This document shows positions 1-64,000 of a stretch of DNA of 64,000 bases, piece by piece. Source of the DNA: Candidatus Peregrinibacteria bacterium. Its GTDB lineage: Bacteria > Patescibacteriota > Gracilibacteria > UBA1369 > LOWO2-01-FULL-3. The DNA lies in the NCBI GenBank assembly GCA_026395515.1, contig JAPLYN010000001.1, forward strand, positions 124,001 to 188,000, in the 5' to 3' direction. Within the stretch, counting starts at the first letter, position 1; each line of letters opens with the position of its first letter. Position numbers and translations under genes: made by a program. The notes under the pieces are model-generated. The model saw only the letters and a program-made list of their open reading frames with translations, was not told the origin of the DNA and made no database searches.

Positions 1-224
1 ATTCCTCCATGAATTTTTGGGTGCAAAGTTTTTACTCTGCCATCCATCATTTCCGGAAAACCTGTGTATTCAGAAACATCCACTACTTTTATCCCAGCCT
101 CTTTGAGAGACTTGGCTGTTCCGCCAGTAGATAAAATCTCCACGTCTTTTTCAGCTAGCTTCCTCGCTAAATCAACTATTCCAGTTTTGTCAGACACACT
201 GATCAAAGCTCGCTGAATCGGCAT
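1..224 (-). CDS. purH: PurH N-terminus (AICAR transformylase/IMP cyclohydrolase), cut by window edge
   Basis: The gene starts at ATG 224 and runs off the left edge, leaving about 74 residues. The protein begins [20 protein letters not shown] and continues with [15 protein letters not shown], then [19 protein letters not shown] and KIHGG. This is the MGS-like IMP cyclohydrolase domain of the bifunctional purine enzyme: SDKTG, STGGT and [13 protein letters not shown] are hallmark segments. PurH catalyses the last two steps of IMP synthesis in the cytosol. The transformylase half is outside the window, so whether the full enzyme is present cannot be seen. A sigma70-like promoter lies just upstream. 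Confidence 0.93.
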
Positions 225-262
225 ATTGTTTGAGATTATTGAGATAGAATTGGCCCTGGTGA

Positions 263-290
263 ATTCTAATTGTAACGGATTAAAAGTCAA
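263..290 (-). promoter_or_regulatory. Promoter for purH
   Basis: On the minus strand, TTGACT (285-290), a 16-bp spacer and TAGAAT (263-268) lie about 40 bp before the purH ATG. It falls between yidD and purH, so purH probably has its own transcript. Confidence 0.5.
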
Positions 291-312
291 TCAAATCGGA
301 TCAGCAACCACA

Positions 313-585
313 TCACGGCTTGTCCTCGCCACCTTTACTCCATGGATTACATCTACAAATTCTCCAAAATGATTTTATTGAACCCCAAATTAATCCATGT
401 TTTAAAAGACTTTGCTTCGAATACTCTGAGCAAGTTGGCGTAAATCTACAATAACCGTATGGATAAAATCTCTTCAACCATCCATGGTCAGGCGATAAAG
501 TTTTTTGATAAGCCAAAACCAAAAGAGCCGCAATATGTCGCGGTAAATGCCAGATACTCAACAAGATAGATTTAAATTTTTTCAT
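313..585 (-). CDS. yidD: YidD, membrane protein insertion efficiency factor
   Basis: A 90-residue protein matching the YidD family in length and motifs: YQKTLSP near residue 27, then CRFTPTCSEYS (Cys46, Cys52), a GxxxG-type helix, and RICRCNPW (Cys77, Cys79). YidD proteins sit on the inner face of the cytoplasmic membrane through an amphipathic helix and assist the insertase YidC. In many bacteria yidD lies beside rpmH-rnpA-yidC; here it is instead 43 bp downstream of a LysM/M23 peptidase gene on the same strand, probably in one transcript. The ATG at 585 has no Shine-Dalgarno sequence. Confidence 0.93.
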   Translation of the reverse strand: MKKFKSILLSIWHLPRHIAALLVLAYQKTLSPDHGWLKRFYPYGYCRFTPTCSEYSKQSLLKHGLIWGSIKSFWRICRCNPWSKGGEDKP

Positions 586-628
586 GTTAAAAGAAAAGTG
601 TCACTTAATCAGGCATGTCCCGTATACC

Positions 629-1846
629 CTAGTAATAACCAATTGGATTTACTTTCACGCCGTTAACGATAACTTCCCAGTGTAAGTGAATACCAGTTAC
701 TCCATATACGTGTCCTGTGTGCCCCATGACACCAATTACATCACCTTGGTTAACGTACTGACCTTCGACTACATTAAGTGAATCCATATGTCCATAAAGA
801 GTCTTCACTCCATTTCCGTGATCAATGATTACGTGATTTCCGTAACCACCACCCCACGTACCTGACGAAGCTTTAACAACTGTACCACCAGCGGCAGCCC
901 AAATAGGTGGCATAGCGCGGTTAGCAATATCCAAAGCGTAATGTCCAGAATGGAATCCTTGAGTGATTCCACCAATAGTAGGGAAAATAAACATCTTACC
1001 GATGTCTGGTCTTGAAGTAGAAGGAGCTGCGCTAATAGAACTTCTATAGCTTCTAGCAGCGGTTGGATTACGAGCAATTACTAGATTTGGTGCCTCGATT
1101 GGCTTAGCTCCAGGAAGGAATAATTCCTGTCCTTTGAATACAGCATCTTTACCTAAACCGTTTTGAGCAATAATTGAATCAGTAGAAATCTTATATTTTT
1201 TTGCAATCTTATCTATAGATTCACCACTAGCCACTTTATAACTAACTCCATCAACAGGTGGAATCAATAATTTTTGACCTACTCTTAAGCTATTGGAATT
1301 CGCAATATTGTTTTCCCACATAATTGTTTCTACCTTCACGCTATACTTCTTCGCAATAACAGACATTGTTTCTCCGCCTTCAACTGTATGCACAGCGTAA
1401 TCTGTTAAACCTATTCTATTTGATTCATCAGTAGGGGGATTAACCTTAATTAGGTATCCAGAGTCGTCACTTATTAATACATCACCAGGTAAGGTATAAG
1501 CTGACAAATAATCACTAGAATAACCGGTCTCAGTAGGAGCAAAGGTTCCTCCAGAGGTAAGTGATGTTACGAAAAGAGCAGAAATAGCGATGAAAACAGA
1601 TTGAGCTAAAAGTTTTCTTTGTGGGGAAACCGGCAAAACGCTCGAGAAAGTCATTTTAGCCACTCCCAAAGTTTTTCTGACTACTACAAAAACAGGATTA
1701 TTAACAAGCTTCTTTACTGAATTAAGAGCACTAGAGAAGAAATAACCAATATTCATTCTCACTAGACCTCCTTTAGAGAAGATCTTTAAGTGTCTATTCC
1801 TGCGTGCAAATTCATTTACCTGTAATGTTTGTTCGATTACCTCCAT
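629..1846 (-). CDS. LysM-LysM-M23 family cell-wall metallopeptidase
   Basis: A 405-residue envelope protein. One membrane segment or uncleaved signal lies at about residues 78-98, after an unusually long basic N-terminus. Two LysM domains follow (about 152-197 and 203-246), giving peptidoglycan binding, then an M23 (lysostaphin-type) zinc peptidase domain at about 285-405. The metal ligands are visible: HYALD (His302, Asp306) and HLH (His387, His389), plus YGH at 353. All ligands are present, so an active DD-endopeptidase or similar is likely. The start is uncertain. ATG 1846 gives the full length, but ATG 1756 (residue 31) has a perfect Shine-Dalgarno sequence and would give a 375-residue protein. 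It is followed by yidD. Confidence 0.9.
   Translation of the reverse strand: MEVIEQTLQVNEFARRNRHLKIFSKGGLVRMNIGYFFSSALNSVKKLVNNPVFVVVRKTLGVAKMTFSSVLPVSPQRKLLAQSVFIAISALFVTSLTSGGTFAPTETGYSSDYLSAYTLPGDVLISDDSGYLIKVNPPTDESNRIGLTDYAVHTVEGGETMSVIAKKYSVKVETIMWENNIANSNSLRVGQKLLIPPVDGVSYKVASGESIDKIAKKYKISTDSIIAQNGLGKDAVFKGQELFLPGAKPIEAPNLVIARNPTAARSYRSSISAAPSTSRPDIGKMFIFPTIGGITQGFHSGHYALDIANRAMPPIWAAAGGTVVKASSGTWGGGYGNHVIIDHGNGVKTLYGHMDSLNVVEGQYVNQGDVIGVMGHTGHVYGVTGIHLHWEVIVNGVKVNPIGYY
1766..1774 (-). promoter_or_regulatory. Consensus ribosome binding site inside the M23 gene
   Basis: The minus strand reads AAAGGAGGT, then 9 nt, then ATG (1754-1756). It supports residue 31 as the true or an alternative start of the M23 peptidase. 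It is the only consensus Shine-Dalgarno sequence noticed before any start codon in the window. Confidence 0.5.
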
Positions 1847-1976
1847 AGGGTGTTTAAAAAACTATCAACCACTCCTTATAAAATCAACATAAACAAGATG
1901 TACTTCATTCACTGGACTAATTATCTCCTAAAAGATGGGGATCTATCAAGGCCCATACATTGACAAATCGCGATTC

Positions 1977-2005
1977 ATATTGCCAAAATTATCTATTTAA
2001 GTCAA
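1977..2005 (-). promoter_or_regulatory. Promoter for the M23 peptidase gene
   Basis: On the minus strand, TTGACT (2000-2005), a 17-bp spacer and CAATAT (1977-1982). The -35 is good and the -10 weak. The palindrome at 1966-1975 lies at the start-site side and could be an operator. Confidence 0.35.
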
Positions 2006-2056
2006 TAGTGCGGCCGTTTAGTCGCTATGGTAAGCCAAAAAGACAGCAGCGATTAA

Positions 2057-2085
2057 TTGACTACTCCAAGTATACGAAATAAATA
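2057..2085 (+). promoter_or_regulatory. Promoter for rpsF-ssb-rpsR
   Basis: TTGACT (2057-2062), a 17-bp spacer, TAAATA (2080-2085). It would give a leader of about 135 nt before rpsF, which is long for this compact genome and leaves room for a regulatory RNA. Confidence 0.4.
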
Positions 2086-2131
2086 AGAACTTGACTGTTT
2101 AGGCATAATATTGTCTTTTTCTATTGCCAAA

Positions 2132-2158
2132 AGAAGGGCGCTTTGTTAATGTCCGTCT
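2132..2158 (+). promoter_or_regulatory. Possible S6:S18-binding leader hairpin
   Basis: In the rpsF leader, AGA-A-GGGC (2132-2139) can pair with GTCC-G-TCT (2151-2158) around an 11-nt loop, leaving an internal A/G mismatch next to a CCG. Many bacterial rpsF operons carry an S6:S18-binding hairpin with a conserved CCG for autoregulation. The resemblance was judged by eye only. Confidence 0.3.
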
Positions 2159-2227
2159 GCAATTTCTGCTTTGTTTACTTTAAAACAGAGCTTAGATCCA
2201 TATTTTAGATCTTAATCCAAAGAAACT

Positions 2228-2884
2228 ATGGGAGACACATCTGTACTAACAGTACAAAATTATGAATTAATGGTAATTTTCCTCCACGATATTGGGGAAG
2301 CGGCCATTAATAAGGAGCTCGACGAGCTCAGAAAATACATCTCTTCTAATGGAGGAGAGGTATTAAACGAAGACGCTTGGGGTATTCGCGATATGTCATA
2401 TCGCATCAAGAAGCAAGACAAAGGATACTACTATATCCTTAGCTTCTCACTTGATACACTCAAGTTAGGTGAAATGCAGAGAGCATTGGTTATTAATCCA
2501 ACCGTTGTGCGTTCTCTTATCACTAAGTTGCCACAGAAATTTGTATTCAGAACTTTTGCTGAGTACCAAGAAGAAGAAGAAAAAGCTAAAGCTTTAAAAG
2601 AAGAAGCTAAACGCGAAAAAGAAGCTAAGAAGAACCAGTCTGGTCCAGGTCCAAGAACTCCAAGATTCGAAAAATCTGAGAGAAAAGGAAAACCTGAAAC
2701 AAAGACTTACACTCCAGCTTCAAAACCTGAAGTGAAGAAAGAGGAGAAGAAAGTTGAAGAAGTAGCAGAAGAACCAAAGAAAGTTGAAAAAAAGGTAAAG
2801 AAAGCAGCTCCTTCTAAGATTAAACTTGAAGAAGTTGATGCAAAATTGAAGAGCATCATCGATGATCCAGATATCACTCTATAA
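2228..2884 (+). CDS. rpsF: 30S ribosomal protein S6 with long charged C-terminal tail
   Basis: Residues 1 to about 112 form the S6 domain (NYELMVIFL, WGIRDMSYRIKKQDKGYYY, FVFRTF). S6 binds S18 on the platform of the small subunit. Typical bacterial S6 has 95-135 residues; this one has 218, because about 105 residues rich in Lys, Glu and Pro follow, ending in a short hydrophobic/acidic segment (KLKSIIDDPDITL). The tail is low complexity up to that end. It is first in a cluster with ssb (9-bp gap) and rpsR, the usual bacterial order. The ATG has no Shine-Dalgarno sequence. The role of the tail is unknown. Confidence 0.95.
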   Translation: MGDTSVLTVQNYELMVIFLHDIGEAAINKELDELRKYISSNGGEVLNEDAWGIRDMSYRIKKQDKGYYYILSFSLDTLKLGEMQRALVINPTVVRSLITKLPQKFVFRTFAEYQEEEEKAKALKEEAKREKEAKKNQSGPGPRTPRFEKSERKGKPETKTYTPASKPEVKKEEKKVEEVAEEPKKVEKKVKKAAPSKIKLEEVDAKLKSIIDDPDITL

Positions 2885-2893
2885 TTCTAAATT

Positions 2894-3337
2894 ATGAGAT
2901 CAGTAAACAAAGTAATTATTATCGGTAATTTGACTCGAGATCCTGAATTGAAGCAGACTCAGAGTGGTCAGGCTGTTGCTACATTTGGCATCGCTACTAA
3001 CCGCGAATGGGTAACAACTGCTCAGGACAAGAAAAAATCTACAGAATTTCATGAAGTGGTAGCTTGGGCTCGTTTGGCCGAAATTTGCCACCAATATCTC
3101 AGAAAAGGAAAGTTGGTTTACCTAGAAGGTTATCTAAAGACTAGAAGCTGGGAAGCTGAAAACGGTGAAAAACGTTTCCGTACAGAAATCGTTCTCCAAG
3201 ATATGATTATGTTGGAAAAACGTTCTGGAGACGATCATACACCTGATGCTATTCCAGAAACTGAACCTGATGTTGCCGGCATTGACGCTTATCCTGACGA
3301 AGGAAGCGAAGCTGGTAGCGGTGAGAATATGTTCTAA
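2894..3337 (+). CDS. ssb: Single-stranded DNA-binding protein
   Basis: A 147-residue SSB: an OB fold in residues 1 to about 108 (NKVIIIGNLTRDPELKQT, FGIATNREW, FHEVVAWARLAEI, LVYLEGYLKTRSW), then an acidic tail. SSB coats single-stranded DNA and recruits repair and replication enzymes through its last residues. The end here is SGENMF, not the usual DDDIPF. The acidic run and terminal Phe remain, but the Ile-Pro pair is replaced by Asn-Met. It lies between rpsF and rpsR, as in many bacteria. Confidence 0.96.
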   Translation: MRSVNKVIIIGNLTRDPELKQTQSGQAVATFGIATNREWVTTAQDKKKSTEFHEVVAWARLAEICHQYLRKGKLVYLEGYLKTRSWEAENGEKRFRTEIVLQDMIMLEKRSGDDHTPDAIPETEPDVAGIDAYPDEGSEAGSGENMF

Positions 3338-3361
3338 TTTTAATATCTAATTCAATTAATT

Positions 3362-3574
3362 ATGCCAAGTTACAAAGGAAGAAAATGCCAATGCTGTATT
3401 GATCAGATGGATCAGATTGATTACAAAAATCTTACAGTTTTGCGCAAATATACAACTCAATACTTCAAGATCGTTCCAAGATACTACAACGGAAATTGCA
3501 TGAAACACCAAAAGAGAATAGCTCAGGCTATCAAAAATGCTCGTTTCATGGCTCTAGTTCCACACACGAAGTAG
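3362..3574 (+). CDS. rpsR: 30S ribosomal protein S18
   Basis: A 70-residue protein with the S18 signature YKNLTVLRKYTT, PRYYNGNC and HQKRIAQAIKNARFMALVP. Four cysteines (CQCC near residues 9-12 and Cys at 46) fit a zinc-binding form of S18. S18 pairs with S6 on the 30S platform. A terminator follows 36 bp downstream, and no rplI (L9) gene is found next, where many bacteria carry it. Absence of L9 is known in several CPR groups. Confidence 0.96.
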   Translation: MPSYKGRKCQCCIDQMDQIDYKNLTVLRKYTTQYFKIVPRYYNGNCMKHQKRIAQAIKNARFMALVPHTK

Positions 3575-3610
3575 AAAATCATTCAAGAGTTTGTCCATAG
3601 ATTTGTACTA

Positions 3611-3635
3611 AGACCCTTCAAAAGAGGGTCTTTTT
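3611..3635 (+). terminator. Rho-independent terminator after rpsR
   Basis: The stem AGACCCT/AGGGTCT (3611-3617 with 3625-3631), a 7-nt loop and a T run close the rpsF-ssb-rpsR transcript. Confidence 0.85.
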
Positions 3636-3686
3636 ATGTTACAATTATCAGATACAAAAAACAAAAACGCTCAAAACAAAACAAAA

Positions 3687-4262
3687 ATGTTACACAAAAT
3701 AAAAACAAAATATCAGCAGCACAGATTGAAGAGAGCGCAAAAAAGAGAAGATAGAAAGCGCCAACTCGACCAGATCAGAAGTACTCCTTCTGATTATGAT
3801 CATGCTCACATTTCTTGGGTTGCTTCAGAAGCTGTAATTCACGAAAGAGGTCCAGTGTGGAAAGTCATTATGAGTATAGTTGTTTTCCTCAGTATTATTG
3901 GAGGAATATATTATGGTGCATGGACTTTTTCGCTTGCTATAGCGGCTTTTGCTACGGTGTATGCAATGGTTCATTTGCAACATCCCAAGGCTATTGAAAT
4001 TAAAATTTCTGAAATTGGAATTAAGGTCGGTTATCGTAAATATGCTTATAGCCAGATCAGAGCTTTCTGGATTTTATATGATCTTCCATACGTAGCCACG
4101 CTGAATATTCGGGTAAGTGGTCAGATAGTTGATGATATTACAATTCAGCTTGGCAATCAGTCTCCTGCAGAAGTTCGTGAATTTTTGATGACAAAAATTC
4201 CAGAGCTCGAAGGTCAGTCTGAAAAGTTGAGCGATATTATTTTAAGATTATTTAAGATTTAA
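3687..4262 (+). CDS. Small membrane protein with basic N-terminus, function unknown
   Basis: About 191 residues. A strongly basic helical stretch (residues 1-30) precedes two adjacent membrane segments (about 58-76 and 79-95) and a soluble beta-rich domain of about 95 residues (EIKISEIGIKVGYRKYAYS, IQLGNQSPAEVREFL). The layout, two membrane helices then a PH-like domain, resembles the DUF5673/bacterial PH-domain membrane proteins, but no family is certain. An upstream ATG at 3636 sits inside the T run of the rpsR terminator and is an unlikely start; ATG 3687 is chosen. The next gene starts 2 bp after the stop, so it heads a probable operon that runs to 9684 or beyond. Confidence 0.75.
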   Translation: MLHKIKTKYQQHRLKRAQKREDRKRQLDQIRSTPSDYDHAHISWVASEAVIHERGPVWKVIMSIVVFLSIIGGIYYGAWTFSLAIAAFATVYAMVHLQHPKAIEIKISEIGIKVGYRKYAYSQIRAFWILYDLPYVATLNIRVSGQIVDDITIQLGNQSPAEVREFLMTKIPELEGQSEKLSDIILRLFKI

Positions 4263-4264
4263 AT

Positions 4265-5785
4265 ATGACTAATCCTGAGAAACAACCAGCAAAAGAGCCA
4301 GAAAAGAAAAATGACCCTAAGCTAAAAAATGCCGATGACCAACTGGATAATTTCAGAGGTCGTCTTCAAGAATCTTGGGGAAAAGTAGAATCGGCCTATA
4401 GTGAGGCTGAGAGAAAAATTCGTACTCCAATGGCTACTTTTCAAGAAGGAGTTACAAAAGATATTTTAAAAATGCCTTTAGATCAATTGGGTAAAGAAAT
4501 AGAAAAAGCTATTTTAGATCAAAATGGTGGGATGCTTGAACAAGGTAAGGCAGAGAAATTTGGAAAACGTCTAGATAGAATTACTGATGGTTTAGTAGCC
4601 TATATTAATAAAATAGCTGGAGATACTGGCTTAAATGCCGAAGCTGTAGTCAAGATGGCCAAAGACGTAAACCTTAAGGCGAGTCGCTTTGCTGACTTGC
4701 TTCTTCAGAATAACTTTCCAGATATAGAGCAAGCGATGCTATTTGCGCTAGGTTCAAGAGGGGATAGCCCTTCACTATCTGTAGCTGGAGATAATGCTCA
4801 GGAAACAGTTTTGAAATATCTTAAATCTGATTTTGAAAAAGCTGATAGCAGTGTAATGTCTTCAATTTGGATGGTTTTTGCTCATATGGATGTAGAAGTT
4901 AGGGTGAAAATTGCCAAAGCTTACATCAAAGGAAAACCTGCAGATAAAGCAGAGGCCTTTTTGGAAAGAGGTAACGCTATGGGAGTATTCAATTCTACTG
5001 AAATTAAAGAGATAAATCCGAAAAAAAATTATAGCGAAGTAGAAATCAAAAATCAGGATTTAATATATTCAGCACAAACTGATTTAAGGAAAGAAGTAGC
5101 TAGATTAGTAGTTCCTGCTTATGGCACGGAAAATGCCGCAGGTAAAATGCTTAATATTCGTAATGTATTGATGGCTGGTGTTGAGGCTGGAGCAATATTC
5201 ACGGTATTTGGAAATATAGTTACAGGTGTATACCAAGGAGGCAGCTTCAGAGGTACAGCAGAGACAATCAAACGTTTATTTAACCCTCAGTCTGGACTTG
5301 CCTTAGGTGTAATTGGACTAATTGAAGGTATAAGAAGTGGCAAAGTAGCGGATGAAATTTTTGGTGGTAGTAAGGATGAAAAAATTGCTGCTGCTTCTTT
5401 AAGAAACGAAATCAAAAATAATACTAAGTTGGATGAATTATTCAAGCAGGGAGATTATGCTGGAGCAAAAGTTTTTCATCAATTTGTGATGGATATTAAG
5501 GGTAAAGAATCTGATATTAGTAAATTTTCAGATATGTTAACGCCTTCACAATTCATCTCTTATTTAGATGTGAAAATTGCAGAAAAGAAACCTAAAAAGG
5601 ATGGTGAGGAAACTTATGATTATGTTGCAATAAAAGAAGCATTTGAGAAAGCAAAACCAACAGAGATTTATAATTTGGCTAAAGCTTTTGATACATTGAA
5701 TATTGGCGCAAAAAACGCCAAGGATAAATACGACCTTTGTTCAAAAGAAGCACCAACAACCAATACAGATAAAAAAACAGCCTAA
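4265..5785 (+). CDS. Hypothetical helical protein (506 aa)
   Basis: Not recognised. It has a charged Lys/Glu/Pro-rich start, a long mostly helical body, two moderately hydrophobic stretches at about residues 300-322 (VLMAGVEAGAIFTVFGNIV) and 345-360 (SGLALGVIGLIEGI) that might touch a membrane, and a charged tail. There is no signal peptide and a single Cys near the C-terminus. It is tightly packed between the small membrane protein (2-bp gap) and the next hypothetical gene (3-bp gap), which points to a shared complex with the polytopic protein at 7132. Confidence 0.75.
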   Translation: MTNPEKQPAKEPEKKNDPKLKNADDQLDNFRGRLQESWGKVESAYSEAERKIRTPMATFQEGVTKDILKMPLDQLGKEIEKAILDQNGGMLEQGKAEKFGKRLDRITDGLVAYINKIAGDTGLNAEAVVKMAKDVNLKASRFADLLLQNNFPDIEQAMLFALGSRGDSPSLSVAGDNAQETVLKYLKSDFEKADSSVMSSIWMVFAHMDVEVRVKIAKAYIKGKPADKAEAFLERGNAMGVFNSTEIKEINPKKNYSEVEIKNQDLIYSAQTDLRKEVARLVVPAYGTENAAGKMLNIRNVLMAGVEAGAIFTVFGNIVTGVYQGGSFRGTAETIKRLFNPQSGLALGVIGLIEGIRSGKVADEIFGGSKDEKIAAASLRNEIKNNTKLDELFKQGDYAGAKVFHQFVMDIKGKESDISKFSDMLTPSQFISYLDVKIAEKKPKKDGEETYDYVAIKEAFEKAKPTEIYNLAKAFDTLNIGAKNAKDKYDLCSKEAPTTNTDKKTA

Positions 5786-5788
5786 AAA

Positions 5789-7135
5789 ATGGACGCAAAT
5801 ATCGAAAAATATAGGGGACTAGCTAACGTTATAAAAACCAACACTAAGAGGGATATTTTGCTTTTTGGTCCTACAGGTATATTTGGTGATCCAGAAAAGA
5901 ATCCTAAACCATTTGAGCTTTTCAGAAAATGGCTTTTGAAAATAACAAGAATTGATAAGAATCAAATAGGGCAGGACACAATTACTGAGCAGAAGTTCGT
6001 AGACTTTTTACGTACTAATCAGGAGAAAGATGAGAACAAAGAACTAATTAGAAAAATAGAAGAACTCCATACTGATAATATCATTGAAGATAAGAGCGAA
6101 AATAAAAACATTTTATTGAAATTCGCTAAGGCCCTAAATTATTTAGGAATCATTAATGATCCAGAAGAGAGTTATTTAAATAACTATAGAGTTGCAATCA
6201 GAACTGCGCGTCAATTGGAGCCTCTAAAAGATCAAAAAGCAGACAAAAAGGAAGTTTCAAAAACCGAAACTAAGGTACCAAATACATCTAAAGTTCCTAC
6301 TGACTCCAAAAAGGAGGAAGTAAAAGAAGGTAAGGGAACTGAATCAACTAGTTTTGGCTCAACTGGTTCTGTTTCTAGCGGATCTACCTCTACCGGTGAA
6401 TCTGTTAATTCAGCTAGTAAAGAGGATGAGAACGAGGCTGTAAATATAAATGGAATAATAAAAGCTAAAAGTACAAATACTGAAACGACTCTTGCTAATA
6501 AAGAGCCTACAACAGATAAGAAAGAGCCTGAAATTGAGAAAATTAAACCAATAATTCAGCCTGTTAATTTAGCACCAAATTTAGCGCCACTAAATGATGG
6601 AAAAAATGAAATTAAAATTAAAAAAGATAAACTAGAGGAATCCAAATTTGAATCAACTAACCTGAAAGTTGAGAGAGAACAGGGTGGATTGATAGTTACT
6701 GGTGACGTAGTTATTGAAAGAAATATTGAACAAAACACTCCTAACACTCCAAAAGGAACTCGTAGAATTAGTAGAATTACAGGATCAAATGGACAAGTAA
6801 TGAGATCAGCAAAAATTAATAAAGGACCACTAAGAGTTGAGGACACAAAAAATTCTCAAGATGCTCCTGAAAATGATTATCAGTCGAATTCTGTAGGAAG
6901 TGAGACTGCTCGCAGACAACAAATTATCGAAAATCAACAGGAAGAACCAAAGAAAAAAGGACTTGTCGGTAAATTAGTAAAAAGAGGAGCAATTGGAGTA
7001 GCAGCAGGAGGAACATTTTTTGGATTTGTATTAAATGGTGAAGATTCTACAGCTGATGCCGCGACTTTCATTGCTACACATTCTATTAGTACTTTTAAAT
7101 CAATAATTTCTCTTATTCATCTGTTTATAAAATGA
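5789..7135 (+). CDS. Hypothetical protein with disordered linker and C-terminal membrane segment (448 aa)
   Basis: Not recognised. A folded N-terminal part (residues 1 to about 150) contains DILLFGPTGIFGDPEKNP, which is not a Walker A motif because it lacks GKT/S. A low-complexity Ser/Thr/Lys/Glu linker spans about 155-260. A short beta-like segment follows at about 285-345 (VTGDVVIERNIE). The C-terminus is hydrophobic (about 395-448) with one or two membrane segments. The stop overlaps the next start as ATGA (7132-7135), which signals translational coupling to the polytopic protein. The TGA stop also shows the standard code. Confidence 0.72.
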   Translation: MDANIEKYRGLANVIKTNTKRDILLFGPTGIFGDPEKNPKPFELFRKWLLKITRIDKNQIGQDTITEQKFVDFLRTNQEKDENKELIRKIEELHTDNIIEDKSENKNILLKFAKALNYLGIINDPEESYLNNYRVAIRTARQLEPLKDQKADKKEVSKTETKVPNTSKVPTDSKKEEVKEGKGTESTSFGSTGSVSSGSTSTGESVNSASKEDENEAVNINGIIKAKSTNTETTLANKEPTTDKKEPEIEKIKPIIQPVNLAPNLAPLNDGKNEIKIKKDKLEESKFESTNLKVEREQGGLIVTGDVVIERNIEQNTPNTPKGTRRISRITGSNGQVMRSAKINKGPLRVEDTKNSQDAPENDYQSNSVGSETARRQQIIENQQEEPKKKGLVGKLVKRGAIGVAAGGTFFGFVLNGEDSTADAATFIATHSISTFKSIISLIHLFIK

Positions 7136-9684
7136 AAAATACAAAGCAAAAATTAGTTTCTAAAATAGTCTGCGGATTTTTAATTCCCTTATTATTAATT
7201 TTGAACACAGGAGCCGCTAAAGTGGCCTATGCTGATAACCCTAATCCTAATCCGGGAATTGATTGTACTAAGGATTTCCCAGCAGGATTTGGTCCTACCG
7301 CTGATGGCAAAATGTGTCAAAAAGCTAATCCTACAACAGAAGACGCTTGTCCTGCTGGATTTGAGAAAGATGCTCCTCAAACTACTGACACCAAGCTAGT
7401 ATGTGCAAAAATAACATATCTAGGAGGTTCAACTTTGAATCCAAAGACTCTTATCAGCCAAATTGCTGCGCTTGGAGCCGTACAACAGGGTTTAAATAGA
7501 TTAATGTGGCCACTTCTAGTACTTATTGGAGGATTAATGGAAAATGATCTTTTATATGGAAATGGAATGGAAGAAAAATTACGCGATATCTGGATTCCAA
7601 TTCGTAATTTAGTAAATATTTTATTTGTAATAGTGCTTGTAGGTCTTGCTCTCTATAACGTGCTAGGACTTAGCGATGACAATACATCAATTAAATCAAT
7701 GTTGCCTAAAATTGTAATTGGTATCATTGCGGTAAACTTCTCATTTGTGGCAATTAAGGTAGTGCTCGATGGTATCAACGTCCTGAATACGGCCATCTTT
7801 GCCCTGCCAGATCAGGTCAGTGAAGGAGTAGGAAAAATAGCTGACAAGATGTCGATTGAGGAGCAGGCGAGACTTTGTGCAAACTTTGGAGGAAGTTCAT
7901 ATTCTCAATATATAGAACAAGCTGATGATACTATTAAAGCAGCTGTGGAATTAAATATTTATAAAACTGTAGCTGCTCAATCTGCATTTAACGTTAAAGG
8001 CGATACTATTGCTGATATTAAAACTAAAATCGCAGCCCTTGATAAGGGTACAGGAACAGAGATACAAAAAGACTTCGATGCGAAAATCGCTCAGGCCAAA
8101 GGTGCAGGATGGTGTGACGGTAAAGGATTGAACGCAAATGGCAAATTATTTTTGAGTCATTATAATTCTAGAAATGCTGCTTTTGCACTCGCCTTAAATA
8201 TGGGAAAAATAGTTTACTACCAAGATGTAGATCCTAAAATGATTGAAAATAAGGCAGACGGAATAGAGAAGATTTTTACAAATACTTTATTCTCGATGAT
8301 GCTTTATATTATTTATGCTGCATCATTTATTGCCTTGTTCATCGTTCTCATGGGAAGAATGGTAGTTATGTGGCTCAGCATCGCCGTTTCACCAATTCTT
8401 TTACTAATGATTGCTTCCCCACAAGTAAAGGAAAAAATGGGAGGATTAAGCAAACTTTCTGAAAATTTTACGAAAAATGCTATCGCTCCACTTTTGATTT
8501 CTTTATCTTTGACTGTGGGATGGATTATGCTTAAAGCAATTCAAGGTTTAAATATTAGCGCTCAATCAGGTTCTTTTGTGGGAGGATCAGTATTAAGCGC
8601 AAATCCTTCAAATGGTATCCCAGTTGCTGGATTAAACACTCTACAAGATATCATGGTAGCTCTAGGTGTAATCGGCGTAGTTTGGGTAGGAGTATTTGCG
8701 GCTGCAGAAGGAACAATCGCTGCAAGTATCGTGGAGAAACTCAAAGGATACGTTACTTCAGCTGGTTCATTCCTTGGTCAATTGCCATTCAAACATATGC
8801 CAATGTTCCCAGTTGCTTTACCGGATCATCCACATCAACATTTTACAGCTACATTGCCTCAAATGTTGAATACCTTGGAGAAAATTAAGAATAGTGATGA
8901 TGCCCATGTGGGAGATCTATCAGAAAAATTAGGGCTTAACAGTAAGTCGGCTGATGATTTAAATAATATTCACACTAAGACCGGTCTTATTGATCACCTA
9001 AAGGGCGTTAAATTAGATAATTTGAAAGGAGATGCCTATAAGAAAAAATTAGGTGAATGGATAAAGAACTCAGAAAATAAAGAAGAATTTAGATTAATGA
9101 AAGAAAAGGGAACAGATCAAGAAAAGGCTCTCGCTAAACAAATTGAACTACTTGCTACTGGAACTAAAGAAGAAACAGAAGCAGCGGCTGCGGCAATAAA
9201 GAACAACCCACTCACAAGAGATGGTTCTACTGCACCAACACCTGATGATGGAAAGAGTGCTGCAGCAACTCCAGGAATTGGTAATGCTGCCATCGGAGAC
9301 AAGGCCCTCGGTGATAAATTGAAAGACCCAGCTCGTATTAAAACTGTAAATGAAAGTAGCGTAAAAGTTGATGCCTCATTGAAGAAAAAAGGAGGTCCAG
9401 ATAAAGCCGCAGTTAGAACTGCTGTAACGGTAATAGCTCAGTCTTTAGCTGATGCTACTGGTGCTACACCTCAGGTTGATGATATCAAAACAGCTTTAGG
9501 TACAAATTATACAGATGCAGTTTCAGTTTTTGGTGGACCTAAACCATTCATTGATGAAATAGGTAAAATCAAACCTACACCAAAGCCTGCTGATGGTGCT
9601 AAACCTGCCGACGGAACAACACCTCCAGCAGCAGGAGGAACACAGCCACCGACACCACCAGCCCCAGCGCCGGGAACACACTAA
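7132..9684 (+). CDS. Polytopic membrane protein, VirB6/TrbL-like
   Basis: An 850-residue protein. A signal peptide (1-34, ending AKVAYA) leads into a short Cys/Pro-rich extracellular part with DC, MC, AC and VC positions (about residues 40-98). Hydrophobic segments lie at about 126-141, 158-182, 190-214, 385-432 (two), 445-468 and 503-533. A large soluble, Lys-rich C-terminal domain ends in a Pro/Ala/Gly-rich tail. The layout, with a large loop between the third and fourth segments and SIAVSPILLLMIA in the middle, is like the VirB6/TrbL channel proteins of type IV secretion systems, but no VirB4 or coupling ATPase gene is in the window. The family call is tentative. Confidence 0.7.
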   Translation: MKNTKQKLVSKIVCGFLIPLLLILNTGAAKVAYADNPNPNPGIDCTKDFPAGFGPTADGKMCQKANPTTEDACPAGFEKDAPQTTDTKLVCAKITYLGGSTLNPKTLISQIAALGAVQQGLNRLMWPLLVLIGGLMENDLLYGNGMEEKLRDIWIPIRNLVNILFVIVLVGLALYNVLGLSDDNTSIKSMLPKIVIGIIAVNFSFVAIKVVLDGINVLNTAIFALPDQVSEGVGKIADKMSIEEQARLCANFGGSSYSQYIEQADDTIKAAVELNIYKTVAAQSAFNVKGDTIADIKTKIAALDKGTGTEIQKDFDAKIAQAKGAGWCDGKGLNANGKLFLSHYNSRNAAFALALNMGKIVYYQDVDPKMIENKADGIEKIFTNTLFSMMLYIIYAASFIALFIVLMGRMVVMWLSIAVSPILLLMIASPQVKEKMGGLSKLSENFTKNAIAPLLISLSLTVGWIMLKAIQGLNISAQSGSFVGGSVLSANPSNGIPVAGLNTLQDIMVALGVIGVVWVGVFAAAEGTIAASIVEKLKGYVTSAGSFLGQLPFKHMPMFPVALPDHPHQHFTATLPQMLNTLEKIKNSDDAHVGDLSEKLGLNSKSADDLNNIHTKTGLIDHLKGVKLDNLKGDAYKKKLGEWIKNSENKEEFRLMKEKGTDQEKALAKQIELLATGTKEETEAAAAAIKNNPLTRDGSTAPTPDDGKSAAATPGIGNAAIGDKALGDKLKDPARIKTVNESSVKVDASLKKKGGPDKAAVRTAVTVIAQSLADATGATPQVDDIKTALGTNYTDAVSVFGGPKPFIDEIGKIKPTPKPADGAKPADGTTPPAAGGTQPPTPPAPAPGTH

Positions 9685-9760
9685 AATTTTCTCAACCACT
9701 TGCGCAAAAACAACAATAGTACTACGATTAAATGTTTAAGAAATTCTCACAAAAATTTCT

Positions 9761-12700
9761 ATGAAAGATCCAAGATTAGAAAATAAGAAAAAATTAAAAA
9801 AACCATTACAGGATCGTTTTTCTCCTGAGTATAAAGGTTACATAGAAGAGCTCTCTAAAATGGAGCCAAATACTCATGCTCAGAAAATTGCTAAGCTAGC
9901 ACGTGATGGAAAAATTGAGCCTGAAGTTTTGAAACAAGTGCGCGAGATTCTTCGCAATCCAAATAAGATGGAGAAGAAAGAATATCAGCACTTCATGAAG
10001 GCTTTAAGCTTAGGTAAATTTCCGAAGAAAGCAAAGTATGCTATGCGTTTCTTGCAGGCATTAGATGGCACTGAAAAGGAAAAGGAATACGCCGTAGATT
10101 TATTCAAAGAATTGAGTGAGGAAAGCAAGAGTCCTCTCACTGAACGTAGTGAAAAGGATGCTCTCAAAAAATTGAGCGATCTCCGCGAAGAAGACCTCGA
10201 GCAGAAAACTATTTCCGAAATATCTTCCGCTGCTAAAGCTGTTACCGAAACTGCTGGTATTAAAAATATGGTAGAAAAAGCAGCGCGCACTACGCCAAGT
10301 AATTGGAAAGTGGAAGCTGCTCCGGAAAAGCTCATTGAAGAATTGGATCGTCTAGAAATTGCTCAGGCTGAACTAGCTGAAAGATCTAATGAAGTTGATC
10401 GTCAGTTTAGACTAGCAAAATCTGCCGCAAAACCAGACGAAAATTTAATCGAACGTCTCAAGCAAGAACTCATTAAACTCGACGATGAATTCGATAAATT
10501 ACACAGAGAATTAAGCAAGCCACGTCTAGAATATCAAAATTATCTCGCCAGAAATTTGGCTAGATATCGAGCTTTGGAAGGATTCTTCAAAAAAGCAGGA
10601 GTAGATGTGAGAACTGCTGAAAGACTTCGCATGTGGTTCTTCGATTTAACTAGTGGTAAAGCCAAGGAAGGAGAAAAGGCTTCTTTGAAATTAATGGGAA
10701 TGGAAATTGATCCAGTCACAGGAGTTACAAAAAAGAAAGAGGCTAGTATAGAGATTACTGGTTTGAGTTTTGACACAACTGATCGTAGTCACATTGAAGC
10801 AGATGCCGCTGGTGAAATGATCATCGAATATAAGGATCAGAATGGTGATACCAAAGTAGAAGGTTATAAAAATTTCTTACAATTGCTGACAGCTTTTGAG
10901 GGTTATGAAGAGATTGATTCTCTAGATGATCTTAACGAACGTTCAGCGGAAGAATTTGGATATGCCGATATAGCAGTAGGTCAGGAATATAACGCTGATG
11001 TCTTAGTGGGTTTTGATAAGGAAGGAAAGAAAATTAATGAAAGACATAGTTTTAAAATAGAGGGAATAGATGCCGGTAAAAAGACTATTACTCTTGATCA
11101 GTCAGTGACAAAAGTGCCACGTGAATGGATAGAATTTTCTGTAGATAATTCTTTGTATTTTGATAGAAAACAACGTGAATTTAGTTTCGGAGAATTCGCA
11201 AAATTTCTCAAGCAACACAATTACCAAAGAAATGTTCATATTGATGAAACTGAAGCAGTTTCTGAGAAAGCTAAATCTAGGGAAGAAGCCAAAACTCAGA
11301 ATTTCATGAGTGGTTCTAGCGAAAAATCTAAAGAAAGATTTGATCGCTTAAATAGAGATGGAATTCCAAAGGTGGATCTTCCAAAATCTGGCGAAGAAAA
11401 AGAAGTTATTTTCAGAGATCAAAATGATTTGCTTCGTTGGGGTAAATTGAAGAGAGAAAAGTCTGCAAATGGTACGGAAAATTATGTGCTTGAAGAAACA
11501 CAACATCATTTCAATAATGGTGATGCTACTGTTACAAATTTAGCAGAAGCTGGTGTTCCTATTGATATGGCCTTTACGAAGAGGGCTAGCAGTGGTTGGG
11601 AAGAAAGTGATGGAGATGCCAGAAAAGTTTTAGCACCATTGGAAGTAGCTCGTATGGTAAGGGATGGATCAATTTTCAATGCTCCAGCCACTCGTCCAGC
11701 AGGAAACGGCAAATGGACAGTAAAAAATCAGCCAAACAAGATGGCTGCCATGGAGCTAAACGATATTAACGCTTTCGATGAAGAGGAAGAGGCAGCAGCC
11801 CATGAAGAACACGCAGAACACAAAGCCGATGCCCACGCTACAGATGCACATGGTGGACATGATAAAGCCGCACACGGTGACGCCCACGGACACGATGAAC
11901 ATGGTGGTGATGCTCATGGAGACGGCCACGGACATGATGATCACGGCCATGGAGAACATAAAGCGGTAAATTACCGTGAAGAAGCTTTGGCTATTGATCA
12001 GGTAAGAAAAGTCGGTGGAATGAAATATGGTGAAAAAAATTATCTCAAAGCCCTTTGGACAAATACTCGTTTCCTTAGCATGAATGATTGTTGGAAAATG
12101 GGTAAATCCATGTGGGAATATTACGATCGTCGTTGGGAGCGCAGACAAAAAGATAAGTTTGCGAGAGTAGGTGAGGAATTACCTTACTTTTCTCCAGAAA
12201 TGCGTCGTATTGTTGAGGCCACTGAGCACGAAGAGGTGCATCAATATCAGGAAGCTTTCGAGCATAAAGGTATTTATGAAATCCAATATCGTCTGGAAAA
12301 CACCAGCAATAAGGATGAGTTGAAAGCCACACTTGTAACCCTTTCTGATAAGGGACAATTACGTTTGGATAGTATTCCATTTTGGAAAAATATTAATAAA
12401 TTTGTACCTCCATCAAGAGCCATTCCTATTCCTGCAAATGGAGATCCTAGTACTATGGTAAGTAGTACAGATCCACGTACTGGTCTAGATTTCTTGAAGC
12501 CAGCCATCGATTCTATCTGGGGTGAAGGAACCTTTGATGGATTCTATTCGAAAAATAAAAGTGCTTATGCCAGCAATGCTAAAGGATTCTATGAGGAAGG
12601 TAAGCAGCTTGAAGGTTTGGATGGAGGACATTCACGTAGACTTGGAATTCTTTTACAACAGCACAAACAGGGTATCTATGTAAATCCACATGAGTATGAA

Positions 12701-13735
12701 GGATTGATTCTTCATTCAATTGAAGCAGGTAAATCAAGCATGCAGGCCAAAATTTATTACATGATTGAAGGAGTAGCCGCCTATAACCATGATGGACGTA
12801 CAATTATGCCATTCGATCGTATTGCGCATATTAATTCAGAGATGCTTGCCCAATTTCCAATTCTTGAATACATCACGGCTCGTGTTCCTCGTAAACCAAA
12901 AGGTGAGGTCGCACGTTTCAATTTGGAGGATTACAAACAGTGGGTACACTGGTTTGATAATGGACATCCATCAGATCCAGGTCACCATTCTCCTAGTACA
13001 TTCGTAGATGAATTCATGTGGAAATATGTAATTCCGAGCGATGAGACTGAGAATCGTATTAATAAAGCCATTCGTAATGGTGAAAAACTCGACCATGACG
13101 ATATGTTTGCCTACCTACCACCTGCCAATTACCAGGTAGTAAGTGATGCGTGTAAAGCCACAACAGGTAATAAGAAATTCTTGACCATTGAGGGATATGC
13201 GAATGTATTCCCAGGATTCAGTCAGTATATGCGTTCTACAGCTGCCATGGGACGTAAAGTGAAGTTAAGAGAGGCTATTAAGTCTTATGTACGTTTTGAA
13301 GGTATTATGACCAGACGTTTTCAAAAAACTGATGATGCTAAGGATCCATACCAACGTATGAGTAGATCTACACTTACAAGCCGTACAATCGTTACTGAGA
13401 CACCACCTCAAGCCTTTATTGATCAGATTACTCCAGCAGTTAAAGCGATTGCTCAGGCGTATAATGATCCTAAATTAAATGCCGTTGTTGCCCAGATTTT
13501 TTCAGGTGAAGTTGAGGATATTTACAGTGATGCAGGTAAAAAACAGCAGCAACAGATGAATCTTGCCTATGAAAATTTCAATAAAATTTTTGACGACGTA
13601 GTGAAATCTGATAATGGTGAAAAGATGCAGTCCATCATTCTTGGTGCAAACTTAGAAGGTATGCCGGAGGGCGTGAGCGATGAGGAAAAAGCTAAACGCA
13701 AAGCTTCTTTCGTAGATAAGAGTCAGCTTACATAG
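9761..13735 (+). CDS. Very large soluble hypothetical protein with His-rich stretch (1324 aa)
   Basis: Not recognised. There is no signal peptide or membrane segment. Residues 1 to about 275 are helical and charged, with coiled-coil character around 190-275. A beta-rich region follows (about 400-500, KITLDQ-type strands). At about 680-735 there is a His/Asp/Gly/Ala-rich run of repeated HGxxH and GHDDH units that looks metal-binding. From about 740 to 1324 there is a large helical domain (KALWTNTRFLSMNDCWKMG, WERRQKDKFARVGEELPYF). It follows the polytopic protein by 76 bp and precedes the RelA/SpoT-like gene, so it may be a cytoplasmic partner of the membrane complex. The function is unknown. 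Confidence 0.72.
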   Translation: MKDPRLENKKKLKKPLQDRFSPEYKGYIEELSKMEPNTHAQKIAKLARDGKIEPEVLKQVREILRNPNKMEKKEYQHFMKALSLGKFPKKAKYAMRFLQALDGTEKEKEYAVDLFKELSEESKSPLTERSEKDALKKLSDLREEDLEQKTISEISSAAKAVTETAGIKNMVEKAARTTPSNWKVEAAPEKLIEELDRLEIAQAELAERSNEVDRQFRLAKSAAKPDENLIERLKQELIKLDDEFDKLHRELSKPRLEYQNYLARNLARYRALEGFFKKAGVDVRTAERLRMWFFDLTSGKAKEGEKASLKLMGMEIDPVTGVTKKKEASIEITGLSFDTTDRSHIEADAAGEMIIEYKDQNGDTKVEGYKNFLQLLTAFEGYEEIDSLDDLNERSAEEFGYADIAVGQEYNADVLVGFDKEGKKINERHSFKIEGIDAGKKTITLDQSVTKVPREWIEFSVDNSLYFDRKQREFSFGEFAKFLKQHNYQRNVHIDETEAVSEKAKSREEAKTQNFMSGSSEKSKERFDRLNRDGIPKVDLPKSGEEKEVIFRDQNDLLRWGKLKREKSANGTENYVLEETQHHFNNGDATVTNLAEAGVPIDMAFTKRASSGWEESDGDARKVLAPLEVARMVRDGSIFNAPATRPAGNGKWTVKNQPNKMAAMELNDINAFDEEEEAAAHEEHAEHKADAHATDAHGGHDKAAHGDAHGHDEHGGDAHGDGHGHDDHGHGEHKAVNYREEALAIDQVRKVGGMKYGEKNYLKALWTNTRFLSMNDCWKMGKSMWEYYDRRWERRQKDKFARVGEELPYFSPEMRRIVEATEHEEVHQYQEAFEHKGIYEIQYRLENTSNKDELKATLVTLSDKGQLRLDSIPFWKNINKFVPPSRAIPIPANGDPSTMVSSTDPRTGLDFLKPAIDSIWGEGTFDGFYSKNKSAYASNAKGFYEEGKQLEGLDGGHSRRLGILLQQHKQGIYVNPHEYEGLILHSIEAGKSSMQAKIYYMIEGVAAYNHDGRTIMPFDRIAHINSEMLAQFPILEYITARVPRKPKGEVARFNLEDYKQWVHWFDNGHPSDPGHHSPSTFVDEFMWKYVIPSDETENRINKAIRNGEKLDHDDMFAYLPPANYQVVSDACKATTGNKKFLTIEGYANVFPGFSQYMRSTAAMGRKVKLREAIKSYVRFEGIMTRRFQKTDDAKDPYQRMSRSTLTSRTIVTETPPQAFIDQITPAVKAIAQAYNDPKLNAVVAQIFSGEVEDIYSDAGKKQQQQMNLAYENFNKIFDDVVKSDNGEKMQSIILGANLEGMPEGVSDEEKAKRKASFVDKSQLT

Positions 13736-13748
13736 TGTGATACTAGGA

Positions 13749-13776
13749 TTGACAAAGTGTGCTTAAGTGTTAAGAT
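13749..13776 (+). promoter_or_regulatory. Promoter for the RelA/SpoT-like gene
   Basis: TTGACA (13749-13754), a 16-bp spacer, TAAGAT (13771-13776), ending 25 bp before ATG 13802. It gives this gene its own transcript of very short leader. Confidence 0.55.
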
Positions 13777-13801
13777 AAGATTCTTACATTTAAACCTTAT
13801 A

Positions 13802-15163
13802 ATGGGGAAAAAAGATACGCAGATAGAATTTGAATCATTTGCCGCTGAGCTAAACGCGGCTTCACCATTTAGGCATACCTTGAGAGGTCTGGGATTGAAT
13901 GGTAATCCCACCAATGAAGTTCCTCCTGACCAACTTCTAGATTTATTGACTTCTATGATTAGTGAGAGAGTAGTGGGAACCATCCAATCCCAGCTAGGAG
14001 AAGATGATAAACTAGATTTACCAACTCTCAGATCTCTTATTGCAGCTGATATTACTCCATTACTGAAGCCATTAGTTAAGGATGATAAGAAAGGCACAAT
14101 TTCCATGTTGGATGTAGTTACACTGGGTCTTACGGATATTCCTCAAGTTAAAAAATTTCTCAAAAGACACGGGTCTGATCTAGATAATCCAAAAGACCTG
14201 CAATACGTTCATGATGTTTTACAAGAAGCCATAGGTTTTTTTGATAAAGTTATAGCCAGAAACCCTCAAGAAAAAATTCATCCATCACTTAGAAACACTA
14301 CAAATACTGATGGTATTAGCCATGTCTTTCAAACTGCAGCCGGAAAACATCAAAGGCAGCTTGTTCCTCAAGCTTGTGCACTTTTGAGGATAACTGCGGC
14401 TATTGATTTTTTGAATAGGGATCCAATGCTTGGTGTTCTATCTGAAGCACAGGAAGAGCTTGAGAAATTATACAGGAAATATTTTTCAACCGTGAAAGGG
14501 AAAACTTATTTTAAAACTGGAACTCCAGGCGAAATTCCCCTTGAAATAGTGAAAGCTGAGCAAAGAATTAAGGAGAGAACTAGAATGATAGCTAAACTTC
14601 TTCATAAACCCCAAAATAACACGAAAGAAGTAGTTGATCATATTGGACTTAGGGTCACAACTAAATCTGCCAGTGATGCTTTGAAATTTATGTATTTTGC
14701 TTTTTTTAAACCTGATACAGCTATTTTCCCTGGAATGACTATACGTATAGATGAGACAAAGCAGCTACTTTTCAACGAAGAAAAACTTTTAGAAGCCCTA
14801 CAGAGTCCAAGAAAAGCCTCTGCACTTATTAAAGAGCTTTCTGTGCCTACTCCAGATTATAGCGATCTTACTACAGTGGGAGATGAAGAGGGTGGTGCCA
14901 ATAAGCATTCTTCAAAAAAATATAAGGCCATACAAATAACTTTTGATTTACCACTTACTGATAAGAATGGTAAGAAAGTTCATTTTCCAGTAGAAATCCA
15001 AATTGTTGATCAGGCCTCAAGAGAAGTAAATGAGGCGGAAGCTCCACACGGGGATTATATGCAAAGACAAACAGCCGCTGTAAGAAAGCGCATTCTAGAA
15101 AGTAATAATATCTTAACTAGATTCGTTGAACAAAGAGCTAAAAAGGGTGACAAGGAAGAATAA
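13802..15163 (+). CDS. Divergent RelA/SpoT-like (nucleotidyltransferase fold) protein
   Basis: About 453 residues. The C-terminal half carries pieces that align in order with the (p)ppGpp synthetase domain: a basic helix (RIKERTRMIAKLLH), VVDHIGLRV at about 278-286 (compare D-L-G-I-R), then KYKAIQITF near 372, VEIQI at about 398-402 and a helix NEAEAPHGDYM (compare E-I-Q-I-R-T and the A-E-H segment). An extra helical N-terminal part of about 215 residues is unlike RelA HD domains. It may match the uncharacterised TIGR04552-type families. Activity cannot be asserted; several catalytic positions are unclear. The start at 13802 is favoured over 13757, which overlaps the promoter region. Confidence 0.65.
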   Translation: MGKKDTQIEFESFAAELNAASPFRHTLRGLGLNGNPTNEVPPDQLLDLLTSMISERVVGTIQSQLGEDDKLDLPTLRSLIAADITPLLKPLVKDDKKGTISMLDVVTLGLTDIPQVKKFLKRHGSDLDNPKDLQYVHDVLQEAIGFFDKVIARNPQEKIHPSLRNTTNTDGISHVFQTAAGKHQRQLVPQACALLRITAAIDFLNRDPMLGVLSEAQEELEKLYRKYFSTVKGKTYFKTGTPGEIPLEIVKAEQRIKERTRMIAKLLHKPQNNTKEVVDHIGLRVTTKSASDALKFMYFAFFKPDTAIFPGMTIRIDETKQLLFNEEKLLEALQSPRKASALIKELSVPTPDYSDLTTVGDEEGGANKHSSKKYKAIQITFDLPLTDKNGKKVHFPVEIQIVDQASREVNEAEAPHGDYMQRQTAAVRKRILESNNILTRFVEQRAKKGDKEE

Positions 15164-15175
15164 TAAAGCTGATGC

Positions 15176-16930
15176 TTACATCAACTCCAAGAATCTTTCT
15201 ACTGCCATAACTTCTTGTTTTTTAGTCGCGTAATCTCTGACGGCGATATTTTTTTCTGCTACTTCTTTTTCGCCGACTACTAACATATATGGGACTTTCA
15301 TTAGCTCAGAATTTCTGATTTTTTTGCCAAGAGTTTCGCTGGAATCATCAATTTCATAACGTATGCCTTTTGCCTCCAATTGAGCAGCAACTTCCTTAGC
15401 ATAGTCCATAAACTTATCAGAAACCGGAAGAATTACCGCTTGTACAGGTGCTAACCACGCAGGGAAAGCTCCAGTGTAATGTTCGATAATAATTCCCATA
15501 AATCTCTCGATAGAACCGAGAACAGCCACGTGAAGTACAGCAGGACGATGAACTTTCCCATCTTCTCCGTTGTAAGTCATGTCGAAATTTTCTGGCTGAT
15601 TGAAGTCTAATTGTACAGTTGATAATTGCCATTCACGACCAATCGCATCCTGTACCATTACGTCGATTTTTGGTCCGTAGAAAGCCGCTTCTCCTTCACC
15701 AATAAAGTAATCACCAGTCCATTTTTGTACTGAAGAGATTAATTTTTCTTCCGCTTTTTTCCACACTTCATCGCTACCAAAATATTTACCAGGATTTGCT
15801 GGATCTCTTACTGAAATTCTCGCTTTGAATTTTTCGAATCCAAATTTAGCATAAAGCTCTTTAATAAGACCCAAAACCATTTCGATTTCGCTTTCGATTT
15901 GGTCATGAGTTACGAAGTGATGTGTATCATCTTGTGTGATCGCACGCACTCTAAATAAACCATTCACTTCACCGCTTTTTTCATAACGATACACGGCAGT
16001 ATTTTCCGCATAACGAAGAGGTAAGTCCTTATAGCTATGTGGTTCTGCATTATATAGCTCGAAGTGATGAGGACAGTTCATGGCTTTCATTACAAGTTTT
16101 TCGCCTTCAGCTGTTTCCATAGTTGGCATCATCGCATCATATTTACCCATGTGTCCGCTGCGAATGTAGAGATCTTCTTTCGCTACGTGTGGAATACAAA
16201 CAAATTTATATCCACGTTTCTTTTTCAAACTAGTAATATAATCTTCTAGAAGTTTTTTCACTAAAGCTCCTTTTGGTAAAAAGAGGGGATATCCCGGACC
16301 AACCAAGGGACTAGAAACAAATAAGCTAAGCTGTTTTCCGAGTACACGGTGATCGCGTTTTTTAGCTTCCTCAAGCTGTTTAAGGTAAGCATCTAGTTCT
16401 TCTTGAGTTTCGAAAGCAGCTCCATAAATACGCTGAAGCATGGCATTTTTTTCATCTCCTCTCCAATAAGCTCCAGCAATTTTCATTAACTTAAAAGCAC
16501 CACATTGACCAGTGTGATCCACATGTCCACCACGGCACAAATCCACAAACATCGCTTTTCCATCAGGTCCTGGCATTACATTCTCATAGAAAGTAATTTC
16601 TTTTCCTTCTTCTGCAAATTCTTTAGCTAATTCTAATTTGTATTTCTGACCAGTTTGTTTGAAAAATTCCAAACTCTTTTCTACTGGTTCATCTTTACAG
16701 ATAAATTTCTGATTCTGTTTTGCAATCTGCTTCATTTTTTTCTCCAAAATTGGCAAATCCTCAGGAATCAAAGTTCTTGGTAATTCAAAATCATAATAAA
16801 AACCATTTTCAATGGTAGGTCCAATGCCTAATTTAGCTTCTGGAAACATCTGTAAAACGGCCTGTGCAAGTACGTGTGCGCATGAATGTCTCATGGCATT
16901 AATATCTATTGGTTGCTTCTCTTTAGACAT
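15176..16930 (-). CDS. thrS: Threonyl-tRNA synthetase lacking the TGS domain
   Basis: 584 residues from ATG 16930 (a longer upstream reading to 17041 overlaps the recF start and is not like ThrRS). The editing domain comes first: HSCAH (His15, His19) and CRGGH (Cys132-His136). The class II core follows: MNCPHH near 284-289 with the zinc Cys286, motif 2 FRVRAITQDDTHHF, and motif 3 near GSIERFMGIIIEH. The anticodon-binding domain is C-terminal. The usual N-terminal TGS domain (about 60 residues) is missing. It charges tRNA-Thr and clears Ser-tRNA-Thr. It is convergent with the RelA/SpoT-like gene (12-bp gap) and divergent from recF. Confidence 0.96.
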   Translation of the reverse strand: MSKEKQPIDINAMRHSCAHVLAQAVLQMFPEAKLGIGPTIENGFYYDFELPRTLIPEDLPILEKKMKQIAKQNQKFICKDEPVEKSLEFFKQTGQKYKLELAKEFAEEGKEITFYENVMPGPDGKAMFVDLCRGGHVDHTGQCGAFKLMKIAGAYWRGDEKNAMLQRIYGAAFETQEELDAYLKQLEEAKKRDHRVLGKQLSLFVSSPLVGPGYPLFLPKGALVKKLLEDYITSLKKKRGYKFVCIPHVAKEDLYIRSGHMGKYDAMMPTMETAEGEKLVMKAMNCPHHFELYNAEPHSYKDLPLRYAENTAVYRYEKSGEVNGLFRVRAITQDDTHHFVTHDQIESEIEMVLGLIKELYAKFGFEKFKARISVRDPANPGKYFGSDEVWKKAEEKLISSVQKWTGDYFIGEGEAAFYGPKIDVMVQDAIGREWQLSTVQLDFNQPENFDMTYNGEDGKVHRPAVLHVAVLGSIERFMGIIIEHYTGAFPAWLAPVQAVILPVSDKFMDYAKEVAAQLEAKGIRYEIDDSSETLGKKIRNSELMKVPYMLVVGEKEVAEKNIAVRDYATKKQEVMAVERFLELM

Positions 16931-16966
16931 GTAGGATAAAATTATGATTAGAATGCCCACGAAACA

Positions 16967-16972
16967 TATAAT
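16967..16972 (+). promoter_or_regulatory. -10 element for recF
   Basis: A perfect TATAAT lies 31 bp before the recF ATG in the 73-bp divergent region with thrS. No good -35 is seen at 16-18 bp. Confidence 0.4.
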
Positions 16973-17003
16973 TTTATCGCGAAATTTGCAATAGTCACTT
17001 CCC

Positions 17004-18155
17004 ATGAAACTTACGAATCTAAAACTCGAGAATTTCCGCAACTACAAGAAATTTAATTACGATTTTCCTAAAGACAAGGAGTTAATAGTGATTGTGGGGC
17101 CAAACGGCACCGGCAAAACTAATTTTCTCGAAGCCATTTATTTACTTTCTCTAGGAAAGTCATTTCGCTCTTTGGTACACGATGATCTTGTTGGCTGGGA
17201 TAATGAGTATTTGCGCTGCACAGCAAATGCCACCATAGATAAGGAAGACTGTCATCTGGAAGTTTTTTATTCCACCGCTCCCACACGTCGCAAAAATTTC
17301 AAAAAGAATGGAGTGAATCTGAAAAACAGTGAATATCTTGGCAATTTACTCACTGTGCTTTTTCATCCCGAAGATTTGAATATGCTTTATTTGAATCCAT
17401 CTTTACGCCGTCGTTATATGGATATCGTTCTTTCTCAAACCGATAAAAATTACCTTCTCTCTCTTTCTAATTATAAAAAGGCTCTCAAGCAACGCAACGC
17501 TCTTCTCGGCCAACTCCGAGATGCTTATTTTGATAATGCTAAAGATTCTTCCCAAGAAGCTCTAAAAAACGACCTTGCCGCTTGGGATGAAGAGATCGTG
17601 GAATATGGCACTCCAATTATTACAAAAAGACTAGAATTTACAGCATTTCTAAACAAGCATATTGAAAAAATTTACTCCTCAATTTCCGGAGAAAAAGAAA
17701 GAATTTCTATCGAGTACCAGGCGACGTCAGTCGCCAAACAAAGACTTGAAGGTATTCCACTTAATTTTAATATCTCTGCCAATTATGCGGAGACTCTCAT
17801 TGCTCGTAAAAAAAGTGATACCTTTAAAGCCGAAACTAGCACGGGTCCTCATCGCGACGATCTTTATTTCTTCATTAATGGAAAAAATATTTGCGCTTCC
17901 GCCTCTCGTGGGGAATTTCGCACACTGCTCCTTGCTCTTAAACTAGCCGAAATCGAGTACATCAAAGAAAAGACCGGCAAAAATCCTATTCTTCTCTTGG
18001 ATGATGTCTTCTCCGAACTCGATCGTAAGCGCCAAGTCCATCTTCTAAAATCCATCCAAGATTGTCAGACCATCATCACTACTTGCGACACCTCCAGTCT
18101 TGATGATTTACCGGCTAACAAAGTCGTATTTTTCGCTACAGATAGTCATGAATAA
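17004..18155 (+). CDS. recF: DNA replication/repair ATPase RecF
   Basis: A 383-residue SMC-like ATPase. It starts MKLTNLKLENFRNY, with Walker A GPNGTGKT at 32-39, GKSFRS, a signature helix SASRGEFRTLLLALKLAE near 300, and Walker B/D-loop PILLLDDVFSELD at about 328-340. RecF loads RecA at single-strand gaps together with RecO and RecR. The signature reads SRGEFR where most RecF have S-x-G-Q-x-R; the Gly and the trailing Arg are kept. It is not next to dnaA or dnaN. It is divergent from thrS. Confidence 0.95.
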   Translation: MKLTNLKLENFRNYKKFNYDFPKDKELIVIVGPNGTGKTNFLEAIYLLSLGKSFRSLVHDDLVGWDNEYLRCTANATIDKEDCHLEVFYSTAPTRRKNFKKNGVNLKNSEYLGNLLTVLFHPEDLNMLYLNPSLRRRYMDIVLSQTDKNYLLSLSNYKKALKQRNALLGQLRDAYFDNAKDSSQEALKNDLAAWDEEIVEYGTPIITKRLEFTAFLNKHIEKIYSSISGEKERISIEYQATSVAKQRLEGIPLNFNISANYAETLIARKKSDTFKAETSTGPHRDDLYFFINGKNICASASRGEFRTLLLALKLAEIEYIKEKTGKNPILLLDDVFSELDRKRQVHLLKSIQDCQTIITTCDTSSLDDLPANKVVFFATDSHE

Positions 18156-18170
18156 TTGATGATAGCGTCG

Positions 18171-18199
18171 TTGCTAAAGTCTATTAATTGTGATATAAT
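18171..18199 (+). promoter_or_regulatory. Promoter for the PrsW-family gene
   Basis: TTGCTA (18171-18176), a 17-bp spacer, perfect TATAAT (18194-18199). It lies 47 bp before the start codon. Confidence 0.65.
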
Positions 18200-18246
18200 A
18201 TACAAAAGGCCAATAAAAGGTCTTTAAGTACAAAAAACAAAAATAA

Positions 18247-19155
18247 ATGCCTCAGATATTACAAATTATAGGATCAATTCTCCTAGCAGCCGTGCCTGCT
18301 ATGATTTGGGGTAATATTTTTTATCATAAGAGTCCGGAGAAGCGTAGTTTCACGGTTCTCACTTTCATAATGGGAGCTTTAGCGGTATTCCCTATTTTAA
18401 TTTACAAGTTTAGTTGGCAGTTTTTCCCTTGGATGAACGCTTTTAAATATGCGAATTACTATAGAGACGATGTCATCGGATTTTCTCACGCCATTGTCCT
18501 TCCTTTGAGTATTATTATTACTTTCATGCTTGTAGGTATTATTGAGGAAACTATGAAGTTTAGTTCTGTAAAAATTGTTGATGACGATGAGATCAAAAAT
18601 ATTGATGATTCTATCGAATTTTTTATTCTTGCCGCACTTGGATTTGCCTTCACCGAAAACATTCTTTATTTCTATAATATTTGGCTTGTAGAAGGACCTT
18701 CTCATCTTTTGATGCCTTTCTTATTCAGATCTTGTTTCTCTACTTTTGCGCACTTACTTTTCTCTGGTTTACTCGGTTATTATTATGGCGTTGCCCATTT
18801 TGCTACACCAATCCTTCAGGAAGAAATGCGCGCAAAAAATAGTTTTTGGACGAGACTCCCTCGCAAATTATTATTCTTCAAGAAAGACGTCCTATTTTAT
18901 CAGGAAAAATTGCTCGAAGGTTTGATTTTAGCAGTTGGTCTTCACGCTTTATTCAATATCTTCCTAGAGATGGGAATTACTTTTATGATCGTTCCGTTCT
19001 TGGTAGGTGGATATGTGACACTTACTTATCTTCTCGATCTTAAAGAAAATCATAAGAATTACGGCAAATTATATAACTACGTTCGTAACCATCCTCATAA
19101 ATCTGGTGTCTACTTCAAACGTAATGCATTGGCTGAACAAGTAAGTTCAAATTAA
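18247..19155 (+). CDS. PrsW-family intramembrane metalloprotease
   Basis: A 302-residue protein with about eight hydrophobic segments. The family motifs appear in order: EETMK (Glu100, Glu101, Lys104), FAFTEN (Glu137), HLLFS (His169) and HALFN (His233). This is the PrsW/CPBP-like set of glutamates and histidines that forms the membrane-embedded active site. In Bacillus, PrsW cleaves the anti-sigma factor RsiW; the substrate here is unknown and no sigma/anti-sigma pair lies nearby. It has its own strong promoter. Confidence 0.88.
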   Translation: MPQILQIIGSILLAAVPAMIWGNIFYHKSPEKRSFTVLTFIMGALAVFPILIYKFSWQFFPWMNAFKYANYYRDDVIGFSHAIVLPLSIIITFMLVGIIEETMKFSSVKIVDDDEIKNIDDSIEFFILAALGFAFTENILYFYNIWLVEGPSHLLMPFLFRSCFSTFAHLLFSGLLGYYYGVAHFATPILQEEMRAKNSFWTRLPRKLLFFKKDVLFYQEKLLEGLILAVGLHALFNIFLEMGITFMIVPFLVGGYVTLTYLLDLKENHKNYGKLYNYVRNHPHKSGVYFKRNALAEQVSSN

Positions 19156-19172
19156 GAATTGAATTTAAGTAC

Positions 19173-19201
19173 TTGAAAAAGCTTTTACGACATGTTAAAC
19201 T
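19173..19201 (+). promoter_or_regulatory. Promoter for uvrA
   Basis: TTGAAA (19173-19178), a 17-bp spacer, TAAACT (19196-19201), ending 36 bp before ATG 19238. No LexA-type box was recognised beside it. Confidence 0.45.
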
Positions 19202-19237
19202 CTCGGCTTGCGTAATAGCGTAAAGTCCAATTTAAAT

Positions 19238-22147
19238 ATGTCCCACGATAAAATCATCGTTACAGGTGCAAAATTGCACAATTTGAAGAATATCAATGTT
19301 GAGATTCCAAAAAACAAGTTTACTGTAGTAACAGGACTTTCCGGTTCTGGTAAGTCTACTTTAGCTTTTGATACCATTTATGCAGAGGGGCAAAGACGTT
19401 ACGTAGAAAGTCTTTCTACTTACGCTCGTAACTTCTTGCAGTTAATGGAGAAACCAGATGTAGATAACATCGAAGGACTTTCTCCAGCTATTTCTATTGA
19501 TCAGAAATCTGCTCCAAGGAATCCACGTTCTACTGTGGGTACAGTTACTGAAATATATGATTATCTTCGTCTTCTTTTCGCTAAAGTGGGAACTCCTCAC
19601 TGTCCGGAATGTGGCCGCCCAATCGAGCGCCAGACTGCTCAGCAAATTTTGGAAGAAGTTTGCAGTATGAAAGAGGGGACTAAGATTTTGATTATGTCTC
19701 CAATGATTCGTGATCGTAAAGGTCAGCATACTAAAGTTATTGATAAGATTAAAAAAGAAGGTTTTGTGCGTGTGAGAGTTGATGGAGAAGTACTTTCTGT
19801 ACTTGAGATTCCAGAATTAGACGAAAACAAGAAACATAATATTGAAGTGGTTGTAGATCGTGTGGTTATCAAAGACCTCGAGAAAAAGTCTCAGACTCTT
19901 TCTACTGGAGAGGTGATTGATATCCCAAATCCAAGCCGTACTCGTCTTGCTGATTCTATTGAAACTGCACTGAAATTCGGTGAAGGTTTGGTGATGATCG
20001 GTAATCACGATACTGGCAAAGATAAGATCTATTCAGAGCACTTTGCTTGTCCTACCTGTCATGTAAGTATTCCGGAAATTGCTCCGAGAAATTTTTCTTT
20101 CAATAGTCCACATGGTGCTTGTCAGGAATGTCATGGTCTTGGTACAAAACTAGAAATTGATCCTGAATTAGTGATTCCAAATCCAAATCTTACTTTGGCC
20201 GAAGGTGCGATTATGCCTTGGTCTACTACTACATCTCATCTCGCTTGGTATAACAGAATTCTTGAGAGCGTAGCAAAGGCTCACAAGTTTTCCATGAATA
20301 CTCCAATTAAGAAGCTTTCTCCTGAGGCGATGAAGATCGTTCTTAATGGAGATAAAGATAGAAAATATACAGTTGAAATTGGCAATTCTGATCCCGATCC
20401 GGATGAAGAACCTACAGGTCATTTTAGTGGTAAATACGAAACTAGTTTTGAAGGTGTAATTCCAAATCTTGAGCGTCGCTTCTTGGAAACTGAATCCGAC
20501 TATGTGAGAAAGAAAATTGAAGGATATATGCGTATTCTTGAATGTCCATCTTGTCATGGTAAACGTTTGAAGCCGGAAATTTTAGCGATAAAAATTGCTG
20601 AAATGTCTATCATCGACGTTACTGAGTTATCTGTAATGAAAGCTCTAAATTACTTCCAGAGCCTTAAGCTTACTCCAATGAAACAGGAGATTGCTCGTCA
20701 GATTACTCATGAAGTTTGCAATCGTTTGCGCTTCTTGGAGAATGTGGGACTTTCTTATCTTACTTTGAATCGTACAGCTAATACTCTTTCAGGAGGTGAG
20801 GCTCAGCGTATTCGTCTCGCTACTCAGATTGGATCTCGTCTTTCAGGCGTAATTTACGTACTAGATGAGCCAAGTATTGGTCTTCACCAAAATGATAATG
20901 ATAAATTAATTAAGACTTTGATTTCCCTTCGTGATCTTGGAAATACTGTAATCGTTGTGGAGCACGATGTAGATACTATGCTTGCTGCTGATTATATTCT
21001 TGATATTGGTCCTGGTGCTGGAAAGAACGGAGGAAATGTAGTTGCTGCTGGTACTCCTGCGGAAATCATGAAGAATCCAAATTCTATTACTGGTAAATAT
21101 TTATCTGGAGAAATAGAGGTAGAAGTGCCAAAAAAGCGTCGTAAGGGAAATGGCAAAAAACTCACATTATCAGGTTGTACAGAGCATAATTTGAAGGACG
21201 TTACAGTGGAATTTCCATTGGGAATGTTTATCGGTGTTACTGGAGTTTCCGGCTCAGGGAAATCTACTTTGATTAATGATATCCTCGTTAGGAGAGTTTC
21301 TAAAGAAGTATATGGTTCAAAAACCGCTCCTGGTGCACACAAAGACCTTAAAGGAGTAGAAAATATTGATAAGATTATTAATATTGATCAGTCTCCAATT
21401 GGACGTACTCCACGTTCAAATCCTGCTACTTATACTGGTGTATTTACAGATATACGCGACATGTTTGCTCAGACTCCGGAATCTAAACTTCGTGGATATA
21501 AATCCGGTCGTTTCAGCTTTAATGTGAAGGGTGGACGTTGTGAAGCTTGTGCCGGTGATGGTATCAAGAAAATAGAGATGCACTTCTTGCCTGATATTTA
21601 CGTGCCTTGCGAATCTTGTAAGGGTAAGAGATATAATAATGAAGCTCTTGAAATCAGATATAGAAATAAGAATATTCACGAAGTTTTGGAAATGACTGTT
21701 GAAGAAGCTTTGGATTTCTTTACTTCAATTCCGTCAATTAAAACTAAGCTTCAGACTTTGCATGAAGTAGGTCTTGGTTATATCCATTTGGGTCAATCGG
21801 CAACTACTTTGTCAGGAGGTGAGGCTCAGCGTATTAAGCTCGCTACTGAATTATCTAAGCGTTCTACAGGAAAAACACTCTACGTTCTCGATGAGCCGAC
21901 CACAGGTCTGCACTTCGAAGATGTGAAGCGTTTGCTTAGCGTATTACAGCAATTAGTGGACAAAGGTAACACTGTGCTCGTTATCGAACACAACCTCGAC
22001 GTAATCAAATCTGTTGATCATATAATAGATATGGGTCCAGAAGGTGGAGACAAAGGTGGTACGATGATTGCCAAAGGTACGCCAGAAGAGCTTATTAAGG
22101 TAAAAGAATCTTATACAGGAATGTGGTTGAAGAAGATTTTGAAATAA
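19238..22147 (+). CDS. uvrA: Excinuclease ABC subunit A
   Basis: 969 residues from ATG 19238 ([19 protein letters not shown]). Two ABC ATPase modules carry Walker A GLSGSGKS at 33-40 and GVSGSGKS near 672, and two signature segments [12 protein letters not shown] and [12 protein letters not shown], each followed by VLDEPS/T. Zinc modules are visible ([15 protein letters not shown] and [16 protein letters not shown]). UvrA finds bulky DNA damage and loads UvrB in nucleotide excision repair. Length and order are normal. An upstream in-frame start at 19208 would overlap the probable transcription start and is not preferred. Confidence 0.97.
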
Positions 22148-22161
22148 TAAATGAACAACAA

Positions 22162-22194
22162 AAAGGCCTCCTATCTCTAGGAAGCCTTTTTTAA
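22162..22194 (+). terminator. Terminator after uvrA, probably bidirectional
   Basis: AAGGC-C-TCC pairs with GGA-A-GCCTT around an 8-nt loop, with an A run before and a T run after. It lies between the convergent uvrA and SLH genes and can serve both. Confidence 0.75.
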
Positions 22195-22200
22195 TGGAAT

Positions 22201-23544
22201 TTATTTCTGTTGTAGGCTTTTAAGCTTTGAAATTTCTACAATCATTTTAGCAAACTCTGATCTTGATGTTTTTCTGAATGGGCGGAAATTTCCGTCTTGG
22301 TAACCGATCACTATTCCTTTTGATTGAGCATAATTGAGATATTTTGAGTACCATGATTCGTCATTCGTATCTTTAAATGTTGCCGCTGTTTTAGGTGTGA
22401 TTCTTATTTTAGCAGCTCTTAATAATAGTTTTATAGCATCTCCTCTTGAAATAAATGAAGTCGGCTGGAATTTACCATCGCTATAACCGCTGATTAAATG
22501 AGCATTTTTTGCCGCAGTGATATATGGCGCATCCCAATCTGTTATTTCCACATCAATAAATGGTTTTTTTGTGACTTTCTTTGGTAATGGAATTCTGTAA
22601 GCTTGTACTATCACTTTTACTAATTCTGCTCTGCGAATTCTTGTATCTGGATCAAAAGTTCCATCTTGTAAGCCTACTAGAATGCCTCTCAATCTCAATT
22701 CTTCTACGTAGCCCTCTGACCAATGAGTTTCCACATCTTTAAATGGAGGAGCTATCTTCTTAGGAAGACGCTTAGTTGTTTTTGCTACTGGAGTAGGTTT
22801 TGGTGCAGGTTTAGGAGATTCAAGAGTTGTGATTGTGTAAGTAACTGTTGTAGTGCCGTCTTGAGCTGTAACAACCAATTTATCTCCTGTTTTTACTGGA
22901 TCTTGAAGTCCACTGTCGTTCCAGATCTGATTAGGCTCATCTTTGGCAAGGCTTGCGAGAAAATTAGCTTTAGAAGTGCCAAATGGTACTCTAGTAATTG
23001 TTTCTTCTACTTTGCCATTTGCGCCCACTCCGTATGTACCAAAAGGGGAGATAGTAGCCACGCTGCTAGAGAATTGAAGGACTTTTATAGTGAATACCTT
23101 TGTCTCTGTAATTGCGCCCTTTTTGATAGTTGCGAATAGTGGAATTGTAGCATCTCCAGCTCCATGTAATGGTCTCACTACGGTCTGTCCATCGTGACTT
23201 ACCACCGTATAGTCTGAAGAGGTCCAACTAATTGTTGAGCCATTTACTCCTGTAGTTGGAAGTGTAGCTAATGCAGTAACTACATGCTCTAGATCAGTAT
23301 TTAGCCCTTTGATTGTCTCGCTAGTGAGAGCCTCTTTATCAGCAGCTACTAAATTTGGGTCATTATCAGCCGAAGTTAATGTAGGTATAGGAAGGGGAGT
23401 AGTTTCTAAAATTGCAGGAGCCGGAGTAGGGGCGATAGTGTCCGCCATTGCTACTGGTATCATTCCAATACTTGTTAGGACTATGGAGATTGCCAGCATG
23501 GAGCTAGTCAATTTTTCCAACTTGCTGGACGATTTAGCGTTCAT
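22201..23544 (-). CDS. Secreted SLH-domain protein with atrophied Ig-like domain
   Basis: A 447-residue exported protein. A signal peptide spans about 1-35 (ending PVAMA). A region at about 70-155 has the pattern of bacterial Ig-like domains (GSTISWTSSDYTVVSHDG, then KVFTIKVL). A second beta domain at about 160-245 ends TTVTYTIT. A Pro/Lys linker leads to three SLH domains (about 262-445), each with FxD, a GxxxGYxDGxFxP-type turn and a RAE/RGD/RSE motif. SLH triplets bind pyruvylated or similar secondary cell-wall polymers and hold S-layer proteins on the cell. It is convergent with uvrA. Confidence 0.9.
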   Translation of the reverse strand: MNAKSSSKLEKLTSSMLAISIVLTSIGMIPVAMADTIAPTPAPAILETTPLPIPTLTSADNDPNLVAADKEALTSETIKGLNTDLEHVVTALATLPTTGVNGSTISWTSSDYTVVSHDGQTVVRPLHGAGDATIPLFATIKKGAITETKVFTIKVLQFSSSVATISPFGTYGVGANGKVEETITRVPFGTSKANFLASLAKDEPNQIWNDSGLQDPVKTGDKLVVTAQDGTTTVTYTITTLESPKPAPKPTPVAKTTKRLPKKIAPPFKDVETHWSEGYVEELRLRGILVGLQDGTFDPDTRIRRAELVKVIVQAYRIPLPKKVTKKPFIDVEITDWDAPYITAAKNAHLISGYSDGKFQPTSFISRGDAIKLLLRAAKIRITPKTAATFKDTNDESWYSKYLNYAQSKGIVIGYQDGNFRPFRKTSRSEFAKMIVEISKLKSLQQK

Positions 23545-23740
23545 AAGAAGATATTATTAAATACGAGGTCGAACTATAATACTTTTATTAAAACTGGCAA
23601 GCTTTCGGGGGTAGGTTTTTCAACAAGTAGCTTGATTGAAGATGCACTTTATTTTACTACTCTATAGGTTCCGAGTATTTGATCTGATAAATTAATATTT
23701 TCTCCTTATAGGTTTTTTCTAGTTTTAGGGACGTCTTTAG

Positions 23741-24102
23741 GTAGATTTAATAAAGTTTAATATAATTTAGTCACATTGAGTTTAGTTTAATTTTTATTAA
23801 TGGTGGTGAATAGCTGCCTCTCGATGGTTGATGAAGTTTAATAAAATACGATAAAGTTTAATTAAGTTTATTAAAATATAAAACATTTAGATCAAACGTC
23901 TATACTTTAGCCTAAAGTTTAATTAAATATAATCAACTTGCCAAAACTCTTGCAAAGTTGCGTAAGTTGTGGTAAGTTTGGCGCACGAAAAAAGTTCGAC
24001 ACAAAGTTCATTGAAAACAAGAAGAATATTGAAAACTGCCCTGAAAAGTGCTAAAATTTAAATAGCTTTAATAAAGTTTAATAAAGTTGCTTAAGTTTTA
24101 AT
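23741..24102 (+). repeat. Array of same-orientation AAGTTTAAT direct repeats with ~10-bp phasing
   Basis: Within 360 bp AAGTT occurs 13 times on the plus strand (first bases at 23753, 23834, 23854, 23864, 23915, 23955, 23964, 23974, 23992, 24004, 24074, 24084, 24093) and about once in the other direction. The core AGTTTAAT is exact six times. Neighbouring copies are often 9-10 bp apart, one helical turn (unit TAATAAAGTT, twice in tandem at 24071-24090). A 15-bp palindrome (23904-23918) overlaps one copy. It sits directly upstream of a BldC/Xis-like winged-helix gene. Proteins of that fold can bind direct repeats head to tail, so this is probably a nucleoprotein-filament site (autoregulation, segregation or replication). 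Confidence 0.75.
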
Positions 24103-24106
24103 CCAC

Positions 24107-24124
24107 TCCGGCCGCTAGGCCGGA
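24107..24124 (+). promoter_or_regulatory. GC-rich hairpin just before the BldC-like start codon
   Basis: TCCGGCC/GGCCGGA with a GCTA loop makes a perfect 7-bp stem, 16 nt before the ATG. No T run follows on either strand, so it is not a terminator. It is the most GC-rich spot in an AT-rich region and may control translation or mark a transcript end. Confidence 0.5.
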
Positions 24125-24140
24125 AAAATCAAAAATTCCT

Positions 24141-24464
24141 ATGATTGAGAAATTTCTGACCACAGAGCAAGTTGCAAATATTCTTCAGGTCCATCCCTTT
24201 ACCATCTTGAAATTTCTCAAGGCAGGTAAGCTCCGGGGTGTGAAGCTTGGTAGGGTATATCGCATCAAAGAAAGTGATGTTCAAGCATTCCTTGAGTCTC
24301 GTATGACAAGGAGCGCTAGACTCAATGAGATGGCAGAAATGATCCAACCAGAGACACAACCGGAATTACAAGCTGTTGAAGATGAAATTTCAAAAGATCA
24401 AAATCTCTATACTCTGAGGAAAGATGATAACGGTGAGGATGGATTGCCTCACTACATCATCTAA
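24141..24464 (+). CDS. BldC/excisionase-type winged helix-turn-helix protein
   Basis: A 107-residue DNA-binding protein. Residues 5-52 form a MerR/Xis-type winged helix: LTTEQVANILQVHPFTILKF (first helices and turn), AGKLRGVKLGRVYRI (wing) and ESDVQAFL. The order matches the excisionase-family domain and Streptomyces BldC. The remaining 55 residues are acidic and Gln/Glu-rich without known domain. BldC and phage lambda Xis bind direct repeats as head-to-tail filaments, which fits the repeat array immediately upstream. A 56-residue zinc ribbon gene follows by 12 bp, probably co-transcribed. No integrase is nearby, so a role in excision is not supported. Confidence 0.88.
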   Translation: MIEKFLTTEQVANILQVHPFTILKFLKAGKLRGVKLGRVYRIKESDVQAFLESRMTRSARLNEMAEMIQPETQPELQAVEDEISKDQNLYTLRKDDNGEDGLPHYII

Positions 24465-24476
24465 TAAATTTAAATA

Positions 24477-24647
24477 ATGATTATTCACTGCCTCTCCTGT
24501 GGAAAATCAATCTCGAGTCACGGTCACTGTTGCCCATATTGCACGTCTGAATTGAGCGACCTTACCTATGAATTCAACGGGATTGAAGAGAAGGCCAACC
24601 TCAAAGAGCGAATGAGGAATATGGTCTTCGGATTAGTACACAAATAA
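24477..24647 (+). CDS. Small zinc-ribbon protein (56 aa)
   Basis: The reading frame begins MIIHCLSCGKSISSHGHCCP, then YC, so two CxxC knuckles (Cys5/Cys8 and Cys19/Cys22, with an extra Cys18 and several His) form a rubredoxin-like zinc ribbon. A charged tail follows (GIEEKANLKERMRNMVFG). It starts 12 bp after the BldC-like stop and ends TAA, with a terminator downstream. Small zinc ribbons of this type often assist DNA- or RNA-binding partners, but no function can be assigned. Its tight link to the winged-helix gene suggests one module. Confidence 0.7.
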   Translation: MIIHCLSCGKSISSHGHCCPYCTSELSDLTYEFNGIEEKANLKERMRNMVFGLVHK

Positions 24648-24656
24648 AAAAACGCC

Positions 24657-24796
24657 CTAGAAAAGCCTTTAGTACTAAACCTTGAGAGGTCTCATGGCCC
24701 GGTCAGCCTTAAATGACTCTAAAAACGTTAATAAACCTATTTTAAAAAACTTCAATTGCCCTTTAGTTCGTGCCCACGAACTATACTAGAAAAGCC
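24657..24796. repeat. Segment with three inverted repeats flanked by an 11-bp direct repeat
   Basis: CTAGAAAAGCC occurs at 24657-24667 and 24786-24796. Between them lie TTTAGTACTAAA (24668-24679, perfect), TGAGA-GG-TCTCA (24683-24694) and a 20-bp inverted repeat TAGTTCGTG-CC-CACGAACTA (24764-24783). No coding sequence was seen. It may be a structured 3' region of the zinc-ribbon transcript or a protein-binding site. Confidence 0.6.
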
Positions 24797-24801
24797 CTAA
24801 G

Positions 24802-24831
24802 AACTCCCCGGTCTTGCCAGGGGGTTTTTAT
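24802..24831 (+). terminator. Terminator after the BldC-like/zinc-ribbon genes
   Basis: AAC-T-CCCC (24802-24809) pairs with GGGG-G-GTT, followed by a T run. It ends plus-strand transcription before the convergent giant-protein operon. Confidence 0.8.
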
Positions 24832-24859
24832 TTTGTACTCAAATATTAACAAAGTCGTC

Positions 24860-26020
24860 TTACTCTTTGCACTGTCTATCTTTGATCTTCGTCGTAAGGC
24901 TAAGAACTTGGTTTAGAGGCGAGAAAGTAGTTTCGATGATTTCCAGTGTGCCATCATCTGCTCCGCCTGTCTGGCGACCATCCAGTGCATTAATAAACTG
25001 TTCCATACCTCCATCAGCCGCTGATTTATATTTAGAATCAAAATCTGCTCTAACTTGAGAAATATCTTTTTCCATAATGTACTGTTCTTGAGCACTCGTA
25101 GTGATATTTGCGTATTGGCTTTGAGTTAAACCGCTACCATTAGTAATATGAGTATCAAGATAGTTTTTTGCTTCATCTAGAGCATTTGTGGCAGTAGTGC
25201 CATTTACGGTAACTTGCCCAAATGATTTTACATATTCAAATACGCTTTCATCTGTGGTGAACAACTCCACGAATTTTATAGTCTTCATTTCATTCCATAA
25301 AGAAGGACCTTTTCCGTTTCCATCAGCGCCAATAGCTTTGCCAGCATCTTTCAATCCCGCTGCATCATCTTTAAAGAATTTAACCAATTCATTCCACTTT
25401 TTGCCAACCTCTTCCCATGGGCTCTTTGTACATTCTAGATATTGAGATTTTCTATCAGAGTATTTGCTTTCAAGTTTCAAAAATAATAGATCAAATTCAG
25501 CCTGTGTCATGAAACTTTCACTAACATATTTAGCCATCATATCATTATATATTTGATCCCTTGGAACCACTGCTGCATCTCTAAATACTGATGTATGTGC
25601 CGGTACCGGTAGTCTTCCCAATAATCCAGTATCAACAATATGTCTCGCATAATAAATTTCCACCATAATTTTTTGGTAGGCTTTCTTTAATTGAGGTACT
25701 GCCTGATTATTACAAGTTAAGAAGGCATCTCTTATTGAAGATCTTATTTTATCTTCCTGTTTTATTAAAGTGTAAACATCATTACTTTGGCACTGATTTC
25801 TACTTAAAATATCATTCCAAGGTTCTACAATTCCCTCCTTAAAACTATCAGCTGAAATAAGCGTTTTAAGAAAAGCTAGGAAGTCTATATTTCCTTTCTG
25901 AATACAGCGAGCAACACTTAAATTACCATTGCTGTCCTGCGTCGCTGGATCGGCATACGCAACACTGTTGTTTATTAACAACATTAAGCCAATACTAATT
26001 ATGATTTTATACTTTTTCAT
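24860..26020 (-). CDS. Exported hypothetical protein (386 aa), last gene of the giant-protein operon
   Basis: Not recognised. A signal peptide spans about 1-24 (ending VAYADP). The mature part is helical, with at least five Cys (about residues 39, 77, 103, 197 and 384), suited to disulphides outside the cell. It ends DRQCKE. It lies directly after the 604-residue gene (start 26020, upstream stop at 26021) and is the fifth of five consecutive minus-strand genes with almost no gaps, so it is very likely co-expressed with the giant surface protein. Confidence 0.75.
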   Translation of the reverse strand: MKKYKIIISIGLMLLINNSVAYADPATQDSNGNLSVARCIQKGNIDFLAFLKTLISADSFKEGIVEPWNDILSRNQCQSNDVYTLIKQEDKIRSSIRDAFLTCNNQAVPQLKKAYQKIMVEIYYARHIVDTGLLGRLPVPAHTSVFRDAAVVPRDQIYNDMMAKYVSESFMTQAEFDLLFLKLESKYSDRKSQYLECTKSPWEEVGKKWNELVKFFKDDAAGLKDAGKAIGADGNGKGPSLWNEMKTIKFVELFTTDESVFEYVKSFGQVTVNGTTATNALDEAKNYLDTHITNGSGLTQSQYANITTSAQEQYIMEKDISQVRADFDSKYKSAADGGMEQFINALDGRQTGGADDGTLEIIETTFSPLNQVLSLTTKIKDRQCKE

Positions 26021-27835
26021 TTAATTTGTATCAGGTTTAGTGACTGTTTTCTCTAGAGCATCTGTTGTCATTTTTTTGAATGTATCTTTGAAATTTTTAA
26101 ATAAGGAATTCATTTGATTTATTTCTTTTAGAACATTTATTGAGTAAACCATCGAATTGCTGATTTCATTCGAAACATCAGTACTTTGTAGATTTGAATT
26201 TGCTTCAGCTGCAGCTTGAGCTTTGATTCTCCTAATAGCATCACCTCTTTCAGATTGTGTTTGATTTTGGCTACCAATTTCTTCTTGTAAGGCGTTGTTG
26301 AATTTATCAGTCAAATCAGGTCTGTTTGGACTATCAAAACTTAGTTTATCCACTAATCCTGGTTCATAGGTTTTAATATATTTATTCCACTCTTCCAGAA
26401 TATTTCTGCCAAAAATTAATTTATCATTTGATGGTGTAGGAATTGGATTCCAAATTACTATGAACTGTAAATTAATGCGTGGCACCGACGTAGATTGCTT
26501 ACATTTAGCAGATTCCATAAGGTTACCTGTAGCCTTATTCGGAACGAAGGAATGACTCAATGTCTTAGCCATATATTCATTAATTTTTTGTATTTCACAT
26601 AGGACGCAGCTCTGTCCTTGCATGTAGCTAGAAAGAACTTTTTTTATAATTTTAACATCAAAGCACACACTAGCTTTTGCATTCACCAGATTGGTTGAAT
26701 AGTTAGAATCAGATGTGTCGCCAGTAATATAATTATTCTGTGCACCACCTAGAGTACCAAATCCTGAAGAACCAATCCCTGCAAATAATTTAGAATCATT
26801 TACCCCAGCACACCATTGTTTGGTCCAATCGTCAGCTGGTGCTGGCTGCACTCCAACTTTGGAATTTTTGGCAGCATTTGGATCTTGTTCACCATTACCT
26901 TTTTTATTGTTATCTCCTGCCACATCTCCAGCGCCACCATTATTTTGAGCGTCTAGATTGTTCCCAGTTCCATCTACAACATTGTTTTTATCATCACTGC
27001 TATATGTATTTAAAGCATTAGCCAAGCCATTATCTGTGTCACACACATCTTTAGGTAAAACTTCTGGCTGAATTTTTTTATCGTCACCAAGTTTAATTTC
27101 ATTTTTATTTAATGGGCCACCACCTGCGGCTCCCTGATCTATGCCAGCAGTTAATGGCAAGCTAGCCACTCCAAATTCATTAGCAATATATGCATTTTGC
27201 TTAGTCTTCGATTCAATAGCTGGATCCAAAGGTGAAGTATAGGCATCTTGATAAACACCACCCACAGTCACCGGAGTTTTTTTCAAGAATAGAACATCTT
27301 CAATCAGAGAGAGGTCGTAAACCAAATCAAAACCAGAATCACTTAAGTCACCATTAGCAAACATTTCTGTAGGGGTTACCTGTGTTTCTATTTCTTTTTG
27401 TACTTGGAATAGTTCAGCTAAGTCTGCAAAATTATTTTGAATTTTAGCAATTACTTTGGCAGCATCTGCCTGAGTCATTTGAGAGTGTTTTGAACTATTG
27501 AAAACAGTCGCCAAAGTTCCATTTATTGCAGCTCTTGCCTGTTCTGGAGTCATTCCGTAATTCTTTGCAACTTCCTTTAAGGCATCTTTGTTTGAATCCC
27601 TGGTAACCTTTTTATAAATTAAATTATATAAATTTTTACCTTTCTTTGAAGGATCGGTTGGAGCAAAAACTGTACGCCAATCAAATAGATCATTATCTGA
27701 TGTTCCTATAAAACTATTCCACCAACCTACGTTGTCATCTCCGTAAGCCACTTGTTCATTGTGTGAGTAAATTAAACCAGCGGATATACCCACTCCAATG
27801 ATTAAACCTATAATGATCGGCAGAAACTTTTTCAT
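26021..27835 (-). CDS. Membrane-anchored exported hypothetical protein (604 aa)
   Basis: Not recognised. ATG 27835 ([20 protein letters not shown]) is chosen over a start 27 nt upstream because it leaves a 1-nt gap to the preceding stop, like the other genes of this operon. The N-terminal hydrophobic segment (4-24) is a signal or anchor. The body includes helical stretches, a Gly/Asn/Asp-rich low-complexity middle (about 285-330), a cysteine group (CVLCEI, KCKQ) around 410-450, and a helical C-terminus. It ends TKPDTN. It is probably a partner of the giant SLH protein. Confidence 0.75.
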
Positions 27836-27836
27836 T

Positions 27837-28535
27837 TTATTGGCATTGACTGGTGCTTGCATCTACAAAGCGCACTGGGAATTCAGCTACGCGTAAACGA
27901 ACATCTTTAAGAATTAATTTATATTTTGTTAGCCTATTCAATATTTCTTCATACTTTTTATGCATTGGATAAGCCATACGGAATTCGTTATAAGCTGCCA
28001 CCGTAGCTTCCAAAACATCCTTTGCTGCCTGTGATTCTTTGTCTATGCTATCAGCCTTTCTATACTGGCTTCTTAATAAATCCGCAGCAATTGCTCCACC
28101 TCCAAGCGCACCACTTAATGGTTTAAAATCAATCGTCTTTTTCAAGTCTTGAAGCTTAGTTAAATATTCTGAATATATTTGCATTCCACCAATTCCTACG
28201 CAGTAACTGCTGAAATTATCATCTCCACAAGCTTTTAATATTTCAGCCGTAGTAGCATTGGCTGCTAGTCCAGATGGAGGTAAAAATTTCTTCTTTTTTT
28301 CTGCATCTTGGTAATAGCCATCACTATCAATTAGAGCCAACATCTTCTCTATTTTTGCATTAAAATATGTATTCATTTCTCCATGATATCCATCAAAGGC
28401 ATCATAGAAATTAGCTGTGACTCTGAAATTTATTTTTTTGTCACCAGCAGCAAAAATTGTATAGCCACCATAGACAGAAACAACAGTCATTATGGCTATA
28501 AAAAATGTTATCAAAATTTGTTTTAAAAACTTCAT
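27837..28535 (-). CDS. Exported hypothetical protein (232 aa)
   Basis: Not recognised. An N-terminal hydrophobic segment (residues 4-30, ending TIFAAGD) acts as a signal or membrane anchor. The mature part is helical with two Cys close together (near residues 102 and 111, [10 protein letters not shown]) and one at the C-terminal end (SQCQ). It is packed 1 bp after the 193-residue gene and 1 bp before the 604-residue gene in the giant-protein operon. Confidence 0.72.
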
Positions 28536-28536
28536 T

Positions 28537-29118
28537 TTAACCTGAGGTTAGACATTTTCCTATAAAGCTAGGAAGCATTTTATCGAAAGATACAAAGTAT
28601 CCATACATCTGAGAAATAGCAGTATTTAGATCCCTTAGTTTACTATTAATGGCTTGGTATTTTTCTATAAGAATAGTTGTTGTTTTTACAGATGATGTCT
28701 TCTTTATATGATCTATCATCATTTTTTTTGCTTTGGAGAAATATTCATTTTTAATGTTTGCACAGAGCGCATAGGCAGTTTGAGTAGCCAAAATATTTTG
28801 ATCAGCACTATTTACTTGAACCTTCAAAAAAATGTTATTTAAATTTTCTTTGAAGTCTTGGTAGCGAGCAATCGCAATATTAGTCAAAGAACCAGTACTG
28901 CTTTTATTTTGGAAATTAGTATCCAGAAATTCCAGAAATTGCTTCAGTTCTATATCATATATTGGAGCTAAGGCACTTTGGCATTCACTCATTTTTGCTG
29001 AGTCTAAAATCTTGATTAATGCAGCTTTGTTTTTATCATCTTCAGCAGATGCAAAAGCCGTCATTGCCTGTAGCAACAACACGCTCACCATCCCAATTAT
29101 TAATAAAATCCTTTTCAT
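28537..29118 (-). CDS. Exported hypothetical protein (193 aa)
   Basis: Not recognised. A signal peptide spans 1-24 (ending AFASA). The mature part is a helical bundle with Cys near residues 42, 118 and 190. It starts 1 bp after the stop of the 4862-residue gene. The four small exported proteins downstream of the giant protein share this plan: signal or anchor, helical body, few Cys. They may form its export or assembly apparatus. This is inference from position and layout. Confidence 0.72.
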   Translation of the reverse strand: MKRILLIIGMVSVLLLQAMTAFASAEDDKNKAALIKILDSAKMSECQSALAPIYDIELKQFLEFLDTNFQNKSSTGSLTNIAIARYQDFKENLNNIFLKVQVNSADQNILATQTAYALCANIKNEYFSKAKKMMIDHIKKTSSVKTTTILIEKYQAINSKLRDLNTAISQMYGYFVSFDKMLPSFIGKCLTSG

Positions 29119-29119
29119 T

Positions 29120-32100
29120 TTATTTATTTATTGATTGTATTTGGACTTCGTTACCTTTTGTGAAGATATAGGTTTTATCGTTTGGTTTGCTGTCATAATA
29201 CTGCGAATAATACGTGCCAACAACAGAGAAGAAAATATCTCCAGGAATTAACTCTGCTTTATGTAAGAATGTAGAAATACATGGACAAGTATTACATTCT
29301 GCAGGGACAATGTAGAGACCTGGTACGCTTTGATTTTTGCATGCCGAAGGGTTCTTATCATCAGTAGGATCCAAAGGATTGCCGCAATCAGCCACTTCTT
29401 TACCGTCTGATTTGCCACCACCATCAGTATCCGGATTATGAGGATCTGTATGATAAATATTTACCTCATCATAATTTGATAAACCATCATTATCATCATC
29501 TATCGCATCATCGGTAGGATCCAGAGGATTCGTATGAGCAGCTATTTCCTTTCCGTCTGTCACACCGCCACCATCAGTATCCGGATCTAGAGGATTCAGA
29601 TTATCTGCACATTCTAGAGCACTATTTAATCCATCTTTATCAGGGTCAGCACTTGGATCGGTGACGTGATATTTCTCTTCGCAGTAATCTGTTAATCCAT
29701 TGTTATTACTATCAACCTCAAAACAATTATATGTATCTAGTACTCGCTGAACCATTATTAGTAATTCTCCAAATGTCATGAGCTTGTAAGGATCTTTTGC
29801 TTCCTCTGGAGTTACTATGAAATTATTTTGAAGTGGTTTTCCACCTTTCAAATAAGGCGTCAAATCTTGTGCAGCTTTCATATAATCACCAAACCAAGGA
29901 TCACCTTCCTTGAGACCACTAACATCAACAATATTTCTGTACTGCAAAGCTTTCAAAATAATTTTTACCGCCTCAGCTCTGCTAATATTATTTTCTGATT
30001 TGAATGGGAATAATCCCTGCGAATCTGGTTCACCTTTGTAACCATCTACGAATCCAAGCAAAGTAGCTTCTTTAATATATGGATGATAATCTGCGAGAAT
30101 ATTATTATCCGCATATCCAGTGCCAGCTTTGAATGGTTCATGTGATTCAGGTCTAGGAATTACACAAATCATTGCCAAGAGTACTTTAACGAAATCCTTT
30201 CTCTTCACTAAATCTTGTTGAGTAAACTTGAATCCAGGATCGAAAACTAAATTGGCAATATTAGGCTTACTTGATAGAGCCTGAGATCCATTTAATACAC
30301 CTTCAGAAGGTTTTCTTGGACTCATGAATGGCACATCATTTGGACCAAGCACAACAGCCGGATCTACAAGTGATATATACACTTCTCCAATTACTTTTCC
30401 TTCAAAATTTATCTGAATAATTAGAGGTTCCTTTGTGTGATCATTTGGCTTCTGAGTAAGAGTAATACGTTTATCCAAAACTACAATATTTCCAGTACTA
30501 TCAATAGAAACCATGATTTTATTTTCCACTGTATTCTTTAGGACTACTCCACCTGGATTGTCAGCATCATTCGCTGGCAAATTTTCAAAAACAAAGTTGT
30601 CAGCCTTATCTAAATCATCAACATTAGTTCCATGTATGAACTCAATATTAGCAGAGTTAAAGTTGTAATTTTGATAAATATTCACATCTGAATTTGCGTT
30701 TCCAATTATATAAACTGTACCTAATACTTGATTATTTTTATCTAGAATAGTCACACTTGTAGGAGTGTTTGGAGGAATAGCCTCATTCACAATTGTCTTA
30801 TATCCTGGTTCTATTTTTCCAAGATCACCAGTCTTTGGATTGATCTCAGCCACAATTTTACCGTCAGCATTTTCAACCAAAATCATATCTTCCAAATTAA
30901 AATCAGAAATATTGTAAGCACCATCATCCCCAGTAGTTGATTCACGTACCTTATCTATTCTTGGAACCAAAGTGAGTTTTCCTTTAATTATCCTCTGAAT
31001 ATAACGGCTACGCATTAACCAGAATGGTAATTGAGCAGTTACAGGAAGAGTTTTTCCTGTAGCCACAGCTGTAGTAGCAAATGATTGATCTAGGCTTACA
31101 TTTGGTGCCACAACATGTACCACAAATTGTAAGCTTGCGTCCTTACCAGAGGCATCCACCACATGAAGTAGGAATTTATGATCTCCCACGTCACCTTCAT
31201 TAGAGAATGGACCAATATTAAATTTAGGATTAGTTCTATCGTCAAAAGTAAGTCCATTGCCATCTTCGTCCACCATCGCAGTTAAATCACTCCAAATAGT
31301 TTTTTGTATTGGAGTAGTTTTTAATTTTTCTTTAGTAATTGGATCAGTCTTATCTGTCTCAAATGGAATAGTCTCTAAATAGTATTGTTTTATCTCTCCA
31401 TCAGGATCAAAAGATCCACTTGAATCAATTTCTAAATTCTTAAATATCGACAAAGTATAATCAGTAGAATTTAGCACAGGCATTGGAGCATCACTGTCTG
31501 CACATGATTGAGGAGCGGCAATTATTACATCGGATTCTAATGATTTATTTCCGGTAGCATTTACGGCAAATACACTCACGTAATAGTTTCCATTTGGAAT
31601 TTTTTCTGAAATTCTTGGAGAAGTCTTATCACTTAAATCAGTTACATTTATCTTGAAAGTGTAAGCGGCATCTTTGAAGTCATCATAAATTGATTTTCTC
31701 AAAACTACTTCATATGAAACTGCATCCTCCGTAGGTTGCCAAGAAATATCAATTTTGCCTGTACCAATATATGGAACTTGAACTCCCTTCACACCATCAC
31801 CACCAGCGTTAACATAATCACTTACTGCATTTTTAGTGAAGCCTACGATCAAATCTCCTTTAGGTAAATTTGGAGTATTTTGATAATTAGTTTTCAAATA
31901 AACATCTCCACCCATTGAATAGACGATATCAGTATCTTTATCATGGTCTACATCGCTGAAAACAATGTTTGTACTTCCATTTAATTCTCCAGTGAAATTA
32001 AGAACACTTTCATCTACTCCACCGGCAGACACAAAGAATCCAGCTGGAGGAATTGTCGGTTCATTAGCACCACTTACTGCAGTCTGTGGAGTGAAATCAA

Positions 32101-35100
32101 TTGCTGACGCAATCAAATCTCTCTTTTCTGATAAACCAGCAGTACTAGCAGCTTGATTAAGAGTATCTTCTATATCTTTGCCAAGGAAGCTAAAGGACAA
32201 AGTTTTACCAGAAACATTATCACTAATATTACTTCTACCAACATCACTTACCGTAGGATTAGCAGCGATTAAATCAATATGCTGGTTATTGTTATCAACA
32301 AGTATTTTATTGAATTCATTGTAGTCAGAGATATCACCTAAAACATCGTTCGAAGAGTTTAATGAATCTACAGAAGCAATCATTTGATTTCTAATTTCCG
32401 CTAATTGTTTCAAATTTCCACTATTTGGTAAATCTTCGAATTTTATTCCATCTTTAACATCTGCCAAAGTTCTATTCAAAATTGGATCGGTGGAATCAAT
32501 AAAGTGCTCTGTGGCAATCAAATGATAGACATCAGGAGTTGTATCTTCTTTTTTAACAGTCGCTATATAGTCATCCATTTCCTTCTTGAAACTATCTAGC
32601 TCAGTGGTATCAAAACTTAGAGGTAATGAACTGCTCTTATTCTTAATACTGCTTGTGGTGCTATCTACAGCGCCTTTTACTGTACTTGTTCCTTGATCAA
32701 CTGAGTCTTGAGCTTGTTTTGCAGCTTTATTTATAGCGTCTTGAATGACAGTATTTATTATTTGGCCAAAAGGAATGCTCATAATTCTATTAATACCTTT
32801 TACCAGATTTGACATTCCATCATTCCAAATTTGAGCACCCTTATCAGCAGCTACATAAATCAAATTAGTATCAATATCAAAACTGATTTTTCCAGTGATT
32901 CTAATCTGATCTACATAGCTGTATTGGATAGGAGGGAACTGCATTCCTAGATTCTTTATCAACGGTAAAATTGCATCAACACTAGGTTGGGTCAAAGTAG
33001 CAATTTCCGTACTCAAAGTACTTTCTGGAATTGGAATAAAACCATTTTTCAATAAACAAAGAATTTTGAAAATAGTTTTTAAACTAACCATCAATTTTCC
33101 TACTATATTTGGTAAACCAGGAATCTTTGGAGGTCTTGGTAAATCTGGCAATTGAGGAAGAGGAATCTGTGGTAAGTCTGGTAGAGTAGGTAAAGAAAAT
33201 TTGGAAAGATCCGGTAAATTCACATTGAATCCAGGAATATCTATCGCAAGATCCGGAATTACATCCGGCAGAGTAATATCTGGCAAGTTTGGTAAAATAA
33301 TCGGTTCTGGTCTGAAAACCACATCTGGCCAAACAATCTTGATACCAGTTTTTATCTGAGAAAAATCTACTACTATATCAGGCCATTTTGGCAGTGGTAC
33401 GATAGGAATATCCGGAAGAGCAACGAAAAGCTGCATCAATAATCCAAGTTTTCCAAAGCGATCACTCTTACATTTATCACACGATTGTTGATAATCAATG
33501 CTTAGATCCAAAATCAACTTCCATTGCTTAAATGTCTTAATAACATCTTGAATAGTTTTAATCCAAGACTGAATAATTTTTTGCTGTCTCTTAATATAAC
33601 CTCCAGTGTAATTCATTATCGCGTCTAGATAACAAATTATTTGAGTGGCATACCTTGCTTGAATAGTCTTGAACTGCAAGATATCTTTCGGCAGATTTGT
33701 GAGCTTATCTAATAAATCCATGGTTCTCTTCACCGAAGCCATGAGATTTTGCATGTTTACTACGATCTTATCGCAAATTGTTTTTCGATTTTCATTAGCT
33801 GCACAATTCCAAGCATTATATTTTTGAAGCTCATTCTCCATATGCTTTACCCAGGCATCAGCTTGAATCTTATATTTGGCAATTTCTTTAGGAGAGATAG
33901 CTGGAACTTTAATTACAATTTCTTTTCCTTCTAATTTAACGAAAGGGAAATTGCTAAGACTTGAAGCGAAATCATGGAAGCTTGCAAAGCTAAATTCTTT
34001 TCCAGCGAGCTTGCTTTCTTGAGCAATTTTAGAGAAGTCAGGAAGAATGAAATAGAAGGTAGGGAAGCGCAAAAGTTTACTGTAAATTTCATCAGTTTCA
34101 CCATCCATCCAATTAGTAATAACACTTGGGAATCCAGGGATTTTAATATTTACTTTGGCTCCTCCGGCAAGAGGACTATCGCTACCAAAATTTCCGCCCA
34201 TATTAACTCCTTTAGTGCCACCAGTTCCTTCGCCGTCAGTAATTATTGCCGACTGACCAGTGACAGCTACCGTTGCGCTCTTAGCGAAAGAAACAGCTTT
34301 ATTTACACTAGCCTTGATTGCACTGCACACGCCTGGTATTCCGCCAGGAACCGCAAATGCGAAACATATTCCAGTAGCTGAAGGACCACCACAAACAGCG
34401 GTACCTAAGCCCATTGTCAAAGTAGGAGAAAGGTAAAGTCTGAAACTTGAAGGAGTGTAGCTTGGTAAGAAGAAACCAAAGAATGGTGGATTTGGAGTAC
34501 CTGCTAAGAAAGTAGGGAATCCAGGAGTTCCTTCTCCCATTGCTCCAGGTGTTAATAAAGCAATGTTATAAGGAATTGGTAAGCATCCTGCTCCAGAACA
34601 CCTCATAGCTCCAAGAATATTTCCAATTCCAGTGGCAACAGCCTCACCTGTACCTTCCGCATTTGTTAAAACATTATTCCATTTATCCGCGCAACCATTG
34701 TAATCCTTATCTGTATTTTGAGAATTTGAGAATTTTTGTAGAGCTGCTTTTGTATCAGCAGATAGTTGACCATTGGCATCTTTTAATAACTCTGTAGGAC
34801 TAGGTAAACCAATTTTTTTGAAAGCATCATCTAAAGCATTATTTGAATTATTTGCCGGATTTACATCAAATTTTTCATAAGTTTTAGGACCGGTAGAATA
34901 TAAATATGAAATAATTCCATCAGGGTTTACCTCAGGTCTTATCATTATATCCTGATACGGATCATTAGCGTTTGATGGATATTTCACAAAATTATTTCCT
35001 ATATCAAAATGAACTTTCGGAGTGAAATTCACTGTCATTTGATAGCTTATGATCCTCTTTCCATGGGCAGGGACGCTAACATTTTTGATAACCGACGATC

Positions 35101-38100
35101 TCATGCTTGTACCTGTATCAAGCCATTCTAGCTTATCTGGACAGCCAGCATCTAAACATTTCAGACTGCTCTGAACCAAAGTCATAGACGTTGGAGTAGC
35201 ATCTGAAAGCATTAGATTATTTATTTCACTATCACCATCATTTTGTAGGGCAATTAGATATTCAATAATATCTCCATTTGCCACCGAACCACCATTTAAA
35301 TCTTTTGCCTCTTTAACGGATTTACCCTTAAAATTTCCATCTTCAGCAATGTGTATGAAATCATAATTTTTGTCGTAAGTCTGTTGTGGAACATCTTTTG
35401 TAGAAATGTTGTTACTATCAAGAATAGTACTCTGAAGCTCAGTAGCATCCTGGGCATATTGAGCACTACTAAACGCTGGATCTTTTTCTTGAGCATTTAC
35501 TGCTGGTGGCTGAGTAGTAGGTAAACTGAATTGAATAAATTTATACCAATTTGATTTGCTCACTAGATTACCATTTGCATCTGCAATATCCTTTCCACTA
35601 TCGGGTTTTTCCATTCCCGGATAATTGAGGAAAATATTAGCAATTTCATTCAAATCACTATTTAAAGTGAAGCCAAAATTCTTACTATATCCATAATTTG
35701 TATCAAGTCCCTGACAAGATTTACCATCAGACTTATTGTAGAAAATGCTAATGCTTCCAGATGAATCACTAGTTACCAAATCTTCACAGCCATCATTATT
35801 CATGTCTGCCACCTTCATTTCGTAAACCTTTTTATCTTGAAGTGCTAAATTCAAAGGCTTACGGTCAAAATTGCCATTAGTATTTTTTATCAAACTTACG
35901 CATTGTTCGCCAGCATTACATGGCTGCTTTGTACCAACCACCAAGTCATCGTAGCCATCATTATCTACATCAATTTTCGCAATACTTTCTATTCCTCCAT
36001 AGATGTTCAAAATATATCCTCTATCGCGGAATCTTTTATTGCTTATCTCATTCTCCATTAATCTAATAAGTCCGCTTTCATACACCAATAACAAGTCATC
36101 ATAGCCATCTCCATTGGCATCAAACTCTATCATTTGCTTAATTGGCTCCTGACCACTGAATATAGGTTTTCCAATATCTTTAGAGTATCCAGTGTCTTTA
36201 CTTACCAAATCTCCAGACACCTTTAATTTAATAGTTGGATCACCGTAAATAATTCCTGAATCAGACGCATAAGGCACAAAAGAAGCTCCCACGGAATTTC
36301 CAGCTGCAAATAAGAGCATATGCTTATTTGAACCTTGAAAGCCCAAGCCAAATTCTTTTTTTACTCCATCCAAACTACCATATCCGAAGCCTGGAGCCTG
36401 ATTAGGATCAATATCTTCTTCGTCATCTACTAAATAAATTCCTTGAGGCTCTGCAGTGGAATCGCCAGTATAAGACGTCACAAAAGAATATTTATTTTTT
36501 ATAGAAACTGGTTCTACGTAAACGCCTGGAGTCAAATTTTGAAGTGAGTCACCTATGTTCATCGTCTGCACTCCTTTGCCAAAATTTTGTTTAATAGAAA
36601 TGAGTGCAATATCTGAGCCGCCCTTAGAAAGAATGAAGGCAAAATTGCTAACATCTATCTGTTCATCTTTTGTTGGAACTCGAAGTTTGTAAACTTCATC
36701 ATTGAGATAAATTCTACCGTATTTATCTACTTTCATTTTTGTGTCACTACCAACTTTTACATAAATTCCATCACTATCTTGGCTGAACATACTCTTGTTT
36801 GCCTCGTCTAGAATTTTCACAAAAACACCATCCTTATCTGGGATATTTGTTTTATCATCCACCAATAACACAGGAGAATCGGTCTTTGGTACCACGAATA
36901 CATTGGCCAAATCGTCACCAGCAATATCATCTGAAAGTAATACTTTTTGATAAGGGAAGGAATTGGTCGCATTGATTACTTTTCCATAGACAGTGCTTGT
37001 AAGGAAATCAATTTTTCCATAACCATCAACCGCAAACATACGCTTCTTTTCGCTTTGAGTAGCAGTAACAGCGCTAATGGCCTCTACTTGTCCTTTTGAG
37101 AAAAGAATAGAGTTTGCTAAATTATTTTGATCGCCAACCTGTCCGTAAGCACCTCCAAGCAGCGAAACATATAATGCCCTTGGTGAGAAATTTTTAACTA
37201 TATCACTTGTGACATGCTTATTAATTTTCAACGAAATAATTCCGTCATTAAGGCCAGTACTCTGAGCAAGAAGATTTGCAGTACCAGAAATATTTTTTCC
37301 AGAAATTTGAACAGTCGCCACACCATCTTTTGTGACTGCTTTATTTTGTGAAAAATTTACTAAGTCACTTGTAGCCTTTGAGGCCAAGAAGCTGATCACC
37401 GTGCCATTATCACTATCCACAAAATTACCATTTGTATCCAATACTTTAGCCGTCAAAGTGACCTGTTTATTTGAACTACTATCAATAATGTCTTCAGATC
37501 CACTCAGTAGTATTTGAGTAGCCTTGTTTGATTTAATTTTGAACTTAAATGAGTCACTGGCAAAACCAGGAATATCAATTAAAATTTCTTCCTGACCGGT
37601 TACTGTTCCGACTTTGAATGTTATATTTGCTGCATTCAATTCACCATTCACTAGATTAGATGGAGGCTTAGAAACAAAATTACCAAGATTTATTTTAAGT
37701 ACTGTAAACTTCACAGGTCCATTGAATGCTTTAACAGTCTGACCATTGTTTAGTAATTTTACTCCCAACCTTGCGATTGATTTTCCGTCAGCCGGCAATT
37801 CAGTAATTGCTTGGAAATTCTCATCAAACAATTGCAAAGATAAATCCACTTTATCCAGAACTTGGAAAGACTTAGTCGCACCGACATGTTTTTTGAAATC
37901 TATGCCGCTAATATCATTTCCAGCAGCTAATAATTGATCCTGCAAGTCCTGATCCATTACCACCGCTACCACATCGGCAGAACCAGACTTACCACCCGCA
38001 AACAATTCCGCACTGGCCTTACCATCAAGAGTATCTAGCTGTGTACCAATTAGCTTATTATCACTATCTGATTTAGGATCAAATTTTGCTTTGTCATTCA

Positions 38101-41100
38101 CAAAAACTCCAATTTTTTCAAATGAATTATTGGCAACATTTCCAAATTTATCTTTCAGTACAATATTCAGAACCATCTTGGACTGATTGTTTGCCACCAA
38201 GACGCCGGAGTCAGATTGAATATCCACATTTGCAGGTTCGCCAGCCACTAAATGCAAGTCCTTTGTCACCACTTGGTAACCTGTATCAACTTTTCCATTA
38301 TCCTTTAAAACCTCTTCTTTGATATAAAAATCTCCAGTAACTTTTCCAGCCTTTAGGTATACAGTGGCAATTCCACCCTTACTTTCGACAGTATTGCTAC
38401 CTTTGAAAATAACTAGATCAGAAGATATGGAAAATTTCACTTTATGACTGCCGTTGATCTCTGCATTTCCTTTTGAATCGAAAATAGTTGCCTCGATTTT
38501 CATCAATGAACTATTGTCTGCCACCATAGAATCATTGCTCTCAACAAGGAATTTACTAGATTGGTCCTTGGTTGCAGTTATGAAAGGATTATCGCTTAGA
38601 ACCTCAGCAAACAATCTACGAACACTCGTCTGTGGTCCCTTTGGAATAAATTTCTGATAATACTTTGCTCCAATAAAATATTCTTCCCATTTTTGATTTG
38701 GCTCTGGTTTAATTTCTGGAGCCTTTTGAGTTTCTACTGGCGCTTCAATTTTTTGTGTATCAACGGTCTTTGCAGGAGTTTCTACTGGTTTAGTTTTAAT
38801 ATCTCGAGAAACTGGAGCCGTATCCTGAATTAAAGTAGATTTCAAAATTATGAGATCTTTTTCTTTCTGAGTGCTATCAGTTGTAGAGTCACCAGTAGCA
38901 GTGTTTTTCCCAAGATCAGATGTTCCAGCAGAACCATTTCCAGTTAGGCTTGTGTCAGTTGTTCCAGTGCCTTTATTTGAGCTATCAGTAGTTCCGCTAT
39001 TATTGCCAGAACCATCTGTCTTGTTTGTATTTCCATTAGAATTGGTTCCAGCTTTATTAGGGGATACTCTTGTTGTTTTATTGCCACCATTGGACACTCC
39101 AGCATTTTGGCCAATATTATCTAGAATTTGTTGTAAGCCAGTTGATTGAGTGCCATCAGCGCTCGTACCACCGGAAGAAGTATTTCCAGTATTATAGTCG
39201 CCACCAGAGCTATTATTACCACCAGTATTACTAGTTCCGTTTCCATTTTCTGTGCTGGTCGCAGCGGCATTATTTTGATCTTCAATCTTTTTTAATAAAT
39301 CATCATATCCAGCAATTTCATGATAGACATAACTGGAAAGCTGCACCTGATTGGCATTAGCATCTGGCACATTTTTCTTTTGGCCTTCGGGAATACTTCC
39401 ATCACCAGTTTTTGCAGGACCCACCGGTAATTTATCTTTTGATCCAGGATTCCAGGATTCCGGACTGAAACATTCATTTGTAAATTCAGGGACTGTGGTC
39501 AAAGACTTAATGAATTTTTGCATTTCCTTCAAGAAATCTTGAACCCAAACAAATTCAAATTCGTCACCAGCTTTTCCTACACCACTCTGATCTCCGGCTC
39601 CATCACCTGCTCCTTGTCCACCATTTCCGCCACCATTGCCAGCATTTCCTTGGAACTGAGCCAATGGATCAAACACATTATCTTTTTCTTCCGGCACAGC
39701 CTTATTGAAATTCATATCAAATGAGCTCTTGTTTCCATTCAATACAAGATACGCCGCTTCATAACCAAAAGCCGCTTGAGTGCCCGCAGGAGAAGGTAAA
39801 AGAGTGTGATCAGCGACGTAAGCATTACCTTGATTGTTTGCATCACCATTCAAGTAGTATTGAAGAATATATTGGTGTTTCTCGTCGATATTCATCTTTA
39901 ACCAACTCAAAGCATCATAAATCTTTTTGCTAGAACCTTTTTCCAAATTAAACCCTGAGGCAGGACTATCTATGTCATTATTATTTACTACCGGAGATAG
40001 GTAGTTATTTAAAATTGCATCAGTGATTTCTTTTGGAGTGTATTTATCAGGCGCAGCATTCGGATCAATTATTCTATAACTACCTGGGACTGCAGCGAGC
40101 TCTGTCGCCTTCGTAATAATTGCAGATTGCAATTGAGCCATATTGGTAATATTCGGATCAAAAAGATTCACATATTTAACCTTCTGAATTTGACCAGGAT
40201 AAACTGGAGGATTTGTGTCACCTAAGCTATTAATAATTGCTTGTACATCAAGATTTGGCTTGTTTGGCTGATTTTTGTCGGCTGGATAAGATGGACCCTT
40301 CGAAGGTGCTGTCTGGAAAGCTACATATCTTGGATTATCAATTGGCAGACTGAAAGCCGTTTGAGATTTCATCTGCTGAGAAATTGTATAGTCAGTCGGT
40401 TCGTTGTGAAGAATCAAACTCGGAAGTTTCTTCACGCTATCTGCCTTTACCACCAGAGTCACATCCTTATCTACACCAGCCTTTTTATTTGGGAAGGAAG
40501 AGACGCTATATGGAATTGTATAACTTCCATCATGAGATAATAATTTTCTGGCAATTTCTTGAGTATCCCAGCTTGGAATTGCATATTTCGTATCATCTTC
40601 CTTGAAGTCATAATATTTAGAATCATATATTCCGTCGCCATCGCTGTCTTTCCATTCATAATCTGTTAAACCATTCCCATCATTATCAACTCCATCAAAT
40701 AATCCGTAATTATCTGCGAAATCTTTTAGAGTAATTTTAGGATTACTATTGAGAATAATTTCGCTAGCATCCACTTTATCTCTGCCAGCCCAAATAGATG
40801 TCTTCGGGTTGAAAGTGCTGTTTTCTGCCGTGCCATTATCAGTTTCATAATCATTTTGTCGAGCCTTGGAACTGCTAATAAAAGTTTCAAACTGCTTCAT
40901 CAATTGACCGTAAAAATCAGGCTCGATATTGAAGCTTGAACCATCGCTTGTAGAAGAATCCAAAACAAATTTGTAAGGATTTGAGTCAGTAGAAATGTCC
41001 GTCACGCTTGGTAATCCTGTATAGCAAGAATTGAAATAAACCTGATCCACGTCATCATATTTGTGGTAGTCAGTTTGAAGACCTCCTGGAAATTGATAGC

Positions 41101-43708
41101 TATCTACATGAGTTGTGTAGTCATTTTTGTTTCCAGAATTTTGGCCAAGATTATTCCTTTTTACTTTTTCCGGAAACTTCAAACGATCTCCCAATCCAGG
41201 AATTGACATCAACACTGGCGCCAAACTTCCAGCAGGATCTAGCACCGGCATAGAAGCCACCATTCCTAAACATCTATCACTATTTTTGTTTGTGGAATTT
41301 GCATTACAACCAGCGGAGTCATCATATGCACCATAATTGTAACCATCACCTTTGTTATGATAGAGAGTAAAGATTGCTCCTTGGCTATTCGCATTATAAA
41401 AATCAGGATTATTGAAATCCAAACCAGTAGGAGTATCCAAGAGAACATACGCTTCTGGCTTGCCTTGAGGATCAGTATTAGTAGTTAATCCATCTTTGTT
41501 GACTGTAAAAGAAAAATATTGTTTGGCCGGCTTTCCAGCTCTATAAAAATCTACACTGAAATAACCGACTACTGCTGCTGCATCTCCATCGTCCACGCTT
41601 TCATTAGGAATTACTTTTACCTGATAAGGAAAATTTTTTAACTGTTGAGATGGGACATTTTTATTGTCATTGATAGTATCTATTACGTACTTCACCGCCT
41701 GATATGAATTCTCAATCGCCTGATCAAAGCTATAGGAATAATTTAAATTTTGACCATTTACCTTCACGATCACGTCACCTTTTTGGAATGCTTGCTCAAT
41801 AGGGCCCTTATAATTTGCACCTTTTCCAGCCAACGGATTATGTATGAACGCCGAGATTCCATAAGCAGGATTATCTTCAATCACTGCTCCTGTGTCATAA
41901 GTGCCATCACTATTTGCCTGACCGGCATAAGCTCCTCCAGTCGCTGTAAATAATTCAGAATCTTTAACACCTATTGAAACCGGTGAAAGCATTCTCGTGT
42001 ACACACCAGCGGTGTGTAGATCCGTAGCTGTAGCACCGTTATCTGATCGTAGTGAGCGAGTAAGTACTGAATATTTACCTCCAACTGCCTTAGGATTAAA
42101 TGCTAGATTTTTATCGAAATAACTGGATTTAGTAGAACCAAGAAGTGGGAAACATTGCTTAGGACTATCAATTACAGCGGCATCAGTACCGTTGATATAC
42201 CACTTTGAATCTTGCTCGTTTTTATAATTAAAATTATAGAATAAGCTCGCCGCTGTGCCTTGTAGTCCATTATTTGTCGCTTCAATTTGAAAATCCTTAT
42301 CTCCAATCTTTCCTGTAAGTTGTGAGTAGTCAACCAAGTTCAAAGGTTCCTGAATTTTTGTTGCCACTTCATTTATTTTTTTCTCTAAAGCTTCGTTTAC
42401 ACTCTTGAGATAATATTTTGTATACTCATCTTTAATTCCAATCAGACCTACTACACTATCTACATTAGGGCTGCCGTTAGCGTTTTTGTCGTAACGAGCG
42501 GTGTTGTATGAGAAATCATTTACACTGCCAATGTATTTGCTTAACACCTGATAATACGGAATTAAATTCTGATCAATAATTGATTTAGCATAAATATCTG
42601 GCACGCTCGCTAGAGGATTTGCAGATGAAAGAAAGTCCTGCAATGCCTTATTCTCAACCTTTGGTTTGATGTCGGCTGGTATATCCTTAAGCACTTCCGT
42701 ACTTTGACTACTCAACTCTTGCGCCCAGAATTTGTTGTAGCGCATGTAAGCCAAATCCTCGAACGAAGTGATGTATTTCAAATACTGCTTGAATGAATCA
42801 GGATTGAGTTGTTCTTCTTCATGAACCAAATCTCCGAAGAACATTCTCCTATCAAACTTTGAAAACATTTCAACGCCCTCGTAGTACAAATGATTCTTAT
42901 CAAAATATTCTGCCAACTGTTCACGGCCAGTAAAATCATCACTAGGAGATCTGATTACCCCATGCCAGATTTCCGGCTTAGGAAAGGACACAGATGCATT
43001 TCGCTCATAGCTCTTGGTCTTAGGATTATATGAGTAAGCTTGATCAGAAAAATCCGTATATGGGAACATGCTGATATAGCGATTTCCACCTTTGTTCACT
43101 ACCGGAAGTGGAATATCACCCACAAGAACTACTCCTGCCAACCTGTTTTTATTAGCACCGTCACCATTGCGATAAAGATTCTCCAAAGCGCTAGCTAAAT
43201 CTTGTACTGAATCCTTATTTTTATCGAAGAAAATGATTTTCACATCTGTAAGATCATTGTTTTTGCGTACATCTTCGGCATATCGTAGGACTCTATGGCC
43301 TAATTCTGTATCTGAAAGCTTGCTATTGTACTGAGGATACTGCGCCTTTAAGCCATCATAAGCATTTTTATCCTGATCGAGACTCACATCTACCACTACT
43401 GCAACTAAGTCATAAACCGTAGTAACAGAATTTGGCTTGTCTGCTTTAGGAACAAATCCATTATCAGCAAAAGCCGTATTGGAACCAGGGAGTAAATCTT
43501 TTAATGAAGAAGTACTAACGCTTTGATGATCTGCTACTACAGGAGTAGTTGTGTCGAAAGTTGTAATTCCAGCAGCGGCTCTAGCGACAGGTATGGAAAT
43601 TATTTCCCCACCTAGCATCACAAAGAGCATCAAAACGCTGATTAATTTCTGTCCAAAATTTTTATTTGCGAGCAGATTTTTCAAGGCAAACGAGGGGTAA
43701 TTTACCAA
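29120..43708 (-). CDS. Giant secreted SLH/TSP3 surface protein (4862 aa)
   Basis: The start is probably TTG 43708; a stop lies just upstream, and the first ATG would cut the signal peptide (about 1-45). Parts, by rough residue: 60-300 with VVLVGDIPLPV, resembling C25/gingipain-like peptidases, and FNSCYTG near 894 as a possible Cys site; PDZ-like GDVIVKVNGQNL near 645; calcium-type DNDGNG/DSDGDG near 1005-1028; a Gly/Ser/Thr/Asn linker 1470-1610; four invasin-like Ig repeats 1720-2170; FG-GAP/VCBS units 2520-2645; DUF11 2800-2900; a hydrophobic Gly/Pro part 3030-3150; helices 3280-3425; a Pro/Leu/Asp-rich rod 3430-3540; FN3 3970-4055; PKD 4070-4210; SLH 4485-4645; thrombospondin type 3 repeats 4665-4790. 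No LPxTG or C-terminal membrane segment is seen. It is probably held on the cell by SLH. Domain borders are approximate. Confidence 0.9.
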   Translation of the reverse strand: MVNYPSFALKNLLANKNFGQKLISVLMLFVMLGGEIISIPVARAAAGITTFDTTTPVVADHQSVSTSSLKDLLPGSNTAFADNGFVPKADKPNSVTTVYDLVAVVVDVSLDQDKNAYDGLKAQYPQYNSKLSDTELGHRVLRYAEDVRKNNDLTDVKIIFFDKNKDSVQDLASALENLYRNGDGANKNRLAGVVLVGDIPLPVVNKGGNRYISMFPYTDFSDQAYSYNPKTKSYERNASVSFPKPEIWHGVIRSPSDDFTGREQLAEYFDKNHLYYEGVEMFSKFDRRMFFGDLVHEEEQLNPDSFKQYLKYITSFEDLAYMRYNKFWAQELSSQSTEVLKDIPADIKPKVENKALQDFLSSANPLASVPDIYAKSIIDQNLIPYYQVLSKYIGSVNDFSYNTARYDKNANGSPNVDSVVGLIGIKDEYTKYYLKSVNEALEKKINEVATKIQEPLNLVDYSQLTGKIGDKDFQIEATNNGLQGTAASLFYNFNYKNEQDSKWYINGTDAAVIDSPKQCFPLLGSTKSSYFDKNLAFNPKAVGGKYSVLTRSLRSDNGATATDLHTAGVYTRMLSPVSIGVKDSELFTATGGAYAGQANSDGTYDTGAVIEDNPAYGISAFIHNPLAGKGANYKGPIEQAFQKGDVIVKVNGQNLNYSYSFDQAIENSYQAVKYVIDTINDNKNVPSQQLKNFPYQVKVIPNESVDDGDAAAVVGYFSVDFYRAGKPAKQYFSFTVNKDGLTTNTDPQGKPEAYVLLDTPTGLDFNNPDFYNANSQGAIFTLYHNKGDGYNYGAYDDSAGCNANSTNKNSDRCLGMVASMPVLDPAGSLAPVLMSIPGLGDRLKFPEKVKRNNLGQNSGNKNDYTTHVDSYQFPGGLQTDYHKYDDVDQVYFNSCYTGLPSVTDISTDSNPYKFVLDSSTSDGSSFNIEPDFYGQLMKQFETFISSSKARQNDYETDNGTAENSTFNPKTSIWAGRDKVDASEIILNSNPKITLKDFADNYGLFDGVDNDGNGLTDYEWKDSDGDGIYDSKYYDFKEDDTKYAIPSWDTQEIARKLLSHDGSYTIPYSVSSFPNKKAGVDKDVTLVVKADSVKKLPSLILHNEPTDYTISQQMKSQTAFSLPIDNPRYVAFQTAPSKGPSYPADKNQPNKPNLDVQAIINSLGDTNPPVYPGQIQKVKYVNLFDPNITNMAQLQSAIITKATELAAVPGSYRIIDPNAAPDKYTPKEITDAILNNYLSPVVNNNDIDSPASGFNLEKGSSKKIYDALSWLKMNIDEKHQYILQYYLNGDANNQGNAYVADHTLLPSPAGTQAAFGYEAAYLVLNGNKSSFDMNFNKAVPEEKDNVFDPLAQFQGNAGNGGGNGGQGAGDGAGDQSGVGKAGDEFEFVWVQDFLKEMQKFIKSLTTVPEFTNECFSPESWNPGSKDKLPVGPAKTGDGSIPEGQKKNVPDANANQVQLSSYVYHEIAGYDDLLKKIEDQNNAAATSTENGNGTSNTGGNNSSGGDYNTGNTSSGGTSADGTQSTGLQQILDNIGQNAGVSNGGNKTTRVSPNKAGTNSNGNTNKTDGSGNNSGTTDSSNKGTGTTDTSLTGNGSAGTSDLGKNTATGDSTTDSTQKEKDLIILKSTLIQDTAPVSRDIKTKPVETPAKTVDTQKIEAPVETQKAPEIKPEPNQKWEEYFIGAKYYQKFIPKGPQTSVRRLFAEVLSDNPFITATKDQSSKFLVESNDSMVADNSSLMKIEATIFDSKGNAEINGSHKVKFSISSDLVIFKGSNTVESKGGIATVYLKAGKVTGDFYIKEEVLKDNGKVDTGYQVVTKDLHLVAGEPANVDIQSDSGVLVANNQSKMVLNIVLKDKFGNVANNSFEKIGVFVNDKAKFDPKSDSDNKLIGTQLDTLDGKASAELFAGGKSGSADVVAVVMDQDLQDQLLAAGNDISGIDFKKHVGATKSFQVLDKVDLSLQLFDENFQAITELPADGKSIARLGVKLLNNGQTVKAFNGPVKFTVLKINLGNFVSKPPSNLVNGELNAANITFKVGTVTGQEEILIDIPGFASDSFKFKIKSNKATQILLSGSEDIIDSSSNKQVTLTAKVLDTNGNFVDSDNGTVISFLASKATSDLVNFSQNKAVTKDGVATVQISGKNISGTANLLAQSTGLNDGIISLKINKHVTSDIVKNFSPRALYVSLLGGAYGQVGDQNNLANSILFSKGQVEAISAVTATQSEKKRMFAVDGYGKIDFLTSTVYGKVINATNSFPYQKVLLSDDIAGDDLANVFVVPKTDSPVLLVDDKTNIPDKDGVFVKILDEANKSMFSQDSDGIYVKVGSDTKMKVDKYGRIYLNDEVYKLRVPTKDEQIDVSNFAFILSKGGSDIALISIKQNFGKGVQTMNIGDSLQNLTPGVYVEPVSIKNKYSFVTSYTGDSTAEPQGIYLVDDEEDIDPNQAPGFGYGSLDGVKKEFGLGFQGSNKHMLLFAAGNSVGASFVPYASDSGIIYGDPTIKLKVSGDLVSKDTGYSKDIGKPIFSGQEPIKQMIEFDANGDGYDDLLLVYESGLIRLMENEISNKRFRDRGYILNIYGGIESIAKIDVDNDGYDDLVVGTKQPCNAGEQCVSLIKNTNGNFDRKPLNLALQDKKVYEMKVADMNNDGCEDLVTSDSSGSISIFYNKSDGKSCQGLDTNYGYSKNFGFTLNSDLNEIANIFLNYPGMEKPDSGKDIADANGNLVSKSNWYKFIQFSLPTTQPPAVNAQEKDPAFSSAQYAQDATELQSTILDSNNISTKDVPQQTYDKNYDFIHIAEDGNFKGKSVKEAKDLNGGSVANGDIIEYLIALQNDGDSEINNLMLSDATPTSMTLVQSSLKCLDAGCPDKLEWLDTGTSMRSSVIKNVSVPAHGKRIISYQMTVNFTPKVHFDIGNNFVKYPSNANDPYQDIMIRPEVNPDGIISYLYSTGPKTYEKFDVNPANNSNNALDDAFKKIGLPSPTELLKDANGQLSADTKAALQKFSNSQNTDKDYNGCADKWNNVLTNAEGTGEAVATGIGNILGAMRCSGAGCLPIPYNIALLTPGAMGEGTPGFPTFLAGTPNPPFFGFFLPSYTPSSFRLYLSPTLTMGLGTAVCGGPSATGICFAFAVPGGIPGVCSAIKASVNKAVSFAKSATVAVTGQSAIITDGEGTGGTKGVNMGGNFGSDSPLAGGAKVNIKIPGFPSVITNWMDGETDEIYSKLLRFPTFYFILPDFSKIAQESKLAGKEFSFASFHDFASSLSNFPFVKLEGKEIVIKVPAISPKEIAKYKIQADAWVKHMENELQKYNAWNCAANENRKTICDKIVVNMQNLMASVKRTMDLLDKLTNLPKDILQFKTIQARYATQIICYLDAIMNYTGGYIKRQQKIIQSWIKTIQDVIKTFKQWKLILDLSIDYQQSCDKCKSDRFGKLGLLMQLFVALPDIPIVPLPKWPDIVVDFSQIKTGIKIVWPDVVFRPEPIILPNLPDITLPDVIPDLAIDIPGFNVNLPDLSKFSLPTLPDLPQIPLPQLPDLPRPPKIPGLPNIVGKLMVSLKTIFKILCLLKNGFIPIPESTLSTEIATLTQPSVDAILPLIKNLGMQFPPIQYSYVDQIRITGKISFDIDTNLIYVAADKGAQIWNDGMSNLVKGINRIMSIPFGQIINTVIQDAINKAAKQAQDSVDQGTSTVKGAVDSTTSSIKNKSSSLPLSFDTTELDSFKKEMDDYIATVKKEDTTPDVYHLIATEHFIDSTDPILNRTLADVKDGIKFEDLPNSGNLKQLAEIRNQMIASVDSLNSSNDVLGDISDYNEFNKILVDNNNQHIDLIAANPTVSDVGRSNISDNVSGKTLSFSFLGKDIEDTLNQAASTAGLSEKRDLIASAIDFTPQTAVSGANEPTIPPAGFFVSAGGVDESVLNFTGELNGSTNIVFSDVDHDKDTDIVYSMGGDVYLKTNYQNTPNLPKGDLIVGFTKNAVSDYVNAGGDGVKGVQVPYIGTGKIDISWQPTEDAVSYEVVLRKSIYDDFKDAAYTFKINVTDLSDKTSPRISEKIPNGNYYVSVFAVNATGNKSLESDVIIAAPQSCADSDAPMPVLNSTDYTLSIFKNLEIDSSGSFDPDGEIKQYYLETIPFETDKTDPITKEKLKTTPIQKTIWSDLTAMVDEDGNGLTFDDRTNPKFNIGPFSNEGDVGDHKFLLHVVDASGKDASLQFVVHVVAPNVSLDQSFATTAVATGKTLPVTAQLPFWLMRSRYIQRIIKGKLTLVPRIDKVRESTTGDDGAYNISDFNLEDMILVENADGKIVAEINPKTGDLGKIEPGYKTIVNEAIPPNTPTSVTILDKNNQVLGTVYIIGNANSDVNIYQNYNFNSANIEFIHGTNVDDLDKADNFVFENLPANDADNPGGVVLKNTVENKIMVSIDSTGNIVVLDKRITLTQKPNDHTKEPLIIQINFEGKVIGEVYISLVDPAVVLGPNDVPFMSPRKPSEGVLNGSQALSSKPNIANLVFDPGFKFTQQDLVKRKDFVKVLLAMICVIPRPESHEPFKAGTGYADNNILADYHPYIKEATLLGFVDGYKGEPDSQGLFPFKSENNISRAEAVKIILKALQYRNIVDVSGLKEGDPWFGDYMKAAQDLTPYLKGGKPLQNNFIVTPEEAKDPYKLMTFGELLIMVQRVLDTYNCFEVDSNNNGLTDYCEEKYHVTDPSADPDKDGLNSALECADNLNPLDPDTDGGGVTDGKEIAAHTNPLDPTDDAIDDDNDGLSNYDEVNIYHTDPHNPDTDGGGKSDGKEVADCGNPLDPTDDKNPSACKNQSVPGLYIVPAECNTCPCISTFLHKAELIPGDIFFSVVGTYYSQYYDSKPNDKTYIFTKGNEVQIQSINK

Positions 43709-43818
43709 GAGTGAATTCTACTCTTCTAATCAGTTAAAAACAATTTTTATAGACCACTAAATCTAACAAAAATCCCGCTTTCCGTTGACGAAAAGTTTAG
43801 CTATTGTAGTAGACGAAT

Positions 43819-44637
43819 TTATTTCAATTTTTTCAGAGATGGATGCCCCAAAATTGATGTCATTTGATAAATGGCAATTTGATTTAATTTCAATAATCTT
43901 TTTTCTGGCTCAATTCCCAATTTTATAAATTCAGCATTTAGACTTTCCAGATTAGAAAGAACCACTAACTGCTCAATTGTCGCATAATCTCGAATATTGC
44001 CATTTTTGTCAGAATTTTTATCTCTCCAATCTTTTGCTGTTACATTGAATAAGGCTTTATTCAAAAGATCTGCTTCAGTCGCATAAATAAATTTTCCAGG
44101 AATATTTTCAATTTTCAAAGGAATCAAATTTTGTTTTATGGCATCCGTATGTATTTTGTAATTTACTTTCGCCAATTCTCGTTTTATATTCCAGCCAAGA
44201 GACAATCTGTTATTTTCATCTTCTTTAAGTCTCTGGAATTCTTTGATCAGGTATAATTTAAACTCCGGGCTAAGCCATGTTGCAAATTCAAAAGCAATAT
44301 CTTTGTGAGCAAAAGTTCCTCCATATCTACCGGTACTCGATCTAATACCAATGGCATTTGTGGACTTTATCCACATAGATGAGGACACTATAAAACCATT
44401 TGTGCCAACTTCATTTTTAATCTTATGGAATTCCATAAGATTAAAATCTGGGTTATGTAATTTTTCCCACGCACCCATAAACTGCACGCTATATTTTGTA
44501 GTAAGCCAATTTGCGATAACCACCCCACTATCATAAGTTTTACATTTTGCCATATCCGTGAGAGAAATATAATCTTGATCTGATTGGTTAGAGATAATGA
44601 TTTCTATTCCTTTGACAATAATTTTTTGTTTGTTCAT
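43819..44637 (-). CDS. KilA-N domain protein
   Basis: A 272-residue protein. Residues about 15-130 form the KilA-N DNA-binding domain (YISLTDMAK, ANWLTTKYSVQFMGAWEKL, GRYGGTFAHKDIAFEFATWL). This domain is typical of phage and virus proteins and also occurs in bacterial genomes. The C-terminal half (KFIYATEADLLNKALF, NIRDYATIEQLVVLSNLES) resembles the accessory part of other bacterial KilA-N proteins. It stands alone between the giant-protein operon and the pilin gene with no phage genes around. It may be a domesticated or recently acquired regulator. An inverted repeat lies just upstream. Confidence 0.88.
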   Translation of the reverse strand: MNKQKIIVKGIEIIISNQSDQDYISLTDMAKCKTYDSGVVIANWLTTKYSVQFMGAWEKLHNPDFNLMEFHKIKNEVGTNGFIVSSSMWIKSTNAIGIRSSTGRYGGTFAHKDIAFEFATWLSPEFKLYLIKEFQRLKEDENNRLSLGWNIKRELAKVNYKIHTDAIKQNLIPLKIENIPGKFIYATEADLLNKALFNVTAKDWRDKNSDKNGNIRDYATIEQLVVLSNLESLNAEFIKLGIEPEKRLLKLNQIAIYQMTSILGHPSLKKLK

Positions 44638-44646
44638 GGTGAAAAA

Positions 44647-44669
44647 TGAGTTAAATATTAATCAACTCA
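44647..44669. promoter_or_regulatory. Inverted repeat upstream of the KilA-N gene
   Basis: TGAGTT and AACTCA, separated by 11 bp, lie 10 bp before the KilA-N start codon. The position suits an autoregulatory operator; it is short enough to be chance. Confidence 0.3.
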
Positions 44670-44739
44670 AAATTCTACCCATCAAATCTAAAATTTTCTT
44701 AAAATAAACTTAAATTAATTCTAAAATATTCCACCCCCA

Positions 44740-44774
44740 CAAAAAAAGCCCGACCACTAAGGCCGAGCTTTTTA
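44740..44774 (-). terminator. Terminator after the pilin gene
   Basis: On the minus strand, AGCTCGGC pairs with GTCGGGCT (two G-T pairs) and is followed by seven T. It closes the pilin transcript and separates it from the KilA-N gene. Confidence 0.8.
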
Positions 44775-44795
44775 AATTGAAAATTAATCAGATCA

Positions 44796-45299
44796 TCACT
44801 GTGTCAAAACTGCATAGCAAGGAACAGTAGTTGCTGGAGCAGCAGCAGCAGCTACAGGAGTACCAATTGTAACGGAGAAATCAGCAGTATTACAATTTGC
44901 GTTACCATTTGTGAGTATTTCAACTTGTGCCCACACACCAAACGCATAGGAACCAAAAGCTTTAACAAAATAATATTTAAAACCTGTGGTTGGATCCGCT
45001 GGCAAAGTTCCACCAAAGTCTGCTTTTAGTTCTGCCCAAGTATTTGTGCCTCCATAATTAGCATACGCTAAACCATCAGCTATAACACCAGAAAGAACCG
45101 GATAAGGTTTACCTGCAAGATTTGCATTGATTAAAACTTTTTGTATTTTCTGTAAACTAGCTATTCTCGCAGTATCTCTACCTTTTGCAGGTGCGCCGAG
45201 TAATGTTGGAAGGAATGCTACGGCCAATACCGCAATGATCGCAATAACGATCAAAAGCTCGATCAGGGTGAAACCCTTTTTTGAGTTCATCTTTTTCAT
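44796..45299 (-). CDS. pilA: Type IV major pilin (prepilin)
   Basis: A 167-residue prepilin. A short basic leader (MKKMNSKKG) precedes FTLIELLIVIAIIAV, the class III signal with Glu5 after the processing site. The globular part has two Cys (about residues 137 and 161) that could form the C-terminal disulphide loop, and an Ala/Val-rich end. Prepilin peptidase (PilD) is not in the window. It has its own promoter and terminator, as expected for an abundant pilin, and lies 77 bp downstream of pilC. The gene name follows the usual major pilin; G-type pseudopilin is the alternative. Confidence 0.9.
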   Translation of the reverse strand: MKKMNSKKGFTLIELLIVIAIIAVLAVAFLPTLLGAPAKGRDTARIASLQKIQKVLINANLAGKPYPVLSGVIADGLAYANYGGTNTWAELKADFGGTLPADPTTGFKYYFVKAFGSYAFGVWAQVEILTNGNANCNTADFSVTIGTPVAAAAAPATTVPCYAVLTQ

Positions 45300-45328
45300 A
45301 GGAAAAATTTTATAAGGAATTTAACCTC

Positions 45329-45356
45329 ATTCTACTCGATGGAGAAAAAAAGACAA
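45329..45356 (-). promoter_or_regulatory. Promoter for the pilin gene
   Basis: On the minus strand, TTGTCT (45351-45356), a 16-bp spacer and TAGAAT (45329-45334), 30 bp before the pilin ATG. Confidence 0.5.
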
Positions 45357-45376
45357 GAAATTTTTCTGTACTGAAA

Positions 45377-46633
45377 TTATAAATTAGAACTCAAACTTGA
45401 AAGTTTCATAATTGGCAACATCACCGCAGCCACGACTGTTCCCACAGTTAAGCCAATAACGATAAGAATCACTGGTTCAATAATTTTGGAAATTCCTTGC
45501 ACCGCAGTATCCACTTCATCTTCATAAAAGATCGCCACCTTCGCAGTGATCTCATCCAACTGTGCAGTTTTCTCACCGACATCAATCATGTTTACCAACA
45601 TTGGAGGAAAAAGATTAGAATCGCTCAAGTTTTCCGCTAGGGGAATACCTTGTTTAATATCTTCTACAGCCAATAAAAGTCTTCTTCTATAAACTTCATT
45701 ACCAATTGAATTTGCAGTAATTTCTAGAGTTCTCACAATGGATACATTACTATCCAAAAGATTGCTCAATGATCTGGCAAATCTAGCCAAATAGGATTCC
45801 TTAAATAGTATTCCGAAAATTGGAATATTTAATTTTACTTTATCCAAAGTATACTTACCCACATCTGTTTTTTTGAAAATCATGAAGAAAATTACTAGGG
45901 CAACTACTGCACCCACGATAATCATCCATTGATTGATCATGAAATCGCTAAGTCCAACTACGAGCTGAGTTACAAGCGGCAAATCACCTTTAGCTTGGGC
46001 AAATAATTCCTTTAATTTTGGAATTACAAACACCATCAGTCCGGCAACCACGATAATCAACAATGAAAAAATCACCACCGGATAAATCATCGCACTCTTT
46101 ACCTTCGATTTAATTGAGTAAGCTTTTTCTGCATCACTAGCCAAATTTTCCAAGACACGACTTAATTGTCCAGAAGCTTCTCCTGATTCCACCATACCAA
46201 TTTCTGGTTCTGAGAAAACTTCAGGATAAGGAATCATGGAAACTGACAAACTATCACCAGCTTCAATTCTTTCTGCCAAATCTTTTACCACCATCTGTAG
46301 ACGTGGACTTGTGCTCATTTGCGCTACAAGTGATTTTAGTGACATTACCATCGGAATACCGGCATTAATCATCACTGATAATAGATGAAAAAAAGTAGCT
46401 TTATCTTTTACTTTTACACTTGAGTGCTGCAAGAAATAGCTATTCACTTTGTTGTACCAATCCAAGATAGGATTACCAGTATTTTTTGATTCTCCCAAGC
46501 CAGTTTTATCTAGGACAATTGCGCTAGATTTTTCCTCTTGGATATTAAGAACCACCCTATCTTTGGACGCATTTTGTCCGGCGATTTGGAAGGTCTCTGT
46601 CCCCATGGTGGCAAAATCTTTTTTCTCTGGCAT
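45377..46633 (-). CDS. pilC: Type IV pilus inner-membrane platform protein PilC
   Basis: A 418-residue GspF/PilC-family protein. Two T2SSF domains lie at about 80-205 and 280-400, each with the helical pattern and a G-E-x-x-x-x-L turn (ESGEASGQL, DVGEKTAQL). Three membrane segments are visible near 200-222, 252-272 and 383-405. PilC sits under the growing pilus and couples the PilB motor to pilin extraction. Its start follows the pilB stop by 2 bp. Confidence 0.94.
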   Translation of the reverse strand: MPEKKDFATMGTETFQIAGQNASKDRVVLNIQEEKSSAIVLDKTGLGESKNTGNPILDWYNKVNSYFLQHSSVKVKDKATFFHLLSVMINAGIPMVMSLKSLVAQMSTSPRLQMVVKDLAERIEAGDSLSVSMIPYPEVFSEPEIGMVESGEASGQLSRVLENLASDAEKAYSIKSKVKSAMIYPVVIFSLLIIVVAGLMVFVIPKLKELFAQAKGDLPLVTQLVVGLSDFMINQWMIIVGAVVALVIFFMIFKKTDVGKYTLDKVKLNIPIFGILFKESYLARFARSLSNLLDSNVSIVRTLEITANSIGNEVYRRRLLLAVEDIKQGIPLAENLSDSNLFPPMLVNMIDVGEKTAQLDEITAKVAIFYEDEVDTAVQGISKIIEPVILIVIGLTVGTVVAAVMLPIMKLSSLSSNL

Positions 46634-46635
46634 TT

Positions 46636-47880
46636 TTAATCTGATTTACGTGCTACACGATATACTTCATCGAGAGTTGTCATTCCTTGAAGAGCTTTTA
46701 CGATACCGGCCTGTTCTAGTGTGACCATTCCGTTTTTCAAAGCAGCTTCTTCAATATCTAGCATATTTGCGCTGCTACCAATCAGTCTGCGCAATTCATT
46801 ATTCATTCTAAATACTTCATAAAGACCCACACGTCCTACATAACCAACGTTATTACATTCAGCACATCCTACAGCTTCATAAAACTGCATTCCTGTAAGT
46901 AAAGCTGGATCAATTTCTCCTTCAGCTTTCAATCTGGACATCGCTTTTTTAACGAGTTCCAAAAGTTCTGGAGAAGTTGTGGCAGGTTTTTTGCATTTTT
47001 CACAAACTCTACGCACCAACCTTTGAGCAATAATTAATTCAATAGTTGAGTTCAAAAGATATGGTTCAATTCCCATATTTATCAAACGAGTAATAGATTC
47101 AATCGCACTATTTGTATGCAAAGTAGAAAACACCAAATGTCCTGTAAGTGAAGCCTCAATTGCAGTATTAGCCGTCTCTTTATCACGTATTTCTCCGACC
47201 ATGATGATGTTCGGATCCTGACGTAGAGCGGTTCTCATTCCAGATGCAAAATCATAATCAATATCATGATGCACCTGACTTTGGTTTAGACCATCAAGCT
47301 GGATTTCCACCGGGTCCTCAATAGTCAAAATGTTTACTTCAACTGTATTTAATTTTGTCAGACAAGAATACAAAGTAGTAGTCTTACCTGATCCAGTAGG
47401 ACCTGTATTGATAATAATTCCATTAGGAGATTTCAGTGCCAATTCCAAATTTTTCAAAGACATACCGGTAATTCCCAATTCCATCAAATCAGGGATTTTT
47501 CTCGATTTATCCTGAATACGCATTACAATCTTTTCTCCATTTACCGTAGGAAGAGTAGAAACACGAAGATCCATTTGGCGACCTTCTTTTGTAGTTACAT
47601 CTGCACGTCCATCTTGAGGTAAACGTTGTTCATCAATCTTCAAATTAGACATGATTTTAATTCTAGAAACCACGGCTGGATGTAGATTTGTAGGATATTC
47701 TACGATTTTACGCAAAACACCATCCACACGATAACGAATTCTCACATAGTGTTGTTCCGGCTCAATATGAATATCACTCGAACGTAGATCTAGGGCATAG
47801 CTGATCGCCACTAAAACCATTTGAGGAATATTAGCGGATAGAATGCTATCTTCTAGTTGTTTTTGTTTATCTTCGTTCAT
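46636..47880 (-). CDS. pilB: Pilus extension ATPase PilB, short form
   Basis: A 414-residue GspE/PilB ATPase. The N2 domain begins with DLRSSDIHIEP near residue 31. Walker A is GPTGSGKT (160-167), Asp box ILTIEDPVE (184-192), Walker B DPNIIMVGEIRD (222-233), His box GHLVFSTLHTN (247-257). Four Cys (293, 296, 339, 342) form the zinc site of PilB/GspE, which separates it from PilT. The N-terminal MshEN/N1 domain of longer PilB proteins is missing, so it is about 150 residues short. No pilT is in the window. It abuts pilO with no gap. Confidence 0.94.
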   Translation of the reverse strand: MNEDKQKQLEDSILSANIPQMVLVAISYALDLRSSDIHIEPEQHYVRIRYRVDGVLRKIVEYPTNLHPAVVSRIKIMSNLKIDEQRLPQDGRADVTTKEGRQMDLRVSTLPTVNGEKIVMRIQDKSRKIPDLMELGITGMSLKNLELALKSPNGIIINTGPTGSGKTTTLYSCLTKLNTVEVNILTIEDPVEIQLDGLNQSQVHHDIDYDFASGMRTALRQDPNIIMVGEIRDKETANTAIEASLTGHLVFSTLHTNSAIESITRLINMGIEPYLLNSTIELIIAQRLVRRVCEKCKKPATTSPELLELVKKAMSRLKAEGEIDPALLTGMQFYEAVGCAECNNVGYVGRVGLYEVFRMNNELRRLIGSSANMLDIEEAALKNGMVTLEQAGIVKALQGMTTLDEVYRVARKSD

Positions 47881-48498
47881 TTATTTTTGGAAATATGCGT
47901 TGATCTGCACTGAGAAACTAATTATTTCGCTAGCTCCTGTGTTTTGATCATTATTTTCGAAATTCAATCTGATAGAAGAAATATCCATCAAACGTTTATT
48001 CTCTTTTAAACTTCCTGAATTTTCCACCATATGTAGAAATTTTTGGAAATTTTCTTTTGAACTACGAATGTTCATTCTCATCGGTAAAATTGAATATGTA
48101 TCAGCCTTCACAGGGTCCTGATAATCAATGTTTGAAACTTCGAAAGGACTACTTTTTGTTGAAAGCTGAACTTCGTAAGCGTCCATTTGCTTAGTGAGAT
48201 TAGTATAGTCATCTGCAGCAGGAAAAATTACTTTAAGTTTCTGAGCAATATCTTTATTTAACTGAGATGATTCATCTTTTTTTACATCTGCTACGGCCTT
48301 TTCGCTTGTTACGCTATTAGTAAGTGAAGATATATAAAGCTTATTTTGCTCTACACCCTGAAGGGCCATCTGATAATCTCCCCATTTGCTATATGAATAA
48401 AAACCCATTAGCGCAATGAAAAGAAAGCATAAAACGGCATAAGTACGAATGTACATTTGTTGTCTTCTTTCTTCTAATTGATATGTTGCGTCTTTCAT
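47881..48498 (-). CDS. pilO: PilO-like pilus alignment protein
   Basis: A 205-residue protein. One membrane helix at about 17-37 is followed by a coiled-coil stretch (about 45-90) and a small alpha/beta domain (MRMNIRSSKENFQKFLHMVENSG, ISFSVQINAYF). This bitopic plan with a ferredoxin-like end is that of PilO, which pairs with PilN in the inner membrane. The sequence match is weak, so the name rests on architecture and on its place between pilN-like and pilB genes. Confidence 0.75.
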   Translation of the reverse strand: MKDATYQLEERRQQMYIRTYAVLCFLFIALMGFYSYSKWGDYQMALQGVEQNKLYISSLTNSVTSEKAVADVKKDESSQLNKDIAQKLKVIFPAADDYTNLTKQMDAYEVQLSTKSSPFEVSNIDYQDPVKADTYSILPMRMNIRSSKENFQKFLHMVENSGSLKENKRLMDISSIRLNFENNDQNTGASEIISFSVQINAYFQK

Positions 48499-48499
48499 A

Positions 48500-49738
48500 T
48501 TATTTTGTTTTAGCTGCGTTTGGATTATTTCTTAGATCTAGAGCTAGTCTTAAAGTAGCCAAATATCCTTCGTCTAAAGATCCAGATTTGCTGAATGATC
48601 TCATCTCAGCATTCATGAAAATTTTCGACTGATTTAGGCTATCTATTAAGTCAGCTATCATTGTGAAGTTTGTAGGTTCTAAGCTCTTAGTTTCTCCATT
48701 AATAGAGATTTTTCCTGTTGAGCTATCAAAGTCATAACTGTTATATCTGATACCGCTACCACCTGGAGAATTGTAAAATTTCAAAGAATAATTTTTATCA
48801 ACTTCCTTTGTTCTTAGGTCTATTTCATCAATAATATCAGACCATTTAATTCTCTTTGCTTTAATGACCTGAACTGAAGTCATATCATTTGCAATCAAGG
48901 AATTAACCTTTTTAACTAGATCATATAATTTATCATCTTTTAGAGAATCAAAATCAGTTTGGATTAAAATATTTTTCAATTCTGAATTTCCAATTAACTT
49001 CAAAGTCTGTTGGAGATTTCTGTAATCCATTTTTGTAGAATCATCCTTCCCTCCAGATAGAGTAGTGAGTTTATCCGTAATAGATGTACGCAATTTATCC
49101 TCGTACAAAGATTGTAATTGAGGACTTGTAGCGAAATTTATATCGATTAATGGGGCAATAAAGTCTTTAGAAATCTTGTCTCTTGCCGCTAAGAAAGAGG
49201 CTTTCATTGATACTTTTGAGGCTTCCATAGCCGCTTTTGCATCAACTTTTTCTTGAGCTGAGGAAGTGCTGCTATTTAAAATTTCAAACTGTTGTAAGAA
49301 TTCATCGCCATCATAACTTAATTTATCTAATGATCCTTTGATTTGCTGAAATCTGCTCGTATTTAAATCAGTTTGAAGACCTATAATTTGAGTATTAGTA
49401 GATGCTAGATCAGCAGATACATTTGGTAAATTAAAATTTGAAGTAACGAAGTCGAAAGTATTCGTTAGTTGAGATGTGAAAAATGCCAAAGAAGCTAAAC
49501 TTGAAATGAATAAAATTCCAAAAAGAATTTTCAAACTCAGCAAAAGTACACTTTGCTGCGGTTTTACATCATATAATAGGGATGTATCCAGCTCTGGAGC
49601 ATCACCTAAAATTGGAGCATTATTTGTTCCTGTTTCTGTTGAAACAATGTTCTTTAACAGATCAGATTCCATTGGTTTTGCTACCAAAGGGTCCATAGCA
49701 GGAGCCTGATTGTTTACTGGTATAGCTTGATCGGACAT
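48500..49738 (-). CDS. pilN: PilN-like pilus assembly protein with long insert
   Basis: A 412-residue protein. A cytosolic N-terminus of about 60 residues, one membrane helix (64-88), a long helical periplasm-side region, and at about 300-400 a domain like fimbrial assembly PilN (IKWSDIIDEIDLRTKEV, ISINGETKSL, FTMIADLIDSLNQSKIF). PilN is usually near 180-200 residues, so this form has an extra helical insert of about 200. PilM, the usual cytosolic partner, is not here. It is first in the pilN-pilO-pilB-pilC operon with a strong promoter. Confidence 0.75.
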   Translation of the reverse strand: MSDQAIPVNNQAPAMDPLVAKPMESDLLKNIVSTETGTNNAPILGDAPELDTSLLYDVKPQQSVLLLSLKILFGILFISSLASLAFFTSQLTNTFDFVTSNFNLPNVSADLASTNTQIIGLQTDLNTSRFQQIKGSLDKLSYDGDEFLQQFEILNSSTSSAQEKVDAKAAMEASKVSMKASFLAARDKISKDFIAPLIDINFATSPQLQSLYEDKLRTSITDKLTTLSGGKDDSTKMDYRNLQQTLKLIGNSELKNILIQTDFDSLKDDKLYDLVKKVNSLIANDMTSVQVIKAKRIKWSDIIDEIDLRTKEVDKNYSLKFYNSPGGSGIRYNSYDFDSSTGKISINGETKSLEPTNFTMIADLIDSLNQSKIFMNAEMRSFSKSGSLDEGYLATLRLALDLRNNPNAAKTK

Positions 49739-49764
49739 CTTTTTGTTTTTATTTTTATCTGATT

Positions 49765-49793
49765 ATTATACCAAATTTTAGGAATTTATTCAA
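49765..49793 (-). promoter_or_regulatory. Promoter for the pilN-O-B-C operon
   Basis: On the minus strand, TTGAAT (49788-49793), a 17-bp spacer and perfect TATAAT (49765-49770), 26 bp before the pilN ATG. Confidence 0.65.
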
Positions 49794-49817
49794 GTGTCCT
49801 TAAGCTGATATGCAACA

Positions 49818-49846
49818 AAAAAGCACCCCGCCGAGGCGAGGTGCTT
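49818..49846 (-). terminator. Terminator after rplL
   Basis: On the minus strand, AAGCACC pairs with GGTGCTT, the stem extended by CGCC/GGCG, then a T run. It separates rplJ-rplL from the pilus operon. Confidence 0.85.
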
Positions 49847-49870
49847 CAAATCTTGATCTAATTCTTAGAA

Positions 49871-50257
49871 TTATTTCAATTCAACAGAAGCTCCAGCTTC
49901 TTCAAGCTTCTTCTTCCATTCTTCAGCCTGAGCCTTGTCTAAACCTTCTTTAAGAGGTTTTGGTGCTCCGTCAACTAAAGCTTTTGCTTCAACAAGTCCT
50001 AGACCTGTTAATTCACGTACTACCTTGATAACAGCAATCTTCTGACCACCGCCACCAGCGAGGATCACAGTCTTTTTACCGCTATCTTCTTCTGCAGCAG
50101 CAGCAGGTGCAGCAGCACCCATCATTACTGGAGCAGCAGCAGATACTCCGAATTTCTCTTCAAGGGCCTTAACCAAAGAAGCTAATTCAAGAACTGGGAG
50201 TTTTTCTACTAACTGTAGGATTTGTTCAGCATCTTTGCTGAGATTTACTTCTGACAT
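49871..50257 (-). CDS. rplL: 50S ribosomal protein L7/L12
   Basis: A 128-residue protein of normal length: N-terminal dimerisation helices ([19 protein letters not shown]), an Ala-rich hinge (about 38-58), and the C-terminal factor-binding domain ([29 protein letters not shown]). It forms the L10-bound stalk that recruits translation GTPases. It is co-transcribed with rplJ, 29 bp upstream, and closed by a strong terminator. rpoB does not follow. Confidence 0.97.
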
Positions 50258-50286
50258 AATTATTTAGGTTAAATAAATATAAAATA

Positions 50287-50811
50287 TTAAACTGCGCTCT
50301 TATCCTTGATAGCACCAAGGACACGTACAAAACCTCCAAGTGTATTTTGCAATACGTCGTGGAAACCTTGAATAGGGTATTTGACCAAGTAAACAAACTT
50401 GCCGAGAAGTTCGTGTTTTGTTGGCAATGTAGCTAGAACTTTTGTATCTGCAATGCTAAGGATTTTTCCTTCGAACAATGCTCCACGAAGTTTCAAGTTT
50501 TCATTCTTTTTTCCTGCCTGATAGATAAGTCTTGCGGCTGCAGTTTCATCTTCCATACAGAAAGCTGCTCCTACTGGACCTTCCATGATATCATCCGGAA
50601 TTTCTGGGAATCCAGCTTCTTTAGCCGCTAGCTTGAGAAGAGTTTTTTTCGCAACATCGAATTGCACTCCTTCTTTACGCATAGCCTTTCTAAGTACGCT
50701 AAGATCCTTTACTGAAACTCCTTTATAGTCAGCAAACACGACAGCTTTCGCCTTTTTCATGCTTTCGACTAAATCTTTTAGGATGACCTCTTTTTGTGCT
50801 TTTGTTTGCAT
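50287..50811 (-). CDS. rplJ: 50S ribosomal protein L10
   Basis: A 174-residue stalk-base protein: KAVVFADYKGVSVKDLSVLR, the MRKEGVQFDVAKKTL segment and GPVGAAF, with a C-terminal helix that carries the L7/L12 dimers. It starts right after an L10 leader RNA, which L10-L12 binds for feedback control. rplK and rplA do not precede it; the upstream neighbour is an SLH gene. Confidence 0.97.
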   Translation of the reverse strand: MQTKAQKEVILKDLVESMKKAKAVVFADYKGVSVKDLSVLRKAMRKEGVQFDVAKKTLLKLAAKEAGFPEIPDDIMEGPVGAAFCMEDETAAARLIYQAGKKNENLKLRGALFEGKILSIADTKVLATLPTKHELLGKFVYLVKYPIQGFHDVLQNTLGGFVRVLGAIKDKSAV

Positions 50812-50941
50812 AGGTCTTAAAATTAAAAAATCCCGATTATCTCATAGACAACCGAGAAGCAAATGGCCCGTGTGGGCGCAATTTTCTGTTGTCTCGGCGG
50901 GTCTTAGATCCTATTTCCCTAGGATTGCCAGCTGTCTATGA
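50812..50941 (-). ncRNA. L10 leader (ribosomal protein autoregulatory RNA)
   Basis: A structured leader between the rplJ promoter and start codon. The ends pair as TCATAGACA/TGTCTATGA (50841-50849 with 50933-50941). Inner stems are CCGAGA/TCTCGG, GCCC/GGGC (50865-50876) and ATCCTA/TAGGAT (50908-50925). Position, a long closing stem and the branching fit the bacterial L10 leader bound by the L10(L12)4 complex. Confidence 0.75.
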
Positions 50942-50948
50942 CGGATGC

Positions 50949-50976
50949 ATTCTAGCAGGGAAGTGGCTAATGTCAA
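50949..50976 (-). promoter_or_regulatory. Promoter for rplJ-rplL
   Basis: On the minus strand, perfect TTGACA (50971-50976), a 16-bp spacer, TAGAAT (50949-50954). Transcription would start at the base of the L10 leader closing stem. The -35 box lies 2-3 bp after the T run of the upstream gene's terminator. Confidence 0.8.
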
Positions 50977-50978
50977 AT

Positions 50979-51007
50979 AAAAAAGCCCCCAAATTTAGCG
51001 GGGGCTT
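50979..51007 (-). terminator. Terminator after the one-SLH gene
   Basis: On the minus strand, GCCCCC and GGGGGC with a 9-nt loop, then six T. It directly abuts the rplJ promoter. Confidence 0.85.
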
Positions 51008-51013
51008 TCCAAA

Positions 51014-51598
51014 CTATCCATTATTATACCAAACACTCGCATCAAACGGTCCATACCAAGAATTCAAAGTTGTAGTTTCACCTGCACTTTCTGGTACACC
51101 TGTTTTTCCATATTCATGAGCATAGTAGTTTGTGAATAGTCCTCCACATGAATAAACTTCATAGTTTTCAGGTATATTTTTGCCAGTTAATTTAGTACAG
51201 TCATCTTTCTTTAAATCAGGCTGAGAAGCTTCTCTAACATGTGCCATGCCCATAGCTAAAGTAACTTTTGCAGTATTTTGGTCATAAGTATCAGTGAAAG
51301 TAACATCTTTCAGCTCTTCATAACTCATAGTCACTTTACTCATCTTTCCTACCAATTTGTCATACATTCTATCCATCATTACAGCCATTTCCGCTCTAGT
51401 TACGCTATTTTCAGGTTTGAATTCTCCATCACTGTATCCTTTTACAATTCCTTCTTCCTGTAAATGATTGATTGCTGATCTATTCCAATCTGCAAACTTA
51501 CTTTGATCTGCAAAATTCATTCCACCGACCAAAGCAAAGGCTACTGAATTAAGGATAAAAAATGCAACTACACCTACCATTAGAATTTTTTTAGTCAT
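51014..51598 (-). CDS. Secreted protein with a single SLH domain (194 aa)
   Basis: A signal peptide spans about 1-23 (ending VAFALVGG). One SLH domain follows at about 29-90 (FADQSKFADWNRSAINHLQ, GIVKGYSDGEFKPENSVTRAE). The rest (about 95-194) is not recognised: two Cys (near 134 and 151) and a Tyr/Trp/Asn-rich end (YGPFDASVWYNNG). With one SLH instead of three it may need partners to bind the wall. It is divergent from miaA and has its own terminator. Confidence 0.88.
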   Translation of the reverse strand: MTKKILMVGVVAFFILNSVAFALVGGMNFADQSKFADWNRSAINHLQEEGIVKGYSDGEFKPENSVTRAEMAVMMDRMYDKLVGKMSKVTMSYEELKDVTFTDTYDQNTAKVTLAMGMAHVREASQPDLKKDDCTKLTGKNIPENYEVYSCGGLFTNYYAHEYGKTGVPESAGETTTLNSWYGPFDASVWYNNG

Positions 51599-51605
51599 AT
51601 ATAAC

Positions 51606-51633
51606 TTGGGTAAATAAATATTTTTTGTATAAT
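51606..51633 (+). promoter_or_regulatory. Promoter for miaA, predicting a leaderless mRNA
   Basis: TTGGGT (51606-51611), a 16-bp spacer, perfect TATAAT (51628-51633), then 6 nt and ATG 51640. The start of transcription should fall on or next to the A of the ATG. Confidence 0.65.
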
Positions 51634-51639
51634 GCGTTC

Positions 51640-52572
51640 ATGAGTAAGACGAGCACATCCACTATCAATAACACCGACCTAGAGAAAAGGTTGCGGTTAT
51701 TTCTAAAGAAAGCCAAAAAGCCTCTTATTGTCATCTTGGGGCCAACAGCCTCAGGCAAGACCGCTTTATCTTTAAAATTGGCCCACGACTTCAAGGGAGA
51801 GATCATTTCTACCGATTCTCGCCAGATATATAAAGAAATGGATATAGGTACTGATGCCATTCTCCCGTCTCAACAAGAGGGAATTCCCCATCATCTCTTA
51901 GGCATCGCCAAACCAGACAAAACCATCACTACCGCCGAATACACCGAACTCGCCCTCGCCAAAATTAAAGAAATCTATAAACGTAAACAAGTACCAATAT
52001 TAGTAGGAGGAACTGGTCTCTACATAAGCTCTATAATTTTTTCTTATCAAATTCCACAAGTACCGCCAGACGAAAAACTTCGTGCCAAGCTGTATAAGGA
52101 AGCTGAAAAAAAAGGAAATGAATTCGTTCACGCTAAGCTAGCAAAACTCGATCCAGAAGCCGCAAAAGGGATTCATCCAAATAATTTGCGTTATGTGGTC
52201 AGAGCTCTAGAAATAAATCTTACTACCGGGAAAAATAAAATAGACATACAAAAGAAATCTCCATTCAATACTTTCCTAATCGGTCTTAATTGGAATCGCG
52301 AAAAATTATATGAACGGGTAAATCTCAGAGTCGATCTTCAGCTCAAGAGGGGGCTCCTCAATGAAGTGAAAACACTTCTCAAAAAAGGTTACAAAGAAGA
52401 TTCGCCGGCTATGTCTTCATTGGGCGTAAAGGAAATAATTCCTTACCTTAAAGGAAAAGCGACTTTGGATGAATGTGTAGAAGTACTAAAAAAGAACACT
52501 AGAAACTACGCAAAAAGACAAATGACATGGTTTCGAAGATATGATAAGGTGCACTGGCTTAATATGGATTGA
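51640..52572 (+). CDS. miaA: tRNA dimethylallyltransferase MiaA
   Basis: 310 residues from ATG 51640. Walker A-like GPTASGKT (34-41), DSRQIYK (59-65), GIPHHL (81-86), VGGTGLYI and the C-terminal NTRNYAKRQMTWFRR are MiaA signatures. The enzyme prenylates A37 of tRNAs that read UNN codons. The start at 51640 is chosen because the -10 box lies 6 bp before it; an upstream TTG overlaps the -10 box. It ends TGA and is followed 18 bp later by the MazG-like gene, then recJ, probably one operon. Confidence 0.95.
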   Translation: MSKTSTSTINNTDLEKRLRLFLKKAKKPLIVILGPTASGKTALSLKLAHDFKGEIISTDSRQIYKEMDIGTDAILPSQQEGIPHHLLGIAKPDKTITTAEYTELALAKIKEIYKRKQVPILVGGTGLYISSIIFSYQIPQVPPDEKLRAKLYKEAEKKGNEFVHAKLAKLDPEAAKGIHPNNLRYVVRALEINLTTGKNKIDIQKKSPFNTFLIGLNWNREKLYERVNLRVDLQLKRGLLNEVKTLLKKGYKEDSPAMSSLGVKEIIPYLKGKATLDECVEVLKKNTRNYAKRQMTWFRRYDKVHWLNMD

Positions 52573-52590
52573 TCATAAATTTATCAAAAA

Positions 52591-53001
52591 ATGTCTAAAA
52601 TAACTTTTCAAAATCTCTGTGAATTAGCTGCATTACTTCGCTCGAATATGGGCTGCCCTTGGGATCAAGCTCAGACAATTCCGACCATGCTCAAATGTAT
52701 TAAAGATGAGACTGAAGAAGTATGTCAGGCTATTGAAAAATGTGATCACGAGAATCTCAAAGAAGAATTGGGTGACGTACTTTTTCAAATCGCTATGATT
52801 GCGCAGATAGCTAAGGAAAATAAATATTTTGAAATTGATGATGTATTAAAAGGAATCGATCATAAAATTCGTTCTCGTCACACTTGGGTTTTTGGTGAAG
52901 ATAAGGCCAAAACTCCAGAGGAGGCAATTGCTATGTGGAAGAAGAATAAAGAGTTAGAGAAAGCAGCAAAAGCTGCGAAAGATGTGAAAGAAAAAAACTA
53001 A
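52591..53001 (+). CDS. mazG: MazG-family nucleoside triphosphate pyrophosphohydrolase
   Basis: A 136-residue single MazG domain. GCPWDQ (21-26), KDETEEV (38-44) and EELGDVLFQ (58-66) supply the EExxE and ExxD magnesium ligands. KIRSRHTWVFGE is the conserved C-terminal block. It hydrolyses NTPs/dNTPs to monophosphates and clears damaged or signalling nucleotides. E. coli MazG has two such domains; this is the short form. A Lys/Ala/Glu tail ends the protein. It lies between miaA and recJ with gaps of 18 and 10 bp. Confidence 0.92.
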   Translation: MSKITFQNLCELAALLRSNMGCPWDQAQTIPTMLKCIKDETEEVCQAIEKCDHENLKEELGDVLFQIAMIAQIAKENKYFEIDDVLKGIDHKIRSRHTWVFGEDKAKTPEEAIAMWKKNKELEKAAKAAKDVKEKN

Positions 53002-53011
53002 TAAACACGCC

Positions 53012-54676
53012 ATGTCTGTTCTCGGGAAAAAATGGCTTATAAAAAATCACGATAATCAAAAAACAGTCTTTGAAAGATTGTTGGAAAATCGTGGTATTAA
53101 AGATGTCGGCGGAATTACTGAATTTCACGATCCACATCTTTTCAATGATATGGAGAAAGTTCTGCAGCGTTTAGATAAAGCCATTCAAGATCAAGAAAGA
53201 ATAATTGTTTTCGGTGATTACGATGTAGATGGAATCAGTGGAACAGCGCTTCTAGTACACATTCTTAAGAAAGTTAAGGCTAACGTTTCTTACCGTTTGC
53301 CAAACCGCCTTGCGGACGGATACGGTCTTTCTTCTAAATTTATTGACGAGTTTATTGAGAAAAATATTAATATAATTATTACTGTTGATTGCGGAATTTC
53401 TTGTCGCAACGAAGTGGAAAAAGCCAATAGTGCTGGCATTGATGTTATCATCACTGATCATCACACTGTTCCAGAATTCTTGCCTGCGGCTTACGCTATT
53501 CTCCATCCAAAATTAAAAGATACTACTTATCCTTTTAGAGAACTTACTGGTGCCGGTGTCGCTCTAAAACTTGCTCACGCACTCATCAATAAATATCTTC
53601 CAGAAAATGAAAGACAAGATTATTTATATTCCTTACTCGATTTAGCCACACTTGGAACTATTGCCGATCTTGGCTCACTTACTGACGAAAATAGACTCAT
53701 TGTAATCAAAGGACTCGAATCTTTAACTAATACTAAATGGGCCGGACTCAAAAAAATTAAGGAACTAGCAAGCATAAAAGAAGGCATAAAAATGAATACT
53801 ACCAATATTGGTTTTCAAATGGCTCCACGTATTAATGCTGCCGGAAGAATTGGAGATCCATACACAGCACTTTCATTATTACTCCAAGAAGAAGAAGGAG
53901 AACAGGTAACTAAACTAGGAGACAAATTAGAATCACTCAATAAAGAACGTCAGCAAATGACGGAACAAGCTCTTCATGAGGCTGAGGCGATTTTCCTTAA
54001 TCAGGAAAATATGCCGAGCATTTTGATAGCGTATAGCGCTACATGGCATGTAGGAATTTTGGGTCTGGTAGCCGGAAAACTAGCCGAGAAGTACGGCAGA
54101 CCAGCAATAGCGATGCAGGACTTTGGTGATACCCTCGTAGCTTCAGCTCGCAGTCCAGAATATTTTAATATTGTTGATGCTCTCACAAACACTAAGGAAC
54201 ATTTAATAAATTTTGGTGGACACGCTCAAGCTGCTGGATTTAGTTTAAATAAAGATAAATTAGCTGATTTTACCAAAGACGTTTCTGAGTATGCTCGCAC
54301 CAATCTCGAGAAAGTTGAATTGAAAACTATTTTGGAAATTGATTGTCAGTTATCGGGAGAAGAAATTGATGAAAATTTATTATCTACCATAGAAAAGCTT
54401 CAGCCATTTGGAGTTGATAATCGCAAACCAACATTTGTCATGAAGGGGATAGAACCATTCTTTGTAAATCAAGTAGGACAAGATGGAAATCATCTTAAAT
54501 TCACTGTGAAATATGGAGAAAAGAAATTCCCAGTTATTGCTTTTCGTATGGGCCAATTTATAGGTCAGCTCAGACAACATCGTAAAATAGATTTAGTTTT
54601 TCAACTCGAACATCACTCTTGGAACGAGCGCGAATTTATTCAGCTGCAAGCCCTGGACTTCAAGCCTAATGAATAG
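53012..54676 (+). CDS. recJ: Single-stranded-DNA exonuclease RecJ
   Basis: A 554-residue DHH-family nuclease. Motif I DYDVDG (69-74), motif II TVDCGIS (near 121), DHH motif TDHHTV (about 148-153), later ATLGTIAD, and the DHHA1 motif GHAQAAGFS (about 403-411), followed by a C-terminal OB-type domain. All metal ligands are visible. RecJ degrades single-stranded DNA 5' to 3' in RecF-pathway recombination and mismatch repair; recF is also in the window. Length is close to bacterial RecJ. Confidence 0.95.
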   Translation: MSVLGKKWLIKNHDNQKTVFERLLENRGIKDVGGITEFHDPHLFNDMEKVLQRLDKAIQDQERIIVFGDYDVDGISGTALLVHILKKVKANVSYRLPNRLADGYGLSSKFIDEFIEKNINIIITVDCGISCRNEVEKANSAGIDVIITDHHTVPEFLPAAYAILHPKLKDTTYPFRELTGAGVALKLAHALINKYLPENERQDYLYSLLDLATLGTIADLGSLTDENRLIVIKGLESLTNTKWAGLKKIKELASIKEGIKMNTTNIGFQMAPRINAAGRIGDPYTALSLLLQEEEGEQVTKLGDKLESLNKERQQMTEQALHEAEAIFLNQENMPSILIAYSATWHVGILGLVAGKLAEKYGRPAIAMQDFGDTLVASARSPEYFNIVDALTNTKEHLINFGGHAQAAGFSLNKDKLADFTKDVSEYARTNLEKVELKTILEIDCQLSGEEIDENLLSTIEKLQPFGVDNRKPTFVMKGIEPFFVNQVGQDGNHLKFTVKYGEKKFPVIAFRMGQFIGQLRQHRKIDLVFQLEHHSWNEREFIQLQALDFKPNE

Positions 54677-54703
54677 TAACCTTAGGAACGGAATCCCATC
54701 CTT

Positions 54704-56020
54704 ATGAAAAAGTTTTCAATATTTTTGTTTTTCTGTATTTTTATTTCCGCTACTTTTACCGAGGTAGCTTTAGCAAAAACTCCCAATTCTACTGATTGGT
54801 ATCAGTTCAATAGCAACTCTTCAGCTCATAGATTTCAATTTAGATTTCCTCGAGATTGGCAGCTAAAAACTTTGGATGACAAAACTGAATTACTCTCTCC
54901 GATTGGAACGGCAGATAGTAAATTGAATTTGGTCGTCCAAGAATTTAATGATCAAAGCTACAATTCTGTAATCAATTATTTTGTCACACAGGATCAGTTA
55001 GTCATAGAAGTTAAAGATATTTTTGTTCAAGCTCAGGATGAAGATTTAATTGGCAAACAAGCCAACTATCAGAATAAATCTACTGGAGAAAAAGAAGTAG
55101 TAACTCTTTTTAAGAGGGGACGCACCATAATAACTATTTCTAATAATATAAACAGCTTCAGCGATGTTTATAATCAAATTATCAACTCTTTTGATTTTAA
55201 TGATAAATGGCATAGTTACATTGATGTTAAGAAGAAGTTTTCATTTATTTATCCTTCAGATTTCATCTTGGTCGATGGCATTTCTCAGGTAGATGTGAAA
55301 CCAAGTTCCACCTCCAATTCGATTTTCACAGTCGCTAAAAATCAAACCAAACCAAAAATCATTTATGCTGACCAGAAATTGTATAAAGAGGATTCCATAG
55401 AGATTATGGATAGTTTTTCTTTTTTTGATTTGGACCTGACAGGAAAGCTTCACGCTTATCAAAATTTTTCAGATGTAACTGATTTACAACCAAACGCAAA
55501 AGCCATAAATCTACTTTATAAAGATGGAATAATTAAAGGATATGACGATGGTAAATTTAGACCAGATGGAGAAGTAACTCGTGCTGAATTAACTAAAATG
55601 ATTGTATCAGCGCTTAGCTCTCCAGGAATAAACGATTTCAATAGTTGTTTCCCTGATGTGAAAAAGGAGTGGTTTGCTCCTTATGTTTGTTATGCTAAGG
55701 ATCACAAATGGATTAGTGGATTTAGTGATGGGCAGTTTCATCCAAACGACAAAGTTACTAGAGTTGAGGCAATTAAGATTATTGTTAATGGATTTTTTAA
55801 TGGAAAAATAGTTCCAGAAGAATTGAAAAATAACTCAGCAAACGACATAAAATTGAATGAATGGTACGGGAAATATTTTATTTTTTCCGATAATCGTGAT
55901 CTTTTGGATAAGCAGCATGTCTTGAAAAACGGCTCTAGTTACGCGTATTTGCCACTGAAAAATATTACTAGAAAAGAAGTTGCTGAAACAATCTTTCGCA
56001 TAAAGAATTTACCTAACTAA
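54704..56020 (+). CDS. Secreted protein with PsbP-like region and SLH domains (438 aa)
   Basis: A signal peptide spans about 1-24 (ending EVALA). Residues about 35-245 contain two weakly similar beta-alpha units (HRFQFRFPRDWQLKTLDD, KKFSFIYPSDFILVDG) like those in PsbP/DUF1795-type lipoproteins. SLH domains follow: about 258-310 (GIIKGYDDGKFRPDGEVTRAE), 315-370 (WISGFSDGQFHPNDKVTRVE), and a weaker third at about 380-435. It starts 28 bp after recJ. The SLH gene at 57780 has the same two parts in the reverse order. Confidence 0.87.
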   Translation: MKKFSIFLFFCIFISATFTEVALAKTPNSTDWYQFNSNSSAHRFQFRFPRDWQLKTLDDKTELLSPIGTADSKLNLVVQEFNDQSYNSVINYFVTQDQLVIEVKDIFVQAQDEDLIGKQANYQNKSTGEKEVVTLFKRGRTIITISNNINSFSDVYNQIINSFDFNDKWHSYIDVKKKFSFIYPSDFILVDGISQVDVKPSSTSNSIFTVAKNQTKPKIIYADQKLYKEDSIEIMDSFSFFDLDLTGKLHAYQNFSDVTDLQPNAKAINLLYKDGIIKGYDDGKFRPDGEVTRAELTKMIVSALSSPGINDFNSCFPDVKKEWFAPYVCYAKDHKWISGFSDGQFHPNDKVTRVEAIKIIVNGFFNGKIVPEELKNNSANDIKLNEWYGKYFIFSDNRDLLDKQHVLKNGSSYAYLPLKNITRKEVAETIFRIKNLPN

Positions 56021-56092
56021 AAGGTAAATTTAATCTGGAAAAATACTACTGTCATTGATACAATGATCTCCTTTTCTTATATACTCAAAGCC

Positions 56093-56121
56093 TTGACATA
56101 TAACCGAATTTGTTTTACAAT
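56093..56121 (+). promoter_or_regulatory. Promoter for the NrnA-like gene
   Basis: TTGACA (56093-56098), a 17-bp spacer, TACAAT (56116-56121), 25 bp before the ATG. Close to consensus. Confidence 0.75.
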
Positions 56122-56145
56122 ATAGAGAAACAATTTTAAACATAG

Positions 56146-57528
56146 ATGCAGAACACAAATCAGAAAAACATCATAGAACTTATAAAGAGAAGTAATAAAA
56201 TACTCGTTTTGCCGTCCTCTCCACCAGACGGAGACTCACTTGGCTCAGCCGTAGCTCTTTATATGTCTTTGAGGAAGTTAGGTAAGGAAGTAACGGTAAT
56301 TTGTGCCGATCCTGTACCAGATGTATATGACTTCCTTCCAAACATGAAAATTGTTGGAAACAAGTTCATGTCTTCCAACGACTTCATCATTACTATCGAC
56401 TGTAAGAAAATTAAGGTTGATAAGATAAAGAGTTCTATTGAAGACGATAAGGTAAACATCATTTTGAGCCCTCTAGACGGTCATTTCTCAGAAGCTGACA
56501 TTACATTCAATAAAGGTGAAATGTCCTACGATTTGATCATTACGGTAGATACAGCTGAATTACAGCAATTACGTGGAATTTATGAGAATAACACTGAGAT
56601 TTTCCATCAAGTACCTGTAATCAATATAGATCACCACATCTCTAATACTCACTTTGGAAAGATAAATCACGTGGATATTATGTCATCTTCCACTACTGAG
56701 TTGCTTTGTCCACTTCTTGAGGAAATGGCTAAGGATACAGGGGTAGATCTTATTGATGAAGATATTGCGACCTTGCTTTTGACAGGTATTATTACCGATA
56801 CTGGAAGTTTCCAGAATGCGAATACTACGCCAAAATCCTTTGAAGTTGCTTCTGAGCTTATTGCTTACGGAGCGCGTCAGCAAGAAATTATTCAATACAT
56901 TTATAAAACTAAACAATTAAGCCAGCTCAAGCTTTGGGGTCGTGTACTTTCAAAAATTCAAACTGATGAAAAGCATCACATTGTCTGGTCTGTAGTAAGT
57001 CAGCAAGATTTACGTGATACCGGTAGTAGTGTGGATGAGACTGGAGATATTATTGATGAGCTTATGACCAATGCTCCAGGTGCAGAAGTAATTCTATTAA
57101 TTAAAGAGAAAAAAGATAATTTTATATCTGTAAGTATTAGAACAACTAGCGCCAGCATCGATGCCGCTGCAATCGCCGAAAAGTTCGGTGGTGGGGGACA
57201 TACTCAAGCAGCTGGATTTGGTATGAATGATATTTCACTTAGGGATGCCGAATATAAAGTTGTTAATGCTGTAAAAGAGTTTCAAGCTCAAAGAAAGTCT
57301 CCAGCCGAATTTGAAAGTAGGATTGTATTAGCTCCTGAGATTCAAGCTCCTGAGATTCAGGCGCCTGTAGCAAAAGTAGAATCTGCACTACCAGAAATCG
57401 AGACAAAAAAGAAAGTAATTAAAAGAACTAAAGCTGAAGAAGATAACTTTAAATTTCATAGTCTCCATTCAGAACTAAAGGGAGATGAGCTCGGAGATGC
57501 CGGAATTGCTTACAAGTTTGAAGACTAA
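56146..57528 (+). CDS. DHH/DHHA1 phosphoesterase, NrnA-like
   Basis: A 460-residue protein. Motifs: SPPDGDSLGSA (Asp28, Asp30), VDTAELQQLRG (near 137), IDHHIS (near 162), TGIITDTGSF (near 205), and DHHA1 GGGGHTQAAGF (near 345). This is the family of nanoRNases, pApA phosphodiesterases and PAP phosphatases (NrnA/GdpP catalytic part). It is cytosolic; no membrane or GGDEF part is present. The last 75 residues are an extra tail with a repeated PEIQA unit and Lys/Glu-rich sequence, not found in usual NrnA. The exact substrate cannot be read from sequence. Its stop overlaps the convergent small gene by 4 bp. Confidence 0.9.
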   Translation: MQNTNQKNIIELIKRSNKILVLPSSPPDGDSLGSAVALYMSLRKLGKEVTVICADPVPDVYDFLPNMKIVGNKFMSSNDFIITIDCKKIKVDKIKSSIEDDKVNIILSPLDGHFSEADITFNKGEMSYDLIITVDTAELQQLRGIYENNTEIFHQVPVINIDHHISNTHFGKINHVDIMSSSTTELLCPLLEEMAKDTGVDLIDEDIATLLLTGIITDTGSFQNANTTPKSFEVASELIAYGARQQEIIQYIYKTKQLSQLKLWGRVLSKIQTDEKHHIVWSVVSQQDLRDTGSSVDETGDIIDELMTNAPGAEVILLIKEKKDNFISVSIRTTSASIDAAAIAEKFGGGGHTQAAGFGMNDISLRDAEYKVVNAVKEFQAQRKSPAEFESRIVLAPEIQAPEIQAPVAKVESALPEIETKKKVIKRTKAEEDNFKFHSLHSELKGDELGDAGIAYKFED

Positions 57529-57767
57529 TTAGCTGGCGGTGGAGTAGTAGGAGAAGGCACAGAAGGTGCAGTCGTAGGTGTTTGCACACCTGCTCCAGGA
57601 TTCAATTTCATCACAGGGCTATTGTTTGAAGGCTGAGTAACTTTTGCGTTATCACCAGTTTTAACGACTGAATAAATGAAGCTCGCAATTGCAATAGCTG
57701 CAACAATAAGAGCTGCAATTGCTGTAGGGAAGAATTTTTTCTCGTCTCCTTTTTTGTATTCTGGCAT
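57525..57767 (-). CDS. Small bitopic membrane protein (80 aa)
   Basis: Not recognised. A short charged N-terminus (MPEYKKGDEKK), one membrane helix (about 14-34) and an outside tail that becomes Pro/Thr/Ser-rich (TTAPSVPSPTTPPPAN). It lies 12 bp downstream of the SLH gene at 57780 on the same strand and overlaps the end of the NrnA-like gene by 4 bp. The Pro-rich end suggests a wall-spanning linker. It could be a small partner of the SLH protein. Confidence 0.7.
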   Translation of the reverse strand: MPEYKKGDEKKFFPTAIAALIVAAIAIASFIYSVVKTGDNAKVTQPSNNSPVMKLNPGAGVQTPTTAPSVPSPTTPPPAN

Positions 57768-57779
57768 ATTTAGAAATTA

Positions 57780-59096
57780 TTAAAATGAAGTAGTTTTTCC
57801 TGATCTAGAATCTAAAATTACATCATCCGTACGTTCATATTTAAACGTGTAATTTGCTTTTGTGCTGTAATAGTAATCTACAGGACCATTTCCAGCTCCT
57901 AGAGCATCAGTGAGGATTATTGTTTTTTCAGGCAAAGAATTTAAAGTATCCATTCCTTTATTTTTAATCAGAATCATTTTCATAATATTGCTCAAAACAT
58001 CGGTATAGTCTTCAGCATTTGTGGCTGGCAACTCTTTATATACTAAAGTTCCAAGCATTGCTTTTATGGCTTGTTGTAACTGAAATCCTAGAGCACCATT
58101 GCCAAATTCCGTGTAGATTGCCAATACCTTTTTATTTTTCAAATAAACATACCAATCAACCATTCTGGAATTTTGATACACCACTTCGTAAGCATCTAAA
58201 TCTTTCAATTTAAATTTTTTATAAGCAGCTCCAGGAAAAGCATTTTTTATATTTGTGAAATATTGATCGGTTACCATGTTTCCGGCATTTGCATCAAGAG
58301 TAACAGTCACCACTGCAGAATTTGGGTATACTCTCGTGGCTGAGAATTGAGAATATTGTTTGTCTGGTTTGATGAAAACTACCTGGTTATTATCTTTAAC
58401 AACTTTCCAGTTTTTATCGTCAAATTTAATTTGGAAGGGAAGATTGTCGCCATTATAGGTGTTCCAATTTATTTCCAATGGGAATGGCTCACCTTTATTA
58501 TTTTGTACCGTCATCATGCGGAAAACCAATTCTGCAAACGCTGCTCTAGTCATTGATTGGTCTGGATGAACGGCACCGTAATCATCAGAAAGAATAATAT
58601 TGTGGTCACGTCCGTACTGAATATGAGAAGCATACCAAGCCTCTTTTTTTACATCTGTAAAAACATTATCAGGCACAGTCGCAGGTAACTGAACTTTAGC
58701 TGCTGTAGCTAAAATTTTCATAGTTTCTGCAAGATTAACTGGATCAGTTGGTTTGAAAGTTCCATCTTTGTATCCTCCAATTATTCCAGCAGCTTTTCCT
58801 CCCATTACATATGGGAAAAACCAAGCCTCCTTTTTTACATCTGGAAATACAAAGACATAGCTTCCATCAGTCTTAATATTCAAAGCACTTGTAATAATTT
58901 TTACTGCTTCTGCTCTATTTACTAATTTGCCTGGACCAAAAGTTCCATCAGCATATCCTTTGATAATATTCTTATCAGCTAAGAATTCTATCGCTTGAAA
59001 ATTCTTGTTATCCGCAGGGACATCAGGAAAAGTAGCGGCATTCGCATTCAACGAAAGCGCAAAAAATAATACAGGAAGGAGGTGAATCTTTTTCAT
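57780..59096 (-). CDS. Secreted protein with three SLH domains and PsbP-like C-terminus
   Basis: About 438 residues from ATG 59096. A second ATG at 59102 is only 4 nt from the -10 box and would lie before the likely transcription start. Signal peptide about 1-20 (ending NANAA). SLH domains at about 21-75 (IIKGYADGTFGPGKLVNRAE), 85-140 (GIIGGYKDGTFKP) and 150-205. The rest (about 215-438) is a beta-rich domain (FDDKNWKVVKDNNQVVF, DAYEVVYQNSRMVDWYVY) of PsbP/DUF1795 type. It is co-directional with the small membrane gene downstream. Confidence 0.87.
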   Translation of the reverse strand: MKKIHLLPVLFFALSLNANAATFPDVPADNKNFQAIEFLADKNIIKGYADGTFGPGKLVNRAEAVKIITSALNIKTDGSYVFVFPDVKKEAWFFPYVMGGKAAGIIGGYKDGTFKPTDPVNLAETMKILATAAKVQLPATVPDNVFTDVKKEAWYASHIQYGRDHNIILSDDYGAVHPDQSMTRAAFAELVFRMMTVQNNKGEPFPLEINWNTYNGDNLPFQIKFDDKNWKVVKDNNQVVFIKPDKQYSQFSATRVYPNSAVVTVTLDANAGNMVTDQYFTNIKNAFPGAAYKKFKLKDLDAYEVVYQNSRMVDWYVYLKNKKVLAIYTEFGNGALGFQLQQAIKAMLGTLVYKELPATNAEDYTDVLSNIMKMILIKNKGMDTLNSLPEKTIILTDALGAGNGPVDYYYSTKANYTFKYERTDDVILDSRSGKTTSF

Positions 59097-59106
59097 AAGC
59101 ATTAAG

Positions 59107-59136
59107 AATATAGCACTCTTAATAACGCTGCTTCAA
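59107..59136 (-). promoter_or_regulatory. Promoter for the SLH gene, very short leader
   Basis: On the minus strand, TTGAAG (59131-59136), an 18-bp spacer, TATATT (59107-59112), then 10 nt to ATG 59096. The mRNA leader would be only 2-5 nt. Confidence 0.5.
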
Positions 59137-59144
59137 ACGAAATA

Positions 59145-60497
59145 TTACGAATATAGTAATTCGCCAGGTGTATATCTATCTAAATTTTCTTCGCCGATGA
59201 GTTTTACTAAACGCTCAACGACCTTTTCCATTTTGACAGTTTCTTGTATACCCTTTTTCATATCTCTAATGATAGCATTGCCTTCTCTTACTTCTGTTAA
59301 GCCTAGAAGAACTGTATATGGAACTTTAAATTTATCAGCAATTCTTAACTGAACATTTATTGATCCTTTTCCTAGGGCTCCCATAGTTTTTAAACCAGCG
59401 TCTCTCAATTGATCAATCAAAGGAAGACATTTTCTCTTCGCTTCATTTCCTAACTGAGCCACGAAAACGTGTAAGAAATCCTTTGAAGGAGCATGCACTT
59501 TTTCACGTTTCATACATGCGATAATTCTTTCAATACCAGCAGCCATACCTACGGCTGGAGTTGGTTGTCCGCCCATAAGTTCTATTAATCCATCATAACG
59601 TCCACCACCACCGATAGCGTTTTGAGCTGCTTCACCTTTTTCTACTTCGGCAAATTCAAATACAGTTTTTGCATAATAATCCAAACCACGAACCAATTTA
59701 GGATTTTCTTCATAAACTAATCCCATTTCATCCAAGTAACCTTTTAATTCAGTATGGAAATCCAAAGACTCTTTATCTAAATAATCTTTCATTAATGGAG
59801 CCAATTGAGCCAAGATCTTGCAGTCCTCCTGTTTGCAATCTAGAAGACGCATTGGATTGCTTGTAAGTCTGTAGCGGCAATCTTCACATAGAGAACGTTC
59901 TTTACCTGTGTAGTAATCCTGTAGAACCTGCATATATTTCTTTCTAGCTTCAGGAGTACCGATAGTATTTATTTGTAATTTCAAAACTTTATGAACGCCT
60001 AAATCCTGATAAATTTTAGAAGCTAATTGAATAATTTGTGCATCCAAAGCGGCATCACTTTCACCAATAATCTCAAAACCAAACTGCCAGAATTGACGAT
60101 AACGACCTTTTTGTGGTCTGTCATATCTGAAATGAGGCTCATAATAATAGAGCATTAAAGGTTGTGGCAATTGGCTCATATTATTCTGAATGTAGCTGCG
60201 CACTACGCCAGCCGTACCCTCAGGTTTCAATGTGAGACTGCGTCCCTTTCTATCTTGAAAAGTGTACATTTCTTTTGAAACGATATCTGATGTATCTCCA
60301 ATGCTTCTCTTAAATACTTCCGTAAATTCAAACACAGGCGTACTAATACGTCTAAAACCAGCCTGTCTAGCTCTATGTCTCACCACTTTCTTGATAAAAG
60401 TGTGATATTCATGATCAGCCGGTAAGATGTCATGTACTCCTTTTGGAGTCTGAAATGGAGGCTTCTGAACTACAATCTCATCGGATTCTTCTGCCAT
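59145..60497 (-). CDS. hisS: Histidyl-tRNA synthetase
   Basis: A 450-residue class II synthetase. PKGVHDILP at the start; motif 2 around TLKPEGTAGVVRSYI and FRYDRPQKGRYRQFWQFG; histidine-specific GLDYYAKTVFEF and GGGGRYDGL; motif 3 AVGMAAGIERI. A Cys-rich insert (CEDC, then CKQEDC) in the middle is common in bacterial HisRS. The C-terminal anticodon-binding domain ends the protein. Size and order are normal. It has its own promoter. Confidence 0.97.
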   Translation of the reverse strand: MAEESDEIVVQKPPFQTPKGVHDILPADHEYHTFIKKVVRHRARQAGFRRISTPVFEFTEVFKRSIGDTSDIVSKEMYTFQDRKGRSLTLKPEGTAGVVRSYIQNNMSQLPQPLMLYYYEPHFRYDRPQKGRYRQFWQFGFEIIGESDAALDAQIIQLASKIYQDLGVHKVLKLQINTIGTPEARKKYMQVLQDYYTGKERSLCEDCRYRLTSNPMRLLDCKQEDCKILAQLAPLMKDYLDKESLDFHTELKGYLDEMGLVYEENPKLVRGLDYYAKTVFEFAEVEKGEAAQNAIGGGGRYDGLIELMGGQPTPAVGMAAGIERIIACMKREKVHAPSKDFLHVFVAQLGNEAKRKCLPLIDQLRDAGLKTMGALGKGSINVQLRIADKFKVPYTVLLGLTEVREGNAIIRDMKKGIQETVKMEKVVERLVKLIGEENLDRYTPGELLYS

Positions 60498-60539
60498 AGT
60501 GTGGAAGGATAAGAAATATACGTGAACACGCTAGGTGCT

Positions 60540-60567
60540 ATTCTACCACATGTTTTGCTTATTTCAA
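60540..60567 (-). promoter_or_regulatory. Promoter for hisS
   Basis: On the minus strand, TTGAAA (60562-60567), a 16-bp spacer, TAGAAT (60540-60545), 43 bp before the ATG. No T-box-like leader fits in that space. Confidence 0.55.
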
Positions 60568-60587
60568 GATAAATGATGCAGCCATTA

Positions 60588-61643
60588 TCACCAAATTTCA
60601 AAAGAAGTTGTCGGAACGATATTGGTCTTTTTCTTAAATTTCTTTGGATTAGCTTCGTATAAATAATAGCCGGCTGCTGCTATCATTGCAGCATTGTCTG
60701 TGCAGTAATTGAAGGATTGAGGATGTCTGAAAATTATTTTTCTATCAAATCTCTGATTGAAAATATTTAATTTTTGCTGAATCATTTCTCTCAGTCTTTT
60801 ATTGGCAGATACTCCACCAGCCAAATGAATTTCTTTTATTTTTGGGAATTTTTCTGCCGCCATTATTAATTTTTCACTCAAAACTTGCACCACAGCCTCT
60901 TGAAAACTCGCCGCCATATCCGCTTTATATTTTTCATCCATCGTCCCTACAACTTTTTTTGTTGCATTCAAAACAGATGTTTTTAACCCTGAAAAACTGA
61001 AATTTAAACTACCTTTCTCCAGAAAGGCTTGAGGTAATTTGAACTTCATCGCATCTCCATTTAAAGCAAGTTTGGAGATTGCTGGTCCACCTGGATATCC
61101 CAAACCAAGAATTCTCGCCACTTTATCAAAAGCTTCTCCAGCCGCATCATCTAAAGTCTCTCCTAAAATTTTAAATTTATGATGATCGGTCATTAATATA
61201 AGCTCATTATGACCACCGGAAACTGTCAGAATTAGAATAGGGAACTCCGGTTCACTTTTTTCTTCACCATTCTCTTCATAAAGCCAATTAGAATAAATAT
61301 GTCCGACAATGTGTTGAACAGGAATAAGAGGCTTATTCTTTACATAAGAAATAACGCTCGCAGTTTCTGTTCCGATAATCAGAGAACTAATTAATCCTGG
61401 GCCTCTAGTAATTGCTAAAGCTTCAATATCATCCCAATCACAGCCACCTTTCTCCAAACACTCTTCCAATACCGGTATCATTTTTAATACGTGTTCTCTT
61501 GCTGCCACTTCTGGCACGACACCTCCAGTTTTTGCATGCAGGTCAATTTGAGAAGCAATAATATTCGCCAAAACTTTACGGCCATCTTCTACAATTGCCG
61601 CTGCTGTTTCGTCGCATGATGATTCTATGCTCAAGATTTTCAT
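60588..61643 (-). CDS. tsaD: tRNA N6-adenosine threonylcarbamoyltransferase TsaD
   Basis: A 351-residue Kae1/TsaD protein. ILSIESSCDETAAAI at the N-terminus, metal ligands HIVGH (about 111-115), VSGGHNELIL, GEAFDKVAR and LGLGYPGGP, and the C-terminal HPQSFNYCTDNAAMIA. It transfers the threonylcarbamoyl group to A37 of tRNAs reading ANN codons, in a complex with TsaB and TsaE, which are not in the window. Its ATG overlaps the TGA of the upstream HD-domain gene (ATGA at 61640-61643), showing translational coupling. Confidence 0.96.
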   Translation of the reverse strand: MKILSIESSCDETAAAIVEDGRKVLANIIASQIDLHAKTGGVVPEVAAREHVLKMIPVLEECLEKGGCDWDDIEALAITRGPGLISSLIIGTETASVISYVKNKPLIPVQHIVGHIYSNWLYEENGEEKSEPEFPILILTVSGGHNELILMTDHHKFKILGETLDDAAGEAFDKVARILGLGYPGGPAISKLALNGDAMKFKLPQAFLEKGSLNFSFSGLKTSVLNATKKVVGTMDEKYKADMAASFQEAVVQVLSEKLIMAAEKFPKIKEIHLAGGVSANKRLREMIQQKLNIFNQRFDRKIIFRHPQSFNYCTDNAAMIAAAGYYLYEANPKKFKKKTNIVPTTSFEIW

Positions 61644-62434
61644 GTGGGCATTCTACCCAATACAGGAGTACTTCTCAAGATAGCTTCTGGATCATTCAAA
61701 AAAGCTTCTGCCACATCTGGATGAAAATGACTTCCAGCAGATTCCCTAATTGCATGCACTATTGCATCAATTGAACGCGGTTCTCTTCCAGGTCTTTTTT
61801 TTATCATTGCATCCAGGGCATCAGCAACTTGAACTATAGATGACGGAATTTCCACTTCTTCACTTCCTTGAGCAACATAACCATCATGATCAAATCTTTG
61901 ATGATGACCTCTAATCATTTTTACAGTTGAATCATCGAGACTTAGTAATTCACCAATTCTTGCTCCCATTTCTGGATGCCAAGCCACCACATTTTTTCCA
62001 CCCTGATCTAGCTTTCCCTCAAAATCTATCAATCCTCTTATTTGTGGATCAATTTTTCCTAAATCATGTATGAGTCCACCTTGAGTTATATCGTCCACTT
62101 CTTTGGTAGAAAGACCCATTCCAATTGCCAATTTTCTCGCAATTATTGAAGTCCCGCCCATATGTTGAACCAATCTTGGATAATCTCCAGACACAGCCTT
62201 TGCTAGCATAGCAGGTATGCCTTTATATTTTAAACCAGCCAAAGATGCATTTGTTCCAAATTCTTGTCTCACTCTCTCCGCAATTTTCATTACAACATCT
62301 CTCGCTTTTGCATCCACAAATTCTTCAAGATCAGGATGTCTACCAACAATCATTCCAGTAGCATCCAGAACCCTCGTTCCAAAATCTACTGGCTCCACTA
62401 ATTGTGAATCTTTGCTTACGTGCATGAAATTCAT
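61640..62434 (-). CDS. HD-GYP-like phosphohydrolase domain protein (264 aa)
   Basis: An HD-superfamily metal-dependent hydrolase. LIHDLGKID (HD near residue 122), AWHPEMGARIGE, GHHQRFDHDGY and VQVADALDAM occur in the order of HD-GYP domains. The GYP tripeptide itself reads GYV, so cyclic-di-GMP hydrolysis is uncertain. The N-terminal 70 residues are helical without known domain, and no receiver or sensor is fused. Translation is coupled to tsaD by the ATGA overlap. A second ATG at 62425 is possible as start. Confidence 0.85.
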   Translation of the reverse strand: MNFMHVSKDSQLVEPVDFGTRVLDATGMIVGRHPDLEEFVDAKARDVVMKIAERVRQEFGTNASLAGLKYKGIPAMLAKAVSGDYPRLVQHMGGTSIIARKLAIGMGLSTKEVDDITQGGLIHDLGKIDPQIRGLIDFEGKLDQGGKNVVAWHPEMGARIGELLSLDDSTVKMIRGHHQRFDHDGYVAQGSEEVEIPSSIVQVADALDAMIKKRPGREPRSIDAIVHAIRESAGSHFHPDVAEAFLNDPEAILRSTPVLGRMPT

Positions 62435-62462
62435 TATTGGAAGTAAAGATTAAACAAAAAAC

Positions 62463-62491
62463 TCGAAAAGTACAAGAAAATAGGGTATAAT
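62463..62491 (+). promoter_or_regulatory. Promoter for cca, predicting a leaderless mRNA
   Basis: TCGAAA (62463-62468), a 17-bp spacer, perfect TATAAT (62486-62491), then exactly 6 nt and ATG 62498. Same geometry as the miaA promoter. Confidence 0.6.
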
Positions 62492-62497
62492 TAAGCC

Positions 62498-63856
62498 ATG
62501 AAATCCACCTCATTGGAAGTAATTGAAGATCTGAAAAAAGCCGGTTATGAAGCCTATTGGGCTGGTGGTTGTGTACGCGACATGCTTCTAGGAATTCAGC
62601 CTAAGGATTTTGATATAGTCACTTCGGCAAAGCCAGACGACATTGAGAGAATATTAGAACACACTATCCCGATTGGAAAACAATTTGGTGTAATTCTTGC
62701 CATAAAAAATGGTCATCATTTTGAAATTGCCACTTTCCGTTCTGACGCTGGCTACAGCGATGGTCGTCGTCCTAATGCTGTGGAATTCACAAATGCTAAG
62801 GAAGATGCTCTACGACGTGATTTTACCATCAATGCGATGTTCTATGATCCTTCCACTGATCAAGTTATGGATTATGTGAATGGACAGCAGGACATGCGTG
62901 ATAAATTAATTCGTTTTATTGGTAATCCTGAAGAACGTATCAAAGAAGATAATCTTCGTATTCTTCGTGCAGTCCGTTTCAAAAATGCTTTTGATTTTCA
63001 ATATCACCCAGATACTTATCAGGCAATAAAGAAACATGTTCAGCTTATTAAAAATATTTCTCCAAATCGTATTGCTGATGAACTGAATAAAATGATTATG
63101 GGTAAAAATCCCGCTCGCGCGTTTGAAGAACTATTTGAAATTGGAGCTTTAGAAATTATCATTCCTGAGCTTTGTAAATTAAAGGGACTCGCTCAACCTC
63201 TCATCTATCATCAGGAAGGGGATGTATGGGATCATTCAATGAAGGCCCTAAATAGTCTCACCGATGAAGACATAGATCCAGATCCACTTCCAGCTGAACC
63301 AGCATCTCTCGCACTCAAGTGGGCTACGCTTCTTCACGACATTGGTAAGTACGAAACATTTGCTCAAGATCAGGAGAGAATTCGTTACAATCATCACGCC
63401 GAAGTGGGCTCTGAAATTGCCAAAAAAATTCTCACTCGTCTAAATTTCCCAAACAAAATAATCGATCGCGTGTATTGGCTCATTCGTCATCACATGATGA
63501 TTGTTCCACTTGTGGAAATGAGTGATGGTAGACGTCGTCACTGGTTTCTTGAGCCAGGTTTTGAAGAACTTTTGGAATTAAACCGCGCTGATACCGTGGG
63601 TACTACGCCTATAGATCTCAGCCTTTATGAAAAGCTAAAACTCCTTTATCATCACGAAATTGCAAAATTAAAACTCATGCCTAAGAATCTACTTAAAGGC
63701 GAGGAAATTATGAAAATTTGCAATATAACAGAAGGAGCAAAAGTTGGTGAAATTCTCAAAGAACTTCGAGACCTTCAACTTTCTCACGAATTAAAAAACA
63801 AAGATGACGCCAAGAAATATCTCCAAAAGAAATATTCTTCTAAAGCATCTTCTTAG
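62498..63856 (+). CDS. cca: CCA tRNA nucleotidyltransferase with HD domain
   Basis: A 452-residue class II polymerase-beta-like enzyme. AGGCVRDMLLG with DFDIVTSA (catalytic Asp pair), RRDFTINAMFYD, ILRAVRF and an ERIKEDNLRI brace helix are typical. An HD domain follows (LLHDIGKYE near 281, HHAEVG, HHMM). It adds or repairs the CCA end of tRNA; the HD part can hydrolyse phosphoesters in some homologues. It is divergent from the HD-GYP-like gene and overlaps the convergent membrane-protein fragment by 17 bp. Confidence 0.95.
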   Translation: MKSTSLEVIEDLKKAGYEAYWAGGCVRDMLLGIQPKDFDIVTSAKPDDIERILEHTIPIGKQFGVILAIKNGHHFEIATFRSDAGYSDGRRPNAVEFTNAKEDALRRDFTINAMFYDPSTDQVMDYVNGQQDMRDKLIRFIGNPEERIKEDNLRILRAVRFKNAFDFQYHPDTYQAIKKHVQLIKNISPNRIADELNKMIMGKNPARAFEELFEIGALEIIIPELCKLKGLAQPLIYHQEGDVWDHSMKALNSLTDEDIDPDPLPAEPASLALKWATLLHDIGKYETFAQDQERIRYNHHAEVGSEIAKKILTRLNFPNKIIDRVYWLIRHHMMIVPLVEMSDGRRRHWFLEPGFEELLELNRADTVGTTPIDLSLYEKLKLLYHHEIAKLKLMPKNLLKGEEIMKICNITEGAKVGEILKELRDLQLSHELKNKDDAKKYLQKKYSSKASS

Positions 63857-64000
63857 ATTTTAAGAAGCTCATGTATTCAACTTTGGTCATTACTAGACTT
63901 CCAAGTCCTGTTAAACAAAGAACCATGTTTGCAGCCCATCCCACAAAAGGAATCAAGCAAACCACATGATAAATAAATAGAGCTAAAGCCCATATTCCAA
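63840..64000 (-). CDS. Membrane protein C-terminus, cut by window edge
   Basis: An open frame enters from the right edge and ends at TAG 63840-63842, giving about 53 residues. It includes a hydrophobic segment (WALALFIYHVVCLIPFVGW) and a second one with TGLGSLV, then a short basic tail (KSKKML). The IPFVGW/GLG pattern is like the last two helices of small predicted membrane proteins common in CPR genomes, but no family is certain. It overlaps the end of cca by 17 bp in convergent orientation. Confidence 0.6.
   Translation of the reverse strand, partial: GIWALALFIYHVVCLIPFVGWAANMVLCLTGLGSLVMTKVEYMSFLKSKKML

Follow-up and report, generated by a model that had tools for sequence, protein, structure and literature searches.

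In the TubR-tubC and pSK1 Par systems, direct repeats lie ahead of a small and probably self-controlling winged-helix gene, a layout that the locus described here resembles. It differs from these systems in that no filament-forming NTPase is adjacent, the repeats surround promoters, and the arrangement is chromosomal and found throughout an order. Very few cases of direct-repeat binding by BldC-like proteins are known to us, and to our knowledge hardly any regulator of CPR bacteria has been assigned a site. Streptomyces BldC (6AMA, 6AMK), a small winged helix without a dimerization domain, binds 9-bp direct repeats head to tail, with contacts through Phe21, Val23, Trp31, Leu43, and Gly44, and the G44E mutation abolishes binding (PMC5859096). 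RdfS and Xis form filaments similar to those of BldC, and RdfS is known for both DNA filament formation and promoter control (PMC11963761).

Like BldC, the protein considered here is a small winged helix lacking a dimerization domain, it is preceded by same-strand direct repeats about one DNA turn apart, and the positions of the head-to-tail interface are conserved. The repeat unit is different: it reads AAnTTTAATA and is 10 bp long, and thus departs from the BldC consensus, which reads AATTXXXX(C) and is 9 bp long. Lys and Val stand in place of Arg30, with which BldC reads a C-G pair, and of the minor-groove residue His46. As many as a dozen units, grouped in three clusters, are found at one locus, whereas the BldC regulon comprises many promoters, and, unlike BldC, the present protein has an acidic tail and a zinc-ribbon operon partner. 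Excisionases and RDFs (e.g., Pukovnik Xis, 4J2N, and RdfS, 8DGL) share with it the HTH_17/TIGR01764 domain and a similar fold, but the locus has neither an integrase (none was found among the neighborhood genes compared in families f1 and f8) nor an att site or a mobile element, and the HTH gene is vertically inherited, order-wide, and single-copy, with fixed synteny. Searching the open-access literature, we found no description of this module in CPR bacteria, in agreement with the sequence-only reading that drew attention to the locus.

Repeat Array

Within the 64-kb stretch of DNA analyzed here (the window), positions 23741-24102 contain 13 copies of AAGTT on the + strand and a single one in the opposite orientation (AACTT), a density that no other 362-bp stretch of the window approaches. 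The word AGTTTAAT occurs six times in this region and eight times in the whole 64 kb, and AAAGTTTAAT occurs four times, which are all the copies in the 64 kb. Our recount thus reproduces the coordinates, the strand bias, and the six exact cores given by the sequence-only reading. Successive AAGTT copies are 81, 20, 10, 51, 40, 9, 10, 18, 12, 70, 10, and 9 bp apart; the spacing of 9-10 bp that the same reading had called frequent accounts for 5 of the 12 intervals, but the conserved spacing turned out to be exactly 10 bp (see below). In 2000 dinucleotide shuffles of the array region, AAGTT was found 2.2 times on average (maximum 8), and the corresponding values for AGTTTAAT in dinucleotide shuffles were 0.07 and 1. 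The excess is thus strong for these particular words but weaker if any 5-mer or 8-mer is allowed, with some 8-mer reaching at least six copies in ∼1.4% of the shuffles, and the single-genome statistics alone are therefore only moderate.

It is the comparison with relatives, going beyond the window statistics, that was decisive in establishing that the array is real. The upstream regions of 68 orthologue loci from 14 sampled families were compared, and nearly all of them carry the array in the orientation of the gene; the conservation upstream of orthologues that the sequence-only reading had proposed to look for is thus seen across the order. In these regions, AAGTTTAAT is found 92 times on the forward strand and 3 times on the reverse strand, and TTTAATAAA 125 and 13 times. 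Pairs of TTTAAT on the forward strand are separated by 10 bp in 87 cases, by 20 bp in 53, and by 30 bp in 28, and never by 9 or 11 bp; the counts on the reverse strand at 10, 20, and 30 bp are 5, 8, and 2. The same period emerges from self-comparison, where the best-window identity in the orthologue upstream regions averages 28.2 out of 40 at lag 10; nearly all other lags below 20 give 18-22, with 22.6 for lag 5, and lag 20 gives 26.

The array is also unique in the genomes that carry it. In the complete genome of a relative (G008), an identity of 28 at lag 10 is reached only in the array window among 2218 windows, and a four-unit position-weight score gives 46.7 for the array and 17.2 for the next place, with a maximum of 24.5 in the reversed-sequence control. 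A strict two-unit pattern is present in 19 of 41 genomes, nearly always at the HTH gene and oriented with it, with one match in the control; together with the genome scans, this means that the array marks one locus per genome. We considered whether further copies might provide additional targets, but the remaining matches are single chance ones in genes or AT-rich DNA (G018:C44, G022:C93, and G034), the HTH locus itself split by a contig end (G033), or, in a search of the window's own genome that allowed as many as two mismatches, background only away from the array. Chance AT-richness is ruled out as an explanation by the strand bias, the exact spacing, the genome-wide scans, and the conservation among orthologues. 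A dependence on the 3′ end of uvrA, the gene that often lies upstream, is likewise ruled out, since the array still accompanies the HTH gene in the 27 of 68 loci that showed no uvrA end upstream. The window is one of these, a gene for an S-layer-homology (SLH) protein lying between uvrA and the array. Excisionase-like paralogues in two genomes (G003 and G019) have no array upstream.

Promoters and Leader

The repeats form three clusters around two tandem promoters, all on the + strand. Cluster A (23741-23880) consists of AAnTTTAAT units in 10-bp phase (e.g., 23745-23765, 23784-23791, and 23833-23875); an aligned block of four to five AAANTTTAAT units is kept in 21 loci of family f1, ∼240-180 bp before the −10 box of the downstream promoter, P2, in the f1 alignment. 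Cluster B (23912-23939, CTAAAGTTTAATTAAATATAATCAACTT) is conserved in the alignment and lies directly upstream of the −35 box of promoter P1, its units peaking 140-100 bp before the P2 −10 box. P1 itself (23950-23978) reads TTGCAA, 17 bp, TAAGTT with an extended −10 TGn and is overlapped by the AAGTT units at 23955, 23964, and 23974; in the window it is weak by consensus and absent from the list given by the promoter scan. P2 (24029-24057), which reads TTGAAA, 17 bp, TAAAAT, also with an extended −10 TGn, matches the consensus at 10 of 12 positions with the TG and is conserved in f1. Cluster C (24067-24102, TTTAATAAAGTTTAATAAAGTTGCTTAAGTTTTAAT) covers the expected P2 start site and the leader, its units peaking between 0 and +40 relative to the P2 −10 box, and is the sole perfect two-unit match in the 1.3-Mb genome.

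The f1 alignment shows the same pair of promoters, with the pattern TTGAAA, 17 bp, TGnTAAAnT. Both were called in 22 of 23 f1 loci, mostly 65-80 bp apart (49 bp in G001 and 60 bp in G021), and matches to the extended −10 promoter average 2.09 per 250 bp as compared with 0.20 in shuffled sequences. Between P1 and P2, the word TTTGAAAACAAGGAGAATATTGAAAA is conserved in the window (∼24010-24030) and in relatives, and this interval also contains AAGGAG in relatives and AAGAAG in the window. A leader peptide following the conserved AAGGAG was considered and rejected, the reading frame not being kept in the alignment. A GC-rich inverted repeat at 24108-24123 was likewise rejected as a terminator: it has no T-run, the terminator scan gave none, and it is present only in the window's own genome (G000) and one other (G002). 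An Rfam search returned no match above the gathering score, and on this basis an RNA element was rejected.

Winged-Helix Protein and Gene Neighborhood

The gene behind the array (24141-24464, + strand) encodes a 107-residue BldC/Xis-like winged-helix protein (HTH_17) with a disordered acidic tail ending in PHYII. It matches PF12728 (E = 1.3e-13; 51.4 bits, cut-off 27) and the excisionase-type domain TIGR01764 (51.4 bits, cut-off 28.8) and falls far below the cut-off for the BldC subfamily NF033787 (21.9 bits, cut-off 77). By sequence, the closest PDB entries are BldC (6ama, 6e-6 with alignment, and 6amk), followed by Pukovnik Xis (4j2n). In the AF2 model, pLDDT exceeds 90 for about residues 1-56, which form the winged helix, and the remainder is disordered and acidic. 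The top seven Foldseek matches are all BldC (TM-score by target 0.76-0.86, identity 34-39%), followed by Xis and RdfS, with RacA and pSK1 Par among the weaker ones; the BldC/Xis-like identity proposed from the bare sequence is therefore borne out at both the sequence and the fold level. The residues through which BldC protomers contact each other (Phe21, Val23, Trp31, Leu43, and Gly44) align with L15, V17, F25, L36, and G37. The first four positions are hydrophobic, L15 being present in 47 of 48 orthologues, G37 is invariant in all 48, and the Glu16-Arg22 pair of BldC is replaced by Gln10-Gln16.

The HTH gene is present in a single copy in its own genome (1.30 Mb, six contigs). Of the 89 genomes of the order (Peregrinibacteria/Peribacteria), 73 have an orthologue, as do 57 of the 62 good ones. 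Seven genomes from the two sister families of the class gave no match, and the rest of the phylum gave only weak, generic matches. A phage-borne copy was considered and rejected, two viral HTH matches being distant and both lacking the array; one of them, on viral contig IMGVR_UViG_3300050821_003797 (L221), has an HTH domain that is 55% identical. The f1 orthologues end in a conserved DHYYII tip (PHYII in the window, within 24441-24464) that follows the disordered acidic linker and looks like a docking peptide.

Variation among the orthologues offers a further view of the site. In family f14, proteins with the recognition helix HQYT..W are associated with TGTAA in 29 cases and TTTAA in 13, and those with the helix HPFT with TGTAA in 6 and TTTAA in 31; in family f7, where position 23 is Thr, the array motif is TTAGCTA. 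Pro-Phe at positions 19-20 pairs with T at unit position 5 (∼71%), A and T are about equally frequent at that position in His-Leu proteins, and G is the commonest base in Gln-Tyr/Trp25 proteins. The motif thus appears to change together with recognition-helix residues in two lineages, which, given the very few independent events, is suggestive rather than proof.

Immediately downstream, at 24477-24647 on the + strand, lies the gene for a 56-residue C4 zinc-ribbon protein. A strict pattern places a homologue directly behind the HTH gene in at least 37 of 48 loci, and inspection by eye adds more; these proteins are 55-80 residues long, have invariant C5, C8, C19, Y21, and C22, and match general zinc-ribbon families weakly. 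A sample of 145 genomes of the phylum gave one weak partial match and no clear homologue outside the order, and the zinc ribbon is a lineage-specific operon partner. The surrounding gene order is thrS, recF, prsW, uvrA, HTH, and zinc ribbon, followed by a convergent operon that encodes, besides four secreted proteins, a giant one (4862 residues in the window); this block is the same in two f1 genomes (G004 and G008) and largely so in an f8 genome (G036). The convergent operon occupies 24860-43708 on the − strand; its giant protein has an SLH-like and calcium-repeat-like end, and the operon keeps its place beside the HTH and zinc-ribbon genes in the same three genomes.

Discussion

The reading that best suits the array and the gene behind it is a BldC-like module that spans the lineage, regulates itself, and has a site of exactly 10 bp. 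The promoters lie inside the repeats, there is one such locus per genome, and the array moves with the gene, all of which suggests that the operon is controlled by what it encodes. We consider it probable that the BldC-like protein occupies its own array in head-to-tail fashion and controls the two promoters, probably by repression. The locus would then be the control region of an operon for the winged-helix protein and its zinc-ribbon partner. Each 10-bp unit, AAnTTTAATA, would hold one protein molecule, and because the units lie one helical turn apart and in one orientation, we infer that the protomers bind the array and stack into a head-to-tail filament through the wing-to-helix contact known from BldC, coating the DNA. 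The three clusters would serve as nucleation sites: A far upstream, B against the P1 −35 box, and C on the P2 start and leader. As the protein accumulates, filaments on C would block P2 and obstruct transcripts from P1, whereas those on A, B, and P1 would bend the DNA and turn P1 off or adjust its output, and the outcome would be cooperative feedback on the protein's own level. One continuous filament is not required, given the gaps of tens of base pairs between the clusters. Since cluster C sits on the P2 start, repression seems the likelier net effect, although sequence alone carries no sign that separates repression from activation. Autoregulation is the best fit among the jobs that the sequence-only reading had offered because the clusters surround two conserved promoters of the same gene; the other three, a replication control site, a terminus organizer, and a centromere-like site, found no support, as detailed below. 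The acidic tail, the DHYYII tip, and the zinc ribbon are beyond what simple feedback explains.

An alternative is that the array is a chromosomal landmark, centromere-like or nucleoid-organizing, in which a filament of the protein is read by the segregation or envelope machinery and promoter control is secondary. There is one array per chromosome, RacA and pSK1 Par, which are DNA-anchoring or partition proteins, are among the weaker fold matches, and the DHYYII tip could be a docking peptide; moreover, a search of 12 genomes found no ParB_N in 9, among them the window's own, and a centromere-like role is for this reason kept under consideration. However, the conserved neighborhood holds no ATPase, GTPase, or actin-like partner (no adjacent motor NTPase, the criterion for a par system, was seen among the neighbors in the window, G004, G008, or G036), the array wraps two promoters and travels with the gene, and in the complete genome of G008 it is far from dnaA (390 vs. 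855 kb of 998 kb), and we judge this reading distinctly unlikely. Quite improbable, in our estimate, is the composite form in which, in these ParB-poor bacteria, the array and winged helix together with the docking tail and zinc ribbon constitute one large nucleoprotein focus per chromosome, used for segregation or anchoring, with promoter control built in. It is unlikely, too, that the array is bound by another protein, or by the zinc-ribbon protein, while the HTH protein acts elsewhere. This would suit the facts that we infer binding by the HTH protein and that, with no further such array in G008, that protein would have a regulon of one; against it stand the tight coupling of gene and array, the BldC-like fold, the covariation of motif and helix, and the known direct-repeat habit of the fold (PMC5859096, PMC11963761). 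As for the zinc ribbon, we know of no way in which a 56-residue protein of this kind would read 10-bp direct repeats.

A replication origin, iteron, or terminus control site is highly improbable. Direct repeats followed by a small winged-helix gene do recall iteron layouts, and short repeats near the origin have been reported for Ca. Peribacter riflensis (PMC4736985), but the strand skew does not switch sign across the array in G004, G036, or G008, in the window's own genome it merely fades near the array, no DnaA-box cluster is present at the array, dnaA is distant, and the HTH gene is missing from the seven sister-family genomes. It is also very unlikely that no dedicated protein is involved and that the repeats merely bend DNA as phased A/T tracts or belong to an AU-rich mRNA leader. 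The units are 70-80% A+T and one helical turn apart, and cluster C is within the transcript, but plain A-tract curvature accounts neither for the strong strand asymmetry (92:3) nor for the G or A conserved at position 3 and the TpA steps within the unit; clusters A and B lie upstream of both promoters, and Rfam gave no match.

If the module works as proposed, a protein family and its cognate site would have evolved in step across some sixteen families of an order without cultured members, providing a natural data set on the way in which small winged helices select direct repeats and count them. The exact 10-bp unit can be read straight from genomes, a 107-residue protein and 360 bp of DNA make for a cheap in vitro test, and a conserved zinc-ribbon partner can be named alongside the HTH gene.

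A separate observation concerns strand composition. The reading of genome sequence covered the window's own contig (C1), part of contig C6, and the complete relative G008. Around dnaA in the window's genome (G000:C6:300001-460000; L161-L180), the third-position GC skew is −0.50 on genes of both strands with no sign change, and around the array on C1 it is near zero, a gradient relative to C6 with no switch. In G008 (PGYE01000001, complete, 998,424 bp; L048-L097), every 20-kb bin of the chromosome has a negative GC skew, and genes of either strand show a third-position skew, taken on the + strand, of about −0.6; there is no origin or terminus inflection, as if replication proceeded in one direction. 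A similar skew pattern has been reported for some Microgenomates, in a paper that describes Peregrinibacteria as normal (PMC7143001).
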